The notes beneath the pieces were generated by a model. The model had not been told where the DNA came from. It saw only the letters and a program-made list of their open reading frames with translations, and made no database searches. From contig JAAZLO010000057.1 of assembly GCA_012689375.1 (NCBI GenBank), positions 1 through 50,545 on the forward strand: a stretch of 50,545 bases of DNA, in the 5' to 3' direction. Positions 1-50,545 of this stretch are shown here, in pieces. The position numbers and the translations under genes were made by a program. This stretch comes from Bacillota bacterium (lineage in GTDB: Bacteria; Bacillota; SHA-98; UBA4971). Numbering within the stretch: position 1 is the stretch's first letter; each line of letters starts with the position of its first letter.

Positions 1-203
1 AGTTTAGGGCTTTAGTTTGTATCGCAACCTTACCCAGCCTGCATATGCCTGATGTGGTTTCTGTTCGTCAGACCGGAAGTTTGCCGCCGGCTTCCTTCAG
101 ATTCCTCGTCACCAAGGATACCCTTGCTTTTGGCTATGTGCTTGGCACTATCAACCCGCACTCGGGACGTGCACCCGTTAGACTGCGCCCATGCCGGGCG
201 CAC
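1..203 (-). mobile_element. Group II intron, class C type, 5' end (partial)
   Basis: Read on the minus strand from 203, the sequence opens GTGCGCCCGGCATGGGCGCA and continues with the hallmarks of domain I, including GGAATCTGAAGGAAGC and GGCAAACTTCCGGTCTGA. This layout is the one I know from the Oceanobacillus iheyensis class IIC intron used for crystallography. Only the 5' part of the ribozyme is in the window; the remaining domains and any reverse transcriptase/maturase gene would lie beyond position 1. The intron begins 10 bases after the last paired base of a rho-independent terminator, the target preference known for class C introns. The short plus-strand reading frames here are shadows. 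Whether the intron is intact cannot be judged. Confidence 0.88.
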
Positions 204-208
204 GACAC

Positions 209-239
209 AAAAAGCCCCTTCCCGCAGGGGGAAAGGGCT
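209..239 (-). terminator. Rho-independent terminator of the SAM riboswitch
   Basis: On the minus strand, AGCCCTTTCCC pairs with GGGAAGGGGCT (one G-U pair) around a five-base loop, followed directly by a T tract. It lies 25 bases downstream of the closing P1 strand of the SAM-I aptamer and is presumably its expression platform: SAM bound means termination. The group II intron starts just after the T tract. Confidence 0.9.
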
Positions 240-263
240 AAACTTCAGAAGTGCCTGACTTCC

Positions 264-398
264 CTCATCTGCCGGATTAATCCTTCGGATTATCCGCTGG
301 AATTAGCACCTCTCCGAAATACAGTTCAATTAGTTAAACTGTAATAACAGAAGGTTGCCGGGCTTCATTGGGCCAGTCCCTCCACCTCTCTGGATGAG
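264..398 (-). promoter_or_regulatory. SAM-I (S-box) riboswitch aptamer
   Basis: The minus strand shows the S-box consensus blocks in order: AGAGAGGTGGAGGGACTGGC, then CAATGAAGCCCGGCAACC, a variable P3 stem, then GAGAGGTGCTAATTCCAGC. P1 is closed by CTCATC (398-393) with GATGAG (269-264). This family binds S-adenosylmethionine and usually ends transcription of methionine, cysteine or SAM genes when SAM is plentiful. A terminator follows. The controlled gene is not in the window; between them now sits a group II intron. Confidence 0.95.
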
Positions 399-460
399 CA
401 AATGATTTTAATTATTTGCCGAATTGTTTGGCATTGCTGCCATATCCTATTTTAAAACAT

Positions 461-489
461 ACCTTATCACAGTATAAACAGGTTGTCAA
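461..489 (-). promoter_or_regulatory. Candidate sigma-A promoter for the SAM riboswitch transcript
   Basis: A perfect -35 box TTGACA (489-484) is followed after 17 bases by TAAGGT (466-461), preceded by TG one base upstream as in an extended -10. The -10 match itself is weak. It lies about 60 bases upstream of the S-box aptamer and 80 bases downstream of the hypD stop codon, so the riboswitch unit need not depend on read-through from hypD. Confidence 0.55.
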
Positions 490-567
490 CAGTATCAGGA
501 AATTTTAAACTTACGAATATACCGGCGGCCTCTCCCGACTACAATATTACCATGCTCAGCAGAATCC

Positions 568-2925
568 TTAGAAGGATGTATGCTCAGTTCTGGCAATAAT
601 TTCATCCTGGAGCGCCTTCCCGAGATCACAGAAATAATCACTGTACCCCGCCACCCTCACAATGAGGTTTTTATATTCTTCCGGATTATCCTGGGCAGCC
701 TCAAGTGTCTCCCTGCTTATCACGTTAAATTGCACATGATGCCCACCTAACTTAAAATATGTTCTGACAAGATGAGCAAGATTCTCAATGCCTTCCTCCC
801 CTTCAAGTAGCTTCGGGGTAAATTTCATATTAAGAAGTGTACCCCCGGTAAGGGCATGATCCATTTTTGCGGCTGACTTCATAACCGAGGTGGGCCCATT
901 ACGATCTTTGCCTTGCACAGGAGAAATTCCCTCGGAAAGAGGTTTCCCTGAATTCCTGCCATCAGGTGTTGCTCTACACATCTTACCAAAATACACGTGG
1001 CATGTAGTAGGAAGCATATTTATTCTATGCACCCCGCCTTTAGTGTTAGGATGGCTATCCACTGAATTGAAGAATGTCCGGAATATCCAAACCATTAAAT
1101 CGTCAGCTTCAGGATCATCATTACCATATTTAGGGGATGAATTTGCAAGCTGTAACCTTATGTTTTCATACCCCTCGAAATCACATTTGAGGGATTGAAT
1201 CAACATATCCATAGTTAATGATTTTTTGTTAAAAACATGATGTCGAATGGCGGCAAGGCTATCCGTAGAGGTCCCAATTCCAACGCCCTGGATATAAGTA
1301 GTATTATATCTGGCCCCGCCTTCATGATAATCCATACCTTTTTCTATACAATCATCAATAAGAAGGGATAAAAAAGGTGAAGGCATATACTTGGCATACA
1401 TCCGTTCAATGATATTATTACCTTTAATCTTAACGTCAATTAAGTAGTTAAGCTGCCTTTCAAAGGCTTTTAACACATCATCAAAACTTTTAAATTCCTC
1501 AGGGCATCCGGTAGCCGGACCAAGCCTTATACCTGTACGTGCATCTATTCCGTTATTTAAGGAAAGCTCCAGGACTTTAGGGAGATTGAAATAGCCTGTA
1601 AGGATATAGCTTTCCTTGCCGAACGCACCAGTCTCTATACAACCGCTGGTTCCGCCACATCTTGCATCCTCAATGGATTTACCCTGTCTCAGGAGCTCCT
1701 GAATTACCATATCCGCATTGAATATAGAAGGTTGGCCCCACCCTTTTCTTATAATCCTTAGAGCCCGTTTCAAAAACCGATCCGGGTTTTTTGCACTTAA
1801 TTGCAGGTTAGAACTGGGCTGTAACAGCCTCATTTCATCAATTACATCGAGAATTAAAAAGGTAAGATCATTCACAGCGTCAGAACCGTCTTTTGTAAGC
1901 CCACCCATGTTAATATTAGCAAAATCAGTATAGGTAGCGCTTTCTTCTGCAGTTACACCAACCTTAGGCGGTGCAGGCTGGTTATTAAACTTAATCCAGA
2001 AACATTGTAGAAGTTCCCTTGCTTTTTCCCGGGTAAGTCTTCCTTCTTCTATATCCTTTTTATAAAATGGATATAAATGTTGATCTAGATGTCCCGGATT
2101 AAATGAATCCCATGTATTGTATTCAGTTACAACCCCTATATGGACAAACCAATATGCCTGAAGAGCCTCCCAAAACGTCCTGGGAGCATGTGCAGGAACG
2201 CGCATGCATATTTCAGCTATTTTTATGAGTTCTGCCTTTCTCTTTTTATCTTGCTCGTTTTTAGCAAGCTCCAGGACTTTATTTGCATGTCTTTCAGCAA
2301 AACGTATGAGACCGTCTGCACATAGATCCATAGCTATAAGTTGTTCACGCTTATCCCAAGCCCGATTGTCATTTATGTAATCAAGACAAGCTAGGCTTTT
2401 CTGTATATCCCTTTTAAAATCAAGGAGCCCTTTTTTGTAGATCTTATCATCGAGAACTGTATGCCCCGGTGAACGTTGCTCCATAAATTCAGTGAATACA
2501 CCGGCCTCATATGCGGCTTTCCATTCATCTGCCATCTCAGAGAAAATCATTTCCCGCATGGATTTGTTTTTCCAAAATGGGATAATCTCATCTTCGTAAA
2601 GCTTACGGGCATCAGGACTGACGGCAAAAGGGATTTTTTCGCGGGAATCCAGCAGTTCTAAGTCTTCAAGGCTATGACAGCAAATTTCAGGATAAGTAGG
2701 CGTTGCTTTTGGTGCAGGTCCTCTTTCTCCTACTATTAGCTCACCGTCATTAATACATATAGCCTTTTCTTCCATTAATGTCTTAAAAACGTATCCCCTC
2801 ATAATACTGGGAGATACATATGGTGCATCCTTGTATGCTTTTGTTACGAGTTCCGCTCTCTCAGTAGATATGTAAGGTTTCGCACTTAGACTCTGATCCC
2901 TTAACCGGGCAACCCTCTCCGTCAT
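568..2925 (-). CDS. hypD: Glycyl radical enzyme, trans-4-hydroxy-L-proline dehydratase type
   Basis: 785 residues, the normal length. The N-terminal pyruvate-formate-lyase-like barrel carries the thiyl Cys429 and Glu431 in GGTSGCIETGAFG, and the C-terminal glycyl radical loop carries Gly760 in RVAGYSDYF. Residues I remember as active-site residues of Clostridioides difficile HypD (H160, D278, S334, F340, C434, E436, Y450, T645, G765) all have counterparts here with a constant offset of five (H155, D273, S329, F335, C429, E431, Y445, T640, G760). HypD dehydrates trans-4-hydroxy-L-proline to 1-pyrroline-5-carboxylate in the cytoplasm, without oxygen. The gene follows its activase by two bases and has a good SD (GGAGGT). 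No pyrroline-5-carboxylate reductase gene is in the window. It is not the hydrogenase protein also named HypD. Confidence 0.87.
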   Translation of the reverse strand: MTERVARLRDQSLSAKPYISTERAELVTKAYKDAPYVSPSIMRGYVFKTLMEEKAICINDGELIVGERGPAPKATPTYPEICCHSLEDLELLDSREKIPFAVSPDARKLYEDEIIPFWKNKSMREMIFSEMADEWKAAYEAGVFTEFMEQRSPGHTVLDDKIYKKGLLDFKRDIQKSLACLDYINDNRAWDKREQLIAMDLCADGLIRFAERHANKVLELAKNEQDKKRKAELIKIAEICMRVPAHAPRTFWEALQAYWFVHIGVVTEYNTWDSFNPGHLDQHLYPFYKKDIEEGRLTREKARELLQCFWIKFNNQPAPPKVGVTAEESATYTDFANINMGGLTKDGSDAVNDLTFLILDVIDEMRLLQPSSNLQLSAKNPDRFLKRALRIIRKGWGQPSIFNADMVIQELLRQGKSIEDARCGGTSGCIETGAFGKESYILTGYFNLPKVLELSLNNGIDARTGIRLGPATGCPEEFKSFDDVLKAFERQLNYLIDVKIKGNNIIERMYAKYMPSPFLSLLIDDCIEKGMDYHEGGARYNTTYIQGVGIGTSTDSLAAIRHHVFNKKSLTMDMLIQSLKCDFEGYENIRLQLANSSPKYGNDDPEADDLMVWIFRTFFNSVDSHPNTKGGVHRINMLPTTCHVYFGKMCRATPDGRNSGKPLSEGISPVQGKDRNGPTSVMKSAAKMDHALTGGTLLNMKFTPKLLEGEEGIENLAHLVRTYFKLGGHHVQFNVISRETLEAAQDNPEEYKNLIVRVAGYSDYFCDLGKALQDEIIARTEHTSF

Positions 2926-2927
2926 CT

Positions 2928-3872
2928 TTATTTACCTCCAATTCTGACTTCGAGTCCAAATTCTTTAAGTCTACTTGCAACAAAACGGATTGTTTCGTCT
3001 TCCGGTTCTTCTATATCAGGCAATCCATATATTTTTCCCAGCCTTGGATATTTACCAAAACCCATTTTATGATAGGGCAAAATATCAATTCGCGGCAGTT
3101 TACCTCCACTCCCCAATGATGATAAAAACCTTCCCATAAGTGTAATATTCCTGGCATCATCATTAATTGCCGGAATCAGGGGGAAACGCACTATTATATT
3201 GCAGCCTTCTTTATAAAGACGCCTAAGATTTTCAAGTATTACCTCGTTTCCACTACCTATAAATTTATAATGCTTATCAGGATCCATACATTTAAGATCA
3301 TAAAGAAAAAGATCTGTATAGGGGATTACGGATGATAGGGTTTCCCATTCGGCAAAGCCACAGGTATCTACAGTAGTATGGATCTCCTTTTCCTTACACT
3401 CCTTAAGTAAGGTCAAAAGGAAGCCCGGCTGCAAAAGGGGTTCCCCGCCTGAGAATGTAGCCCCCCCTCCTGATGTGTCATAAAAAACTACATCCTTGAG
3501 GATTTCGTCCATAACTTCATCGGGAGTCATAATCTTCCCTGCAATTTCCCTTGCACTTTCAGGGCATACAGCAACACATTCTCCGCAGGCTTTACATTTC
3601 TCGCGTAGAGTATAGATGTTATGGGGGCCGATTTTACCTGTATTAAAACTGATATCCGACATAATAATCGCCTGATTGGGACAAGCGGAGATGCACTCTC
3701 CACAGACACTGCATTTCTCGGGAGAAAACATTATTTCAGGGGATATATCCTGACCTTCAGGATTATGACACCATATGCACTGAAGCGGGCATCCTTTAAA
3801 AAATACAGTTGTTCTGATACCGGGACCGTCATGGATGGAAAACTTCTTTATATCGAATATAACCCCTGTCAT
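2928..3872 (-). CDS. Glycyl radical enzyme activase (radical SAM), partner of HypD
   Basis: A radical SAM protein of about 314 residues. Near the N-terminus is HDGPGIRTTVFFKGCPLQC with the CX3CX2C set completed by the cysteine of WCHNPEG. Two 4Fe-4S ferredoxin motifs follow (CSVCGECISACP and CKACGECVAVCP), as in activases of dehydratase-type glycyl radical enzymes, then the SAM-binding GGEPLLQ. It cleaves S-adenosylmethionine to install the glycyl radical on the protein encoded two bases downstream. The frame opens at a GTG at 3881, but ATG 3872 has GGAAG eight bases upstream and gives the family's usual N-terminus, so I chose it. Confidence 0.88.
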   Translation of the reverse strand: MTGVIFDIKKFSIHDGPGIRTTVFFKGCPLQCIWCHNPEGQDISPEIMFSPEKCSVCGECISACPNQAIIMSDISFNTGKIGPHNIYTLREKCKACGECVAVCPESAREIAGKIMTPDEVMDEILKDVVFYDTSGGGATFSGGEPLLQPGFLLTLLKECKEKEIHTTVDTCGFAEWETLSSVIPYTDLFLYDLKCMDPDKHYKFIGSGNEVILENLRRLYKEGCNIIVRFPLIPAINDDARNITLMGRFLSSLGSGGKLPRIDILPYHKMGFGKYPRLGKIYGLPDIEEPEDETIRFVASRLKEFGLEVRIGGK

Positions 3873-4001
3873 TCGGCACACTTCCAGCCCGTTATTGCAG
3901 TCATTAATAAGAGTGATGCAAAACTATATTAACTTTACCTTAATTCACATTCTACAAATGTTATGATTATTCCTCCAAGTATTAATTAAAAATCGAAAGG
4001 G

Positions 4002-4037
4002 AAATACTCTGAACAATTTGATCGCTATTGAGTATTT
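4002..4037. promoter_or_regulatory. Inverted repeat upstream of the hypD activase
   Basis: AAATACTC (4002-4009) and GAGTATTT (4030-4037) form a perfect 8-base inverted repeat with a 20-base AT-rich spacer, in the 227-base gap between miaA and the activase. It could be an operator for the hydroxyproline operon or a weak stem-loop after miaA. No clear sigma-A promoter was found in this gap; a candidate TTGGAG, 18 bases, TAGAAT is too poor to list. Confidence 0.3.
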
Positions 4038-4099
4038 GCCACATTGTCGATCCTACTTTATATTTTATCAGTATATCCACTGTGAAGCCTGGATTTACC

Positions 4100-5104
4100 T
4101 TAGTTCTCCTGCATCACAGCCATTTTCCCTTTTATTAAGGATAATACACATCTTGCGGCTTCCTCCTGAAACCCAAAGATTCCCATATCTACCCATTGGA
4201 TACGCGGATCAGCCCTAAACCAAGTTAGTTGGCGTTTTGCATATCTTCTTGTGTCCCTTTTAATAAGCCCCACTGCCTCCTCAAGGGAATACCGGCCCTT
4301 AAGATAAGGCACAATTTCTTTATACCCCAATGCTTGTCCTGAAGTTAATGTTTTGTCATAACCTTGATCCAGAAGACGTTTGGTTTCTTCTACAAGACCA
4401 AGTTCCACCATTTTGCTGGCTCTTCTGTTTATCCTATCATATAAGACAGATCTCTCACGGGCCAAACCTATCATAATAAGCCTGTCAAAAGGTGTTCCCT
4501 TATCTTTTTGGTCCCTCCGCCATAACTCTGAAATAGGGTGCCCGGTAGTGATGAACACTTCCAATGCTCTGATAATTCGCCTGGCATCATTAGGATGAAT
4601 CTTCCGCGCGGCCTTAGGATCCACATCCTTCAATTCGGCATAAAGTGTACAGGAGCCCTTTTCGGCAGCTTCTTTTTCCAGAGATTCCCGCACCTCTTTG
4701 GATCTGCTTTCCCAGGGAAATAGGAACCCATCAACTACAGCCCTGATATAAAGGCCGGTTCCTCCCACTAAAATCGGGATCCGGCCCCGTGAATCTATAT
4801 CGGAAATCGCGGCTTTGGCTAAATCTTGAAACTTTGAAACATTAAAATGAGTATCCGGGGTTACGACATCAATAAGATGGTGAGGGACGGCCTTCTGCTG
4901 AATCATATCAGGTTTTGCCGTCCCAATATCCATATATTTATATACCTGCATTGAATCGCAGGATATAATTTCGCCCTGAAGTTCCTTTGCAACTCCAATG
5001 GAAAGATCTGTTTTACCTGTAGCAGTAGGACCGCAGATGACGACAAGCAGATCAGGCACAGCCTTATTCTCTGTTTGTTTTTTTATACCCCTTTTTTTCA
5101 CCAT
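4100..5104 (-). CDS. miaA: tRNA dimethylallyltransferase MiaA
   Basis: 334 residues. It shows the P-loop GPTATGKTDLS, then CDSMQVYKYMDIGTAKP, VGGTGLYIRAVVDGF and the late GYKEIVPYLKG block, all typical of MiaA. The enzyme transfers a dimethylallyl group to N6 of A37 in tRNAs that read codons starting with U, giving i6A, which MiaB then methylthiolates. The gene is the last of the miaB-mutS-mutL-miaA run and lies 32 bases after mutL. Confidence 0.96.
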   Translation of the reverse strand: MVKKRGIKKQTENKAVPDLLVVICGPTATGKTDLSIGVAKELQGEIISCDSMQVYKYMDIGTAKPDMIQQKAVPHHLIDVVTPDTHFNVSKFQDLAKAAISDIDSRGRIPILVGGTGLYIRAVVDGFLFPWESRSKEVRESLEKEAAEKGSCTLYAELKDVDPKAARKIHPNDARRIIRALEVFITTGHPISELWRRDQKDKGTPFDRLIMIGLARERSVLYDRINRRASKMVELGLVEETKRLLDQGYDKTLTSGQALGYKEIVPYLKGRYSLEEAVGLIKRDTRRYAKRQLTWFRADPRIQWVDMGIFGFQEEAARCVLSLIKGKMAVMQEN

Positions 5105-5136
5105 TTGATGTCGCCCTCCGATAAAAGTGTTAAATA

Positions 5137-6915
5137 TTACTTTCTTCTAAAAGTCCTTTCTAACTCGTCTCTGCTTATTCTGAGGAGGGTAGGCCGACCA
5201 TGCGGGCAGGAATATGGGTCTTCCAAATCTGCAAGATCAGAGAGCAGCCCTTCGATTTCTGTTTGTGTCAACCGTTCACCTGCCTTTACAACTGCTTTAC
5301 ATGCAAGTTCGGCTGCAACACGTTCCAGCAGAGCCTCTATTTTACCAGTTGTTCTGTCGCTTTTGATCCCGGAGGATATTTCATCTGCAAATAATTCAAT
5401 TGCAGATGAAACTGCATTAATCGGCTGAGTTCCCCGAACTGCAGTGAGGGCAGAAGGGATTCCCCTGAGAAGGAAAGAACATTCCCCGAACTTTTCAAGC
5501 AATATACCGATTTCAGCAAGATCGGAAATGTACGGCATGATTTCCTCTGCTACGTCCTGTGTAAATTCCAACAGTTGGGGGATAAGAGTCTGTGTGCTTA
5601 CACGGCTACCCTTAATAAGCCCTTTGCGGATATCTTCATATATTATGCGTTCATGGGCAGCATGTTGATCAATAATAACAAGATCTTCACCGTCTTCAGC
5701 CAAAATATATGTATCTTTGAAAACTCCGACAGGCGTAAATCTTTCTATTCCAAACCTAGGTTGTTGATCAACTGAATACCGGGAATAGGAATCAAAAACA
5801 GTATCATTTTCAGAAATACTATACTTATCTGACGCACCCTGCATATTTCTGTCGGATATGTCAAATTTCATGCTGTCCCCACCCGGCATAAAGCCCCCCC
5901 TGAGATCAGGGGCAACCCCTACCGATTTTAGTGCAGATGAGACAGCCTGTGCTACAAGTCTGAAAACATCGTGGTTTTGAGAAAATCTGACTTCCTTTTT
6001 TCCGGGATGGACATTCACATCAATGGATACGGGGTTAACGGATATCCATAAAAAAATACCCGGATATCTTTGCACTGGCAGCCTTCGCCCATAGACATTC
6101 TCAACGGTTCTTGCAAGAACCGGGACAACACATGGTCTACCGTTGATAAATATATGCTGCATATCCCGCCTTGTCCTAGAAACGCCGGGAGGGGTAATAA
6201 AACCCTGGATCCGGGTGTCTTGGGATCCTGCGGAAACAGGCAATAAATCCTTCACAATATCAGAACCGTAAATTGAAGCAATTGTATTACGCCTTTCTTC
6301 CCTACCCCGGGAAACAAAGACTGTTTTCCCGTCGCATATTAAACGAAACCTTATCCCCGGTTGGGCAAGGCAGAGTCTGGCAACAGTATCGCGTATGTGC
6401 CTCGCTTCAGTGGGCAGGCTCCTTTGGAATTTCCGCCTTGCAGGAGTGTTATAAAATAAATCCCGGCAAATAATTGTCAGCCCAACCTGTGAGGGATAAT
6501 CATCCTTGGATACAAGGGTCCCTCCCTCATATACAGCTCGGATCCCTTTCCCATCATTTTTTCTGCGGGTAATAATTTCTATCCGGGATACTGCTGCTAT
6601 ACTAGGGAGGGCTTCCCCACGAAAACCCATGCTGAGAATATTCATAAGATCTTCCGCGGTCTTAATTTTGCTCGTAGCATGCCTCATAAAAGCGAGCTTT
6701 AAGTCGTCCAAACCCATTCCCCGACCATTATCAGACACTTTAATAAATGTTCCCGGTGTTCCTGCAGTTTCAATAATAATTTCGGATGCCCCGGCATCAA
6801 TGGCGTTTTCAATGAATTCCTTTACTACTGATGCAGGCCTCTCTACAACTTCGCCTGCAGCAATCCGGTTTATTGTATCTTCATCCAAAATCATTATGGT
6901 TTCATTTGCAGTCAC
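5137..6915 (-). CDS. mutL: DNA mismatch repair protein MutL
   Basis: The N-terminal GHKL ATPase motifs are visible (IAAGEVVERP, ENAIDAGAS, DNGRGM, GFRGEALPSIAAV). The C-terminal part carries the metal-binding endonuclease motif DQHAAHERIIYE plus ACKAVVKAGE and CPHGRPT, so this is a nicking MutL of the kind used in bacteria without MutH. The frame opens at 6933, but GTG 6915 is preceded by a strong GGGAGGAAT and is preferred, giving a 14-base overlap with the end of mutS. That overlap puts the mutL ribosome-binding site inside mutS, suggesting translational coupling. Confidence 0.95.
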   Translation of the reverse strand: MTANETIMILDEDTINRIAAGEVVERPASVVKEFIENAIDAGASEIIIETAGTPGTFIKVSDNGRGMGLDDLKLAFMRHATSKIKTAEDLMNILSMGFRGEALPSIAAVSRIEIITRRKNDGKGIRAVYEGGTLVSKDDYPSQVGLTIICRDLFYNTPARRKFQRSLPTEARHIRDTVARLCLAQPGIRFRLICDGKTVFVSRGREERRNTIASIYGSDIVKDLLPVSAGSQDTRIQGFITPPGVSRTRRDMQHIFINGRPCVVPVLARTVENVYGRRLPVQRYPGIFLWISVNPVSIDVNVHPGKKEVRFSQNHDVFRLVAQAVSSALKSVGVAPDLRGGFMPGGDSMKFDISDRNMQGASDKYSISENDTVFDSYSRYSVDQQPRFGIERFTPVGVFKDTYILAEDGEDLVIIDQHAAHERIIYEDIRKGLIKGSRVSTQTLIPQLLEFTQDVAEEIMPYISDLAEIGILLEKFGECSFLLRGIPSALTAVRGTQPINAVSSAIELFADEISSGIKSDRTTGKIEALLERVAAELACKAVVKAGERLTQTEIEGLLSDLADLEDPYSCPHGRPTLLRISRDELERTFRRK

Positions 6916-9502
6916 GGATTCCTCCCCCCTCAATTCCCGACTTTAATTCCGCCAATCTCGTAAGGGCTTCGAGCGGGGTCATAGAATTAATATCCATTTT
7001 CCTTAATTCTTCCACGATATCCCTGTTTTTAGAGGATGAAGAAGTCTTTTCTTCATCCATAAGAACTGCAAGAAGGCTCATTTGTTGCGGTCTCGAAGGG
7101 CTTCTTTTTTCTAAATCCTTTAAAATGATGCTTGCTCTCCGGATCACGTCCTTCGGCATACCCGCCATCCTCGCTACATTAATTCCGTAACTCTTGTCAC
7201 ATCCTCCCGGTTGCAAGGAGTAAAGAAAGATTATTTCATTTCCATGCTCTTTGGCCTCTATCCGGAAATTTCTAACGTATTCAAGCTTGTCCTCAAGTGC
7301 GGCCAATTCATGAAAATGTGTGGTAAAAATCATTTTTGCGCCTATTTTATTATGTATATACTCAATTACCGACTGGGCTATTGCCATTCCGTCGTAAGTG
7401 CTAGTTCCACGGCCAAGTTCGTCGATGAATAAAAGTGTTTTATCTGTGGACTGTGATAAAATCCTGGAGGTCTGGAGAAGCTCTGTCATAAATGTAGATT
7501 TTCCACCTGCTATTTCCTCAGATGATCCGGCCCTTACCGCAATCCTATCCGTCAACGGTATTAGGGCAGAGTTTGCAGGAACAAAGCTCCCCATATGTGC
7601 CATAAGGGTGATCATAAGCACAGATTTACCAAGAGTACTTTTACCTGACATGTTTGGCCCTGTAAGCACCATTATTTGGCATAGTTTCGGATCTAATCGG
7701 ATGTCGTTGGAAATAAATGCCCCGGGAGGAAGGGATACCTCTACAACGGGGTGTCGGGCCCCGGTTATCAAAAGTTCTGCTCCATCATGAAGTTTAGGCC
7801 GAACGTATCCATACATTGATGCAGCCTCCGCAAATGATGAGAACACATCGATTTTAGCTACAGCCTTGGCTATTTGCTGGATTTCGGGAATTTCATCCGC
7901 GACTTTCTCACGAATCTTTGCAAATAATTCATATTCCAGCGCCATTCCTTGATCCTTAGCTTTTAAAATAATCCCCTCATGCACTTTTAATTCGGGGATA
8001 ATATATCTCTCGGATCCGGAGAGGGTCTGTTTTCTTGTCCAATCCTCCGGAACCAGATGTAGGTTGGCACGGGTAACTTCAAGATAGTAGCCAAATACCT
8101 GATTGTATCCTACTTTTAATGATTTAATGCCTGTTTTTTCTCTTTCTGAAGCTTCGAGGGATGCTAGGAATTCCCTACTTTTTGTGGCTTTGCCACGAAT
8201 TTTATCAAGCTCCGGGCTGTATCCTTCCCGGATTATGCCGCCTTCAGTCAGAACGTGCGGAGGATCATCCGTAATTGCTTTAAATATGAGCTCTCTTAGT
8301 CTGCTGAGATCCGGGAGATCTAAAACTATTTTTTTTAAAGCGTTGCTCCCGGATTTATTTACAACTTCAGAAAGTTTGGGCATGGCATCAAGGGACTCGG
8401 CCAAGGCCATTAAATCCCTGGCGTTTGCCCGGCCTGTGCCAATACGGGCGGCGAGTCTTTCCAGATCACGAACACAGGACAAAACTTTCCTAATATCACT
8501 TTGGATCACTACATTGTTTGTCAATTCTTCTACTATATCCAATCTTGTTTTTATTTCTGAAAGATCCCTGGAAGGACGATCTAACCATTTTTTAAGTAAC
8601 CGTCCGCCCATAGATGTGACTGTCTTATCAATTATACTAAGGAGTGTGCGTCCCTTTCCACGCGTACCAGTTCGGATTGTATCCTGAAGTTCAAGACTGA
8701 GCCGGGTCTCCCAATCAATTGCTAATGCATCATCCAATGAATAACATCGAATCCCGGTAATATAATCAAGGGATGTCATTTGAGTCTTTGCCGCGTATAG
8801 CAGAAGAATCTCAGCTGCCTGCATTCCAAGGGGATATTCCGTACAGCCGGGGTTTTTAAAGGATTCTATAGATGGTTTAGATGCCGAAGGTTTTGGCTCT
8901 TCGTCAAGGTAAGTTAAAACAAGGCCCTCCTGGAGGTTTAGATCCTGGAAGATTAAAGGATATTCTTCGATGTTCCTGGTAATAACGCATTCACTCGCCC
9001 GAATGCTGTTTATTTCAGCAAGAATCATATCCTTTGCACACTCACCGCATGCCTCGGTAACAGCAAACTCTCCTGTAGATACATCGAGTATGGCAAGGCC
9101 TATTGTCTGTTTTTGGGCAGTCACGGCTACCAGGTAGTTGTTTCGTTTCTCATCTAAGAATTCAGGTTCAAGAATTGTCCCGGGAGTGACCACCTGGACG
9201 ACTTCGCGCCTTACAATTTTCCGCCCTTTACCTGGAGGCTCCATCTGCTCACATATTGCAACTTTATGGCCTGCCTCTACAAGCCGGCCTATATAGGATT
9301 GGGCAGCATGGTGAGGGACACCACACATCGGCATCCTCGCGCCTTGGCCTATTTCCCTGGAAGTTAAAGTGATTTCGAGGATTTCCGAAGCTATCTTGGC
9401 ATCCTCATTAAACATTTCATAGAAATCGCCGAGGCGAAACATAAGAATTGCGTTGGGATACTTGGCTTTAATAGCGGTATATTGTCGCATCATAGGTGTC
9501 AT
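6902..9502 (-). CDS. mutS: DNA mismatch repair protein MutS
   Basis: 866 residues, full length. The mismatch-binding Phe-X-Glu lies in GDFYEMF near residues 27-29. The connector, lever and clamp regions follow, then the ABC-type ATPase with Walker A GPNMSGKST and the DELGRGTSTYDG signature. MutS recognises mispairs and small loops and recruits MutL. Its ATG overlaps the miaB stop codon by one base (TAATG), with GAGGTGG ten bases upstream, and its end overlaps mutL, so the four genes look like one transcription unit. Confidence 0.97.
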   Translation of the reverse strand: MTPMMRQYTAIKAKYPNAILMFRLGDFYEMFNEDAKIASEILEITLTSREIGQGARMPMCGVPHHAAQSYIGRLVEAGHKVAICEQMEPPGKGRKIVRREVVQVVTPGTILEPEFLDEKRNNYLVAVTAQKQTIGLAILDVSTGEFAVTEACGECAKDMILAEINSIRASECVITRNIEEYPLIFQDLNLQEGLVLTYLDEEPKPSASKPSIESFKNPGCTEYPLGMQAAEILLLYAAKTQMTSLDYITGIRCYSLDDALAIDWETRLSLELQDTIRTGTRGKGRTLLSIIDKTVTSMGGRLLKKWLDRPSRDLSEIKTRLDIVEELTNNVVIQSDIRKVLSCVRDLERLAARIGTGRANARDLMALAESLDAMPKLSEVVNKSGSNALKKIVLDLPDLSRLRELIFKAITDDPPHVLTEGGIIREGYSPELDKIRGKATKSREFLASLEASEREKTGIKSLKVGYNQVFGYYLEVTRANLHLVPEDWTRKQTLSGSERYIIPELKVHEGIILKAKDQGMALEYELFAKIREKVADEIPEIQQIAKAVAKIDVFSSFAEAASMYGYVRPKLHDGAELLITGARHPVVEVSLPPGAFISNDIRLDPKLCQIMVLTGPNMSGKSTLGKSVLMITLMAHMGSFVPANSALIPLTDRIAVRAGSSEEIAGGKSTFMTELLQTSRILSQSTDKTLLFIDELGRGTSTYDGMAIAQSVIEYIHNKIGAKMIFTTHFHELAALEDKLEYVRNFRIEAKEHGNEIIFLYSLQPGGCDKSYGINVARMAGMPKDVIRRASIILKDLEKRSPSRPQQMSLLAVLMDEEKTSSSSKNRDIVEELRKMDINSMTPLEALTRLAELKSGIEGGGIRDCK

Positions 9503-10836
9503 TAAACAGAAACCACCTCACCGAGCTGGGTCCAGGAACGGGCTTTTGTTATTTTAATTTTGACCAATTCACCGATGCGGGCTTCCGGGTGGAACGGAAA
9601 AATAATTAGTTTATTTGTACGGGTGCGTCCTGAGAGCATAGATGGATTCGTTTTACTTGTCCCTTCCACCAGCACTTCTACGGTCTTTCCCTGGAGCCCC
9701 TTGTTGATTTCTCCGGTGATAATATTTTGTGTGGCAACTAATTTTTGGATTCGGTCGCTTATTACCGAATCCGGGATTTGATTATGCATGGATGCACCTG
9801 CTGTGCCTCTTCTCGGTGAATATATAAATGTGAACGCCGAATCGAATCGGACTTCTTCTACAGCCCTGAGGGTTTCAGCAAAATCATTATCATCTTCCCC
9901 GGGAAAGCCCACTATAAGGTCTGTGGTAATAGAGCACCCGGGGACTGCCTGACGTATCCGTGCAATTAAATCCAGGTAGTATTCTAAGGTGTAACCCCGG
10001 TTCATATCGGCTAACACTTTGTTTGAACCTGCCTGAAGCGGGAGATGAAAATGCTCACATACAGTTTTTGATGTGGCTATTTCATTGATTAACTTATCAG
10101 TAAAATCCCGGGGGTGGCTGGTCATATAGCGTATTCTGGATATTCCCGGAGTCTGATCCAAAGCATGGAGGAGGTCTGCAAAATCATGTCCGTTTTTGAG
10201 ATCGTGTCCATATGAATTTACATTTTGGCCCAAAAGGACTATCTCCCGAAAACCTTTCTGCCCGAGATCTTTAACTTCAGAAATAATATCCTCAAACTTA
10301 CGGCTTCTCTCCCTGCCCCGTACGTACGGAACAATACAATAGGAGCAGTAATTATTACATCCGTAGATAATGGAAACCCAGGCAGATACACCTGAGACAC
10401 GCCGTATAGGGAGACCTTCCAGTGGATTTTCATTGTTTTCAGGCTCTTTATCCCATATCCGGTAGGCTTTGTGGCCTGCCTCCACTTGATCAAGGAGTTC
10501 CGGCAACTCATGAATGTTCATAGTACCAAAAACAATATCCACATGGGGAAGTCTTTTAGCTATCCTTTCAACTTCCCCAGCCTGCTGTGTCATACAACCT
10601 GCAATTCCAATGATTAAATCGGCATTATTAAGTTTGGCCTGTTTTAAATTTGAAACCTGCCCATATACTTTCCGCTCAGGCTTCTCCCTTACGCAACAGG
10701 TGTTAAATATTATGATATCTGCATCATCTATGGAATCCGTAGCTTTAAACCCACGCTTTTCCAGTATCCCTCCGATAATTTCGGAATCATGTTCGTTCAT
10801 TTGGCACCCAAATGTCTTGATATAAAACTTTCGCAT
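9502..10836 (-). CDS. miaB: tRNA-2-methylthio-N6-dimethylallyladenosine synthase MiaB
   Basis: A radical SAM methylthiotransferase of about 444 residues. It has the N-terminal UPF0004 domain (IKTFGCQMNEHDSE, with cysteines also in NTCCVRE and GIAGCMTQ), the radical SAM motif YGCNNYCSYCIVPYVRGRE, and a C-terminal TRAM domain. It converts i6A37 to ms2i6A37, acting after MiaA, which is encoded in the same operon. The frame opens at 10854 without an SD; ATG 10836 has TGGAG ten bases upstream and the usual MRKFYIKTFGCQMN start, so I prefer it. Confidence 0.95.
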   Translation of the reverse strand: MRKFYIKTFGCQMNEHDSEIIGGILEKRGFKATDSIDDADIIIFNTCCVREKPERKVYGQVSNLKQAKLNNADLIIGIAGCMTQQAGEVERIAKRLPHVDIVFGTMNIHELPELLDQVEAGHKAYRIWDKEPENNENPLEGLPIRRVSGVSAWVSIIYGCNNYCSYCIVPYVRGRERSRKFEDIISEVKDLGQKGFREIVLLGQNVNSYGHDLKNGHDFADLLHALDQTPGISRIRYMTSHPRDFTDKLINEIATSKTVCEHFHLPLQAGSNKVLADMNRGYTLEYYLDLIARIRQAVPGCSITTDLIVGFPGEDDNDFAETLRAVEEVRFDSAFTFIYSPRRGTAGASMHNQIPDSVISDRIQKLVATQNIITGEINKGLQGKTVEVLVEGTSKTNPSMLSGRTRTNKLIIFPFHPEARIGELVKIKITKARSWTQLGEVVSV

Positions 10837-10894
10837 GATGTCGTCTCCAGCCATTATTTATCTAAAATATATGCATATCATATGTTTCGCTGCT

Positions 10895-10925
10895 ATGTGA
10901 CAGTAACCCCGTCCCTCTGTCACAT
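10895..10925. repeat. Perfect 9-bp inverted repeat between the lactate operon and miaB
   Basis: ATGTGACAG (10895-10903) and CTGTCACAT (10917-10925) pair perfectly around a 13-base loop. It lies in the 140-base gap upstream of miaB and downstream of the GlcD-type dehydrogenase. There is no T tract on either strand, so it is not a standard terminator. It could be an operator for the miaB-mutS-mutL-miaA promoter or a transcript-stabilising stem. Confidence 0.4.
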
Positions 10926-10976
10926 TCAGTTTACCAAACAGGTGTAGCCGTTGCAAATAGGGCTTTTTGTTTTTGT

Positions 10977-12392
10977 TTATAAGCCGAAAATCTTACCGGG
11001 GTTTAAAATGATATTAGGGTCAATGGCCAGTTTTATCTGTTGCATAACATTAAGTGCCACAGGATCTGAAAATTCTTTTAGAAAATGGATCCTTTTAGCC
11101 CCTATTCCGTGTTCTCCGGAAATGTTACCGCCAAGCATGCATGTGGCAGTATATATTTCTCTCAGCGCCAGTTCCTTAATGTTTTCCCATGTATCGTTAT
11201 CCATATTCTCCCTAAGCAATGTTGCATGGATATTCCCATCGCCTGCATGTCCGAAACAGGGTATTTTTACACCGTACTTTTCGGATATATTAGTTATCTT
11301 CTTCAATATTTCCGGGATTTCACTTGTTGGCACCGTTATATCCTCCATACAGTATACCGGGCTGACGACACGCAAAGCCTCAGCTACACATTTTCTGGAC
11401 TCCCATATACGTTCCTGTGTGGATAAATTATCAGCTACATATACTTCTATACCGCCATTTTCCAGACAAAGCTTACCTATTGTTTCATAATCATCTTCTA
11501 CCTGGGCTTCTGAGCTGCCTTCGACTTCTACAATAATGTATGCACCTGCATCACTGTGAGGTAGAGTCTGATTTAAATATAGTTCGGCAGCTTTAATTGT
11601 CATGCTGTCCATGAACTCGACTGATGTGGGAACAATCCCCCCCATAGTCATAATCTTCGGGACTACTTCTATTGCCTCTTGCATCTTCTTAAAGGGTACT
11701 AATAGATCAGCCCTGTATTTCGGTAGGGGAAGAAGTTTAAGCCATATCTTAGTCACAATTCCTAAGGTTCCTTCGGAACCGACGATTAAACGGATCAGGT
11801 CATATCCTGCAACATCCTTCACACATTTGCCGCCTAAATTCATTATTTTCCCATTGGGGAGAACTACCTCAAGCCCAAGGACATACCTGGAGGTCGTTCC
11901 GTATTTAATTGCTCTGTTTCCACCTGCATTTTCAGCAACGTTACCACCTATCTGGGAGCTTTCAGCACTACATGGATCACCTGCATAAAATAAACCCTCA
12001 TCTTCTGCCCGTTTCTGAATTTCCCCTGTTGTAACCCCGGGTTCGGTAATTATAAAGAGATTTTCCTTATCAACTTCCAAGACTTTATTGAATCTTTCCA
12101 TAGAAAGGACTATTCCTCCGAACACAGGGACACACCCTGCAGACAGTCCGGTCCCCGCTCCCCTCGGAGTAACCGGGATCCCTTCCTTATTTGCCAGCTT
12201 CATAATGGAGGAGATTTCTCCCTTTGTTCTTGGTCTCACCACAACCTCAGGCATTTTAACGTATTTATCTTCAGATACTTCATCATGGGCGTACGGCATC
12301 ATTTTTTCTTCATCAGTAACCACAAAGGAAGGCCCGACAATATTTCTCAGTTCGCGTAGGGTGTCTTCTGTGATCTGATTATACTTTGTCAT
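10977..12392 (-). CDS. lctD: FAD-linked lactate/glycolate dehydrogenase subunit (GlcD/LctD type)
   Basis: About 471 residues. An N-terminal PCMH-type FAD-binding half (VVRPRTKGEISSIMKLAN, PRGAGTGLSAGCVP, IGGNVAENAGG, GSEGTLGIVTKIWL) precedes a FAD-oxidase C-terminal half ending in CFGHAGDGNIHATLL and GEHGIGAKR. The family oxidises 2-hydroxy acids such as lactate or glycolate. Placement after etfB and etfA matches the Acetobacterium woodii lctBCD set, in which the enzyme and Etf drive lactate oxidation with NAD+ by electron confurcation with reduced ferredoxin. ATG 12392 has an AGGAG eight bases upstream and overlaps etfA by 14 bases; the GTG at 12401 is too near the SD. The exact 2-hydroxy acid is inferred. 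Confidence 0.85.
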   Translation of the reverse strand: MTKYNQITEDTLRELRNIVGPSFVVTDEEKMMPYAHDEVSEDKYVKMPEVVVRPRTKGEISSIMKLANKEGIPVTPRGAGTGLSAGCVPVFGGIVLSMERFNKVLEVDKENLFIITEPGVTTGEIQKRAEDEGLFYAGDPCSAESSQIGGNVAENAGGNRAIKYGTTSRYVLGLEVVLPNGKIMNLGGKCVKDVAGYDLIRLIVGSEGTLGIVTKIWLKLLPLPKYRADLLVPFKKMQEAIEVVPKIMTMGGIVPTSVEFMDSMTIKAAELYLNQTLPHSDAGAYIIVEVEGSSEAQVEDDYETIGKLCLENGGIEVYVADNLSTQERIWESRKCVAEALRVVSPVYCMEDITVPTSEIPEILKKITNISEKYGVKIPCFGHAGDGNIHATLLRENMDNDTWENIKELALREIYTATCMLGGNISGEHGIGAKRIHFLKEFSDPVALNVMQQIKLAIDPNIILNPGKIFGL

Positions 12393-13416
12393 ATATCTCA
12401 CTCCTCTTTTGCAAACTGTCTTTGCCTTCTTTTTTATTTTTTAACTTCTCAATCAATTCCGGCACGATCTCGAATAAGTCTCCGACAATACCATAATCAG
12501 CTACTTTGAATATTTGGGCATCCTTATCTTTATTTATTGCAACAATCGTTTCAGATGTTTGCATACCCGCAAGGTGCTGTACAGATCCGGAAAGGCCTAT
12601 TGCTATATAAAGTTTGGGGGATACAGTCTTTCCGCTGAGCCCTATCTGGTGAGGATATTCTATCCATCCCAAATCTACGGCATCCCTAGTTGCGCCTACA
12701 GCCGCATTAATTAAAGATGCAAGATCTTCAATCATACAGAAGCCGTCCCGGGTCTTCAGACCCTTCCCCCCTGAAACCACAATATCCGCATCCTGAACAT
12801 TCACATCCTGGGTCGTATCTTTTATAAAACCAAGGAATTCCTCACATGTTGAAAACAAGTTTGTTTCATAATCTTTCAGTATAACTTTGCCTTCCTTACC
12901 CTTATTGACTGGAAGGGGTTTTGTCGACTTTGGCCTGACGGTAGCCATTTGCGGCCGGGACACCGGCGTTTTTATCGTAGCCATTACATTACCGCCAATT
13001 GCGGGTCTGGTCTGGAGAAGGGATTTATCCTTAAGATCTATATCAAGCTCGGTACAGTCTGCCGTTAAGCCTGTATCTAGTTTAGCTGCAACAAGCGGCA
13101 TAATAGTCCTGCCTTGCGTGGTTGCGGCAGCTAATACAATTCCGGGTTTTACTTCCTGTGTAAGCTTAGTCAAAACCCTTGTATAGAGTAAGGGAAGGAA
13201 GTTTTTAAGTGTAGGGTTGTCCACTATATATACGATATCTGCACCCCTTTGGATTATCTCTTCTGCAAATTGCTCCATCCCATACCCAAGGATTACGCAG
13301 GAAAGTTCTTCCGAGAGCTTATCAGCGAGGACCCTCCCTCTAGCTAACAACTCATATGTTACAGGATGGAGCTTCCCACCCCTTTGCTCACCTATTACCA
13401 TTACACCCTTATACAT
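12379..13416 (-). CDS. etfA: Electron transfer flavoprotein alpha subunit
   Basis: 345 residues. The C-terminal FAD domain carries GATRDAVDLGWI, IGLSGKTVSPKLYIAIGLSG, QHLAGM and AINKDKDAQIF...ADYGIVGDL, all standard EtfA blocks. There is no N-terminal ferredoxin domain, unlike some clostridial EtfA proteins. With EtfB and the GlcD-type dehydrogenase it should form a cytoplasmic complex passing electrons between lactate, NAD+ and ferredoxin. SD AGGTG lies eight bases before the ATG. Confidence 0.93.
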   Translation of the reverse strand: MYKGVMVIGEQRGGKLHPVTYELLARGRVLADKLSEELSCVILGYGMEQFAEEIIQRGADIVYIVDNPTLKNFLPLLYTRVLTKLTQEVKPGIVLAAATTQGRTIMPLVAAKLDTGLTADCTELDIDLKDKSLLQTRPAIGGNVMATIKTPVSRPQMATVRPKSTKPLPVNKGKEGKVILKDYETNLFSTCEEFLGFIKDTTQDVNVQDADIVVSGGKGLKTRDGFCMIEDLASLINAAVGATRDAVDLGWIEYPHQIGLSGKTVSPKLYIAIGLSGSVQHLAGMQTSETIVAINKDKDAQIFKVADYGIVGDLFEIVPELIEKLKNKKEGKDSLQKRSEIYDKV

Positions 13417-13437
13417 TAAAACATCACCTGCTCCTGT

Positions 13438-14241
13438 TTATATAGCCCCACGTTTTTCAAGAAAGGATATAAGATTGTCCACTGCTGCACCTGAACTGTC
13501 CTGTTGATGCATAATTACGTCCCTACTCAATTTAGGTTTAAATATTTTTACAACCCTTGTCGGGGATCCCCGGAGCCCGACTTCATTATTAGAAATTCCA
13601 AGATCATCAGGGCTGAAAATCGGGATCTCCCTAGATTTTGCATTAAGTTTGCCTGCAAGTGTTGGAAACTCGGGTTGGTTAATATCCTTTATCACAGTCA
13701 CAAGGGCGGGCAGCGGAGTTTTAATGAGCTCGAGCCCCTCCTCAACCACACGTTCGGCTGTAAGCAAATAATCTTCGAGGGTAATCTTACGAACAAAGGT
13801 TATAACCGGAATATCTAAAATGGCTGCCACCATAGGCCCGACTTGACCGGTTTCTCCGTCAGTAGCACGTTCACCACATAGTATTAAATCATTTTTGCCT
13901 AGCCTGCCATTTACTGATGTAAGCAAGGCTTTAGCCAAGGCCTTACTTGTGGCAAGCGTATCAGATCCGCCGAACCCTTTATGAGACAGAAGTATTGCTT
14001 TATCGGCACCCAGGGCTATAGCTTCCCTTAAAGCCCTTTGCGCATGGGGCGGACCCATGCTGATTGCAGTGACTTCCACATCAGACAAAGCCCTCTTTAG
14101 TCTGATAGCTTCAGCTAAGGCATTTTCATCTAAAGGATTTATCACATTTCTACGATCAGTTCTTATCATTGTTCCGGTTTCTTCATCCATTTTTACATCA
14201 GACGTACCGGGCACTTGCTTTAACAAAATATAGATATTCAT
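13438..14241 (-). CDS. etfB: Electron transfer flavoprotein beta subunit, bifurcating type
   Basis: 267 residues. KQVPGTSDVKMDEETGTMIR, INPLDENALAEAIRL, ISMGPPHAQRALREAIALGA, GGSDTLATSKALA and CGERATDGETGQVGP are visible. The NPLDENALAEA form and the GGSDT/LATS loop match the bifurcating group of EtfB proteins as I know them. It starts two bases after the GntR gene and is followed by etfA. Lactate specificity comes only from operon context. Confidence 0.92.
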   Translation of the reverse strand: MNIYILLKQVPGTSDVKMDEETGTMIRTDRRNVINPLDENALAEAIRLKRALSDVEVTAISMGPPHAQRALREAIALGADKAILLSHKGFGGSDTLATSKALAKALLTSVNGRLGKNDLILCGERATDGETGQVGPMVAAILDIPVITFVRKITLEDYLLTAERVVEEGLELIKTPLPALVTVIKDINQPEFPTLAGKLNAKSREIPIFSPDDLGISNNEVGLRGSPTRVVKIFKPKLSRDVIMHQQDSSGAAVDNLISFLEKRGAI

Positions 14242-14242
14242 A

Positions 14243-14965
14243 TTAACCCTCTCCTTCGGAATTTAAATCAGAGTTCTCTATGATTTTAGCCACGTAAGGT
14301 TTTGCTACTTTTCTAAAATGATTTCGCATGGCGTCCGCTGCGGCTTGGGGGTCTCCTGTTGATATAGCCAGGGCTATTTCCCGATGATAACCGTACGACT
14401 CCTCCGCTACTCCGTACAATCCCATAATCTTCCGTAATTGAACCATGAGGATATCCTGAATTGTGGAAAACAATTCCCGCAAGACTTCATTTTTTGATGC
14501 CCTGATAACCATTACATGGAATTCAAAATCTTTTTCGACGTATTCTTCAGGGTTATCAATGGCTCCGTCCATTTCGTCAACTAGTTTTAAGATGGTTTCA
14601 ATTTCTTCGTCCCAGGCCCTTTCAGCTGCGAGCATAGCTGCAGTCACTTCAATAGCTTCACGGGCTTCCACAAGATCTGTTAAAGTCGTTTCCCTAAGTT
14701 TAAAAAACTGAAGGGCACGTGTGACAAAGTAATTACCGGTAACATGGTTAATGTATGTCCCGTCGCCATGTTTGACCGTGACAAAACCCATGGTTTCTAA
14801 TTGACGGACTGCCTCGCGCAATGCATTTCTGCTTACTTGTAACATCTGGGCGAGATCATGTTCGGATGGTAGCTTTGTGCCTGCCTCGAACTTCCCTTCG
14901 GATATTGCCCTTACGAGTTTTTCAGAGACCGTATCCACTACACGAACACGTTTTATTGGTTCCAT
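14243..14965 (-). CDS. GntR/FadR-family transcriptional regulator (LldR/LctA-like)
   Basis: 240 residues. An N-terminal winged helix-turn-helix (GTKLPSEHDLAQMLQVSR, ALREAVRQLETMGFVTVKHG) is followed by an all-helical FCD ligand-binding domain with the expected acidic and histidine residues (EARE..., DFEFHVMVIRAS, YHREIALAI). FCD regulators commonly sense lactate, pyruvate or other organic acids. It is the first gene of the etfB-etfA-lctD unit, so it probably autoregulates the operon from the repeats just upstream. SD AGGTGG lies seven bases before ATG. Confidence 0.9.
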   Translation of the reverse strand: MEPIKRVRVVDTVSEKLVRAISEGKFEAGTKLPSEHDLAQMLQVSRNALREAVRQLETMGFVTVKHGDGTYINHVTGNYFVTRALQFFKLRETTLTDLVEAREAIEVTAAMLAAERAWDEEIETILKLVDEMDGAIDNPEEYVEKDFEFHVMVIRASKNEVLRELFSTIQDILMVQLRKIMGLYGVAEESYGYHREIALAISTGDPQAAADAMRNHFRKVAKPYVAKIIENSDLNSEGEG

Positions 14966-14986
14966 ATGTTAACCACCTATTCTTTA

Positions 14987-15026
14987 ACAACAAAGTTGTA
15001 GGATGACCATGTATCAGTATCATCCT
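14987..15026. promoter_or_regulatory. Candidate operators of the GntR regulator
   Basis: Two inverted repeats sit just upstream of the regulator gene: ACAAC-AAA-GTTGT (14987-14999) and AGGATGA (15000-15006) with TCATCCT (15020-15026). A third AGGATGA copy lies at 15082-15088. FadR-type regulators bind short palindromes near their own promoters, so these are reasonable operator candidates. I could not place a convincing -35/-10 pair here. Confidence 0.35.
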
Positions 15027-15124
15027 TCGATATTATTCGATAATTTCCTTCAACAAATAATAAATTTTTAATGCTAAAAACAGGATGATTCAGTTAAATG
15101 CAAAGGCATAAAGAGAGGACGTTT

Positions 15125-16744
15125 TTAAGGGAGCAGGCCGCTAAACTTGAGAACCTTGGCTAAGGGGCTGCCTATAACCGGTATAACTGATATCTCCTTT
15201 AGACTCAGGCCGCCAAGGAAAATTAAAGTTAACCCATAAACAACCGCCCCGGCAAAAATTGCACAAGATGTTGATATTGTAGTGTTCAAGGTGCGTATTA
15301 ATAAAAAACCGTTAATTGCCTTAACTGTCGGGAACATTACCCCGGACGCAACTGCCGGAGGCCATCCCGTAACAAAGAAATCAAACCCTGCCCCTGTTAC
15401 CTTCCATAAAGCAATTGTATTTAGAGCCCCTGTAACAAAGAACCCAAGACCTATTCCGAAAGCAGCACCTCTTATATCCAATCCTCGGATTCCTGTAAGT
15501 GTATACACAGTTACAATTGTACAAGCTGCCCCTATAAGGCTGTTTAATAAGGGAATACCCACCTTCCCTACACCATTTAAGATACCGGCAGTAGTCTGTT
15601 GCAAACATAAGAATACAGCACTGAATGCCATTATCTCTAAAAGCGGTCCTGCTCCGGGGTAACCGAATAAAAGGAGGCTTATTTCGGTAGGTAAAGCCAA
15701 GAGTCCGATTGAAGCGGGTGTACCTACGAGGAATGCACCCCTTACCGCATTTTTTGCAAGATGAATAACGCGGTGCCTCCGCTTTTTTACATAAGCGGAG
15801 GCAACCCCGGGAACAAGGTTCATTGCCATAGCCGTTGTAACAACACAAGGTAAAGTTACCAAGCCCAATGCCATACCGGATAAACACCCATATAATTCCA
15901 CAGAATGTGAAAGGGAAAAACCTATATATTGGAGTCTCGCCGGTATAATCGCCGCATTAAGAAATTCCTGTAAAGGCCAAACCAATGTAGTAACAGTTAC
16001 CGGGGCAGCAAGAACAATAATTTGTCTCAGAGTAGATGAAAATGATTCGGCACATAACGAGGGGGCTGGAATATTCCTCCGGTTTCCCCTATTTATAGAC
16101 ACCGATTTCCTTTGGTTCCTCATTATGAAACATATAGTAAGAACAAGAAACCCGGCGGCAGATCCGACGGTTCCTCCTGCTGCAGCCCCTGCAGCAGACC
16201 AATGAACCCCCCTGGGAAGTAAAATGTAAGCAAGCCCAAGCCCGATAGCTACTTTAACTATCTGCTCTGTGATATTTGAAACAGCTGTTAGAGTCATGAT
16301 GCGGTGCCCCTGGAAATAACCTCTAAGCACAGCGGAACATGTGACAAAGAAAATAGTAGGGGACAAACACCTAAGCGGGAAAAATACCCTTGGATCCTTT
16401 ATGACGAAGGATGCAATTCGATCCGCACCAATATATAACACATATGAGAGTAAAAGTCCTATCGGAATCATTGTACCTAAACATACTAATACAATTTGTC
16501 GTACACCGGCTTCATCTTTAACGGCGAGCCTTTCTGAAACAAGCTTCGAAACGGCGATGGGAATTCCCGATGCACACAATACCAGGACTGCAACAAAAAT
16601 TGGGGATGCCATCTGCAAAAGCCCGATACCTTCCGCCCCTATCAGTCTGGTAAGGGGAATAATGAATAAAGCGCTCAAAACTTTCGTTATAATACCTGCG
16701 CTAAGCAAGATCAAAGTTCCGCTTAAAAAAGACTGCGTCTTCAT
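15125..16744 (-). CDS. SpoVB-type polysaccharide/lipid flippase (MOP superfamily)
   Basis: 539 residues with about 14 predicted membrane helices. The opening GTLILLSAGIITKVLSALFI plus PLTRLIGAEGIGLLQMA and ASGIPIAVSKLVSERLA are typical of the SpoVB/YtgP branch of MATE-like flippases. These proteins move lipid-linked cell wall precursors across the membrane; SpoVB is needed for spore cortex synthesis, while its paralogues act in vegetative cells. The upstream neighbour is a peptidoglycan amidase fusion 64 bases away, which fits a cell wall role. The SD is weak. Which paralogue this is cannot be decided. Confidence 0.85.
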   Translation of the reverse strand: MKTQSFLSGTLILLSAGIITKVLSALFIIPLTRLIGAEGIGLLQMASPIFVAVLVLCASGIPIAVSKLVSERLAVKDEAGVRQIVLVCLGTMIPIGLLLSYVLYIGADRIASFVIKDPRVFFPLRCLSPTIFFVTCSAVLRGYFQGHRIMTLTAVSNITEQIVKVAIGLGLAYILLPRGVHWSAAGAAAGGTVGSAAGFLVLTICFIMRNQRKSVSINRGNRRNIPAPSLCAESFSSTLRQIIVLAAPVTVTTLVWPLQEFLNAAIIPARLQYIGFSLSHSVELYGCLSGMALGLVTLPCVVTTAMAMNLVPGVASAYVKKRRHRVIHLAKNAVRGAFLVGTPASIGLLALPTEISLLLFGYPGAGPLLEIMAFSAVFLCLQQTTAGILNGVGKVGIPLLNSLIGAACTIVTVYTLTGIRGLDIRGAAFGIGLGFFVTGALNTIALWKVTGAGFDFFVTGWPPAVASGVMFPTVKAINGFLLIRTLNTTISTSCAIFAGAVVYGLTLIFLGGLSLKEISVIPVIGSPLAKVLKFSGLLP

Positions 16745-16808
16745 GGCATTACCGTATTTATGCAGTCTCAGTCAAGATAATGACAATGCATAAAGGATGC
16801 ATACTTTA

Positions 16809-18413
16809 TCAGAATCGTCTGCCTGGTCTCAAAATGACAATGGGGGTTTGCTGATTATCATTTCCTAAAGGGTTTCCGGCGAGTATTTGTGTTACCCAAC
16901 CTAAAGTTGTACGATCGGTGATTCCCAGTACATCCACACAACCAAGATCATTTACATCCACTATTGCTACATCTACCCCTATTGAATTTTTAATATCCTC
17001 GGCGACTTCTTCCGGACGGATAGGACCTAAAATCACGTGTTTATCATAAGGCGGAAGGGTTCCCGCTATATCATCAATTTGTGCCAAAGAGTGCCCTGCA
17101 ACTCTGAAAAAATCTCCCCTTCTTCCCATCAGCCTTCCCACACCCCCTGCTGCAACACCCAACAATATCCTATAAAAACCCGCCTCATCAATAGCCAGCT
17201 GCATCGCAGGGGGAGTCGCGAGACTCCCGCCCTTCCCGGGAAGCCTGCAAAGCATACGCGCAAGCACACCTGGACGAACAGATTCAGGCAGAACAGCCCT
17301 ACCCTGCGTTATAGACACCACACTCTCGGCAATTGCCACAACATCACCGGGTTTTGTAATATCTGACACGTACCTTTTTACGACCTCAATCAAGTCCTCA
17401 TTCTCGTCTATAAGGTGGGTCCTTATGGGAATAGCGGAAGCACTCGTCGGGTATAACCTCAAATGCGGGGCATCCCCATTCCCCTTTTTCGGATCCCGGG
17501 ATATGTTATTGAAATATCTGACAAGCCCTGTAACCATAGCATTTGCTGCCTGTTTTCTGAAGGTAGGGTTACGAAGCCACCCCTCATCCACCCAGTTAGT
17601 AATTGCAGCAATTTCTACAACTACATACGGGATTCGGAAATCATTAGGAAGTCTCATAGGGCTTACAGACATTTGCCTATTCGCCACCGGAAGTTTCTCC
17701 ACCAAAGAAGTATGAATGCATTTCGCCAAAGCCAGACTTTTTTCTGTCGGATCCTCACAATATAAGGTCCTTGCTCCAGAAACCTTACGATCATCGCTTG
17801 AAAATGCATGGATACTCACAAGAATATCAGCCCCGAAATCCGATGCCCTGCCAAACCTCTCCTGCATCGATACATCTTTATCATATGTACGGGTTAGAAC
17901 AACCCCCGCCCCTTCCTGTTCAAGGGCATGACCAAGGAGCTTTCCTATTTTTAGGGTTATATCCTTTTCTACAAGGCTGACCGGGCCCCGGCCTCCGCAA
18001 TCAGAACCTCCATGCCCGGGATCTATAGCTATTAACCTGTCCTCAAAAATGGATCTAATCGGTTTACGATCAAAATCCATCACGATTTTTTTTGGTACAC
18101 TTCCCGGTGAAACCCCGGGAATGCCCGTTATAGTCCAAGGTGAAAAGTGTTCGAGTCCTACATCGACATATGGATGAGAAGACGCCTTATCAACTTTTAC
18201 CCAAGATATGATCCCGTCATTCACAGGGATACTGGCAGGTGCCATTGTGAGGATCGAGCCCGGAAGATCAATCCTTACTTGATTAGCAGGCATAACATGG
18301 GTACGAAAACGCGGTAAAGATGTTGCCTCTATTATCAGGCGAGATACTGTTTTATTTGTTATTGAATCAGTAAATCCGGTAGCCCATACATTTGTTATCC
18401 TTGGATGTTCCAT
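16809..18413 (-). CDS. AMIN/N-acetylmuramoyl-L-alanine amidase fused to an F420:glutamate-ligase-like domain
   Basis: Numbered from the GTG at 18464 where the frame opens, residues 20-130 look like an AMIN domain. Residues 142-320 are an Amidase_3 catalytic domain with all four expected residues: His151 (DPGHGG), Glu166 (VEKDITL), His219 (SIHAF) and Glu284 (VVVEIAAITN). Residues 347-551 resemble the CofE-like ligase family of Firmicutes (GDVVAIAESVVSITQGRA, ATPPAMQLAIDEAG, GRRGDFFRVAG, IDDIAGTLPPYDKH, VDVNDLGCVD, NPLGNDNQQTPIV). No signal peptide is seen, odd for a wall amidase. GTG 18464 has no SD, whereas ATG 18413 has GAGG nine bases upstream, so I start there. The natural substrates are unknown. 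Confidence 0.78.
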   Translation of the reverse strand: MEHPRITNVWATGFTDSITNKTVSRLIIEATSLPRFRTHVMPANQVRIDLPGSILTMAPASIPVNDGIISWVKVDKASSHPYVDVGLEHFSPWTITGIPGVSPGSVPKKIVMDFDRKPIRSIFEDRLIAIDPGHGGSDCGGRGPVSLVEKDITLKIGKLLGHALEQEGAGVVLTRTYDKDVSMQERFGRASDFGADILVSIHAFSSDDRKVSGARTLYCEDPTEKSLALAKCIHTSLVEKLPVANRQMSVSPMRLPNDFRIPYVVVEIAAITNWVDEGWLRNPTFRKQAANAMVTGLVRYFNNISRDPKKGNGDAPHLRLYPTSASAIPIRTHLIDENEDLIEVVKRYVSDITKPGDVVAIAESVVSITQGRAVLPESVRPGVLARMLCRLPGKGGSLATPPAMQLAIDEAGFYRILLGVAAGGVGRLMGRRGDFFRVAGHSLAQIDDIAGTLPPYDKHVILGPIRPEEVAEDIKNSIGVDVAIVDVNDLGCVDVLGITDRTTLGWVTQILAGNPLGNDNQQTPIVILRPGRRF

Positions 18414-18422
18414 AAGCAATAA

Positions 18423-18488
18423 CCTCGCCCCGGCATAATCCTGTGTCTTTAAAACCAATGACACAATTTATATTATGCCTGAGCGAGG
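18423..18488 (-). promoter_or_regulatory. Long RNA hairpin covering the amidase ribosome-binding site
   Basis: On the minus-strand transcript CCTCGCTCAGGCATAAT (18488-18472) pairs with ATTATGCCGGGGCGAGG (18439-18423): 15 Watson-Crick pairs, one G-U and one mismatch. Inside it TGTGTC (18465-18460) pairs with GACACA (18447-18442) around a 12-base loop. The last four bases of the 3' arm, GAGG, are the only SD candidate for ATG 18413. ATTATGCC recurs at 18490-18497. No T tract follows, so it is not a plain terminator. Confidence 0.6.
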
Positions 18489-18540
18489 TATTATGCCGCT
18501 TAATCGGAGAAAACCAACGCCTATGTTATGTTAAGGCTAG

Positions 18541-18774
18541 TCAGCCTCCAGAGACTGGCGGAAGCACCATTATTTCTTGGCCGTCTTCCAATTCCTCATT
18601 AGCCCTACAAAGCCTGTCGCCAGTAATTAAGACTCCCCAGGTCCCTTCAATAAAATTTGCGGCAAGTAAAGCATCTCTTGCTGTAGCCCCTGCTTCTAAT
18701 GTTATCTCCATTTCCTCATCGAGATGCTTATAGATCCCCCTTAATGCCCTGGAAAACTTAAGGGTGACCTTCAT
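18541..18774 (-). CDS. MoaD/ThiS-family sulfur carrier protein
   Basis: 77 residues with a beta-grasp, ubiquitin-like pattern and the diagnostic C-terminal Gly-Gly (VLPPVSGG). Such proteins carry sulfur as a thiocarboxylate for molybdopterin or thiamine synthesis. The gene overlaps the aldehyde oxidoreductase gene by four bases (ATGA), so it most likely supplies the dithiolene sulfur of the tungsten-pterin cofactor. No MoaE, MoeB or ThiF partner is nearby. Confidence 0.85.
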   Translation of the reverse strand: MKVTLKFSRALRGIYKHLDEEMEITLEAGATARDALLAANFIEGTWGVLITGDRLCRANEELEDGQEIMVLPPVSGG

Positions 18775-20624
18775 GAAATTCTCCCCATTTTACGGAGTTC
18801 AATTGCAACATCTTTTAGTCCCAAACGTTCGAGAGTCTCCGACTTCGGCCTCCCGTTTACATCCCAGCCACGTGCTTCATAGTATTCATCGAGAAGCACG
18901 TTGAGATCATCCTCAGTGATATGGGATCCAGCAACAGGACCGTCAGGGACAGGTTCCTCATAAAATCTTCTTGGGGGCCAATCATCTTTCCTACCAAAAT
19001 CCTCCCTCTCCCGTACAGCAAAGGATCTGGTTAAATTCCATATTCTCTCACATTTTACTAACAGGTCTTCCCAGGAATCATTTCTCCCTGTTATCACAGG
19101 ATACAACTTGGCGTAATATTCGAGGGGGAAGCCCATTTCTACCCACTGAAGCCTACATACGCCTATACAATCAAACAGAGGTCTTACATGTTGAAATTCC
19201 ACAACCTTGGCTGCTTTCCCCTCAATAATGTCCCGTCCTACCTCAATATCATGGGTAATTGACCATGCACGGTTGTGGTGGGCGCCTATATCACATGTCA
19301 TATAAGCCAACATCATAGAAGGTGCACCTCTAGATTCGTACCCACTCCATTCAAGCCCTTTAACGTGGATAGCTATACGATCGCTTTCATCGCCCCAAAC
19401 TTTAGCAGCGCCTGCAACCCCTTGGGCCAGGAGTTCTCCGACACCTTCTTTAGCCGCTATCTTATACGCAAGATCACAAAATGCGTCTAGGCTCCCGAAC
19501 CTGGCTTCTATCCCGTCTATATCCTCCTTATTAATAATACCTTTCTCAAAACATTCCATAGCGAATCCTACAACATTACCTGTAGAAATAGTATCAAGAC
19601 CCAGCTCATCACAAACATAGTTTGCATATGCCACCTCTTCTATCGAACTCAAGGCACAATTACTGCCTATGAGAGCTGTTGTTTCATATTCCGGTCCTTC
19701 CACGAGAACCGTCTTACCCCGAAAACTGGCTTTGCATACCTTGCCGGTAGCCATGGGGCAAGCAAAGCAGGCCTTATCCCTGACGACAATCGTTTCCCTC
19801 ATAATCTCGCCGCTTAAACCGTCTACATCCTCGTAGAAATTTTCATGGAAATTACGTGTAGGAAGTGCCCCTATAGAGTTTGACCAAGTAGTTACTTGGG
19901 CAAGCCCCAAATCCTGCCATATCTTAAGTGCCGGATCCTCCAGGAGTTCCCGAAATGCAGCACTTGAAACCTTTTTCAATCCATCGATATCGGCCACAGG
20001 CACACCTTTCGTACCTCTTACGGCAATTGCCTTTAGATTTTTGGAGCCCATAACCGCCCCCATTCCACACCTACCTGCCTGTCTACCAAAATCGTGATTT
20101 ATACAAGCAAATACGACCCCTGTTTCCGCTGCAGGACCTACTGTTGCGATCTGAAATTCATCGCCTAATTCCTCTTTAAGTATTTCCTCAGTCTTTATTG
20201 ATCCGAGCCCCCAAAGGTGCTCTGCATTGCGAATTTCTACACGATCGTCATCAATAAACAAATAAGATGGAGCCTCGGCTTTACCTCGTATAACAATGGC
20301 ATCTACTCCGGAATACTTTAATTCTGCTGCCAGATGCCCTCCTATATTACTATCCCCATAAAGTCCGGTGGCCGGGCTTTTAGCTGAAATGCTGGTTTTT
20401 GCGCCACTGGGTAAAAACAACCCGGCAAAGGGCCCTGATGCAATAACAAGAACATTATCCGGCCCATAAGGGTCAGCACCGGGGGGTACTTCCTTATAAA
20501 CATAGTACGCACCAAATCCCCGACCGCCTATATAATTATGGACTAAATCTTCAGTAAGGGGTTCCGGCCAGGTTTTTCCGGAGGACAGATCCACCCTGAG
20601 AATGCTTCCCGCATATCCGTACAT
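18771..20624 (-). CDS. aor: Tungsten-type aldehyde:ferredoxin oxidoreductase
   Basis: 617 residues. The N-terminal domain (YAGSILRVDLSSGKTWPEPL, NYIGGRGFGAYYVY, PSGAKTSISAKSPATGLYGD, ELKYSGVDAIVIRGKAE) and the middle and C-terminal domains match the family. AOR enzymes oxidise aldehydes to acids and reduce ferredoxin, using a tungsto-bispterin and one 4Fe-4S cluster. The cluster region reads CFACPMATGKVC: the third cysteine of the usual CX2CX3C is replaced by Thr, with a Cys four residues later; the distal cysteine is probably in CIGVC. It follows its ferredoxin directly (SD GGAGGTG) and overlaps the MoaD-like gene. The substrate is not readable from sequence. Confidence 0.92.
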   Translation of the reverse strand: MYGYAGSILRVDLSSGKTWPEPLTEDLVHNYIGGRGFGAYYVYKEVPPGADPYGPDNVLVIASGPFAGLFLPSGAKTSISAKSPATGLYGDSNIGGHLAAELKYSGVDAIVIRGKAEAPSYLFIDDDRVEIRNAEHLWGLGSIKTEEILKEELGDEFQIATVGPAAETGVVFACINHDFGRQAGRCGMGAVMGSKNLKAIAVRGTKGVPVADIDGLKKVSSAAFRELLEDPALKIWQDLGLAQVTTWSNSIGALPTRNFHENFYEDVDGLSGEIMRETIVVRDKACFACPMATGKVCKASFRGKTVLVEGPEYETTALIGSNCALSSIEEVAYANYVCDELGLDTISTGNVVGFAMECFEKGIINKEDIDGIEARFGSLDAFCDLAYKIAAKEGVGELLAQGVAGAAKVWGDESDRIAIHVKGLEWSGYESRGAPSMMLAYMTCDIGAHHNRAWSITHDIEVGRDIIEGKAAKVVEFQHVRPLFDCIGVCRLQWVEMGFPLEYYAKLYPVITGRNDSWEDLLVKCERIWNLTRSFAVREREDFGRKDDWPPRRFYEEPVPDGPVAGSHITEDDLNVLLDEYYEARGWDVNGRPKSETLERLGLKDVAIELRKMGRIS

Positions 20625-21038
20625 TTATTCATCCACCTCCTCTTCATCATGAGGTGCAAGGTCATCTAAGATTCCCCTTGGGCAATACTTTGTACATTCC
20701 CCGCACATAATACATTTTATTGGATGATCTACTTCCGGGTGGGTAAACATGGCACCTCTAGGACACATATCAACACAGATTCCGCAGTTTGTGCAAATAT
20801 CCGGATCAATAATAACAACTCCGGAAACCATACTGATTGCATCAAAGGGACAAACCTCTATGCATTCACCGCATTGATCGCAAACGATGACATCATACCT
20901 GACTTCTTCTGTAAATAATTTAGATACAATCTTTATAGCGGCTTTCTTAGGGTTGTTTTCCCTAAAATTCGCGACGGAACACACCACTTGACAGAGCTTG
21001 CACCCTGTGCAACGTAGAACATCTATATTTACTCCCAT
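20625..21038 (-). CDS. Polyferredoxin with four 4Fe-4S motifs (AOR electron-transfer subunit)
   Basis: 137 residues with 16 cysteines in four CX2CX2CX3C groups: [33 protein letters not shown] and [11 protein letters not shown]. This is the DmsB/HycB-like arrangement of electron-transfer subunits. The stop codon touches the AOR start, so it is the obvious electron acceptor of that enzyme. The C-terminus is acidic (HDEEEVDE), and this stretch also holds the AOR ribosome-binding site. Confidence 0.92.
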
Positions 21039-21085
21039 AACAATACCTCCCTGCCTGAAACGAGAGTTTCCGGGGTAAAGATCTC

Positions 21086-22273
21086 TTATACAACCGAAGG
21101 CTCGATCACCAATTCCCCGCGTTCGAATCTTCCCAGGTCAAGCCCATGTATATCAATGGAAAGTTCCTCATCACATATAATCTCACTGATAAGCTTGCCG
21201 GTAACAGGCGCCAACATAAATCCATGCCCCGAAAATCCACAAGCTAAATAAAACCCCTCACACGGTGTGCTTCCTAAAATCGGGTGGGCATCAGGTGTCA
21301 TATCATAGGATCCCGCCCATTGCCTAACTACTGATAACTCCCCTACCGGAGGCAACGCTTTTGTTACTGCTTCTGCTGTCTCAATCAAGAATTGCCATGT
21401 AGAAGAAATGCAAAATCCCGGTTTCTCCTTTGGATCCCCCATACCCATTATAAAGCTTCCGTGTGGAGTCTGTTGACAGTAGAATCGTCTAGAAAAGGAC
21501 ATCACCATCGGACCGAGAACAGGTTCTACAGCTTCAGTCACGAGGGCTTGGTGTCTTTCCGGATAAAATGGGATATCAAGATCGACCATTTTTGATACTA
21601 CAGCTGAATACGGCCCTGCAGCATTAATTACAACATCGGTAAAGACTGTTCCCCTGTTGGTTTTTACCCCTTTAACCTTCTCTGACTCAGTCAAGATCTC
21701 ACAGGCTTTGGTAAAAGTGTGTATTTCAACACCTAGCCTTTCCCCTGCGGCAGCATAGGCGTCAGTAACATAAAAAGGATTTGCATGACCATCCGTAGGA
21801 CAAAATGTTGCACAATACATTTCATCGGTGTTGAGTATCGGCACGATCTGTTTCGCCTCCGAAGGAGTAAGGAAGCTGACAGGGACACCTAATTCCTTTT
21901 GGAGTCGGACATTTTCAATAAATTGATCCATCTCCCGCTGGGTATATGCGAGAAGGAGATATCCTCCCTGTTTAAACTCAATACCTCTTTTATAATCCAG
22001 CTCTTCATCCATTCTCTGGAACGCCTTAATACTATCTATAGCAAGAAGGCAGTTTAACTTGGTACCCCATTGTTGCCTGACCCCTGCCCCACAACGCCCG
22101 GTGGAACCGGATGCCAGATAAGATTTCTCCAAAAGAATTATACGACCAAAATCCTTTTTAGCTAAATGGTACGCAATAGAAGTACCAATAACTCCACCGC
22201 CTATAATTACCGCATCAGCATTTTTCGGCAGCCCACCCGGCACTCTGGAAGGCATGCTTTCATTCCAAGTCAT
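21086..22273 (-). CDS. FAD-dependent amine/amino acid dehydrogenase subunit (SoxB/HcnC-like)
   Basis: 395 residues of the D-amino-acid-oxidase (DAO) fold. The dinucleotide-binding motif GGGVIGTSIAYHLAK lies near residue 26, followed by SGSTGRCGAGVRQQW, a substrate domain, and the C-terminal ACGFSGHGFMLAPVTGK. Relatives are the beta subunits of sarcosine oxidase, cyanide synthase HcnC and D-hydroxyproline dehydrogenase, which oxidise a C-N bond next to a carboxylate. It overlaps the BFD-like gene by 14 bases and is 47 bases ahead of the polyferredoxin. Substrate unknown; a glycine, sarcosine, proline or hydroxyproline derivative is plausible. Confidence 0.85.
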   Translation of the reverse strand: MTWNESMPSRVPGGLPKNADAVIIGGGVIGTSIAYHLAKKDFGRIILLEKSYLASGSTGRCGAGVRQQWGTKLNCLLAIDSIKAFQRMDEELDYKRGIEFKQGGYLLLAYTQREMDQFIENVRLQKELGVPVSFLTPSEAKQIVPILNTDEMYCATFCPTDGHANPFYVTDAYAAAGERLGVEIHTFTKACEILTESEKVKGVKTNRGTVFTDVVINAAGPYSAVVSKMVDLDIPFYPERHQALVTEAVEPVLGPMVMSFSRRFYCQQTPHGSFIMGMGDPKEKPGFCISSTWQFLIETAEAVTKALPPVGELSVVRQWAGSYDMTPDAHPILGSTPCEGFYLACGFSGHGFMLAPVTGKLISEIICDEELSIDIHGLDLGRFERGELVIEPSVV

Positions 22274-22580
22274 TTACATCACCTTTAACAGCGCCCCCGA
22301 GTCGGATGGGTTTTGTAGGCGGCCTGTACTTTGTAGATGCCACCTTACCCACCTTTTCTCCTAAGGCCTTCGCAATTTCTCCGAGTAAAAGTTCACGACA
22401 TGTACGCCCCTGGCATGGACCCATACCACACCTTGAGATCCTTTTAATTTCTTCTGCAGTTGTGTAACCTTCTTGAATGAGCTCCTTAATTTCCTCGAGA
22501 GTTATGTCTTCACATCGGCAAATCATAGTGATTTTATCCGGGTTCATTTCCTTTTCCTTTTTATCAGGCCTTTTGTCCAT
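22260..22580 (-). CDS. BFD-like 2Fe-2S protein
   Basis: About 106 residues. CRCEDITLEEIKELI and RCGMGPCQGRTC supply the CXC...CX4C cysteine pattern of the bacterioferritin-associated-ferredoxin fold. In sarcosine oxidase alpha and HcnB this domain is the C-terminal part of the NAD/FAD protein; here it is a separate gene. It probably links the two flavoproteins of the complex. The frame opens with a TTG at 22583, but the adjacent ATG at 22580 fits the upstream GGGGGGA better; ATG 22547 is another possibility. Confidence 0.83.
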   Translation of the reverse strand: MDKRPDKKEKEMNPDKITMICRCEDITLEEIKELIQEGYTTAEEIKRISRCGMGPCQGRTCRELLLGEIAKALGEKVGKVASTKYRPPTKPIRLGGAVKGDVNDLE

Positions 22581-23058
22581 CAAGTGAAGTCCCCCCTACG
22601 CGAATATGCCTCACATCCATAGAAAGATCCTTGGGCACCTCTATCCATATTACAGGAGTCCTATTATGCCACCTGGTATTATCCACTCTTACAACCTTTG
22701 CCTCACAAAGTTTAACCCCATCCCTCCCCAGCCCGTCTACAATTTGTCCTTTTTGGGGCAAAGGGAGGAACTCATATGGGAGCCTGACAACTGCAAGATC
22801 GTCTTTCCATGTTTCATCCACAACAAATATAGCTAAACCCGGACATACTGAAATACATAAACCACAACCATTACATTTGGTAAAATCCACTTCGGGAAGA
22901 TGATTAATATCATCAAAAGCCGAAATAGCACCTCGGTTACATGCCGCATGGCAAGGATCACAAGGGATTTCTTGAAAACATTCTATAACCACAACAGGCC
23001 CTTCAGCCCGCCTTTTTGAATCAGGGATTGTACGGAATTTTTCGTTAATCTTAGTCAA
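22564..23058 (-). CDS. 4Fe-4S ferredoxin-like subunit of the amine dehydrogenase
   Basis: 164 residues. Two cluster motifs lie in the first half: ECFQEIPCDPCHAAC and CNGCGLCISVCPGLAI, enough for two 4Fe-4S clusters. The second half, with no cysteine pairs, is a beta-rich domain seen in similar clostridial operons. It starts at a TTG that overlaps the previous gene's stop (TTGA) and ends inside the BFD-like gene. The role is inferred: carrying electrons from the flavin centres to a ferredoxin pool rather than to oxygen. Confidence 0.85.
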   Translation of the reverse strand: MTKINEKFRTIPDSKRRAEGPVVVIECFQEIPCDPCHAACNRGAISAFDDINHLPEVDFTKCNGCGLCISVCPGLAIFVVDETWKDDLAVVRLPYEFLPLPQKGQIVDGLGRDGVKLCEAKVVRVDNTRWHNRTPVIWIEVPKDLSMDVRHIRVGGTSLDGQKA

Positions 23059-24164
23059 GCACCCTCACACTCCTCTCTAAGCTGCATGAGACTTGCTATT
23101 CCTTGCCTTATTTTTTCACCAGTCGGGCCCTGTCTTAAAACCCTCAGCTCAGTTTTGGCACGATTGATCCTGTCTTCAAAATCATCGATTTCATAACCTA
23201 AAGATTTAGCTGCGCAAAGACCTGCAATTTCCCCTTCTATCATTGCAGAGGAAGCCTCTTCTATTCCCGCCAAATCACCGGCAACGAATACACCCGGGCG
23301 GGTGGTCTCATAGTTTTCATTTCGGAACGGTGTATATCCACCAAGTTCAGGGATATAACCCATTTTACAGTCTGCCTGCCACAGAAGCTCCGTGAGAGGA
23401 GTGAGGCCTACTGCAAGACATACAGTGTCCACTTGAAAATAACGATCTGAATCAGGGATAATGCAAAATTGAGCATCCACGGCTGATACGGTGGCACCCT
23501 CAACAACCTGCCTCCCATGGACTGCCTTTATCGTATGAGAAGTTAGAATAGGGATGCCTGCTCTCTGGATTTTGCGGGCATGCACATCGTACCCTCCGAC
23601 ATACGGCATTGCCTCTACAATTGCGGCTACGTCAATACCTGCCTGGATTAATTGATAACTGACAATTAATCCTATATTCCCTGCCCCAATCATGAGAACC
23701 CGGTTCCCAGGCCTGACTCCGTACAAATTCATGAGGGTTTGTGCAGCCCCGGCACCGTACACTCCGGGTAGATCATTATTGGGGAAAGGTAACATCCTTT
23801 CAGAAGCCCCCGTAGCACATATAACCCGCTGCGGTTTTAGGAGTTTAAGACAATCATCCTTCTCAATCGCTAATGTACCGTCAGGGTAAAAGCCAACGAC
23901 TTGTGAATCACTCATTACAGTCACTGAGGAGTCCTTTGTTACCTCATCTGAGAGAAGCTTTGCAATATCAATGCCCCGCATCCCGGCGAATTGCCCCCTG
24001 GAACCAAAAAATTTGTGGGTCTGCTTAACAAGCTGCCCCCCAAGGTTTTCTTCAGAATCTACCAACATCACGCAGGCACCCATGTCACGAGCTGCAATAG
24101 CTGCTCTCAACCCTGCAGGACCTGCCCCAACTATACATATTTCAGTTGTTAGCAAGGAGGACAC
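23055..24164 (-). CDS. NAD(P)/FAD-dependent oxidoreductase (HcnB/SoxA-like)
   Basis: 369 residues. The FAD motif VGAGPAGLRAAIAA is near the N-terminus, a second dinucleotide fold GAGNIGLIVSYQLI is in the middle, and PGVFVAGDLAG near the end binds FAD. It matches the central domain of sarcosine oxidase alpha and cyanide synthase HcnB but stops before their BFD-type domain, which here is encoded two genes downstream. It overlaps the 2Fe-2S gene by 23 bases, and its GTG start is preceded by AAGGGAAGG. Confidence 0.88.
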   Translation of the reverse strand: MSSLLTTEICIVGAGPAGLRAAIAARDMGACVMLVDSEENLGGQLVKQTHKFFGSRGQFAGMRGIDIAKLLSDEVTKDSSVTVMSDSQVVGFYPDGTLAIEKDDCLKLLKPQRVICATGASERMLPFPNNDLPGVYGAGAAQTLMNLYGVRPGNRVLMIGAGNIGLIVSYQLIQAGIDVAAIVEAMPYVGGYDVHARKIQRAGIPILTSHTIKAVHGRQVVEGATVSAVDAQFCIIPDSDRYFQVDTVCLAVGLTPLTELLWQADCKMGYIPELGGYTPFRNENYETTRPGVFVAGDLAGIEEASSAMIEGEIAGLCAAKSLGYEIDDFEDRINRAKTELRVLRQGPTGEKIRQGIASLMQLREECEGA

Positions 24165-24465
24165 CCTTCCCTTTTTGAGTTTTCACATTCATTCCTTCCC
24201 GCAATTTCTCAACACACACCCTTACATTCGGCCGCCCATCCACTGTCATAAGACATGATGAGCAGTTCCCAATAGCACAAAAAAAGCCCCTCGGCCGTCC
24301 TAGCTCAGGGCTTTCCCTCAGTACACGCACACCGGCTGCATGCAATGCACAAGCTATAGGCTCGCCTTCATACCCCTGAAATTCCTTGCCGTCAAATGTA
24401 AAACTTACTTTTTTACCTTCCTTGAATTCAAGTATTGGATGGAGTATAATCCTACCGTCATTCAT
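24142..24465 (-). CDS. 2Fe-2S ferredoxin-like subunit (HcnA-like)
   Basis: About 107 residues. FDGKEFQGYEGEPIACALHA, RPRGFFCAIGNCSSCLM and VRVCVEKL supply the four cysteines of the small 2Fe-2S domain that opens sarcosine oxidase alpha, here as a separate protein as in HcnA. It is the first gene of the eight-gene operon ending with the MoaD-like gene. The frame opens at GTG 24477, too close to the GGGAGG; ATG 24465 with GGTGG eight bases upstream is preferred. The 145-base gap to recN holds no clear promoter. Confidence 0.87.
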   Translation of the reverse strand: MNDGRIILHPILEFKEGKKVSFTFDGKEFQGYEGEPIACALHAAGVRVLRESPELGRPRGFFCAIGNCSSCLMTVDGRPNVRVCVEKLREGMNVKTQKGKGVLLANN

Positions 24466-24610
24466 AATAAGGTCCACCCCTCCCGTGGCTTAGACTGATG
24501 CTGCATGATATCGGACTGGCATCAACCATAGATAAAAAGGTCGAAATGCATCGAACTATTTATTCGTGAAATAACTTGGATCTCCTTTTATAAGCCGACT
24601 AATTTAATCC

Positions 24611-26329
24611 CTATCCTATTTTTAACAACTCCTTTGCATGCCTGATACTTGTCCCGCTTAATCCAGGATGTCCCCCTAACATTCTTGCAATTTCCTCAAC
24701 GCGCTCAGAACCTTGTAATTTATTTACAAAAGTGCGAGTACGCCCGCTTTTTATTTCCTTGCCTATAGAGTAATGGGTATCCCCCATACAGGCTATTTGT
24801 GGGAGGTGCGTGACACAAATCACTTGTCTCATTTTGCCGATGGTTGCCAATTTGTTCCCGATAACAGTTGCAGTCTTACCCCCTATTCCCGCGTCAATTT
24901 CATCAAATATTAATGTTTCCACTTCGTCTGCTGATGCCAAGATTGACTTGAGGGCCAGCATCACCCGGGAAATTTCCCCGCCACTGGCTATTCTTGCAAG
25001 GGGTTTCAAAGGTTCGCCAGGGTTCGCCGACAGAAGAAATTCAACTATATCAATTCCATCAGGTCTTATTGCCAGTAATTTTTCACCTACAGGTATTCCT
25101 TTGGGATCCTCAACTTCTTTAAAGTCCACATCGAAAACGGATTCCTCCATAGCAAGTTCCTGAAGTTCGCAAGTAATGAGTTGTTTTAGTTTTTCCGAAG
25201 CCTTCATCCTGATATTACGCAGCTTTTCTGCGGTTTTACCTAGTTTCAAGCGGATTGCAGTAATTTGCTTGCTGATAGAAGTAGCTTCTCCAAAAGAAGA
25301 TTCGAGGCTTTCAATTTCCTCATCTATCACTTGCCTATAGCCTAATATTTCATCAACGGTACCCCCGTACTTTTCCTTTAGGCGTTGAATTACAGCAAGC
25401 CTTGATTCAATTTCTGCAAGACGCCTGGGATCTCTATCTATACCATCCCTATACAATCTTATTTCCCTGGAAGCTTCTTCACAAGCAGCTAAGGCAGTCA
25501 AAAGCAAATCCTTTACACCTGTCAGGGAATCATCAATTTCCAGAATCGGTTCTAATTCACAAAGCGCGGCATCTAGTTTGTCAATGGCTCCGGGAGTATC
25601 ACGATCTTCCCCGTGGATTAAAAAATAGCCAAGTGAGGCTCTTCCGTAGAATTCGTCTGCAGCTGCCTGAATATTATGCTCCTTAATTAAGGATGTATCT
25701 TCACCTGGTATTAAATTTGCGGCGGCAATCTCCTGGGATTGAAATTTTATAAGATCGAGACGTTGAGTACGCTCTCGTTCATTTAAATGAAATTCTTTAA
25801 GGGCCTCCTCGAGTTCAGTAAGATGTCGGAAGTAAGATTTCACCTGTTTTTTTACGGCCAAACCGTCTTCACCTGAGAAATTATCCAGGTATTCTATATG
25901 TTTTCCCGATTTAAGTAATGTCTGATGTTCATGCTGTCCGTGGATATCAACAAGATATTCCCCGATATCCATAAGCATGGACTGGGTAACAGGGCAACCG
26001 TTTATATTACGCCGGCTCCTCCCTGTCCGCGATACCGAGCAAGTAATTATCATGGTATTCTCTTCCGAGAGCCGTATGCCGAGATTAGTAAGGTTCTCCC
26101 TTAGGGGGCTTTCTTGAGGAACGGTAAATACACCATGGACAATTGATTCCTGACATCCGGTTCGTATCTGGTCTAAACTACCACGCCCACCCAACAAAAG
26201 CATTACAGCATCAATTATTATGGATTTCCCCGTACCTGTTTCACCTGTCAGCACATTTAATCCGGGACCGAATTCAAGCACGGCTTCCTCCACTAGAGCA
26301 TAATCTTTGATATGGAGTTCAAGGAGCAT
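24611..26329 (-). CDS. recN: DNA repair protein RecN
   Basis: About 572 residues from the chosen start. It is an SMC-like ATPase: MLLELHIKDYALVEEAVLEF, Walker A TGETGTGKSIIIDA, long coiled-coil arms from about residue 150 to 350, then the ABC signature ASGGEISRVMLALK and Walker B TLIFDEIDAGIGG. RecN gathers double-strand break ends for recombination. The frame extends to 26428 but that extension is unlike RecN; ATG 26329 has GGTGG six bases upstream. In many Firmicutes spoIVB and spo0A follow recN; here an accessory catabolic operon does. Confidence 0.96.
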   Translation of the reverse strand: MLLELHIKDYALVEEAVLEFGPGLNVLTGETGTGKSIIIDAVMLLLGGRGSLDQIRTGCQESIVHGVFTVPQESPLRENLTNLGIRLSEENTMIITCSVSRTGRSRRNINGCPVTQSMLMDIGEYLVDIHGQHEHQTLLKSGKHIEYLDNFSGEDGLAVKKQVKSYFRHLTELEEALKEFHLNERERTQRLDLIKFQSQEIAAANLIPGEDTSLIKEHNIQAAADEFYGRASLGYFLIHGEDRDTPGAIDKLDAALCELEPILEIDDSLTGVKDLLLTALAACEEASREIRLYRDGIDRDPRRLAEIESRLAVIQRLKEKYGGTVDEILGYRQVIDEEIESLESSFGEATSISKQITAIRLKLGKTAEKLRNIRMKASEKLKQLITCELQELAMEESVFDVDFKEVEDPKGIPVGEKLLAIRPDGIDIVEFLLSANPGEPLKPLARIASGGEISRVMLALKSILASADEVETLIFDEIDAGIGGKTATVIGNKLATIGKMRQVICVTHLPQIACMGDTHYSIGKEIKSGRTRTFVNKLQGSERVEEIARMLGGHPGLSGTSIRHAKELLKIG

Positions 26330-26375
26330 AAAAATCCACCACCAGACTACCTTGACAAATACGGACTTACCTGCT

Positions 26376-26855
26376 TTATTCCGGGGATTGGATCCTGAGC
26401 CTGTTGAACCTTTCCATAACACCGGCAACTGCAGATTTCGGTTTTACAACTACAAGTATTGTATCATCGCCTGCAATAGTGCCTACAATTTCAGAGATAC
26501 CGATATCATCAACGACTGCTGCCACAGCATGGGCATTTCCTGTTAGTGTTTTTATAATTAAAAGATTTTCACTGTAATCAATAGAAATCACAGAATCCTG
26601 AAAGAGCCTTCTTATCCTCCGATCGAAATTTGCCGGGGTTTTTTCCTGCGTGACAAAATAGCGGTACCTGCCACTGCCGGTAGGGGCCTTAGTTATCCCC
26701 AGCTCTCTGATATCCCTCGAAATAGTCGCCTGTGTAACCTCAAAGCCCCTCTTTCTCAGGAAATTGGCTAAATCATCCTGGGTTTCTACAGAGTATTTCC
26801 TTATAATTTCCAGGACCTCCGCTTGGCGTTTAGCTTTGGATAGTTTTTGCTTCAT
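26376..26855 (-). CDS. argR: Arginine repressor ArgR/AhrC
   Basis: 159 residues. The N-terminal winged helix (RQAEVLEIIRKYSVETQDDL, VTQATISRDIRELGITK) is followed by the C-terminal arginine-binding, hexamerising domain with GTIAGDDTILVV. ArgR represses arginine synthesis and activates its breakdown when arginine is bound. It lies between nadK and recN, its usual place in Firmicutes, and its start touches the nadK stop. Confidence 0.96.
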   Translation of the reverse strand: MKQKLSKAKRQAEVLEIIRKYSVETQDDLANFLRKRGFEVTQATISRDIRELGITKAPTGSGRYRYFVTQEKTPANFDRRIRRLFQDSVISIDYSENLLIIKTLTGNAHAVAAVVDDIGISEIVGTIAGDDTILVVVKPKSAVAGVMERFNRLRIQSPE

Positions 26856-27712
26856 TACATTTTACCCTCCGCCATACGTGTCTTCAGAACCTCATAGAAA
26901 TCCCTGTACCCCAATTTAATCAGGTAAGTTTTTTCAGCTGCAGACCTTACTATAACTTCATCTTCATGCTTTAGATTAAAGCCTACCTGCCCGTCAATTG
27001 TCAACATAACCTCTTCATTTTGGGCACTCAGGACTATTCTTATATCATCCTCGGAGGATACAACAAAAGATCTCGCCCCAAGAATATGTGGACAAATAAA
27101 TGTAAGGATTAAAGTGCTCATGGACGGATCGACAATAGGGCCCCCAGCTGAAAGAGAGTATCCAGTAGAACCTGTGGGGCTGGCTACAATGGCGCCGTCT
27201 GCAGGATAGGTACCAATCAAACTGGAATTTACGTAAGCATCCAGTCTGATCATCCTGGCAAATGCCCCCTTAGTAATAACAACGTCATTAAATCCGATGA
27301 ATTCTCCTGCAATTCCTGTACTTCTCCGCCTCACTTCAGCCCGGATCATCATTCTCTCTTCCACTTCGTAATCACCTGAGAGAATCCTGTCAAATGCATT
27401 GTTTAAGCCTTCCAGTTCTACCTCAGTGAGGAACCCAAGGTGCCCCACATTAACCCCAAGAATAGGCAGACCGGTTCCTGCCAAACTCCGTGCTGCATTG
27501 AGGAGTGCCCCGTCACCGCCTAGAACAACTACCATATCCAGCTTTCTTTTTAATTCTTTTTCACCGAAAGAGGCTTCGGGAAAATTAAAGTGTTCAGCGG
27601 TTTCCGGATCAAGAAATACCTCGATCCCGCGTCCGGGGAGATCCGTAAGTAGATTTTTCGCAGCTGAAACTGCAATATCCTTTCCGAGATGTACTATTAA
27701 ACCCAATTTCAT
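26855..27712 (-). CDS. nadK: NAD kinase
   Basis: 285 residues. The GGDGALLNAAR motif, LGVNVGHLGFLTEVE, GFNDVVITKG and ASPTGSTGYSLSAGGPIV identify the NAD kinase family. It phosphorylates NAD+ to NADP+ with ATP or polyphosphate in the cytoplasm. It overlaps tlyA by four bases (ATGA), and its stop meets argR, so tlyA-nadK-argR are likely co-transcribed. Confidence 0.96.
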   Translation of the reverse strand: MKLGLIVHLGKDIAVSAAKNLLTDLPGRGIEVFLDPETAEHFNFPEASFGEKELKRKLDMVVVLGGDGALLNAARSLAGTGLPILGVNVGHLGFLTEVELEGLNNAFDRILSGDYEVEERMMIRAEVRRRSTGIAGEFIGFNDVVITKGAFARMIRLDAYVNSSLIGTYPADGAIVASPTGSTGYSLSAGGPIVDPSMSTLILTFICPHILGARSFVVSSEDDIRIVLSAQNEEVMLTIDGQVGFNLKHEDEVIVRSAAEKTYLIKLGYRDFYEVLKTRMAEGKM

Positions 27713-28584
27713 TTCCTGCTGTCTCCTTGCATAGATAATGCATCCCCTAATTCCCGGTGAGCAGCTTGAACCACCTGGGATATAGCCTGGACAGAATAAA
27801 ATTCTAAATCTGCAGCCTCGTTTTTAACAGCGTATACTAAGAATTCAATATTTCCCGCTGGTCCCGTTATAGGTGAGTATGTCAAACCTCTAATTTCGAC
27901 ACCTAAACCTTCCATAAATTCCAATATAGCTTTTATTGTGACAGCATGGACCCGGGCATTGCTCACTACCCCGCCTTTTTGCACTTTATCCCTGCCTGCC
28001 TCGAATTGGGGCTTAATAAGAACAATTAATTCCCCGTCATCTTTAAGGAATGTCAAAAGATGTTCCATAAATTTTTTCACTGATATAAATGATACATCCA
28101 CTGTGGCAAAATCCACAGGCTCAGGGATTACATCCGGACTAAGGTATCTTATATTTGTACGATCCAACACAATAACTTTCGGGTTCTCCTGAAGTTCCCA
28201 TGCCAGTTGACCATAACCTACATCTATTGCATATACTCTTTTGGCACCCCGTCGAAGAAGGCAATCAGTGAACCCGCCGGTGGATGCACCAATATCCATA
28301 GCCACTTTATTTTCGACGCTTATTTCAAATACTTGAAACGCCTTGTCCAGCTTTTTCCCGCCCCTGCTTACAAAGGCTTTTTCCCCTTTTAAAGGTTTAA
28401 AGATAATCTCTGAATTCGGCTTCACAAACGTGCCCGGCTTAATTTCAGGCATGCCGTTGACAAAAATTTCCCCTGCCATTATAATGCGGCGTGCCTTTTC
28501 CCTTGAAGATGCAATACCTGCCCCTACTAATAATACATCAAGACGCTCTTTTTTTCCGCCGGTGCGGAACTTCCCCTCCGGCAT
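27709..28584 (-). CDS. tlyA: TlyA-family rRNA 2'-O-ribose methyltransferase
   Basis: 291 residues. An N-terminal S4 RNA-binding domain (ERLDVLLVGAGIASSREKAR, IIMAGEIFVNG) is followed by an FtsJ/RrmJ-like SAM methyltransferase with AMDIGASTGGFTDCLLRRGA, DVGYGQLAW, VDVSFISVKK and LIKPQFEAGR. TlyA proteins methylate cytidine ribose in 16S and 23S rRNA. It lies three bases after dxs, the usual order. Confidence 0.93.
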   Translation of the reverse strand: MPEGKFRTGGKKERLDVLLVGAGIASSREKARRIIMAGEIFVNGMPEIKPGTFVKPNSEIIFKPLKGEKAFVSRGGKKLDKAFQVFEISVENKVAMDIGASTGGFTDCLLRRGAKRVYAIDVGYGQLAWELQENPKVIVLDRTNIRYLSPDVIPEPVDFATVDVSFISVKKFMEHLLTFLKDDGELIVLIKPQFEAGRDKVQKGGVVSNARVHAVTIKAILEFMEGLGVEIRGLTYSPITGPAGNIEFLVYAVKNEAADLEFYSVQAISQVVQAAHRELGDALSMQGDSRK

Positions 28585-28586
28585 AC

Positions 28587-30533
28587 CTATGTTACACCCT
28601 TTGTTCGGCTTACCGCTGATTGTGTAATTTCCTGTGTGAGCATAGCGGTTCTTTCAGATTTGCATAAATCAAGCACAGCCTCTATGATTCCCATGGTTGA
28701 CAGGCCACATTCAGCCAATAAAACTTCACGTGGACCGTGCGTAATAAAAGCATCAGGGATTCCCAAATGGGCAAATTGAATTTTTTCTTCAATTTCCCGG
28801 GAAATGATATCTAAAATCGCACTGCCTAATCCTCCGATGATACTTGCTTCTTCAACAACAAGGACTTTTCTGTGTTCCTTTAAAACCCTGTAAATAAAGG
28901 GACGATCAAGGGGTTTTGCAAACCTGGCATTAACAACAGCCACAGAAAGCCCTTCCCTCCCCAGGAGCGCGGAGGCTTCCAGTGAGGGGTGGACCATACT
29001 CCCTAAAGCAATGATTACTGCATCCTTTCCGTCCCGGAGGATCTCACCTTTCCCATATTCGATAGGGGAGCATGGGCAAAATCCGACCCCGTTATCAATC
29101 ATGGCAGATGAACGCGGATATCTAACAGCACAAGGCCCGTCTATATCCAAAGCAAAGTTTAGCATGGCAACAAGTTCTTTACCATCCATAGGGGCCATAA
29201 CGGTCATACCCGGTATGCTCCTTAGATAGGTTACATCAAAACTTCCATGGTGTGTAGGGCCATCCTCTCCCACAATTCCCGCTCTGTCCACGGCAAAGAT
29301 AACATGGAGGCCCTGGAGGGCAATATCATGAACAATTTGATCATATGCCCTTTGCAGAAATGTGGAATAAATAGCTAATACAGGAATCAAACCCTGACTT
29401 GCAAGTCCTCCAGCCATTGTCACTGCATGCTGCTCAGCAATACCCACATCGAAAAAACGTTTGGGGTATTTCTTCATAAACTTGTTAAGTCCTGTACCAT
29501 CAGGCATTGCAGCTGTAATCGCAATGATACGGGGATCTTTTGAGGCTGCCTGCACAACGGCCTCACCGAATACTTGAGACAGACTCTTTGAATTATTCAA
29601 GCAAAGGGGCTTGCCTGAAGATACACAGAATTTGCCTATTCCATGAAATGTCTTAGGATCTGCCTCAGCCGGGGGATACCCTTTGCCTTTTTTTGTAAGC
29701 GTGTGGATTAAGACAGGTCCTCCTTTAGCCTTGGCTTGTCGGATTGTATGAATCAGAAATGGAATATCATGCCCGTCAAGCGGTCCTAAATAAGTAAATC
29801 CCAGATCTTCAAAAAGCATACTAGGTATGAGTAAGTACTTTAAACTACCCTTCAGCCTTTTTACGCTGTCGTAGACATCTTTTCCGATTACGGGGATATT
29901 TTGAATAACCCGATCCAATTCACGACGGGCTCTCAGCAAGTGAGGTTCAATCCTGATGCGAGAAAGATAAGACGCAAGGCCTCCGACATTCCGGGAGATG
30001 GACATTTCATTATCATTTAATACAACAATAAGATCAGTGCCAAGCTGCCCTGCATGATTTAAAGCCTCAAATGCCATCCCCCCAGTGAAAGCCCCATCTC
30101 CGATAACCGCAAGTACAGTGTATTTCTTTTCTTTTAGATCTCTGGCTTTAGCAATACCCAAAGCTGCAGATATGGAAGTACTGGAGTGACCTGTATTGAA
30201 CGCATCATGGGGACTTTCATCAGTTCTTGGAAAGCCGCTGATACCCCTATACTGCCTGAGAGATCCGAATCTTTCCAGTCTTCCCGTGAGGATTTTATGG
30301 GCATACGACTGATGCCCTACATCCCATATTATTTTATCATGGGGGCTGTTAAGTACAGTGTGGATAGCCAGTGCAAGTTCCACCACCCCAAGACTGGGGG
30401 CTAAATGACCACCGGTTTCAGATACGGTATTTATGATTTCCTCCCTGATTTCCCCAGCAACCTGCTGAATCTGATCCAACGTAAGTTGCTTAAGGCCCTT
30501 TGGTAAATCCAAGGTATCAAGAAGTCTTGCCAC
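28587..30533 (-). CDS. dxs: 1-deoxy-D-xylulose-5-phosphate synthase
   Basis: About 648 residues, full length. Thiamine-diphosphate motifs (GDGAFTGGMAFEALNHAG, VVLNDNEMSIS), the pyrimidine-domain Glu in DVGIAEQHAVTMAGGLA, and GEDGPTHHGSFDVTYLR are visible. It joins pyruvate and glyceraldehyde 3-phosphate, the first step of the MEP isoprenoid pathway; ispA just upstream uses the downstream products. The frame opens at GTG 30545, but GTG 30533 has AAGGTGA eight bases upstream. It overlaps the end of oapA by 17 bases. Confidence 0.97.
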   Translation of the reverse strand: MARLLDTLDLPKGLKQLTLDQIQQVAGEIREEIINTVSETGGHLAPSLGVVELALAIHTVLNSPHDKIIWDVGHQSYAHKILTGRLERFGSLRQYRGISGFPRTDESPHDAFNTGHSSTSISAALGIAKARDLKEKKYTVLAVIGDGAFTGGMAFEALNHAGQLGTDLIVVLNDNEMSISRNVGGLASYLSRIRIEPHLLRARRELDRVIQNIPVIGKDVYDSVKRLKGSLKYLLIPSMLFEDLGFTYLGPLDGHDIPFLIHTIRQAKAKGGPVLIHTLTKKGKGYPPAEADPKTFHGIGKFCVSSGKPLCLNNSKSLSQVFGEAVVQAASKDPRIIAITAAMPDGTGLNKFMKKYPKRFFDVGIAEQHAVTMAGGLASQGLIPVLAIYSTFLQRAYDQIVHDIALQGLHVIFAVDRAGIVGEDGPTHHGSFDVTYLRSIPGMTVMAPMDGKELVAMLNFALDIDGPCAVRYPRSSAMIDNGVGFCPCSPIEYGKGEILRDGKDAVIIALGSMVHPSLEASALLGREGLSVAVVNARFAKPLDRPFIYRVLKEHRKVLVVEEASIIGGLGSAILDIISREIEEKIQFAHLGIPDAFITHGPREVLLAECGLSTMGIIEAVLDLCKSERTAMLTQEITQSAVSRTKGVT

Positions 30534-31152
30534 TGTTAATATCACCTTCGATGGGCTTTTTTGATGAACCCGGGTGCTTCCTTCTGTTAATTACTTTCCG
30601 GTCAGGCAATATTGTGATGCCTACCGAATCTTCCAGCCGGGCCAGGATTTTCCCTACAGTGAGAACAATCCGTTCCGATTCATGGATTGCAGTATTTTTT
30701 CCCAGAGCTTTACCCCCTACTGTAACCGCTGCAACAATTCCTATAATAACGGTACTTACTATCGTATCGCCGGTATAACCCGATTTCATCCTGACAACCA
30801 CATCAATGGCAACGGCAGCACCTATGGCTCCGCTGACCGTACCCGCCATATCACCGATAATATCATTACAAAAGCTTGCTACACGATCCGCGGATCTGGC
30901 TATACGAAGTGCATGCTTAGCCCCATACACTTTCTTCGAGGCCATGGCATTCAAAGGCCGTTCTTTGACAGCAGTTGCTGCAGTCCCGATTATATCAAAA
31001 ACAACACCTATACTGATAACCAAACATAAAATGAAAAGTCCAAGTATCAACCCTACGCTGCCAAGGAGGATCTTGGACACAAAACTTACAGCTATAGCCA
31101 TGAGAAACGTAATAATTGCTACAGACAAAACCCGTGACATACGTGGGCTCAC
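30517..31152 (-). CDS. oapA: OLE RNA-associated membrane protein OapA
   Basis: About 211 residues. Two N-terminal membrane helices, a conserved amphipathic middle (FDIIGTAATAVKERPLNAMA, ARSADRVASFCNDIIGDMAG with a DXXXD), two more helices, and a basic tail. This is the protein always found beside OLE RNA; in Bacillus halodurans it binds the RNA and holds it at the membrane, and the pair has been linked to magnesium and alcohol stress. Context here is the known one: ispA, OLE RNA, this gene, dxs. GTG 31152 has AGGTGG eight bases upstream and is preferred to GTG 31164 or ATG 31140. Confidence 0.88.
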   Translation of the reverse strand: MSPRMSRVLSVAIITFLMAIAVSFVSKILLGSVGLILGLFILCLVISIGVVFDIIGTAATAVKERPLNAMASKKVYGAKHALRIARSADRVASFCNDIIGDMAGTVSGAIGAAVAIDVVVRMKSGYTGDTIVSTVIIGIVAAVTVGGKALGKNTAIHESERIVLTVGKILARLEDSVGITILPDRKVINRRKHPGSSKKPIEGDINSGKTS

Positions 31153-31199
31153 AATTACACCCACCTTGATAATGTATCTGGGTAGGCGGTAACATTTCG

Positions 31200-31804
31200 G
31201 GTAAATATTGTGGCTTTAGGTCCGGCAGGTTTTCCCTGCAGTACTCCCTCGCGTCACCGCTTGGGCGGTTTCCCGTTTACGACCGCAGCCCGAGGTCACC
31301 CTTAGGACGGCCGGACTACCACTTAGCTCACACTACAATCCCCGTAACGTTCCTCATATCATTGGACAGTCTAGGGGTTTTCCCCGACAACACCCACCCG
31401 TTTTCTATCCTCTTTTGCAGTAAGGGTTTCATGCTGCAAAGAACATCTTCTTCAGGCCCGGAGAAAAATGTCTGCAATTTGCAATCCCTCCCTTACCACT
31501 CAAGGCAGGCTACACTACACCCGGCACTTATAAATCAGGCGTTTGCGTACCTAGGTGTAGGTTTAACCCCCGGCCATGGCCGCAGGCTTTACCTGACTGG
31601 CCACAGGAACGGGTCTCCGCGGGGCGAGGGTCAACGCCTGTATGCCATTACAGATCGCCCTCATCCCTTAACCCCCAGCACCAACCCCCAACTGGGCGTC
31701 AGCAGCCGGCACCAGGGACTTCATCGATATGCCCTTAACGGATTTTTAGGCCCGCTTTCAAAAACAGAGGCGCTGACTAGAATACTGCACCACCTACCCT
31801 GATG
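31200..31804 (-). ncRNA. ole: OLE RNA (ornate large extremophilic RNA)
   Basis: A 640-base stretch without a credible protein gene lies between ispA and oapA. It is more GC-rich and structured than its neighbours, with many nested stems on the minus strand (for example GGGAAACCGCCCAAGCGG and GCAGGGAAAACCTGC near the 3' end). Its size, about 605 bases from the predicted start, agrees with the family average near 610. The flanks ispA and oapA-dxs are the diagnostic genome context. I assign it from context, size and the partner gene; I did not run a covariance model. The 3' end is approximate. The plus-strand reading frames inside it have no family features. Confidence 0.88.
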
Positions 31805-31810
31805 GACTTG

Positions 31811-31839
31811 ATTATACCACATGGAAAATATCTCATCAA
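31811..31839 (-). promoter_or_regulatory. Promoter of OLE RNA, overlapping the ispA stop codon
   Basis: TTGATG (31839-31834), a 17-base spacer, then a perfect extended -10, TGGTATAAT, with TATAAT at 31816-31811. Transcription would start near 31804, where the OLE sequence begins. The -35 box overlaps the ispA stop codon (31838-31836), so OLE RNA can be made independently of ispA. Confidence 0.75.
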
Positions 31840-32747
31840 CTAAAGCGCAGGGCTGCATTGGCCAAAAACAGGAGCTCTGTACTTTCTCTTTTATATGGTT
31901 GCAGGGCGTCTATAGCGGAAGACAAAAGTTCCAATCCGTACAAGGCCGCTTCCTCTTCCCCCAAAACTGCCGGGAACGTAAAAGGGCCCTTCTCATCTAT
32001 GTCTTTGATGTCATCCCTGACCTGAAACGCACGCCCAAACAAACTCCCAAATCGTGTCAGAACAGCGAGTTCTTTGTTATTTGCGCCTGCAGCTATAGCC
32101 CCACACCGAATTGCGGCCCTTATTAATGCACCTGTTTTCAGATCGCTTAGCCTTTCAACATATTTAATTTCTGTATCAGGACAGACTTGGGCTATATCCA
32201 TAACTTGCCCGCCAACCATACCCTGGCTCCCCGATGCAAAAGCAATTTCATTTATGATCCTGACGGAAGCTTCAGGCCCCATTAGCTCACAGGCCCCTTC
32301 CCCGGACACTGCTTCAAAAGCAAGGGAGATCAAGGCATCTCCTGCAAGGATTGCCTCAGCTTCTCCGAAAGCCTTATGAACGGCGGGCAAACCACGTCTG
32401 TAATCATCATTGTCCATGGATGGAAGATCATCATGAATCAGAGAATATGAATGTATTAATTCTATGGAAACGGCAGATGGCATAGATCGTTTAAACAATC
32501 CCTCAAGGTTTTTAGGGCTGTACGTCATATTGTTGTCGTTAACCGATGTATCTGTACCTTTCCTCAGCCTATCAATTGTAACCGCAGCAGATAACACAAG
32601 TAACGGGCGAATCCTTTTCCCCCCGGGAAACACCGCATATCTCATTGCCTTATGGAGTAATTCAGGTTGTGTGTCCGGGGATGGCAGGACTTTATCAAGG
32701 GCTGCATCTATCATAAGCTTCCAATTATCAAATGTCTTTTCTATCAC
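31836..32747 (-). CDS. ispA: Polyprenyl (farnesyl/geranyl) diphosphate synthase IspA
   Basis: 303 residues. The first aspartate-rich motif is DDLPSMDNDDYRRG (the bacterial DDX4D form) and the second is DDIKDID; GGKRIRPLLVLSA and GGQVMDIA are also present. It condenses isopentenyl diphosphate with dimethylallyl/geranyl diphosphate to farnesyl diphosphate for undecaprenyl lipid and quinone synthesis. It overlaps xseB by four bases. Confidence 0.94.
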   Translation of the reverse strand: MIEKTFDNWKLMIDAALDKVLPSPDTQPELLHKAMRYAVFPGGKRIRPLLVLSAAVTIDRLRKGTDTSVNDNNMTYSPKNLEGLFKRSMPSAVSIELIHSYSLIHDDLPSMDNDDYRRGLPAVHKAFGEAEAILAGDALISLAFEAVSGEGACELMGPEASVRIINEIAFASGSQGMVGGQVMDIAQVCPDTEIKYVERLSDLKTGALIRAAIRCGAIAAGANNKELAVLTRFGSLFGRAFQVRDDIKDIDEKGPFTFPAVLGEEEAALYGLELLSSAIDALQPYKRESTELLFLANAALRFS

Positions 32748-32989
32748 GGCTCGTCTCCGATATGGAAAGGTTCCGTAATAATCATTCCATCCTTAGTTTC
32801 AACAAGTTTTTCAATCCTTACCTCGGCATCTTTCAACATCATCTGACATATTCTCACCAAGGACATCCCTTTTTCGAAAGCCCCGAGGGATTCCTCGAGC
32901 CCAAGACTGCCTGTTTCCAAAGAGGCCACCACCTCTTCAAGTTGTTTCATGGCCTTTTCGAAGCTTATATCTTCATCTGCCTTCCCCAC
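32744..32989 (-). CDS. xseB: Exodeoxyribonuclease VII small subunit
   Basis: 81 residues, the usual size. ISFEKAMKQLEEVVASLETG and LGLEESLGAFEKGM are the characteristic helices. It binds XseA to form exonuclease VII, which degrades single-stranded DNA from both ends. It overlaps xseA by 17 bases and ispA by 4 bases. Confidence 0.95.
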   Translation of the reverse strand: MGKADEDISFEKAMKQLEEVVASLETGSLGLEESLGAFEKGMSLVRICQMMLKDAEVRIEKLVETKDGMIITEPFHIGDEP

Positions 32990-34199
32990 CTATAATCTCC
33001 TCCCTGATTGTCTTTACGGAAGCGGTAAAACTTCCATCGTAAAGCACCACTTCTAAATCTTCGCCGGATCTTACTTCATCAATACGGTGGATAGCGCTCA
33101 TATCCGATAACCGCCTGATAAGCCCGTATCCCCTAGCAAGAGTCTCCAACGGGCTAAGCCCTTCGAGACGGCCCACTAAAACCCTGAAGTCTTCACGCTT
33201 TACAGAGAGCATATTTATAGCAAGGGTATAAAGCTTATCAATGGAAGAGGAAAGACGCTGGCGATGATCTCTTGTCAGCTCCATTGGGAATCTTAATACA
33301 TGTGATCTTGTAAGCGTTTGGAGTCTGCCTCTATTGTCAGATATAATACTTGTAATACTTCCTTTAAGTCTCAAAGAAAGTTGGGTAAGCGCCTTTTCCA
33401 ATCCACTCGTATCAGGCACAGCCATTTCTGCAGCAGCAGACGGTGTAGCAGCCCGACGATCAGCGACAAAGTCGGCAATTGTAAAATCTGTCTCATGGCC
33501 TACAGCTGAAATAACAGGGATTTTACATCCGGCAATCGCCCTTGCAACCCCTTCATCATTGAACGCCATAAGCTCCTCTATCGACCCCCCACCTCGTCCG
33601 ACAATGACAACATCAATAAACCCGGCCCTATTCACTAAATCAAGACACCGGATGATACTTTCGGGAGCGTTATCTCCCTGAACCAATGCGGGGACAACAA
33701 GAATCATAACATTCGGCGCACGCCTTTTAATTACTGTAATTACATCACGCACAGCAGCCCCCGTAGGGGAAGTGATGACTGCAACAGTCTTAGGAAAACA
33801 GGGCAGCTCCCTCTTATTGGCAAGTGAGAAAAGCCCTTCTTTATCAAGTTTCTCTTTAAGTTGCAGAAAAGCCATATATAAAGACCCTGTACCTACAGGC
33901 ATCATTTCTTCAACGTAAAGTTGTACATCACCGGATTTTTCATACATGCCTATGGCACCATACGCAAATACTGCCATTCCGTCAGACGGTATAAATTTCA
34001 ATCGGGCATTCGAGGATCTGAACATCACAGATTTCAAGCGGCTGAATTTATCCTTTAAACTAAAATACATGTGTCCTGAAGAATGTAATGTAAAATTAGA
34101 AACCTCGCCCTTCACCCAAACACCGGCAAGAAAACCGTCACCTTCCATGAGGCCTTTTATGTATTTGCTTATCTCAGAAACTGAATAAATAGCCAGCAT
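32973..34199 (-). CDS. xseA: Exodeoxyribonuclease VII large subunit
   Basis: 408 residues. An N-terminal OB fold (VWVKGEVSNFTLHSSGHMYF) precedes the catalytic domain with ITSPTGAAVRDVI, RGGGSIEELMAFNDE, AVGHETDFTIADFVADRRAA and TPSAAAE. The C-terminal coiled-coil region and the RGYGLI block follow. The start lies directly after nusB. Confidence 0.96.
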   Translation of the reverse strand: MLAIYSVSEISKYIKGLMEGDGFLAGVWVKGEVSNFTLHSSGHMYFSLKDKFSRLKSVMFRSSNARLKFIPSDGMAVFAYGAIGMYEKSGDVQLYVEEMMPVGTGSLYMAFLQLKEKLDKEGLFSLANKRELPCFPKTVAVITSPTGAAVRDVITVIKRRAPNVMILVVPALVQGDNAPESIIRCLDLVNRAGFIDVVIVGRGGGSIEELMAFNDEGVARAIAGCKIPVISAVGHETDFTIADFVADRRAATPSAAAEMAVPDTSGLEKALTQLSLRLKGSITSIISDNRGRLQTLTRSHVLRFPMELTRDHRQRLSSSIDKLYTLAINMLSVKREDFRVLVGRLEGLSPLETLARGYGLIRRLSDMSAIHRIDEVRSGEDLEVVLYDGSFTASVKTIREEIIGGEGR

Positions 34200-34607
34200 C
34201 TATTCTTTTTTCATCTCCCTTACCAGTTTCCCCAGGATTCCGTTGACGAACTTCCATGATTCATCATCACCGAATTTCTTGGCTAATGAAACCGCTTCAT
34301 TTATGGCTACATTTGTAGGAATATCATCAAGAAACATGATCTCACAAATTGCAAGCCTAAGGAGGTTTCGATCTACGGCCCCCATACGATCCAGGGTCCA
34401 ATCGATAGCGAGGCGGGAGATAATATCATCAATGGCTTTGAGATTACAGAGGGTACCAAGAACAACACGGTGTATATAATCATGGTTAAGACGGCTGACT
34501 TCCTTGCCCAAAAGTGTGGTTTGAATAGCGTCATCAGGCTCTATACGCCCAAGATCTATTTGGAAAAGCGCAATAAATGCCGCTTCCCGCGCATCCCTCC
34601 TTGTCAA
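34200..34607 (-). CDS. nusB: Transcription antitermination factor NusB
   Basis: 135 residues, all helical, opening TRRDAREAAFIALFQIDLG and containing IDWTLDRMGAVDRNLLRLAI and VAINEAVSLAKKFGDD, all NusB hallmarks. NusB with NusE binds boxA RNA and supports rRNA antitermination. It lies directly before xseA and 33 bases after the DUF2273 gene. Confidence 0.96.
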   Translation of the reverse strand: MTRRDAREAAFIALFQIDLGRIEPDDAIQTTLLGKEVSRLNHDYIHRVVLGTLCNLKAIDDIISRLAIDWTLDRMGAVDRNLLRLAICEIMFLDDIPTNVAINEAVSLAKKFGDDESWKFVNGILGKLVREMKKE

Positions 34608-34640
34608 GATAATCCCCCTAGCTTCTTCGACTGTCCGCTG

Positions 34641-34877
34641 TCACCCATCCCGAGGGAAAAAATCCTCCAAAAAAATATCATCGGTATGTGTTCTCCCCCG
34701 ATCCAGATAATTACCGGCAAGGTAACCTATGCTTATACAAGCAGCTAAATAAAGTCCGGCAATAGGGCCGAAAATCACCATTACCAAACCTACTATGAAT
34801 CCCAGGACTGTACCGATAAACTTCCCCGGGTGTCTGATAAAAGTGATACGTAAGAAATCCCTTAACCCGGACTGCAT
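34641..34877 (-). CDS. DUF2273 small membrane protein
   Basis: 78 residues with two central hydrophobic segments (GTVLGFIVGLVMVIFGPIAG and LYLAACISIGYLAG), a basic N-terminus and an acidic C-terminus. This family sits next to Asp23 and AmaP genes in Firmicutes and is thought to belong to the same envelope-stress group. Function unknown. Confidence 0.88.
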   Translation of the reverse strand: MQSGLRDFLRITFIRHPGKFIGTVLGFIVGLVMVIFGPIAGLYLAACISIGYLAGNYLDRGRTHTDDIFLEDFFPRDG

Positions 34878-34962
34878 CAGTCTGCACCTCTTTTCCTGTA
34901 TGGCTATATCTTCGGGTTTTCGATTATTAGCAGAATTGCCAAGGCTACAATACTTGTTTCTT

Positions 34963-35508
34963 TTAAATCACTCTTTGTGATCTTTGCTCATGGCCTACGT
35001 TTCTTACGTTTACCGTGACTTTTGATACATCTACCCCAATTGTATCACTGATATACCTTCCAAGCTTAGTTTGTATTTGCTCGGCAACACCTGGGATAGA
35101 GACATCAGGGCTGACAACAACTGAAACGTATACTTCGACATCTTCCCCGGAAACATCAACTACAGTATCAACATCCTGTATTCCGGGAACTTCCCGGGAA
35201 ACCCGTTTAACAAGAGTTTCAATAGCCAAGGAGGAAATTCTTACTTCGCCAAGACCGGTGGCCCGGACAATAGTCCTCCTTCGACCCCGACCCCGGAGGG
35301 CCATCCATACCAAATACGCACCTGCTATCACGGAAATAATTGAAACGATTATCACCATAGGGCGTAGACCGCCATATTGCTTCGTGAGGAAGATACGAAC
35401 AAAGTGACTGGTTGGATTAGGCCCAAATGCCATGACAACGAAAATCAGGCCTGCCACAAGCAATAGTATGGATGAAATAAATATGATGGCCCGGTCATGT
35501 ATTCTCAT
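34963..35508 (-). CDS. amaP: Alkaline shock response membrane anchor protein AmaP
   Basis: 181 residues. Two N-terminal membrane helices (IIFISSILLLVAGLIFVVMA and MVIIVSIISVIAGAYLVWMA) are followed by a soluble Asp23-like domain (ISSLAIETLVKRVSREVPGI, VYVSVVVSPDVSIPGVAEQI). In Staphylococcus aureus AmaP tethers Asp23 to the membrane. It lies 25 bases after asp23 and ahead of the DUF2273 gene, the expected trio. Confidence 0.92.
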   Translation of the reverse strand: MRIHDRAIIFISSILLLVAGLIFVVMAFGPNPTSHFVRIFLTKQYGGLRPMVIIVSIISVIAGAYLVWMALRGRGRRRTIVRATGLGEVRISSLAIETLVKRVSREVPGIQDVDTVVDVSGEDVEVYVSVVVSPDVSIPGVAEQIQTKLGRYISDTIGVDVSKVTVNVRNVGHEQRSQRVI

Positions 35509-35533
35509 AGGACTGCCCCTTTCGCCGGTCTTG

Positions 35534-35950
35534 CTAGCGTACTCTTGATTCCTCTTTCTTTTCCTGCACTAAAAAACTTACTCCCTGGACGTGAACATTA
35601 ACTTCCACGACTTCGCGGCCGGTCATGCTTTCAATAGCTTGCTTAACGTTTTGTTGAACTTTCCATGCAATTTCAGGAATCCTGACACCATATTTAACAA
35701 TAATATGAAGATCTACAGCGGCTTCCTTTTCGCCGACTTCGACCTTAACTCCTTTGGCTAAATTCCGCCGACCAAGCAATTCAGCGATGTCACCCGCAAT
35801 TCCACTTGACATCCCGGCAACACCTTCAACCTCTATAGCGGCGAGCCCGGCGATTACACTGACTACCTCGCCTGCAATTTTTACGGTCCCAAGAGCCTCA
35901 CGCGCTCCTTGTAAGGGAGCCTCAGGGTAGCGCAGCTCTCCTACCTGCAT
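35534..35950 (-). CDS. Asp23/Gls24-family envelope stress protein
   Basis: 138 residues. GTVKIAGEVVSVIAGLAAIE, VEGVAGMSSGIAGDIAELLG and the late REVVEVNVHVQGV are typical of the family. These abundant cytoplasmic proteins attach to the membrane through AmaP and respond to cell envelope stress. A very strong promoter with an inverted repeat in its spacer lies directly upstream, and the SD is AGGAGGAGG, so high but controlled expression is likely. Confidence 0.94.
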   Translation of the reverse strand: MQVGELRYPEAPLQGAREALGTVKIAGEVVSVIAGLAAIEVEGVAGMSSGIAGDIAELLGRRNLAKGVKVEVGEKEAAVDLHIIVKYGVRIPEIAWKVQQNVKQAIESMTGREVVEVNVHVQGVSFLVQEKKEESRVR

Positions 35951-35976
35951 AATGCTTATACCCTCCTCCTGGGTGT

Positions 35977-36005
35977 ATTATATCAGCACATTCCGGTGCT
36001 GACAA
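35977..36005 (-). promoter_or_regulatory. Strong promoter of asp23 with an operator-like palindrome in the spacer
   Basis: TTGTCA (36005-36000), a 17-base spacer, and a perfect TATAAT (35982-35977). TCAGCAC-N6-GTGCTGA (36002-35983) fills the whole spacer and half of the -35 box. It lies just after the accC stop codon. A dimeric repressor bound there would block RNA polymerase. The same repeat could also form a 7-bp stem in read-through RNA. Confidence 0.72.
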
Positions 36006-36006
36006 T

Positions 36007-37374
36007 TTAATCAGTACGCCCGAAAACAAGAGATAATACGTCACTGTCGCAAAAAATCTTGGCTTCCTTAAATTCCGGGCTTGCAATGAGCCTTTGTTGA
36101 AATTTCAGATTTGTTGAAATCCCCTCGATTATAAATTCCCCCAACGCCCTGATCATCCTGGCTACTGCTTCATCCCTGTCATTACCCCATACTACAACTT
36201 TCGCAATAATTGAATCATAGTATGGAGGTACATGACACCCCGGATAAAGAGCCGAATCCGTTCTGACCCAGGGACCCCCCGGAAAAACCAGTTTGCTTAT
36301 TTGCCCGGGCGAAGGTGCAAAGTTCCGTTCCGGATCTTCCGCACATATTCTGCATTCTATAGAATGCCCTTTCATTTTCACATCTTTTTGATCAAAAGGC
36401 AATGGTTCACCTGAGGCTATAATAAACTGAGCCTTCACAATATCAACCCCGGTTATAAACTCAGTTACAGGGTGTTCCACTTGGATTCTTGCGTTAATTT
36501 CGAGAAAATAAAACCTACCGTCGGAATCTACAAGGAATTCGATTGTACCGGCATTTGTATATCCAGCAGCTTTGGCAGCTATTAAGGCTGCATTCTTTAT
36601 AGCAGTGGAAATATTATCATCTAAGGCAGGGGACGGGGATTCCTCTGTTAATTTCTGATATCCCCGCTGAACGGAGCAGTCCCGCTCCCCTAATTGCACT
36701 GCAGAACCTTTTTCATCCGCCAATATCTGGACTTCAATATGTCTGGCACCGGGAAAATAGCGTTCCAGATAAACACCGGGGATGCCGAATGCAGCTTCCG
36801 CCTCAGCCTGGGCAAACTTAACGTTGCTGATTAGCTCGTCTAAATCGTAGGCTATGCGCATTCCTTTCCCGCCGCCGCCTGCAGTTGCTTTTATCATTAC
36901 AGGAAAGCCATACTCCGCGACCCATGCTTCAGCCTCCCGGGTATCTTGTATAATACCTCGGGTACCAGGTATAACACTGAGGCCATGTTCAGACATAAGC
37001 TGTTTCGCCATGGCCTTATCGGCCATATTATTCATAACTTCATGATTAGGTCCTATAAACTTAATGCCATGAGATGAACATATCTCTGCAAAATATGAAT
37101 TTTCAGCAAGAAATCCATATCCGGGATGAATTGCATCTGCGCCTGACAATAATGCAGCACTGATAATATTCGCTATATTGAGATAGCTCCGGGCGCTTGG
37201 CCCGGGCCCAATACAATATGCTTCATCAGCCATAATTACCGGGAGAGAATCCCTGTCAGGCTCAGAATACAAAGCTACACACCTAATGCCAAGTTCCTTG
37301 GCTGCCCTGATAATCCTCAGGGCTATCTCGCCCCTGTTCGCTACGACCACCTTCTGAATTGAGAGATCTGACAC
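36007..37374 (-). CDS. accC: Acetyl-CoA carboxylase biotin carboxylase subunit
   Basis: 455 residues. KVVVANRGEIALRIIRAAKE opens the ATP-grasp enzyme, followed by KATAGGGGKGMRIAYD, ERDCSVQRGYQKLTEESPSP and FLEINARIQVEHPVTEF. It carboxylates the biotin of AccB at the expense of ATP, the first half of malonyl-CoA formation. It lies 32 bases after accB; the AccA/AccD transferase is not in the window. Confidence 0.95.
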   Translation of the reverse strand: MSDLSIQKVVVANRGEIALRIIRAAKELGIRCVALYSEPDRDSLPVIMADEAYCIGPGPSARSYLNIANIISAALLSGADAIHPGYGFLAENSYFAEICSSHGIKFIGPNHEVMNNMADKAMAKQLMSEHGLSVIPGTRGIIQDTREAEAWVAEYGFPVMIKATAGGGGKGMRIAYDLDELISNVKFAQAEAEAAFGIPGVYLERYFPGARHIEVQILADEKGSAVQLGERDCSVQRGYQKLTEESPSPALDDNISTAIKNAALIAAKAAGYTNAGTIEFLVDSDGRFYFLEINARIQVEHPVTEFITGVDIVKAQFIIASGEPLPFDQKDVKMKGHSIECRICAEDPERNFAPSPGQISKLVFPGGPWVRTDSALYPGCHVPPYYDSIIAKVVVWGNDRDEAVARMIRALGEFIIEGISTNLKFQQRLIASPEFKEAKIFCDSDVLSLVFGRTD

Positions 37375-37406
37375 AGTCTACCTCCTGCATTTAGTAAAGC
37401 GTGAAT

Positions 37407-37823
37407 CTACAGCGTTTCCAAAATAAAAAGAGGCTGTCCATATTCTACAGGCTCTGCATTTTCCACCAGGATCTCTATAACCCTGCCTTTAACTTCAGAC
37501 TGAATTTCATTCATGATTTTCATAGCCTCAATAATACACACAGTTTGACCTGGGAGGACTGTACCACCTGCACTGATATACGGTTCTTCATCAGGTGCAG
37601 GCGCCCTGTAGAAAGTACCAACCATAGGCGCTGTAATTATAATACGGTTATCCTCAGAAGGTGCTTCAGCCCCAACGCCCACTTTATGTGGGGATGAAAC
37701 ATCGGTTTCTCTGCGGAGCCTCACTGTCAGCCCTTCCATCTCCAGCTCCAATTCGGCAATATCATAACTGGTCATGATCCGGGCAAAACCAGAGACTTCC
37801 CGCCTTAAATCTTTAAGTTCCAC
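37407..37823 (-). CDS. accB: Biotin carboxyl carrier protein AccB
   Basis: About 138 residues. The N-terminal ELKDLRREVSGF and LELEMEGLTVRLRRE helix-strand block, a linker, and the C-terminal biotinyl domain with the lysine in EAMKIMNEI are standard. The frame opens at GTG 37904, but the extra 27 residues have no SD; GTG 37823, with a weak GGCAGG upstream, gives the usual AccB N-terminus. A plausible promoter lies about 180 bases upstream. Confidence 0.93.
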   Translation of the reverse strand: MELKDLRREVSGFARIMTSYDIAELELEMEGLTVRLRRETDVSSPHKVGVGAEAPSEDNRIIITAPMVGTFYRAPAPDEEPYISAGGTVLPGQTVCIIEAMKIMNEIQSEVKGRVIEILVENAEPVEYGQPLFILETL

Positions 37824-37999
37824 TTTTTTGCCTGCCTTCCCACACCTCAAGCATAGCCCATGAGGGCCTGATCCATCCTTTTCCTTACACTTGTTGTATA
37901 TCACAGTCGTAGATTCTTATCCATAGACTACCCCGGTAAAGGCAATAATAGCCATAACATGGGTCGCTATCCATGCTTCCCTATATTCACCACAAGTGT

Positions 38000-38028
38000 T
38001 TTATTTCCTTCTTTAATCATCCTGTCAA
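38000..38028 (-). promoter_or_regulatory. Candidate sigma-A promoter for accB-accC
   Basis: A perfect TTGACA (38028-38023) is followed after 17 bases by AATAAA (38005-38000), a four-of-six -10 match. It lies between the spoIIIAH stop codon and accB, in a 227-base stretch with no other feature that I can support. It would separate vegetative acc expression from the sporulation operon. Confidence 0.45.
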
Positions 38029-38050
38029 TAAACCCTATCTACCCAGATTG

Positions 38051-38632
38051 TCATATCCCGTTTCTTTCTATTATAGTTATATTTGCAAGTTCCACGCCTA
38101 AATACCTTGCAATAATATCCCCAATTTGCTCAGCATCAGCTTTTCCCAGCACCTCACCGGAAATTACTACATCACAGCTGTCCCCCTTAGTGAAAACCAA
38201 GGCATCTTTATAACCTCTTGCCCTGATCAAGGCTTCAGCCTCCAATTCAGCCTCAGTCCTTTTAGAAATGTCCAAAAGCTGTATGCCGGCAGCAGCCCGC
38301 GCTTCCTCTGATAAATCTAAATTTCCGGCCATTGCTTCCAAGGCTTCGATGTTTCTTGATCTGGTCCTGCTTCGTTCCATCCTTAATGCATCAAGACTGT
38401 CAGTCCATTCCTCTGATGTTTCCCCCATTGGATCTTCAAAAGATACTTCCGGAGATTGCCCAGTTGATAATTTATCAGATTCCATTCCGGTGTCCAAAAT
38501 TTCACCCACGGAATACAATCCCTCATTCTGTTGCATTCCGACATTTCTTACACCTATGAAAATACCTAGAATAACTGCAATAACAACCATAAGTGCAAAG
38601 CCCGCTCTTGTCCGGTTCCCCATACGTTTCAC
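38051..38632 (-). CDS. spoIIIAH: Stage III sporulation protein AH
   Basis: 193 residues. One N-terminal membrane helix (GFALMVVIAVILGIFIGV) is followed by an acidic region and a C-terminal YscJ/FliF-like ring-building domain (AEALIRARGYKDALVFTKGD, DAEQIGDIIARYLGVE). SpoIIIAH of the mother cell binds SpoIIQ of the forespore and forms part of the channel between them. It is the last spoIIIA gene. Confidence 0.92.
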   Translation of the reverse strand: MKRMGNRTRAGFALMVVIAVILGIFIGVRNVGMQQNEGLYSVGEILDTGMESDKLSTGQSPEVSFEDPMGETSEEWTDSLDALRMERSRTRSRNIEALEAMAGNLDLSEEARAAAGIQLLDISKRTEAELEAEALIRARGYKDALVFTKGDSCDVVISGEVLGKADAEQIGDIIARYLGVELANITIIERNGI

Positions 38633-39283
38633 CTACCTTTGGCGTGGCAAAACCACCACTTTATGATAAGGGATAGCCAATAAGGTTGTCACTGCCTCGA
38701 TAATTGCCGACTTTACCTGTATATCCCCGGCACCGTCCGCAACTACCAAAGCCCCCTGAACCCGGGGCTCAGTAAAGCTCCTGATTACCGGAACAGTAAG
38801 GCCTGTTGATCTCTCTTGCGTGACTACTATTTCCCCGCTTCTTCTCGTTTGTGTCGTTTCCCGGGTCAAGCCCTGTGTATCTAATTCTTTAGAAGTATTC
38901 TGTTCGTGGGTTTCGTTCTCTACATAGTCATAAAAACGTCCTGCTTCAAATGTAATCTTAATGCTGACTTCACCCGCCCCCTTTATCTGGGATAATACCT
39001 CAGCAAGCTGATGTTCAAGTCTTGCCTCATCTCCGGTAAGATCCACACCCCCGATCCCGGGAATCAAAGGATCCCGGTCGTAGCCGACAGGGCCATGATT
39101 TACCTGATTGCCGGATAGATTACCCAACCTTGGCGAAAAACTGAATAAGAGAAGAAGGACGCCTATAAGTCCGACGATAATTAGTACACCAATCTTTTTC
39201 ATTTGGGGATGTTTTAGGTCCCCTGTCTCACCGGTGATCCGTCTAATAAGCCCGGTGAAAAAATCAGTAATTTCAAAACTCAT
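38633..39283 (-). CDS. spoIIIAG: Stage III sporulation protein AG
   Basis: About 216 residues. One membrane helix (IGVLIIVGLIGVLLLLFSF) precedes a ring-forming domain with LEHQLAEVLSQIKGAGEVSI and PRVQGALVVADGAGDIQVKS. SpoIIIAG forms a large ring in the mother-cell membrane within the feeding channel. Start choice is uncertain: the frame opens at 39313 without an SD, GTG 39295 has AAAGGG, and ATG 39283 has GGGGTG; I chose the last. Confidence 0.92.
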   Translation of the reverse strand: MSFEITDFFTGLIRRITGETGDLKHPQMKKIGVLIIVGLIGVLLLLFSFSPRLGNLSGNQVNHGPVGYDRDPLIPGIGGVDLTGDEARLEHQLAEVLSQIKGAGEVSIKITFEAGRFYDYVENETHEQNTSKELDTQGLTRETTQTRRSGEIVVTQERSTGLTVPVIRSFTEPRVQGALVVADGAGDIQVKSAIIEAVTTLLAIPYHKVVVLPRQR

Positions 39284-39358
39284 GCTTTCCGTCACCCCTG
39301 TCCCTTTACGCATTCATACGCATATATTTAATTGAAAAGACCACCGGCATAAAGTTTG

Positions 39359-39973
39359 TCAGCGGGAACCCACAGATACAGAAATTTCAACATCTTCGGA
39401 AAGCCTGTAGAATTCATAAATTGCATCTTTCACTTGCCTTACCTTGATACGGGGATGTCCATCATTATGACTACAAGCCATATCGGTTTCGCCCCTACTG
39501 TTACCACCAGGCGTTGTTTTAGAGAGTGGCGTATTAATATTTCCTAAAGTTATATGGATACGCTTAAAATCACCGCTCGGTGTAAATTCAATCTCCGCAC
39601 AGGCTTCGTTGGCTCCTGATGCCCATTTAGCAATTGATTCAAGTTGCCCGGCAATTCTCTTTCCCGTATCATGGGCAGCAATCTCAAGTCCCCGATCGGC
39701 CACGAGTTGTCCTTTGGTAACCAAATCCTGATCATTCCCTGAATAAGCCGGGCTCGCCCTATACGCAGCCGTGGATTCCATAACCTGATCTATCTCCACG
39801 GGGAGATCCGAGATAAAACCTATAATAACAGCAACCATGACAATACCTATAATGACCCTGATAAATCTTTGAAGGTTATTATCAGGTAGGAGCATTTCAA
39901 TGAAGGCAAATGCTAAACTTATTAAAGCAAGATTCCGTGCCCAGGCTATCACAGTTTTCACCAAGATTTTCAC
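39359..39973 (-). CDS. spoIIIAF: Stage III sporulation protein AF
   Basis: 204 residues. Two N-terminal membrane helices (ALISLAFAFIEMLLP and VIIGIVMVAVIIGFISDLP) are followed by a soluble domain near the C-terminus (CAEIEFTPSGDFKRIHITLG). It is part of the SpoIIIA complex; its precise role is not settled. It starts directly after spoIIIAE. Confidence 0.9.
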   Translation of the reverse strand: MKILVKTVIAWARNLALISLAFAFIEMLLPDNNLQRFIRVIIGIVMVAVIIGFISDLPVEIDQVMESTAAYRASPAYSGNDQDLVTKGQLVADRGLEIAAHDTGKRIAGQLESIAKWASGANEACAEIEFTPSGDFKRIHITLGNINTPLSKTTPGGNSRGETDMACSHNDGHPRIKVRQVKDAIYEFYRLSEDVEISVSVGSR

Positions 39974-41212
39974 CTACCTTAAGGTTAAAGCGAAGTTTAC
40001 AAGTCCGGATATCACAGTGATCACAGCGAGAAAAGCGACTGCCACAGCCCCTAAAGCAACAAGAACCAATATTAGAGTGTTCCCCAACACCCCAAGACAT
40101 TTCGAGAGTCCCTGATCTCCTAAGGGTTGGACAATTGCACCCGCCAACCTGTACATAATCGCAACAGACAGTATTTTAGCTGCAGGTACCAGACAAATTA
40201 TAAAGATTGATATAACTCCTGCTATCGATAAGCCCCCGTGTATCAAAGCTGTACAACTTGCCACCATTCCCACAGCATCGGAAAACATTTTTCCCACTAC
40301 GGGAATGAATGCTCCCGACATAAATTTTGCCGTCCGAATCGAAACTGAGTCAGCCACCCGGGCACCTACACCCCGGATAGTCATAACCCCGATAAAAATG
40401 GTCATCCCTCCACCTAAGCAGGCAATTGCTGCATCTCTGGCCAGTCCTGAAAATTCCACAAGTTGCACGCGCTCCGTTATCATACTGATCACCTCAAGAA
40501 GTGCGGAAAGGAAAAGGAGCGGAAATACAATATTACGTATAAGCCCACTGGAAAGCCCCGCAACTGCTACTACAATTGGACTCATTACAGCAGCTGATGT
40601 AATCCCGCCCATAGCCGACAGCAATGTGAAAAGCAAGGGCGTCGATGCATGCATGAAGGCAGTCATTTTATCCACTGCCTCATTGGCTGCTCTGACTGTA
40701 ACAAAGAAACTGTTTGTTGCCATTAAGGCGAGAACCATGAAACACACGGATCGGGCTATGGTTGTAACCTGCTTGCTGCCAAACCCGATTGCAAGTTCTG
40801 AGAGAACACCGGATATTACAGCGATAACAATCAATTGTCCGAGCAATGAAAGGCTGGCCCTCACTTCACTTGCAACGACTCTGCCGATCCCTGCCAGAAT
40901 ATTTCCAGGGCTAAACCCACTCAGCGTTTTTCCGGGAGATCTTACAAATTCAACAATATCCAGGTTGGGGAAAAATTCTTCTATCCCAACATCCATATCT
41001 TCCAGGAAACCCCGAAGGTTAATAATATCCAATGCTTCAAGCTGTGCTTCAATAATATCTTCCTGCAAATCGGATGGGTCGTCCGAACCCTGATATAAAC
41101 CGGAATCAGCAGATGAAAGAACCCAAGGCCATGTAAAAAGGGCTGAACCCAAAAGAATTACAAGAAGAAAAAATAGGATTCGGCTGAAATTCACCATGTG
41201 AATCTTACTCAT
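39974..41212 (-). CDS. spoIIIAE: Stage III sporulation protein AE
   Basis: About 412 residues with an N-terminal signal-like helix (ILFFLLVILLGSALFTWPWV), a soluble segment, then seven or more membrane helices. It is the large polytopic membrane subunit of the SpoIIIA channel. The frame opens at GTG 41230; ATG 41212 has AGAGGG six bases upstream and is preferred. Confidence 0.93.
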   Translation of the reverse strand: MSKIHMVNFSRILFFLLVILLGSALFTWPWVLSSADSGLYQGSDDPSDLQEDIIEAQLEALDIINLRGFLEDMDVGIEEFFPNLDIVEFVRSPGKTLSGFSPGNILAGIGRVVASEVRASLSLLGQLIVIAVISGVLSELAIGFGSKQVTTIARSVCFMVLALMATNSFFVTVRAANEAVDKMTAFMHASTPLLFTLLSAMGGITSAAVMSPIVVAVAGLSSGLIRNIVFPLLFLSALLEVISMITERVQLVEFSGLARDAAIACLGGGMTIFIGVMTIRGVGARVADSVSIRTAKFMSGAFIPVVGKMFSDAVGMVASCTALIHGGLSIAGVISIFIICLVPAAKILSVAIMYRLAGAIVQPLGDQGLSKCLGVLGNTLILVLVALGAVAVAFLAVITVISGLVNFALTLR

Positions 41213-41267
41213 ATTTCGCCCTCTCCCCACTCCCTGATCACCACATATACTGACTACTTTGATGCAC

Positions 41268-41654
41268 CTATTTTAAAAACCTAGAAACAGTTTCAAGTAC
41301 TGCTATAAGAACCGGAAGAGCAGTCAGCAATATAAGCACTTTACCGGCTAATTCCAGTTTGCTTGCAGTTGCTCCCTCTCCTGCATCCCTACATATTTCG
41401 GCTCCGAATCCCGCTAAATATGCAATCCCCACAACCTTTAATACAGTTGTGAAATATATGGACCCTGCATTTGCCATTGCAGTAATATCAGTCAAAGTCT
41501 TAACAAGAAAGTTGATGTATGGAAGCACCTTCCATATTATTATCAGCCCGGTGATAACACTGAGCCATATGGCTATCTCAGGACGGTAGGGCCTTATCAT
41601 TACCGCTAGAACCGTTACTGTCATTGCAATTGCAAGTAAACTTCCTATTTCCAA
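41268..41654 (-). CDS. spoIIIAD: Stage III sporulation protein AD
   Basis: About 128 residues with four membrane helices; TTVLKVVGIAYLAGFGAEIC and RDAGEGATASKLELAGKVLI are the conserved blocks. It pairs with the small SpoIIIAC. The frame opens at a TTG at 41672, but TTG 41654 is preceded by AGGGGTG seven bases upstream and gives the family's usual start. Confidence 0.92.
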   Translation of the reverse strand: MEIGSLLAIAMTVTVLAVMIRPYRPEIAIWLSVITGLIIIWKVLPYINFLVKTLTDITAMANAGSIYFTTVLKVVGIAYLAGFGAEICRDAGEGATASKLELAGKVLILLTALPVLIAVLETVSRFLK

Positions 41655-41678
41655 GAAGGTACACCCCTTCAAATGATC

Positions 41679-41879
41679 CTATAAAAGCCTAAAGACAGTC
41701 AGAATTTCGTCTAAGAGCTCTTTAAAACGAAGCAATGCCACACCAAATACCAAGACGGCTCCAATGACTGTGGCTGCCCATGCAAAGTCCTTTCTGCCCA
41801 CCTGCTCGAAAATAAGGGAAATAACGATCGAAATAATACCAATCCCTGCAACCTTAAATACGGTATCGATTCCTCCCAC
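41679..41879 (-). CDS. spoIIIAC: Stage III sporulation protein AC
   Basis: 66 residues with two membrane helices (IFKVAGIG-like start VFKVAGIGIISIVISLIFEQ, then WAATVIGAVLVFGVALL). This small size is normal. It starts at GTG with GAGGGGG eight bases upstream and is followed by spoIIIAD. Confidence 0.92.
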   Translation of the reverse strand: MGGIDTVFKVAGIGIISIVISLIFEQVGRKDFAWAATVIGAVLVFGVALLRFKELLDEILTVFRLL

Positions 41880-41960
41880 TCCGTCATCCCCCTCTTAAGC
41901 GGGACATATTCCCTTTGTATTCCGGCCGGATTCCGATATCGCACTAAAATGGGTCCTCAG

Positions 41961-42476
41961 TCAATAGAGAAGAAGGACAATCATGATACCAATGGTAAGA
42001 CCTAAACAGCGCCACATTCTGGCTATTTCATTAACCTTATCCCTGGCTTTCACTTCATTTGCCCGTAATCTTTCCCGGACAAGTGTAATATGCTTTAATT
42101 GATCCCGACTGCTGCAGGATCCCAGCTTTGCCCCAAAAACCAGCAATATATGGCGATCTTCCGGTGTAAGAGCTGAAATGGAATAGACACAATCTATTGC
42201 CGATTCCCAAGCCTGTCCAGACCCTTGCGTTCCACATGCAATTATGTCGGAAGCCGTCTCGAATATTTTCTGGGCAACACTACCCTTCCTCCCGCTAGCT
42301 CTTATTAAAGCGTCAGATAAAGGAGTTTTCGTATAGGAAATCTCCGTTTCCAATAGTGTAAAAGCTGTAACAAGTTCCAAAAGCTGCTTAGGCCGATCTG
42401 CGTAACCACGGGCAATAACGTTACCTATAATACCGGAAGCCCCCACTACCAATATTGCACCTAAAAATTTTACCAT
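41961..42476 (-). CDS. spoIIIAB: Stage III sporulation protein AB
   Basis: About 171 residues. An N-terminal membrane helix (FLGAILVVGASGIIGNVIA), ELVTAFTLLETEISYTKTPL, and a C-terminal helix (CLGLTIGIMIVLLLY) mark the family, which resembles type II secretion GspF. ATG 42476 with GGGGGA eight bases upstream is preferred to the TTG at 42497, which directly abuts the spoIIIAA stop. Confidence 0.92.
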   Translation of the reverse strand: MVKFLGAILVVGASGIIGNVIARGYADRPKQLLELVTAFTLLETEISYTKTPLSDALIRASGRKGSVAQKIFETASDIIACGTQGSGQAWESAIDCVYSISALTPEDRHILLVFGAKLGSCSSRDQLKHITLVRERLRANEVKARDKVNEIARMWRCLGLTIGIMIVLLLY

Positions 42477-42497
42477 GAAGCCTTTCCCCCGCTTCAA

Positions 42498-43478
42498 TCA
42501 TCTGAAAGGTCCCTTAATGATAGATTTTCCGGTAGTCACATCAAGGATCTCCTCGACAGTACCGGGCCCATATGTTTGGCTCAGTATTATTGCCCTTTCG
42601 AACATATCCCCCTGGAAAAGACATTCTAAAGCCGGCCTTCTTGCCACTTCTCCCAAAGACTCACCATGTGCAGTAGTAACCAAACTCACACCTGCACACA
42701 TTACCTCCCGTATGGCGAGAGCATCCTCCGTTCTGCCGATTTCGTCGGTAATAACTATATCCGGTGACATAGATCGAACAAGCATTATCATTCCTTCAGC
42801 TTTAGGGCATGCATCCAATATATCGGTACGGATGCCACATGCAGTCTGAGGAATTCCTATGTAGCATGCGCCTATTTCTGAACGTTCATCTGCAATCCCC
42901 ACTCTTGCTCCTGGGAAACCTAAGGAAGGGATACCGTCACTCACTTGCCTGGCAATATCCCGAAGCAACGTAGTTTTTCCACACCTAGGAGGTGATATGA
43001 TAAGTGTATGATAAAGTCTGCGGGGTGATTTAATAATATGCCCCATAACTTTATCAGCCGCCCCCGGAACTTCACAGGCTATCCTAATACAAAAACCTGA
43101 TATATCCTTGAGGGTAGAGATCCGGCCATTTGATAAAACAACCCTCCCGACTAACCCAACTCTGTGCCCTCCGCGTATTGTTATGTACCCCTGGCATAGA
43201 TCATCCTCAAAAGCATAAAGGGAGCCACCTGCAATAAGCTGTAAAGTAACAAGGGCATCCTTATCTGTAAAAATATAAGGCGGGTGAGGGTGTACTTCCC
43301 CGTCACCTGCCATAAGCATTACAGGCTTCCATGTACGAAGCCTGATTTCATATACTTCGTTTAACTGCTCTTTAGGCAAATCTGAAATTATTCCGCGGAG
43401 ACCGGACGGAAGGTGGGGCAGAATTTCATCTATGATGATATTGGCAACAGATCTTTTCTTCAAACCCTGATTTGGCAA
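42498..43478 (-). CDS. spoIIIAA: Stage III sporulation protein AA, secretion-type ATPase
   Basis: About 326 residues. The AAA+ core carries Walker A PPRCGKTTLLRDIA and Walker B IVITDEIGRTEDALAI. It is thought to power the mother cell to forespore channel. The frame opens at TTG 43499, inside the SD; TTG 43478 has a perfect AGGAGG eight bases upstream, so I start there. In Bacillus subtilis this operon is under sigma-E; I could not place a convincing sigma-E promoter in the 160-base upstream gap. Confidence 0.94.
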   Translation of the reverse strand: MPNQGLKKRSVANIIIDEILPHLPSGLRGIISDLPKEQLNEVYEIRLRTWKPVMLMAGDGEVHPHPPYIFTDKDALVTLQLIAGGSLYAFEDDLCQGYITIRGGHRVGLVGRVVLSNGRISTLKDISGFCIRIACEVPGAADKVMGHIIKSPRRLYHTLIISPPRCGKTTLLRDIARQVSDGIPSLGFPGARVGIADERSEIGACYIGIPQTACGIRTDILDACPKAEGMIMLVRSMSPDIVITDEIGRTEDALAIREVMCAGVSLVTTAHGESLGEVARRPALECLFQGDMFERAIILSQTYGPGTVEEILDVTTGKSIIKGPFR

Positions 43479-43638
43479 GGCAAGTCCCTCCTTATACAAA
43501 TGCGTATTCAGAGGGAACCGATTTTAGACCCACGGCTTTCGGGAGGGCGTTCCTGTAATTAATTCATTGGACGCAAACGGCGGGATAAAGATGTTAATAA
43601 GTAGGCCTCGAAGGGATTTAAATTATGGAATAAGCAGG

Positions 43639-44196
43639 CTATACCCGTTCCAGATATTGACCGGTCCGTGTATCCACCTTTATTACATCACCTATACTCA
43701 CAAACAACGGTACTTGCACAATAGCACCGGTTTCAAGTGTTGCAGGTTTTGTACCACCGCTTGCAGTGTCGCCCCGTAGGCCGGGATCAGTGTCTGTAAC
43801 TGTGAGCTCCACTGCAACCGGGAGCTCAAGCCCAATCGGAGCATCCTCATATATCTGGACGCCTATTATCATATTTTCCTTAAGATATTTCTTATTATCA
43901 CCAAGTTTTTCGTTGTCAAGGTTTATTTGTTCATACGTAGAGGTATCCATAAAAAAGTTATCCTGGCCGGAACTATAAAGGTACTGCATTTCCCGATATT
44001 CAATATGGGCCCTTGGGATTTTTTCACCTGCCCGGAATGTCCGATCGATGGTGAAGCCTGTTTTAACATTCCTCAGCTTCGATCTTACGAACGCAGAGCC
44101 CTTCCCGGGCTTTACATGCTGGAAATCAATAATTGAGTAGACCTCCCCGTCAAGCTCAATGGTAAGGCCTGTACGAAAATCATTTGTTGAAATCAT
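43639..44196 (-). CDS. efp: Elongation factor P
   Basis: 185 residues, full length. The KOW-like N-terminal domain has [19 protein letters not shown], with the modifiable lysine in the PGKGSAF loop, then two OB folds with [20 protein letters not shown] and [23 protein letters not shown] relieves ribosome stalling at proline runs. The SD is GGAGGT. It precedes the spoIIIA operon, a common clostridial order. Confidence 0.96.
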
Positions 44197-44243
44197 ATAG
44201 TTACCTCCGACATGGATTATTTAGAAGTCAGAACAAAAAATTA

Positions 44244-45314
44244 TTACAGTTCTATAAGATTCTTAGGAGAACCTGTAAGGTTAGTAATTCCGTCTTCACC
44301 AATAACAACAAGATCCTCAATTCTCACGCCTGCAAAACCCGAAATATATATACCAGGCTCGATTGTAACTACCATATCCGGGATGAGTTTCCCCGTTGCA
44401 GAAACGGAAAGCCTGGGTTCTTCATGGATTGCAAGCCCCACCCCATGGCCGAGTCCGTGACCGAAACACTTGCCATAACCCGCGTCCTCTATAATTTTCC
44501 TAGCAATCGCGTCAATTTCCTGTCCAGTTTTTCCCGGGGCGATCCCCTCTAATGCAGCCTCCTGAGCCTTGAGTACTATATCATAAATTCGGCGTTGTTT
44601 AGGTGAAGCCTTCCCCAATGATACAGTGCGGGTCATGTCACCTTTGTATCCACGATATACAGCACCAAAATCTAAAACTACAAGCTCACCCTTGACAAGT
44701 TTTTTCCGGGATGCAACCCCGTGGGGCATAGCCCCACGCTCCCCTGATGCAACAATTATATCAAACCCAATTCCTTCGGCACCTTTTTTCCTCATAAACC
44801 ATTCTATCTCAAGGGCAATATCCATCTCAGTGATTCCCGGTTTTATTATATTGAGAATATGGGAAAACGCCGCATCTCCTATGTTTTCCGCCCGGTGAAT
44901 CATTTCAATTTCATGGGCATCCTTAACTGCCCTCAATGTTTCGATCAAACCTTCAGTAGGTATAAGCTCAACCCCGGTAAGAATAGATGATAAAGTCTCA
45001 TACTGTTTATATGTAATTACATCCTTTTCAAACCCCAACCTATCAATACCGGAACTCTCGACTATATCCCTTAAGACATCCGCAAAATTTACCCCGTGTT
45101 CAACAATACAAAATTCAGGCGATTCATTATTAGCCTGATCCGTATACCGAAAATCAGTAACAAGGCAGGCATCATCCTTGGTGATTACGGCAATACCTGC
45201 AGAACCTGTAAACCCCGATATATAACGTCGGTTTTCGGGGCTTACCACAAGAAAACCATTAATACCGGTATCAGAAAATTTTCTTCGGATTGAGGTAAGT
45301 CTGTTCTTTGACAT
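44244..45314 (-). CDS. pepP: Xaa-Pro aminopeptidase-like M24 metallopeptidase
   Basis: 356 residues. An N-terminal creatinase-like domain (FLVVSPENRRYISGFTGSAG) precedes the pita-bread catalytic domain with metal ligands visible in LDFGAVYRGYKGDMTRT, GHGLGHGVGLAIHEEP and TIEPGIYI. It removes N-terminal residues ahead of proline. Its place just upstream of efp is common in Firmicutes. Confidence 0.92.
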   Translation of the reverse strand: MSKNRLTSIRRKFSDTGINGFLVVSPENRRYISGFTGSAGIAVITKDDACLVTDFRYTDQANNESPEFCIVEHGVNFADVLRDIVESSGIDRLGFEKDVITYKQYETLSSILTGVELIPTEGLIETLRAVKDAHEIEMIHRAENIGDAAFSHILNIIKPGITEMDIALEIEWFMRKKGAEGIGFDIIVASGERGAMPHGVASRKKLVKGELVVLDFGAVYRGYKGDMTRTVSLGKASPKQRRIYDIVLKAQEAALEGIAPGKTGQEIDAIARKIIEDAGYGKCFGHGLGHGVGLAIHEEPRLSVSATGKLIPDMVVTIEPGIYISGFAGVRIEDLVVIGEDGITNLTGSPKNLIEL

Positions 45315-45338
45315 GCCTTAACTCCCTTGCCTACGGAT

Positions 45339-46550
45339 TTATAGACCTGTAGATTGAGATGTGCGAAGCAGGGGCAGTACACGATCTAAAATTTCATCTG
45401 CAACCTCACGTTTAGTCATATAAGGAAGATTTTCCGTAAGACCATGACGGTGCAAAATCTTTACTTCATTATAATCCGATTCAAACCCTGCATCATTCCG
45501 GGAAACATCGTTTGCTACGATAAAATCAAGATTTTTAGATATCAGTTTATATCGGGAATTTTCAATCAGATTACAGGTCTCGGCTGCAAATCCTATTGTA
45601 ATCCGGTTCCCTTTATGTATACCGATTTCTTTCATAATGTCTTCACATTTTACGAGTTCAATATTATCCAGGCCACCGTTTTTCTTTATTTTTTCAGGGG
45701 CCACCTGTGAAGGCCTCCAGTCAGCGGGTGCTGCGGCTCCGATAATTACGTCTGTAGCATCTAAATGTTCCATAACAGCATGGAACATTTCATTTGTAGT
45801 CCTTACATTTATTACTTTTATCGCGGGCGGAGGGGCAAGGGCCGCCGGCCCTGTAACCAGAATAACGTCCGCACCCCGCTTTTGAGCTGCTTTAGCCAGT
45901 TCATATCCCATTTTCCCGGACGAACGATTCGTTATGTATCTCACCGGATCCAGCGGCTCTTGGGTCGGACCTGCAGTAACAAGAATAGTCACGCCCTTTA
46001 GGGAAGCCCTGCGGGAAAGAATTCTATCAATTTCACAAACAATAGCTTTTGGATTAGGTAACCTCCCCTTCCCTTCCCTCCCACAAGCTAAATACCCAAA
46101 ATCAGGCTCCATTACGTTATACCCAAAGGCTTTCAGGCTCCCGATATTTTTCTTCAAGATAGGGTTCTCATACATAGCCTCATTCATTGCCGGCACGAAA
46201 AGCACAGGCACCTGCATGGCCATAATCATTGTAGTTAAAAGATCATCGGCGATTCCCGAAGCAGCTTTCCCCAGGCAATTTGCACTGGCAGGAGCTATTA
46301 CTAAAATATCGGCCTTCCTTGCCAGGCTTATATGGATAACATCTGGAGTTTCGAAATCTTGGAACATATCATACCAAACCGGATTTCCGGAAATCGTTCT
46401 GAGTGTCAAAGGAGCAATGAATTTAGTGGCTGCATTTGTCATAACAGTATGGACTGAAGCACCCTTTTTAATAAGAAGACTTAAGAGCTCCGCGCTTTTA
46501 TATGCGGCTATACTCCCTGTCACACCAAGAACAATCGTCTTACCCTTCAT
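45339..46550 (-). CDS. coaBC: Bifunctional phosphopantothenoylcysteine decarboxylase/synthetase
   Basis: 403 residues. The N-terminal CoaC flavoprotein half has GVTGSIAAYKSAELLSLL, APASANCLGKAASGIADDLL and the PAMNEAMYENP loop. The C-terminal CoaB half has TAGPTQEPLDPVRYITNRSS, GKMGYELAKAA and TIGFAAET. It performs two successive steps of coenzyme A synthesis. It lies after rpoZ, separated by a perfect hairpin. Confidence 0.96.
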   Translation of the reverse strand: MKGKTIVLGVTGSIAAYKSAELLSLLIKKGASVHTVMTNAATKFIAPLTLRTISGNPVWYDMFQDFETPDVIHISLARKADILVIAPASANCLGKAASGIADDLLTTMIMAMQVPVLFVPAMNEAMYENPILKKNIGSLKAFGYNVMEPDFGYLACGREGKGRLPNPKAIVCEIDRILSRRASLKGVTILVTAGPTQEPLDPVRYITNRSSGKMGYELAKAAQKRGADVILVTGPAALAPPPAIKVINVRTTNEMFHAVMEHLDATDVIIGAAAPADWRPSQVAPEKIKKNGGLDNIELVKCEDIMKEIGIHKGNRITIGFAAETCNLIENSRYKLISKNLDFIVANDVSRNDAGFESDYNEVKILHRHGLTENLPYMTKREVADEILDRVLPLLRTSQSTGL

Positions 46551-46569
46551 AAAAACCTCCCATTATATA

Positions 46570-46597
46570 GATAGCGCCCTGGGAACAGGGCGCTATC
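46570..46597. repeat. Perfect 12-bp hairpin between rpoZ and coaBC
   Basis: GATAGCGCCCTG (46570-46581) and CAGGGCGCTATC (46586-46597) pair perfectly around a four-base loop. It lies five bases after the rpoZ stop and 19 bases before coaBC. On the minus strand no T tract follows (TATATAATGG); on the plus strand a short TTTT follows two bases later. It may be a weak terminator, an RNA-processing site or a stability element. Confidence 0.6.
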
Positions 46598-46601
46598 AGT
46601 T

Positions 46602-46808
46602 TTACTTAACTCCGGACCCCGGTTCTTCAAGAGAAACTTTACCAGCAAGGATTTCCTTCATCGCTATGGTAACAGGCTTGTCCGATTTTGTTTCCACAAG
46701 TGGTTTTGCACCGTTTACCAATTGTCTCGCTCTTTTCGCTGTAGCGACCACCAGTGAATACCTGCTTCCAGTTGTGTTAGAAAAAGCCTCAAGGGGTGGA
46801 TATAGCAT
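46602..46808 (-). CDS. rpoZ: RNA polymerase omega subunit
   Basis: About 68 residues from ATG 46808. NTTGSRYSLVVATAKRARQL and KPVTIAMKEILAGKV are the family's hallmarks. Omega helps assemble RNA polymerase. The frame opens at TTG 46835, but the extra residues fall over the AGGAGG, which is 13 bases before the ATG, somewhat far. It follows gmk, the usual order. Confidence 0.93.
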   Translation of the reverse strand: MLYPPLEAFSNTTGSRYSLVVATAKRARQLVNGAKPLVETKSDKPVTIAMKEILAGKVSLEEPGSGVK

Positions 46809-46877
46809 TATGTACTTAGTCCCTCCTGTAAACAATTACTCACAAGTCCGTTCCGTAATAACTTCTTCGTTTTATTC

Positions 46878-47522
46878 CTATCCTGAAAAATTACACGGCT
46901 GTCCTTTTAGATTTCCAATAAACCCAAGTAGGTTACACCTTCGGACCTTGGAACGTTCTGCAGTTATTATGGCACGAAGGTTGTCAACAGCCTCATCAAG
47001 GTTGTTGTTAATTATCACATAATCGTAATCAAAAACTGCTTGCAGCTCGTCCCATGCTAGACGAGATCTGATATCGATGGCATCTTCGCTGTCCCTGCCA
47101 CGCACACAAATGCGTCTTCTCAGCTCACTCATTGACGGTGGCATTAAGAAGACAAAAATACCCGCGGGCCAACTGTTCTTTATTTGTTTCGCACCCTGGA
47201 TATCAATATCAAGTATTACGTCATACCCTCTAGCAGTCATTATCTCAATAAATTTACGTGGAGTGCCATATAAATTACCATAAACTGTTGCCCATTCCAG
47301 GAGCTCCCCCGCCTTTTGCATTTCACGAAATTCATCGCATGTAATAAAGTCATAATGAACTCCGTCGATCTCCCCTTGACCCGGCGGACGAGTAGTCACA
47401 GATACTGAATAGCTAATCCCATCCAGTCTTTTTCTAAGCTCATTAACAATTGTATTCTTTCCCGCACCTGACGGCCCAGACAGAACTATGAGGAATCCTT
47501 GTTCCCTTTCCAGGTATGTCAT
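46878..47522 (-). CDS. gmk: Guanylate kinase
   Basis: 214 residues. P-loop [35 protein letters not shown], the [13 protein letters not shown] core and [15 protein letters not shown] identify GMP kinase. The residue after the P-loop lysine is Asn rather than Ser/Gly, but the next Thr is kept, and this position varies in the family. It overlaps remA by four bases. Confidence 0.96.
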
Positions 47523-47788
47523 TCTTCCCCGTCACGTCCTGACTGGCTTTGTTTCCCTGTAAGTCTATGCGCTACAGTCTCCGGTTGCACAGCACAGAGA
47601 ATAACATGATCACTGTCAGTCAAAACGACTGCCCGGGTTCTCCTTCCATATGTAGCATCAACTAGTTTGCCCTGTTCCCTGGCTTCTTGCACTACCCGTT
47701 TTATCGGAGCGGAGCCCGGGCTTACGATTGCAATAATTCTGTTAGCTGAAACGATACTCCCAAATCCTATGTTAACGAGCTTAACCAT
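47519..47788 (-). CDS. remA: Extracellular matrix regulator RemA (DUF370)
   Basis: About 89 residues. [40 protein letters not shown] and [20 protein letters not shown] are the conserved blocks. RemA is a DNA-binding activator of biofilm matrix genes in Bacillus subtilis. The frame opens at GTG 47800; ATG 47788 has AGGGG eleven bases upstream and the usual [10 protein letters not shown] start, so it is preferred. Confidence 0.94.
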
Positions 47789-47805
47789 GATGAACGGCAC
47801 CCCTT

Positions 47806-48117
47806 TTACTTGGCCAATTTATTAAGCAGAGCCTGTTTTTGTCTGGCCCCTAATCCCTGGACCCTCCTAGATTCATGTATGCCAATTTCCTCCATAATCT
47901 TTCGGCTTCGGATTTTTCCGATTCGCGGTAAAGATTCCAAAAGATAAGTAACACGCATTCTGGATATTACTGCATCGCCGGCATTTTCTAATACCTCTTC
48001 CAGAGAAAGCCGGCCTTGCTTAAGCTCTTCGCGGACTTTAGCCCGTTTCGATCGCATTTCCTGAGCTTTTTTAAGGGCCTCCCTTTTAGCCTCAGGACTC
48101 AGTTCCGGTAATGACAT
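47806..48117 (-). CDS. mihF: Integration host factor, actinobacterial type
   Basis: 103 residues, helical and basic. [40 protein letters not shown] and [20 protein letters not shown] match the mycobacterial/streptomycete IHF family with its helix-two-turn-helix fold. These nucleoid proteins bend DNA and are unrelated to E. coli IHF. It precedes remA and gmk; the SD is AAGGAGGTGA. In Actinobacteria the gene is also next to gmk-rpoZ. Confidence 0.9.
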
Positions 48118-48159
48118 GATCTCACCTCCTTACAAGAAATCTGCTGGGGTATGGCGGGG

Positions 48160-49038
48160 TTATTCTATATTCTGAACCTGTTCCCTAATTTTCTCCAACT
48201 CACTTTTAATACTTACAACCATATGGGAGACATCTGGGTCCTGTGCCTTTGAACCTATTGTATTGACTTCCCGCTGCATCTCCTGGGTTAAAAACCCAAG
48301 CCGACGCCCTATAGGCCCATGAAGTTTAACTGTTTCGTGAACCTGGATCACATGACTTCTAAGCCTAACAAGCTCTTCAGTGATATTGCTCTTGTCAGCA
48401 TAAATCGCAGTCTCCATTGCTATACGGTTTTCATCTATTGGGGTATCCTCCAATAGTTCCTGTATACGCGCCTTTAGTTTTATCCTATAATCTTCAAAAA
48501 TACAAGGGGCCCTTTTTTCAATATCCAATACAAGACTCTCTATCAAATTCACCCGGTTTATGATATCTTCGGCTAGGAATGCCCCTTCTTTAGCCCTCAT
48601 ACTCTTAAGTTCTTGAATAGCGCTGAGTACAGATTGCTCTACTAAACTCCAAATCCTCTCATTGTCTATTTGTTTCCGGGTAGATTCTATAACTCCGGGT
48701 AATAAAATAAGACTTTGAATATCCAAATTCCACGGTAATTTTAAATTCTCAGCGAGTCTCCGGGTAACAAGTGTATACGATTTTACTAGTTCATGATTAA
48801 TTTTAATATCAGTAAGGCTTTCCCCGGTTTCTTCCAAAGTTACCGATACTTCTATGCGTCCACGATCAAAATGTTCTGCCATTAGGCCCCTGATTCTGTC
48901 TTCGAATATCCCAAGCTCCCTCGGGACGCGAAGGAACACATCCCTAAAACGGTGGTTTACTGATCGTATTTCAGCTATACAACTAAGTTCCGAATCCGAG
49001 ATCTCACCACGACCGTAACCTGTCATACTGTTTGGCAT
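48160..49038 (-). CDS. yicC: YicC-family endoribonuclease
   Basis: 292 residues. MTGYGRGEISDSELSCIAEI, RSVNHRFRDVFLRVPRELG and the C-terminal LGFLTQEMQREVNTIGSKAQ with SHMVVSIKSELEKIREQVQN are diagnostic. Members cleave RNA as endoribonucleases in several bacteria. It heads the yicC-mihF-remA-gmk-rpoZ-coaBC run, behind its own promoter. Confidence 0.94.
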   Translation of the reverse strand: MPNSMTGYGRGEISDSELSCIAEIRSVNHRFRDVFLRVPRELGIFEDRIRGLMAEHFDRGRIEVSVTLEETGESLTDIKINHELVKSYTLVTRRLAENLKLPWNLDIQSLILLPGVIESTRKQIDNERIWSLVEQSVLSAIQELKSMRAKEGAFLAEDIINRVNLIESLVLDIEKRAPCIFEDYRIKLKARIQELLEDTPIDENRIAMETAIYADKSNITEELVRLRSHVIQVHETVKLHGPIGRRLGFLTQEMQREVNTIGSKAQDPDVSHMVVSIKSELEKIREQVQNIE

Positions 49039-49061
49039 TATCTGCGTTCCCCCTGCTCCCT

Positions 49062-49091
49062 ATTCTACTACACGCCATTTAGTCTTAACAA
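49062..49091 (-). promoter_or_regulatory. Candidate sigma-A promoter for yicC
   Basis: TTGTTA (49091-49086), an 18-base spacer and TAGAAT (49067-49062), a five-of-six -10 match. It would start transcription near 49055, about 17 bases ahead of yicC. It lies in the 130-base gap after rqcH, in which I see no clear terminator. Confidence 0.5.
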
Positions 49092-49168
49092 GGGCTTTTG
49101 TCATAAACTCCCCCGCTTATCCGTAAAAACCGGCAAAATCCTCAAGTTAAAGTGAAAAATTAGGGTAA

Positions 49169-50545
49169 TCACTTAGTAACGTTAGGATCCGGGAGACAGG
49201 GGATCCCAATAATTGTTTTTTGATGATCATATATAACCATGCCAGGTCTTGCTCCTTTAGGCTTTTTTACATGTTTCCTTAGGGTGTAATCCACCTCGAT
49301 TTTGTGACTAGTTCTCCCCCTGCTGAAATACGCGGCAATCCCTGCGGCAATCATAAGTACATTCTCGGGAACCTCAGCACTTATTGAATCGGACTTTATC
49401 ACAACATGTGCCCCGGGTATACCACGGGCATGCATCCAAACATCCTGCGGACGAGCAATTTTCATGGTAATGAAATCGTTTTCCGCATTATTCCTCCCGA
49501 CAAGGATTGTGAAGCCTTCGGCTGTAAACGATAGCGGCGACGGCGATATTTTACTTGAAACTCTTTTTGCCTTCGACTTTTTCTTGTCCCGCTGTACCTC
49601 CTCAAGATAGCCCTCCTCTACAAGTTCATCCCGAATAATCCGAAGTTCCTCCTGTGAACCTGCCTGCTCTACTGTTGTAGCAACTTGTTCCAGGTATTCA
49701 AGATCCGATTGAGTCATATCCATTTGGGGAGTTGTGGCTTCCAAGACTCGTTTTGCCCGGGTATATCTTCGAAAATAGCATTGGGCATTTTCATACACAG
49801 ATAGCCTGGGATTGAGTGGGATTTCAACTTCCCCGCCTGAAGGATCAAAGTAGTCCAGCAGTTTAATTTTCTCCATTCCTTTGTAGACATCTGAGGCCCC
49901 GGCCAGTAACAGCTCACCAAACTTCCTACAACTTAGATCTTTCTCTGCCTTAGATATTTCATTGTTTCGGGCTTCCTGTTTTCGCCTGCATCTTGCAATA
50001 TTGTCGGCTATTATGTCAGCTAATTCCGTTCGTAGACGGGAAAGAGCCTCTTTATTTTGCCTGTGTGAATAATATGAGTCCAGAAGCCGGCCTACGTTAG
50101 GGAAAAAACATCCCTCTCTTACGGAATCAGCTACTTCAAATAAGACCTGCCGAAGCGTCTCTATATTGTTTTTGTTAAGACCCACACATGGAGAATCCGG
50201 TGTAATACCAGCTTTATGGAGAATTTTAATAGCCGTTTCTCTACCAAAACCTGTAAAAGAGGATACTAAAAATTTACTACACTGGACAGAGGGTTCCCTG
50301 TTTTGAAATATTGTCAATCTTTCATCTAAATCATCCTTAGACATAAGAAGAATATTTAATTTGTCCTGGGGAGGAGGGAATACATATTTAAGCCCGGGAC
50401 CTAACTGTCGGACCCTGCTTCTATCAGAACCAATACGTTTTATACTGTCCAAAATTATACCTGAATCCTCATGAATGAGGGAAATATTACTATGTCTCCC
50501 CATGGTTTCAACAACCAACACCTTAGGGGTTTCTTCCGGAGAACG
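49169..50545 (-). CDS. rqcH: Ribosome quality control protein RqcH/Rqc2 (NFACT), N-terminus cut off
   Basis: At least 458 residues are visible; roughly the first 110 lie beyond the right edge, since the frame stays open through 50545 and full-length relatives have about 570 residues. The visible part begins in the NFACT-N domain (LVVETMGRHSNISLIHEDSG), continues through a coiled coil (ELRIIRDELVEEGYLEEVQR) and ends with NFACT-R (IARPQDVWMHARGIPGAHVV, VDYTLRKHVKKPKGARPGMV). It binds obstructed large ribosomal subunits and adds alanine tails to stalled peptides. It was earlier called fibronectin-binding protein. Confidence 0.94.
   Translation of the reverse strand, partial: RSPEETPKVLVVETMGRHSNISLIHEDSGIILDSIKRIGSDRSRVRQLGPGLKYVFPPPQDKLNILLMSKDDLDERLTIFQNREPSVQCSKFLVSSFTGFGRETAIKILHKAGITPDSPCVGLNKNNIETLRQVLFEVADSVREGCFFPNVGRLLDSYYSHRQNKEALSRLRTELADIIADNIARCRRKQEARNNEISKAEKDLSCRKFGELLLAGASDVYKGMEKIKLLDYFDPSGGEVEIPLNPRLSVYENAQCYFRRYTRAKRVLEATTPQMDMTQSDLEYLEQVATTVEQAGSQEELRIIRDELVEEGYLEEVQRDKKKSKAKRVSSKISPSPLSFTAEGFTILVGRNNAENDFITMKIARPQDVWMHARGIPGAHVVIKSDSISAEVPENVLMIAAGIAAYFSRGRTSHKIEVDYTLRKHVKKPKGARPGMVIYDHQKTIIGIPCLPDPNVTK

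Follow-up and report, generated by a model that had tools for sequence, protein, structure and literature searches.

The question raised by this locus is why genes resembling those of a flavin-dependent dehydrogenase complex should share an operon with genes for a tungsten-type aldehyde oxidoreductase (AOR). The locus lies within a 50,545-nucleotide stretch (hereafter the window) of contig JAAZLO010000057.1 from an anaerobic Bacillota bacterium, part of an assembly of 140 contigs that is 96% complete. The ORF calls gave a tightly packed block of eight genes, 18541-24465, all in one orientation on the minus strand. Genes g1 and g2 overlap by 23 bp, g2 and g3 by 4, g3 and g4 by 20, and g4 and g5 by 14; g5 and g6 are 47 bp apart, g6 and g7 abut, and g7 and g8 overlap by 4. 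These overlaps, together with a widest gap of only 47 bp, bore out the initial annotation of eight genes without a real break, a putative operon. A scan returned promoter-like and terminator-like matches at a frequency not above that in shuffled sequence, and no terminator was listed in the g5-g6 gap.

Table 1. Predicted features of the eight-gene block and its upstream region.
Feature	Position	Strand	Prediction	Basis
Upstream region	24466..24610	-	145 bp 5' of g1, following recN; candidate promoter region, with matches at chance level	gap measurement
g1	24142..24465	-	HcnA-like [2Fe-2S] protein; putative N-terminal domain of (split) PDH alpha	PF13510 1.6e-30; best PDB 1Y56_A residues 8-88
g2	23055..24164	-	HcnB-like FAD/NAD-domain protein; putative middle of PDH alpha	PF07992; TIGR01372 soxA part 3e-45
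g3	22564..23058	-	4Fe-4S ferredoxin-like protein of the putative PDH complex	Fer4 families
g4	22260..22583	-	BFD-type [2Fe-2S] protein; putative C-terminal part of (split) PDH alpha	PF17806, PF04324
g5	21086..22273	-	DAO-family flavoprotein; putative catalytic PDH beta	PF01266; best PDB 1Y56_B
g6	20625..21038	-	WorS/AorA-like small subunit; polyferredoxin carrying four [4Fe-4S] motifs	PDB 8C0Z_C (AorA), 9MQX_E, 4Z3W_E
g7	18771..20624	-	AOR of the FOR lineage (WorL)	best PDB 1B25 FOR, E 4e-140
g8	18541..18774	-	MoaD/ThiS-like sulfur carrier (WorX/AorD-like)	PF02597 5e-5

From g1 to g8 the order of families is Fer2_4, Pyr_redox_2, 4Fe-4S ferredoxin, BFD/SO_alpha_A3, DAO, polyferredoxin, AFOR_N plus AFOR_C, and ThiS/MoaD. 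The full set, with its recN and amidase/spoVB flanks, is common to the same genus and one sister genus, in which the eight proteins are 40-88% identical. The arrangement is not due to chance, since both genes and flanks have been kept in the two genera. A search of other genomes for the same neighborhood, as had been proposed earlier, found the whole block kept within the family of the window organism.

The products of g1-g5 are predicted from their sequences to be, most likely, a multi-subunit flavin/iron-sulfur L-proline dehydrogenase (PDH). The protein encoded by g5 matched the beta subunit of Pyrococcus horikoshii PDH1 (1Y56_B) with an E value of 4e-87 and 38.9% identity, the next family being sarcosine oxidase beta (3e-51), and it has the RxW FMN motif at residue 317. 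The parts of PDH alpha are complete in the window, spread over three genes, as g1, g2 and g4 correspond to successive stretches of 1Y56_A. The g1 product has the cysteine motif C-x4-C-x2-C-x12-C, and that of g2 has dinucleotide motifs at residues 13 and 160 and matched 1VRQ_A, 2GAG_A and 1Y56_A (residues 108-277 of the latter). The sole PDB match of g4 was to residues 412-488 of 1Y56_A. Consequently, of the two iron-sulfur proteins that the initial annotation regarded as extra to the complex, g3 is indeed additional to PDH1, and its position is conserved in relatives with readable ORFs, whereas g4 corresponds to the C-terminal part of PDH alpha. In a tree of beta subunits with named references the deep branches were long and their nodes unresolved, such that the clade was not placed firmly with PDH1; PDH1 itself grouped with sarcosine oxidase beta, a placement subject to a long-branch warning.

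The beta subunit and all alpha parts are homologous to those of the archaeal dye-linked L-proline dehydrogenases (P. horikoshii PDH1, 1Y56, and the Thermococcus profundus alpha-beta-gamma-delta type), and operons of the alpha-beta-gamma-delta type also encode extra small iron-sulfur proteins, as the window operon does. Unlike the archaeal complexes, the window system is bacterial, has alpha split into three genes and encodes a polyferredoxin, an AOR and a MoaD-like protein in addition. The subunits also belong to the HcnA/B/C-like superfamily of HcnABC hydrogen cyanide synthase and the D-hydroxyproline and opine dehydrogenases. However, those enzymes have the BFD-type part within the alpha subunit, act on other substrates and are without an AOR, and the window has five genes rather than the three of hcnABC. 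A glycine oxidase or HCN synthase was rejected on the basis of the best matches and the genomic context.

In the second half of the operon, the AFOR_N and AFOR_C domains span the whole of g7 (PF02730 1e-78, PF01314 3e-122). In a tree with five solved references the g7 clade was sister to formaldehyde:ferredoxin oxidoreductase (FOR) with support of 100/99, the FOR branch being long, and g7 is 44% identical to the Pyrococcus furiosus FOR, the nearest solved enzyme. The two share the arginines at positions 481 and 492 of FOR (R481 and R491 in g7) and second-shell Glu314, Tyr429 and His450. The arginine pair was conserved in 35/35 sequences of the clade and is missing from AOR-type enzymes; these residues may contact the distal carboxylate of glutarate. 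The active site of FOR fits a C5 substrate: it binds glutarate, and the Km of the enzyme is lowest with glutaric dialdehyde (PMC12096430). The g7 protein differs from FOR in having Leu241 for a second-shell Thr, in the window's family only, and Thr293 in place of the third cysteine of the [4Fe-4S] cluster motif (CxxCxxxC...C), as in 10/10 family relatives checked. Candidate substitute ligands are Cys297 and Cys486, the latter found only in the family.

Four copies of a single subunit make up FOR, whereas g7 is paired with a polyferredoxin gene (g6, with four CxxCxxCxxxC motifs), and such a gene lies directly 5' of the AOR gene in nearly all readable loci. The large WorL subunit, four-cluster WorS subunit and MoaD-like gene correspond to those of the class II W oxidoreductases (WORs) of a 2026 classification, such as PfASOR and CbGOR, but the window enzyme is encoded alongside a putative proline dehydrogenase. 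No role in proline metabolism is mentioned for WORs in the main text of that classification (92 clades). The C-terminal GG of g8 is present in the window and four genus relatives. The metal of g7 is probably tungsten, or possibly molybdenum.

The genes found after the PDH genes in other genomes were informative as to what the AOR may oxidize. In 11 genomes from 8 families, a gene for L-glutamate-gamma-semialdehyde dehydrogenase (P5CDH, counted only above the curated cut-off) lies directly 3' of the beta gene on the same strand, at a distance of 47-349 bp. At least two further genes of the complex, in addition to that for beta, precede P5CDH in 7/7 loci read, and the P5CDHs in this slot come from two different subfamilies. 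Polyferredoxin and AOR genes fill this slot in 11 genomes from the family of the window and, beyond it, in G048, G060, G100, G133, G164 and G288, plus G062 (read from its locus). PDH, polyferredoxin and AOR genes adjoin in five other bacterial families. Within a single family (f35) the slot holds the AOR in G048, P5CDH in G089 and, inside the operon of G125, a second, distant AOR lineage. AOR and P5CDH are exchanged in one genomic slot.

We consider it likely that the operon encodes a two-step oxidation of proline to glutamate in which the AOR replaces P5CDH and reduces ferredoxin; the substrate, products, electron acceptor and metal are those we infer for the pathway. The g1-g5 complex would convert L-proline to Delta1-pyrroline-5-carboxylate (P5C), which would hydrolyze spontaneously to glutamate 5-semialdehyde. 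The g6-g7 enzyme, a WorS-WorL type AOR of the FOR lineage, would oxidize the semialdehyde to glutamate and pass the electrons to ferredoxin, with g8 aiding cofactor maturation. The AOR would thereby stand in for the NAD-dependent P5CDH that the window genome lacks: no PF00171 (aldehyde-dehydrogenase superfamily) protein and no P5CDH was found in its 140 contigs (96% complete), nor were a classical ProDH, ProC or ProA. The missing ProA led us to consider the AOR running in reverse for proline biosynthesis, which was ruled out as ProC is absent too.

The suggestion that C-N bond oxidation by the first complex yields an aldehyde for the AOR is supported. Of the three candidate aldehydes, the one favored is the semialdehyde of a cyclic amino acid, here proline, based on the P5CDH in the slot of 11 genomes, the hydroxyproline dehydratase genes (G018, G133) and proline racemase-like genes (G048, G060, G002) in PDH loci, and the lack of an aldehyde dehydrogenase in the window genome; there was one hint of formaldehyde and none of glyoxylate from glycine. 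The net reaction would be that of proline dehydrogenase with P5CDH (PutA, or separate PRODH with PruA or RocA). However, both window catalysts are unrelated to those enzymes, and low-potential electrons would be saved because the second step uses ferredoxin rather than NAD.

The two halves also tend to occur together where they are not adjacent. PDH was present in 32/39 genomes with this AOR. The initial annotation held that finding the halves apart in most relatives would refute a joint role, and this condition applies in part, as among 28 distant AOR genomes the gene adjoins PDH in only 7, being non-adjacent in 21; yet both halves are present in 22 of the 28 (21 by scoring, and G062 from a reading of its locus), and without the window's family the association gave a Fisher p of 3e-11, uncorrected for relatedness. 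Since the AOR is mostly away from PDH in distant genomes and is beside a tryptophanase-type gene in several families, other or additional substrates are possible. Seven genomes outside the family with PDH and AOR also keep P5CDH, and 25 PDH genomes have neither enzyme; we do not claim genome-wide exclusion of AOR and P5CDH, as this was not significant among PDH genomes outside the family (p = 0.13). Also weighing against the proposed pathway are the loose placement of the beta clade relative to PDH1, the loss of a cluster cysteine and of the second-shell Thr from the AOR of the window's family, and the split of the genome over 140 contigs.

An AOR that is a general aldehyde-detoxifying enzyme, beside the PDH operon by chance, would account for its separation from PDH in most distant relatives, and several characterized AORs are thought to detoxify a wide range of aldehydes (PMC13328260). 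We find this improbable given the polyferredoxin-linked adjacency in six families, its alternation with P5CDH, the co-occurrence outside the family and the recruitment of a second AOR lineage into the same operon in G125. Equally doubtful is that the complex acts, after a racemase or epimerase, as a dehydrogenase of D-proline or cis-4-hydroxy-D-proline, giving 1-pyrroline-2-carboxylate or its 4-hydroxy form, with the AOR acting on a later aldehyde. Bacterial D-hydroxyproline dehydrogenase has an HcnABC-like subunit build (PMC4575208), proline racemase/epimerase family genes occur in three PDH loci, and ornithine cyclodeaminase/pyrroline-2-carboxylate reductase family genes are found nearby. 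Against this, no PF05544 protein was found in the window genome, the recurrent downstream partner is P5CDH, which uses the product of L-proline, and the hydroxyproline dehydratase, also in PDH loci, is P5C-making.

The demethylation of N-methyl amino acids, with g1-g5 oxidizing sarcosine, dimethylglycine or N-methylproline and a FOR-like enzyme converting formaldehyde to formate, seems to us very improbable. The nearest relative of the AOR is indeed a formaldehyde oxidoreductase, the top NCBIfam rank of the beta subunit, below cut-off, was a sarcosine oxidase beta family, and in G100 and G062, of one distant genus, the next gene after this operon encodes an MttB-type methyltransferase. However, that adjacency is weak evidence because those genomes have 34-40 MttB matches, and MttB was found neither in the window genome nor in its family. 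In addition, beta matched PDH1-beta far better than sarcosine oxidase beta, 0/8 proteins matched the sarcosine oxidase delta or gamma subunits or the folate-binding domain, and P5CDH occupies the slot elsewhere.

Within the preferred pathway from proline to glutamate, the two oxidations would differ widely in potential: about -0.12 V for proline, too weak for the reduction of NAD+ (about -0.32 V), and about -0.58 V for the semialdehyde. All eight products might form one electron-confurcating machine, in which both oxidations are joined via the iron-sulfur proteins and the NAD-binding flavoprotein g2 and both electron pairs pass to NAD+, although we regard this as a long shot. The altered cluster of the window's family (Cys to Thr, with Cys486 as a new residue) may have arisen as an adaptation to such confurcation.

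The enzyme kinds described here are known; the initial annotation knew of no described pathway that combines them in this way, and we found no published account of their pairing, a proline dehydrogenase operon with an AOR, in the open-access literature searched. A physiological role has been defined for W oxidoreductases in only 5 of 92 clades (PMC13328260). What FOR acts on in nature has been a matter of conjecture, with glutaric semi- or dialdehyde proposed (PMC12096430). The alternation of a FOR-lineage enzyme with P5CDH in an operon slot points to a concrete, testable substrate, glutamate 5-semialdehyde. If this is correct, the AOR would give proline catabolism another, non-homologous enzyme for its second step, one that keeps the low-potential electrons of the aldehyde as reduced ferredoxin, and it would help to explain the peptide-based life of anaerobes that are seemingly unable to make proline.

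The eight genes (g1 to g8) are arranged on one strand in the close packing proposed by the initial annotation: neighbouring genes overlap by 4 to 23 bp, with one abutment, and the only gap within the set is the 47 bp between g5 and g6, in which a scan of the window listed no terminator-like sequence and match counts were at chance level. An amidase gene 76 bp downstream and recN 145 bp upstream lie on the same strand, and the transcript could therefore extend beyond the set.

Coordinates of the operon and of other features
Feature	Sequence	Coordinates	Strand	Observation
g1-g8	window	24465-18541	minus	
g7, aldehyde oxidoreductase	window	20624-18771	minus	Residues of note: 241, 293, 297, 486
Amidase gene	window	16809-18464	minus	Spore-type amidase fused to short F420-0:gamma-glutamyl ligase-like segment (E 1e-8); uncommon domain pairing
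Oxidase/Etf genes	window	10977-14965		FAD-linked oxidase (lactate dehydrogenase-like), EtfB/EtfA, FadR-type GntR regulator
Proline dehydrogenase operon with distant AOR	L111 (G125)	1613-9141		

The DAO-family protein g5 matched the L-proline dehydrogenase subunit PDH1-beta of P. horikoshii (1Y56_B, although its PDB label reads sarcosine oxidase) with an E value of 4e-87 and 38.9% identity, and the beta subunit of heterotetrameric sarcosine oxidase was far behind (3e-51). The PDH1 alpha subunit (PH1363) corresponds to three genes of the window, g1 (residues 8-88), g2 (the middle) and g4 (residues 412-488). Of the two extra iron-sulfur proteins claimed initially, g3 stands as a ferredoxin additional to the PDH1 subunits; g4 is instead part of PH1363. 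Searching with the superfamily cofactor motifs of PMC4575208 identified two flavin/dinucleotide motifs, a C-x4-C-x2-C-x12-C cluster motif in g1, an RxW motif in g5 and, in g4, a BFD motif whose spacing is longer than that given there. Both alpha-beta-gamma-delta and hetero-octameric proline dehydrogenases (PDHs) are known from hyperthermophilic archaea (PMC8704557). The membership of g5 rests on similarity and context because the deep nodes of the beta-subunit tree were without resolution.

In the second half, the four-cluster small subunit g6 and the MoaD-like carrier g8 place the set in Class II (WorL + WorS) of the tungsten oxidoreductase classification of PMC13328260. The tungsten-type aldehyde oxidoreductase (AOR) g7 has P. 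furiosus formaldehyde oxidoreductase (FOR) as its nearest solved relative (44% identity), and in the tree g7 and its relatives were sister to FOR, apart from AOR-type enzymes (100/99). Arg481 and Arg492 of FOR, which we take to contact glutarate through its distal carboxylate when it is bound, were present in 35/35 clade sequences and missing from the P. furiosus, Aromatoleum and Clostridium AORs, 9MQX and two paralogues in the window genome. According to a 2025 review, FOR binds glutarate, shows its lowest Km with glutaric dialdehyde and may use glutaric semialdehyde as a substrate (PMC12096430).

The window-family AORs have an altered cluster site. The third Cys of the CxxCxxxC motif is Thr (CFACPMATGK) in all those checked (n = 11, two genera), and a second-shell Thr is Leu (seven sequences scored); clade members at greater distance retain the usual residues. 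Cys297 also occurs in a few other sequences, and Cys486, confined to the window's family, lies four residues before the remaining ligand Cys490, about one turn if this segment is helical. Either Cys486 may serve as a replacement ligand or an incomplete cluster, of the sort reported for WOR4 (PMC12096430), may be present.

The window genome (96% complete, such that a single absence could be an assembly gap) contained no protein of the aldehyde-dehydrogenase superfamily (PF00171), and therefore neither L-glutamate-gamma-semialdehyde dehydrogenase (P5CDH) nor ProA; ProC and classical proline dehydrogenase were also missing from the genome, and control genomes were positive in these searches. With no ProA and no ProC, the organism probably cannot synthesise proline by the standard pathway. 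PF00171 was missing from G003, G004, G006 and G012 too. Elsewhere, PDH loci contained trans-4-hydroxy-L-proline dehydratase, which makes Delta1-pyrroline-5-carboxylate (P5C) (G018, G133), or proline racemase-like genes below the model cut-off (G048, G060, G002), and several loci had 2-oxoacid:ferredoxin oxidoreductase genes nearby, a number of which closely resemble the 2-oxoglutarate types. The oxidase and Etf genes of the window, with their regulator, resemble an operon for Etf-coupled oxidation of lactate; such a system could draw on reduced ferredoxin.

The eight-gene neighbourhood, which the initial annotation had proposed seeking in other genomes, was found with the same flanks in genus members and a sister genus. 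In a sample of 399 phylum members, 87 carried the PDH-beta clade, 39 the AOR clade and 32 carried both, and the association remained strong outside the window's family (21/28 vs 54/359; Fisher p = 3e-11, uncorrected for relatedness). The halves lying apart in most relatives had been named as evidence against their link; the AOR is indeed not beside the PDH in 21 distant genomes, yet this co-occurrence is strong. AOR directly adjoins PDH outside the family in six genomes (G048, G060, G100, G133, G164, G288), plus G062, a further AOR genome, whose PDH genes lie where the sequence is partly masked; polyferredoxin lies between the two except in G288, where the ORF was not called. In five loci of f63/f74 (L092, L093, L096-L098) the PDH genes are beside recN/argR/nadK, as in the window, with AOR elsewhere. 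Unlinked AOR sets in three families (f63, f74, f38; L068, L069, L072, L073, L076-L079) are near a tryptophanase/tyrosine phenol-lyase-type gene, which suggests another substrate or shared regulation.

Action of the operon on N-methyl substrates finds its best hint in an MttB-type gene that follows it in G100 and G062. This adjacency is weakened by a very large corrinoid methyltransferase expansion (34 MttB-family matches in G100, 40 in G062), and the window's family has no MttB.

Conversion of proline to glutamate is favoured by the gene directly after PDH-beta, which in 11 genomes of eight families is a same-strand P5CDH (above the NCBIfam cut-off) at 47 to 349 bp, of subfamily TIGR01236 in 8/11 and TIGR01237 in 3/11. 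Other complex genes precede the beta gene in all seven such loci read (G018, G163, G066, G089, G097, G261, G284), but in three of them some complex genes are missed, because the contig stops or the ORF calling was simple. Within f35, the occupant varies: AOR in G048, P5CDH in G089 and a different, distant AOR (33% identity) in G125, where it precedes the beta gene within the PDH operon together with polyferredoxin, MoaD-like and OCD-family genes. The G125 enzyme is a second AOR lineage inside a proline dehydrogenase operon. P5CDH is also present in seven PDH and AOR genomes outside the window's family, 25 PDH genomes have neither, and the overall AOR/P5CDH trade-off was not significant. No paper linking AOR to proline dehydrogenase was found in a search of the text of open-access papers; one paper carried both terms for unrelated reasons, and proline is absent from the main text of the 2026 classification (PMC13328260). 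Mainly because unrelated catalysts swap in one slot, we infer from genomic context that the AOR substrate is glutamate semialdehyde; AOR would thus take the place of P5CDH between proline and glutamate.
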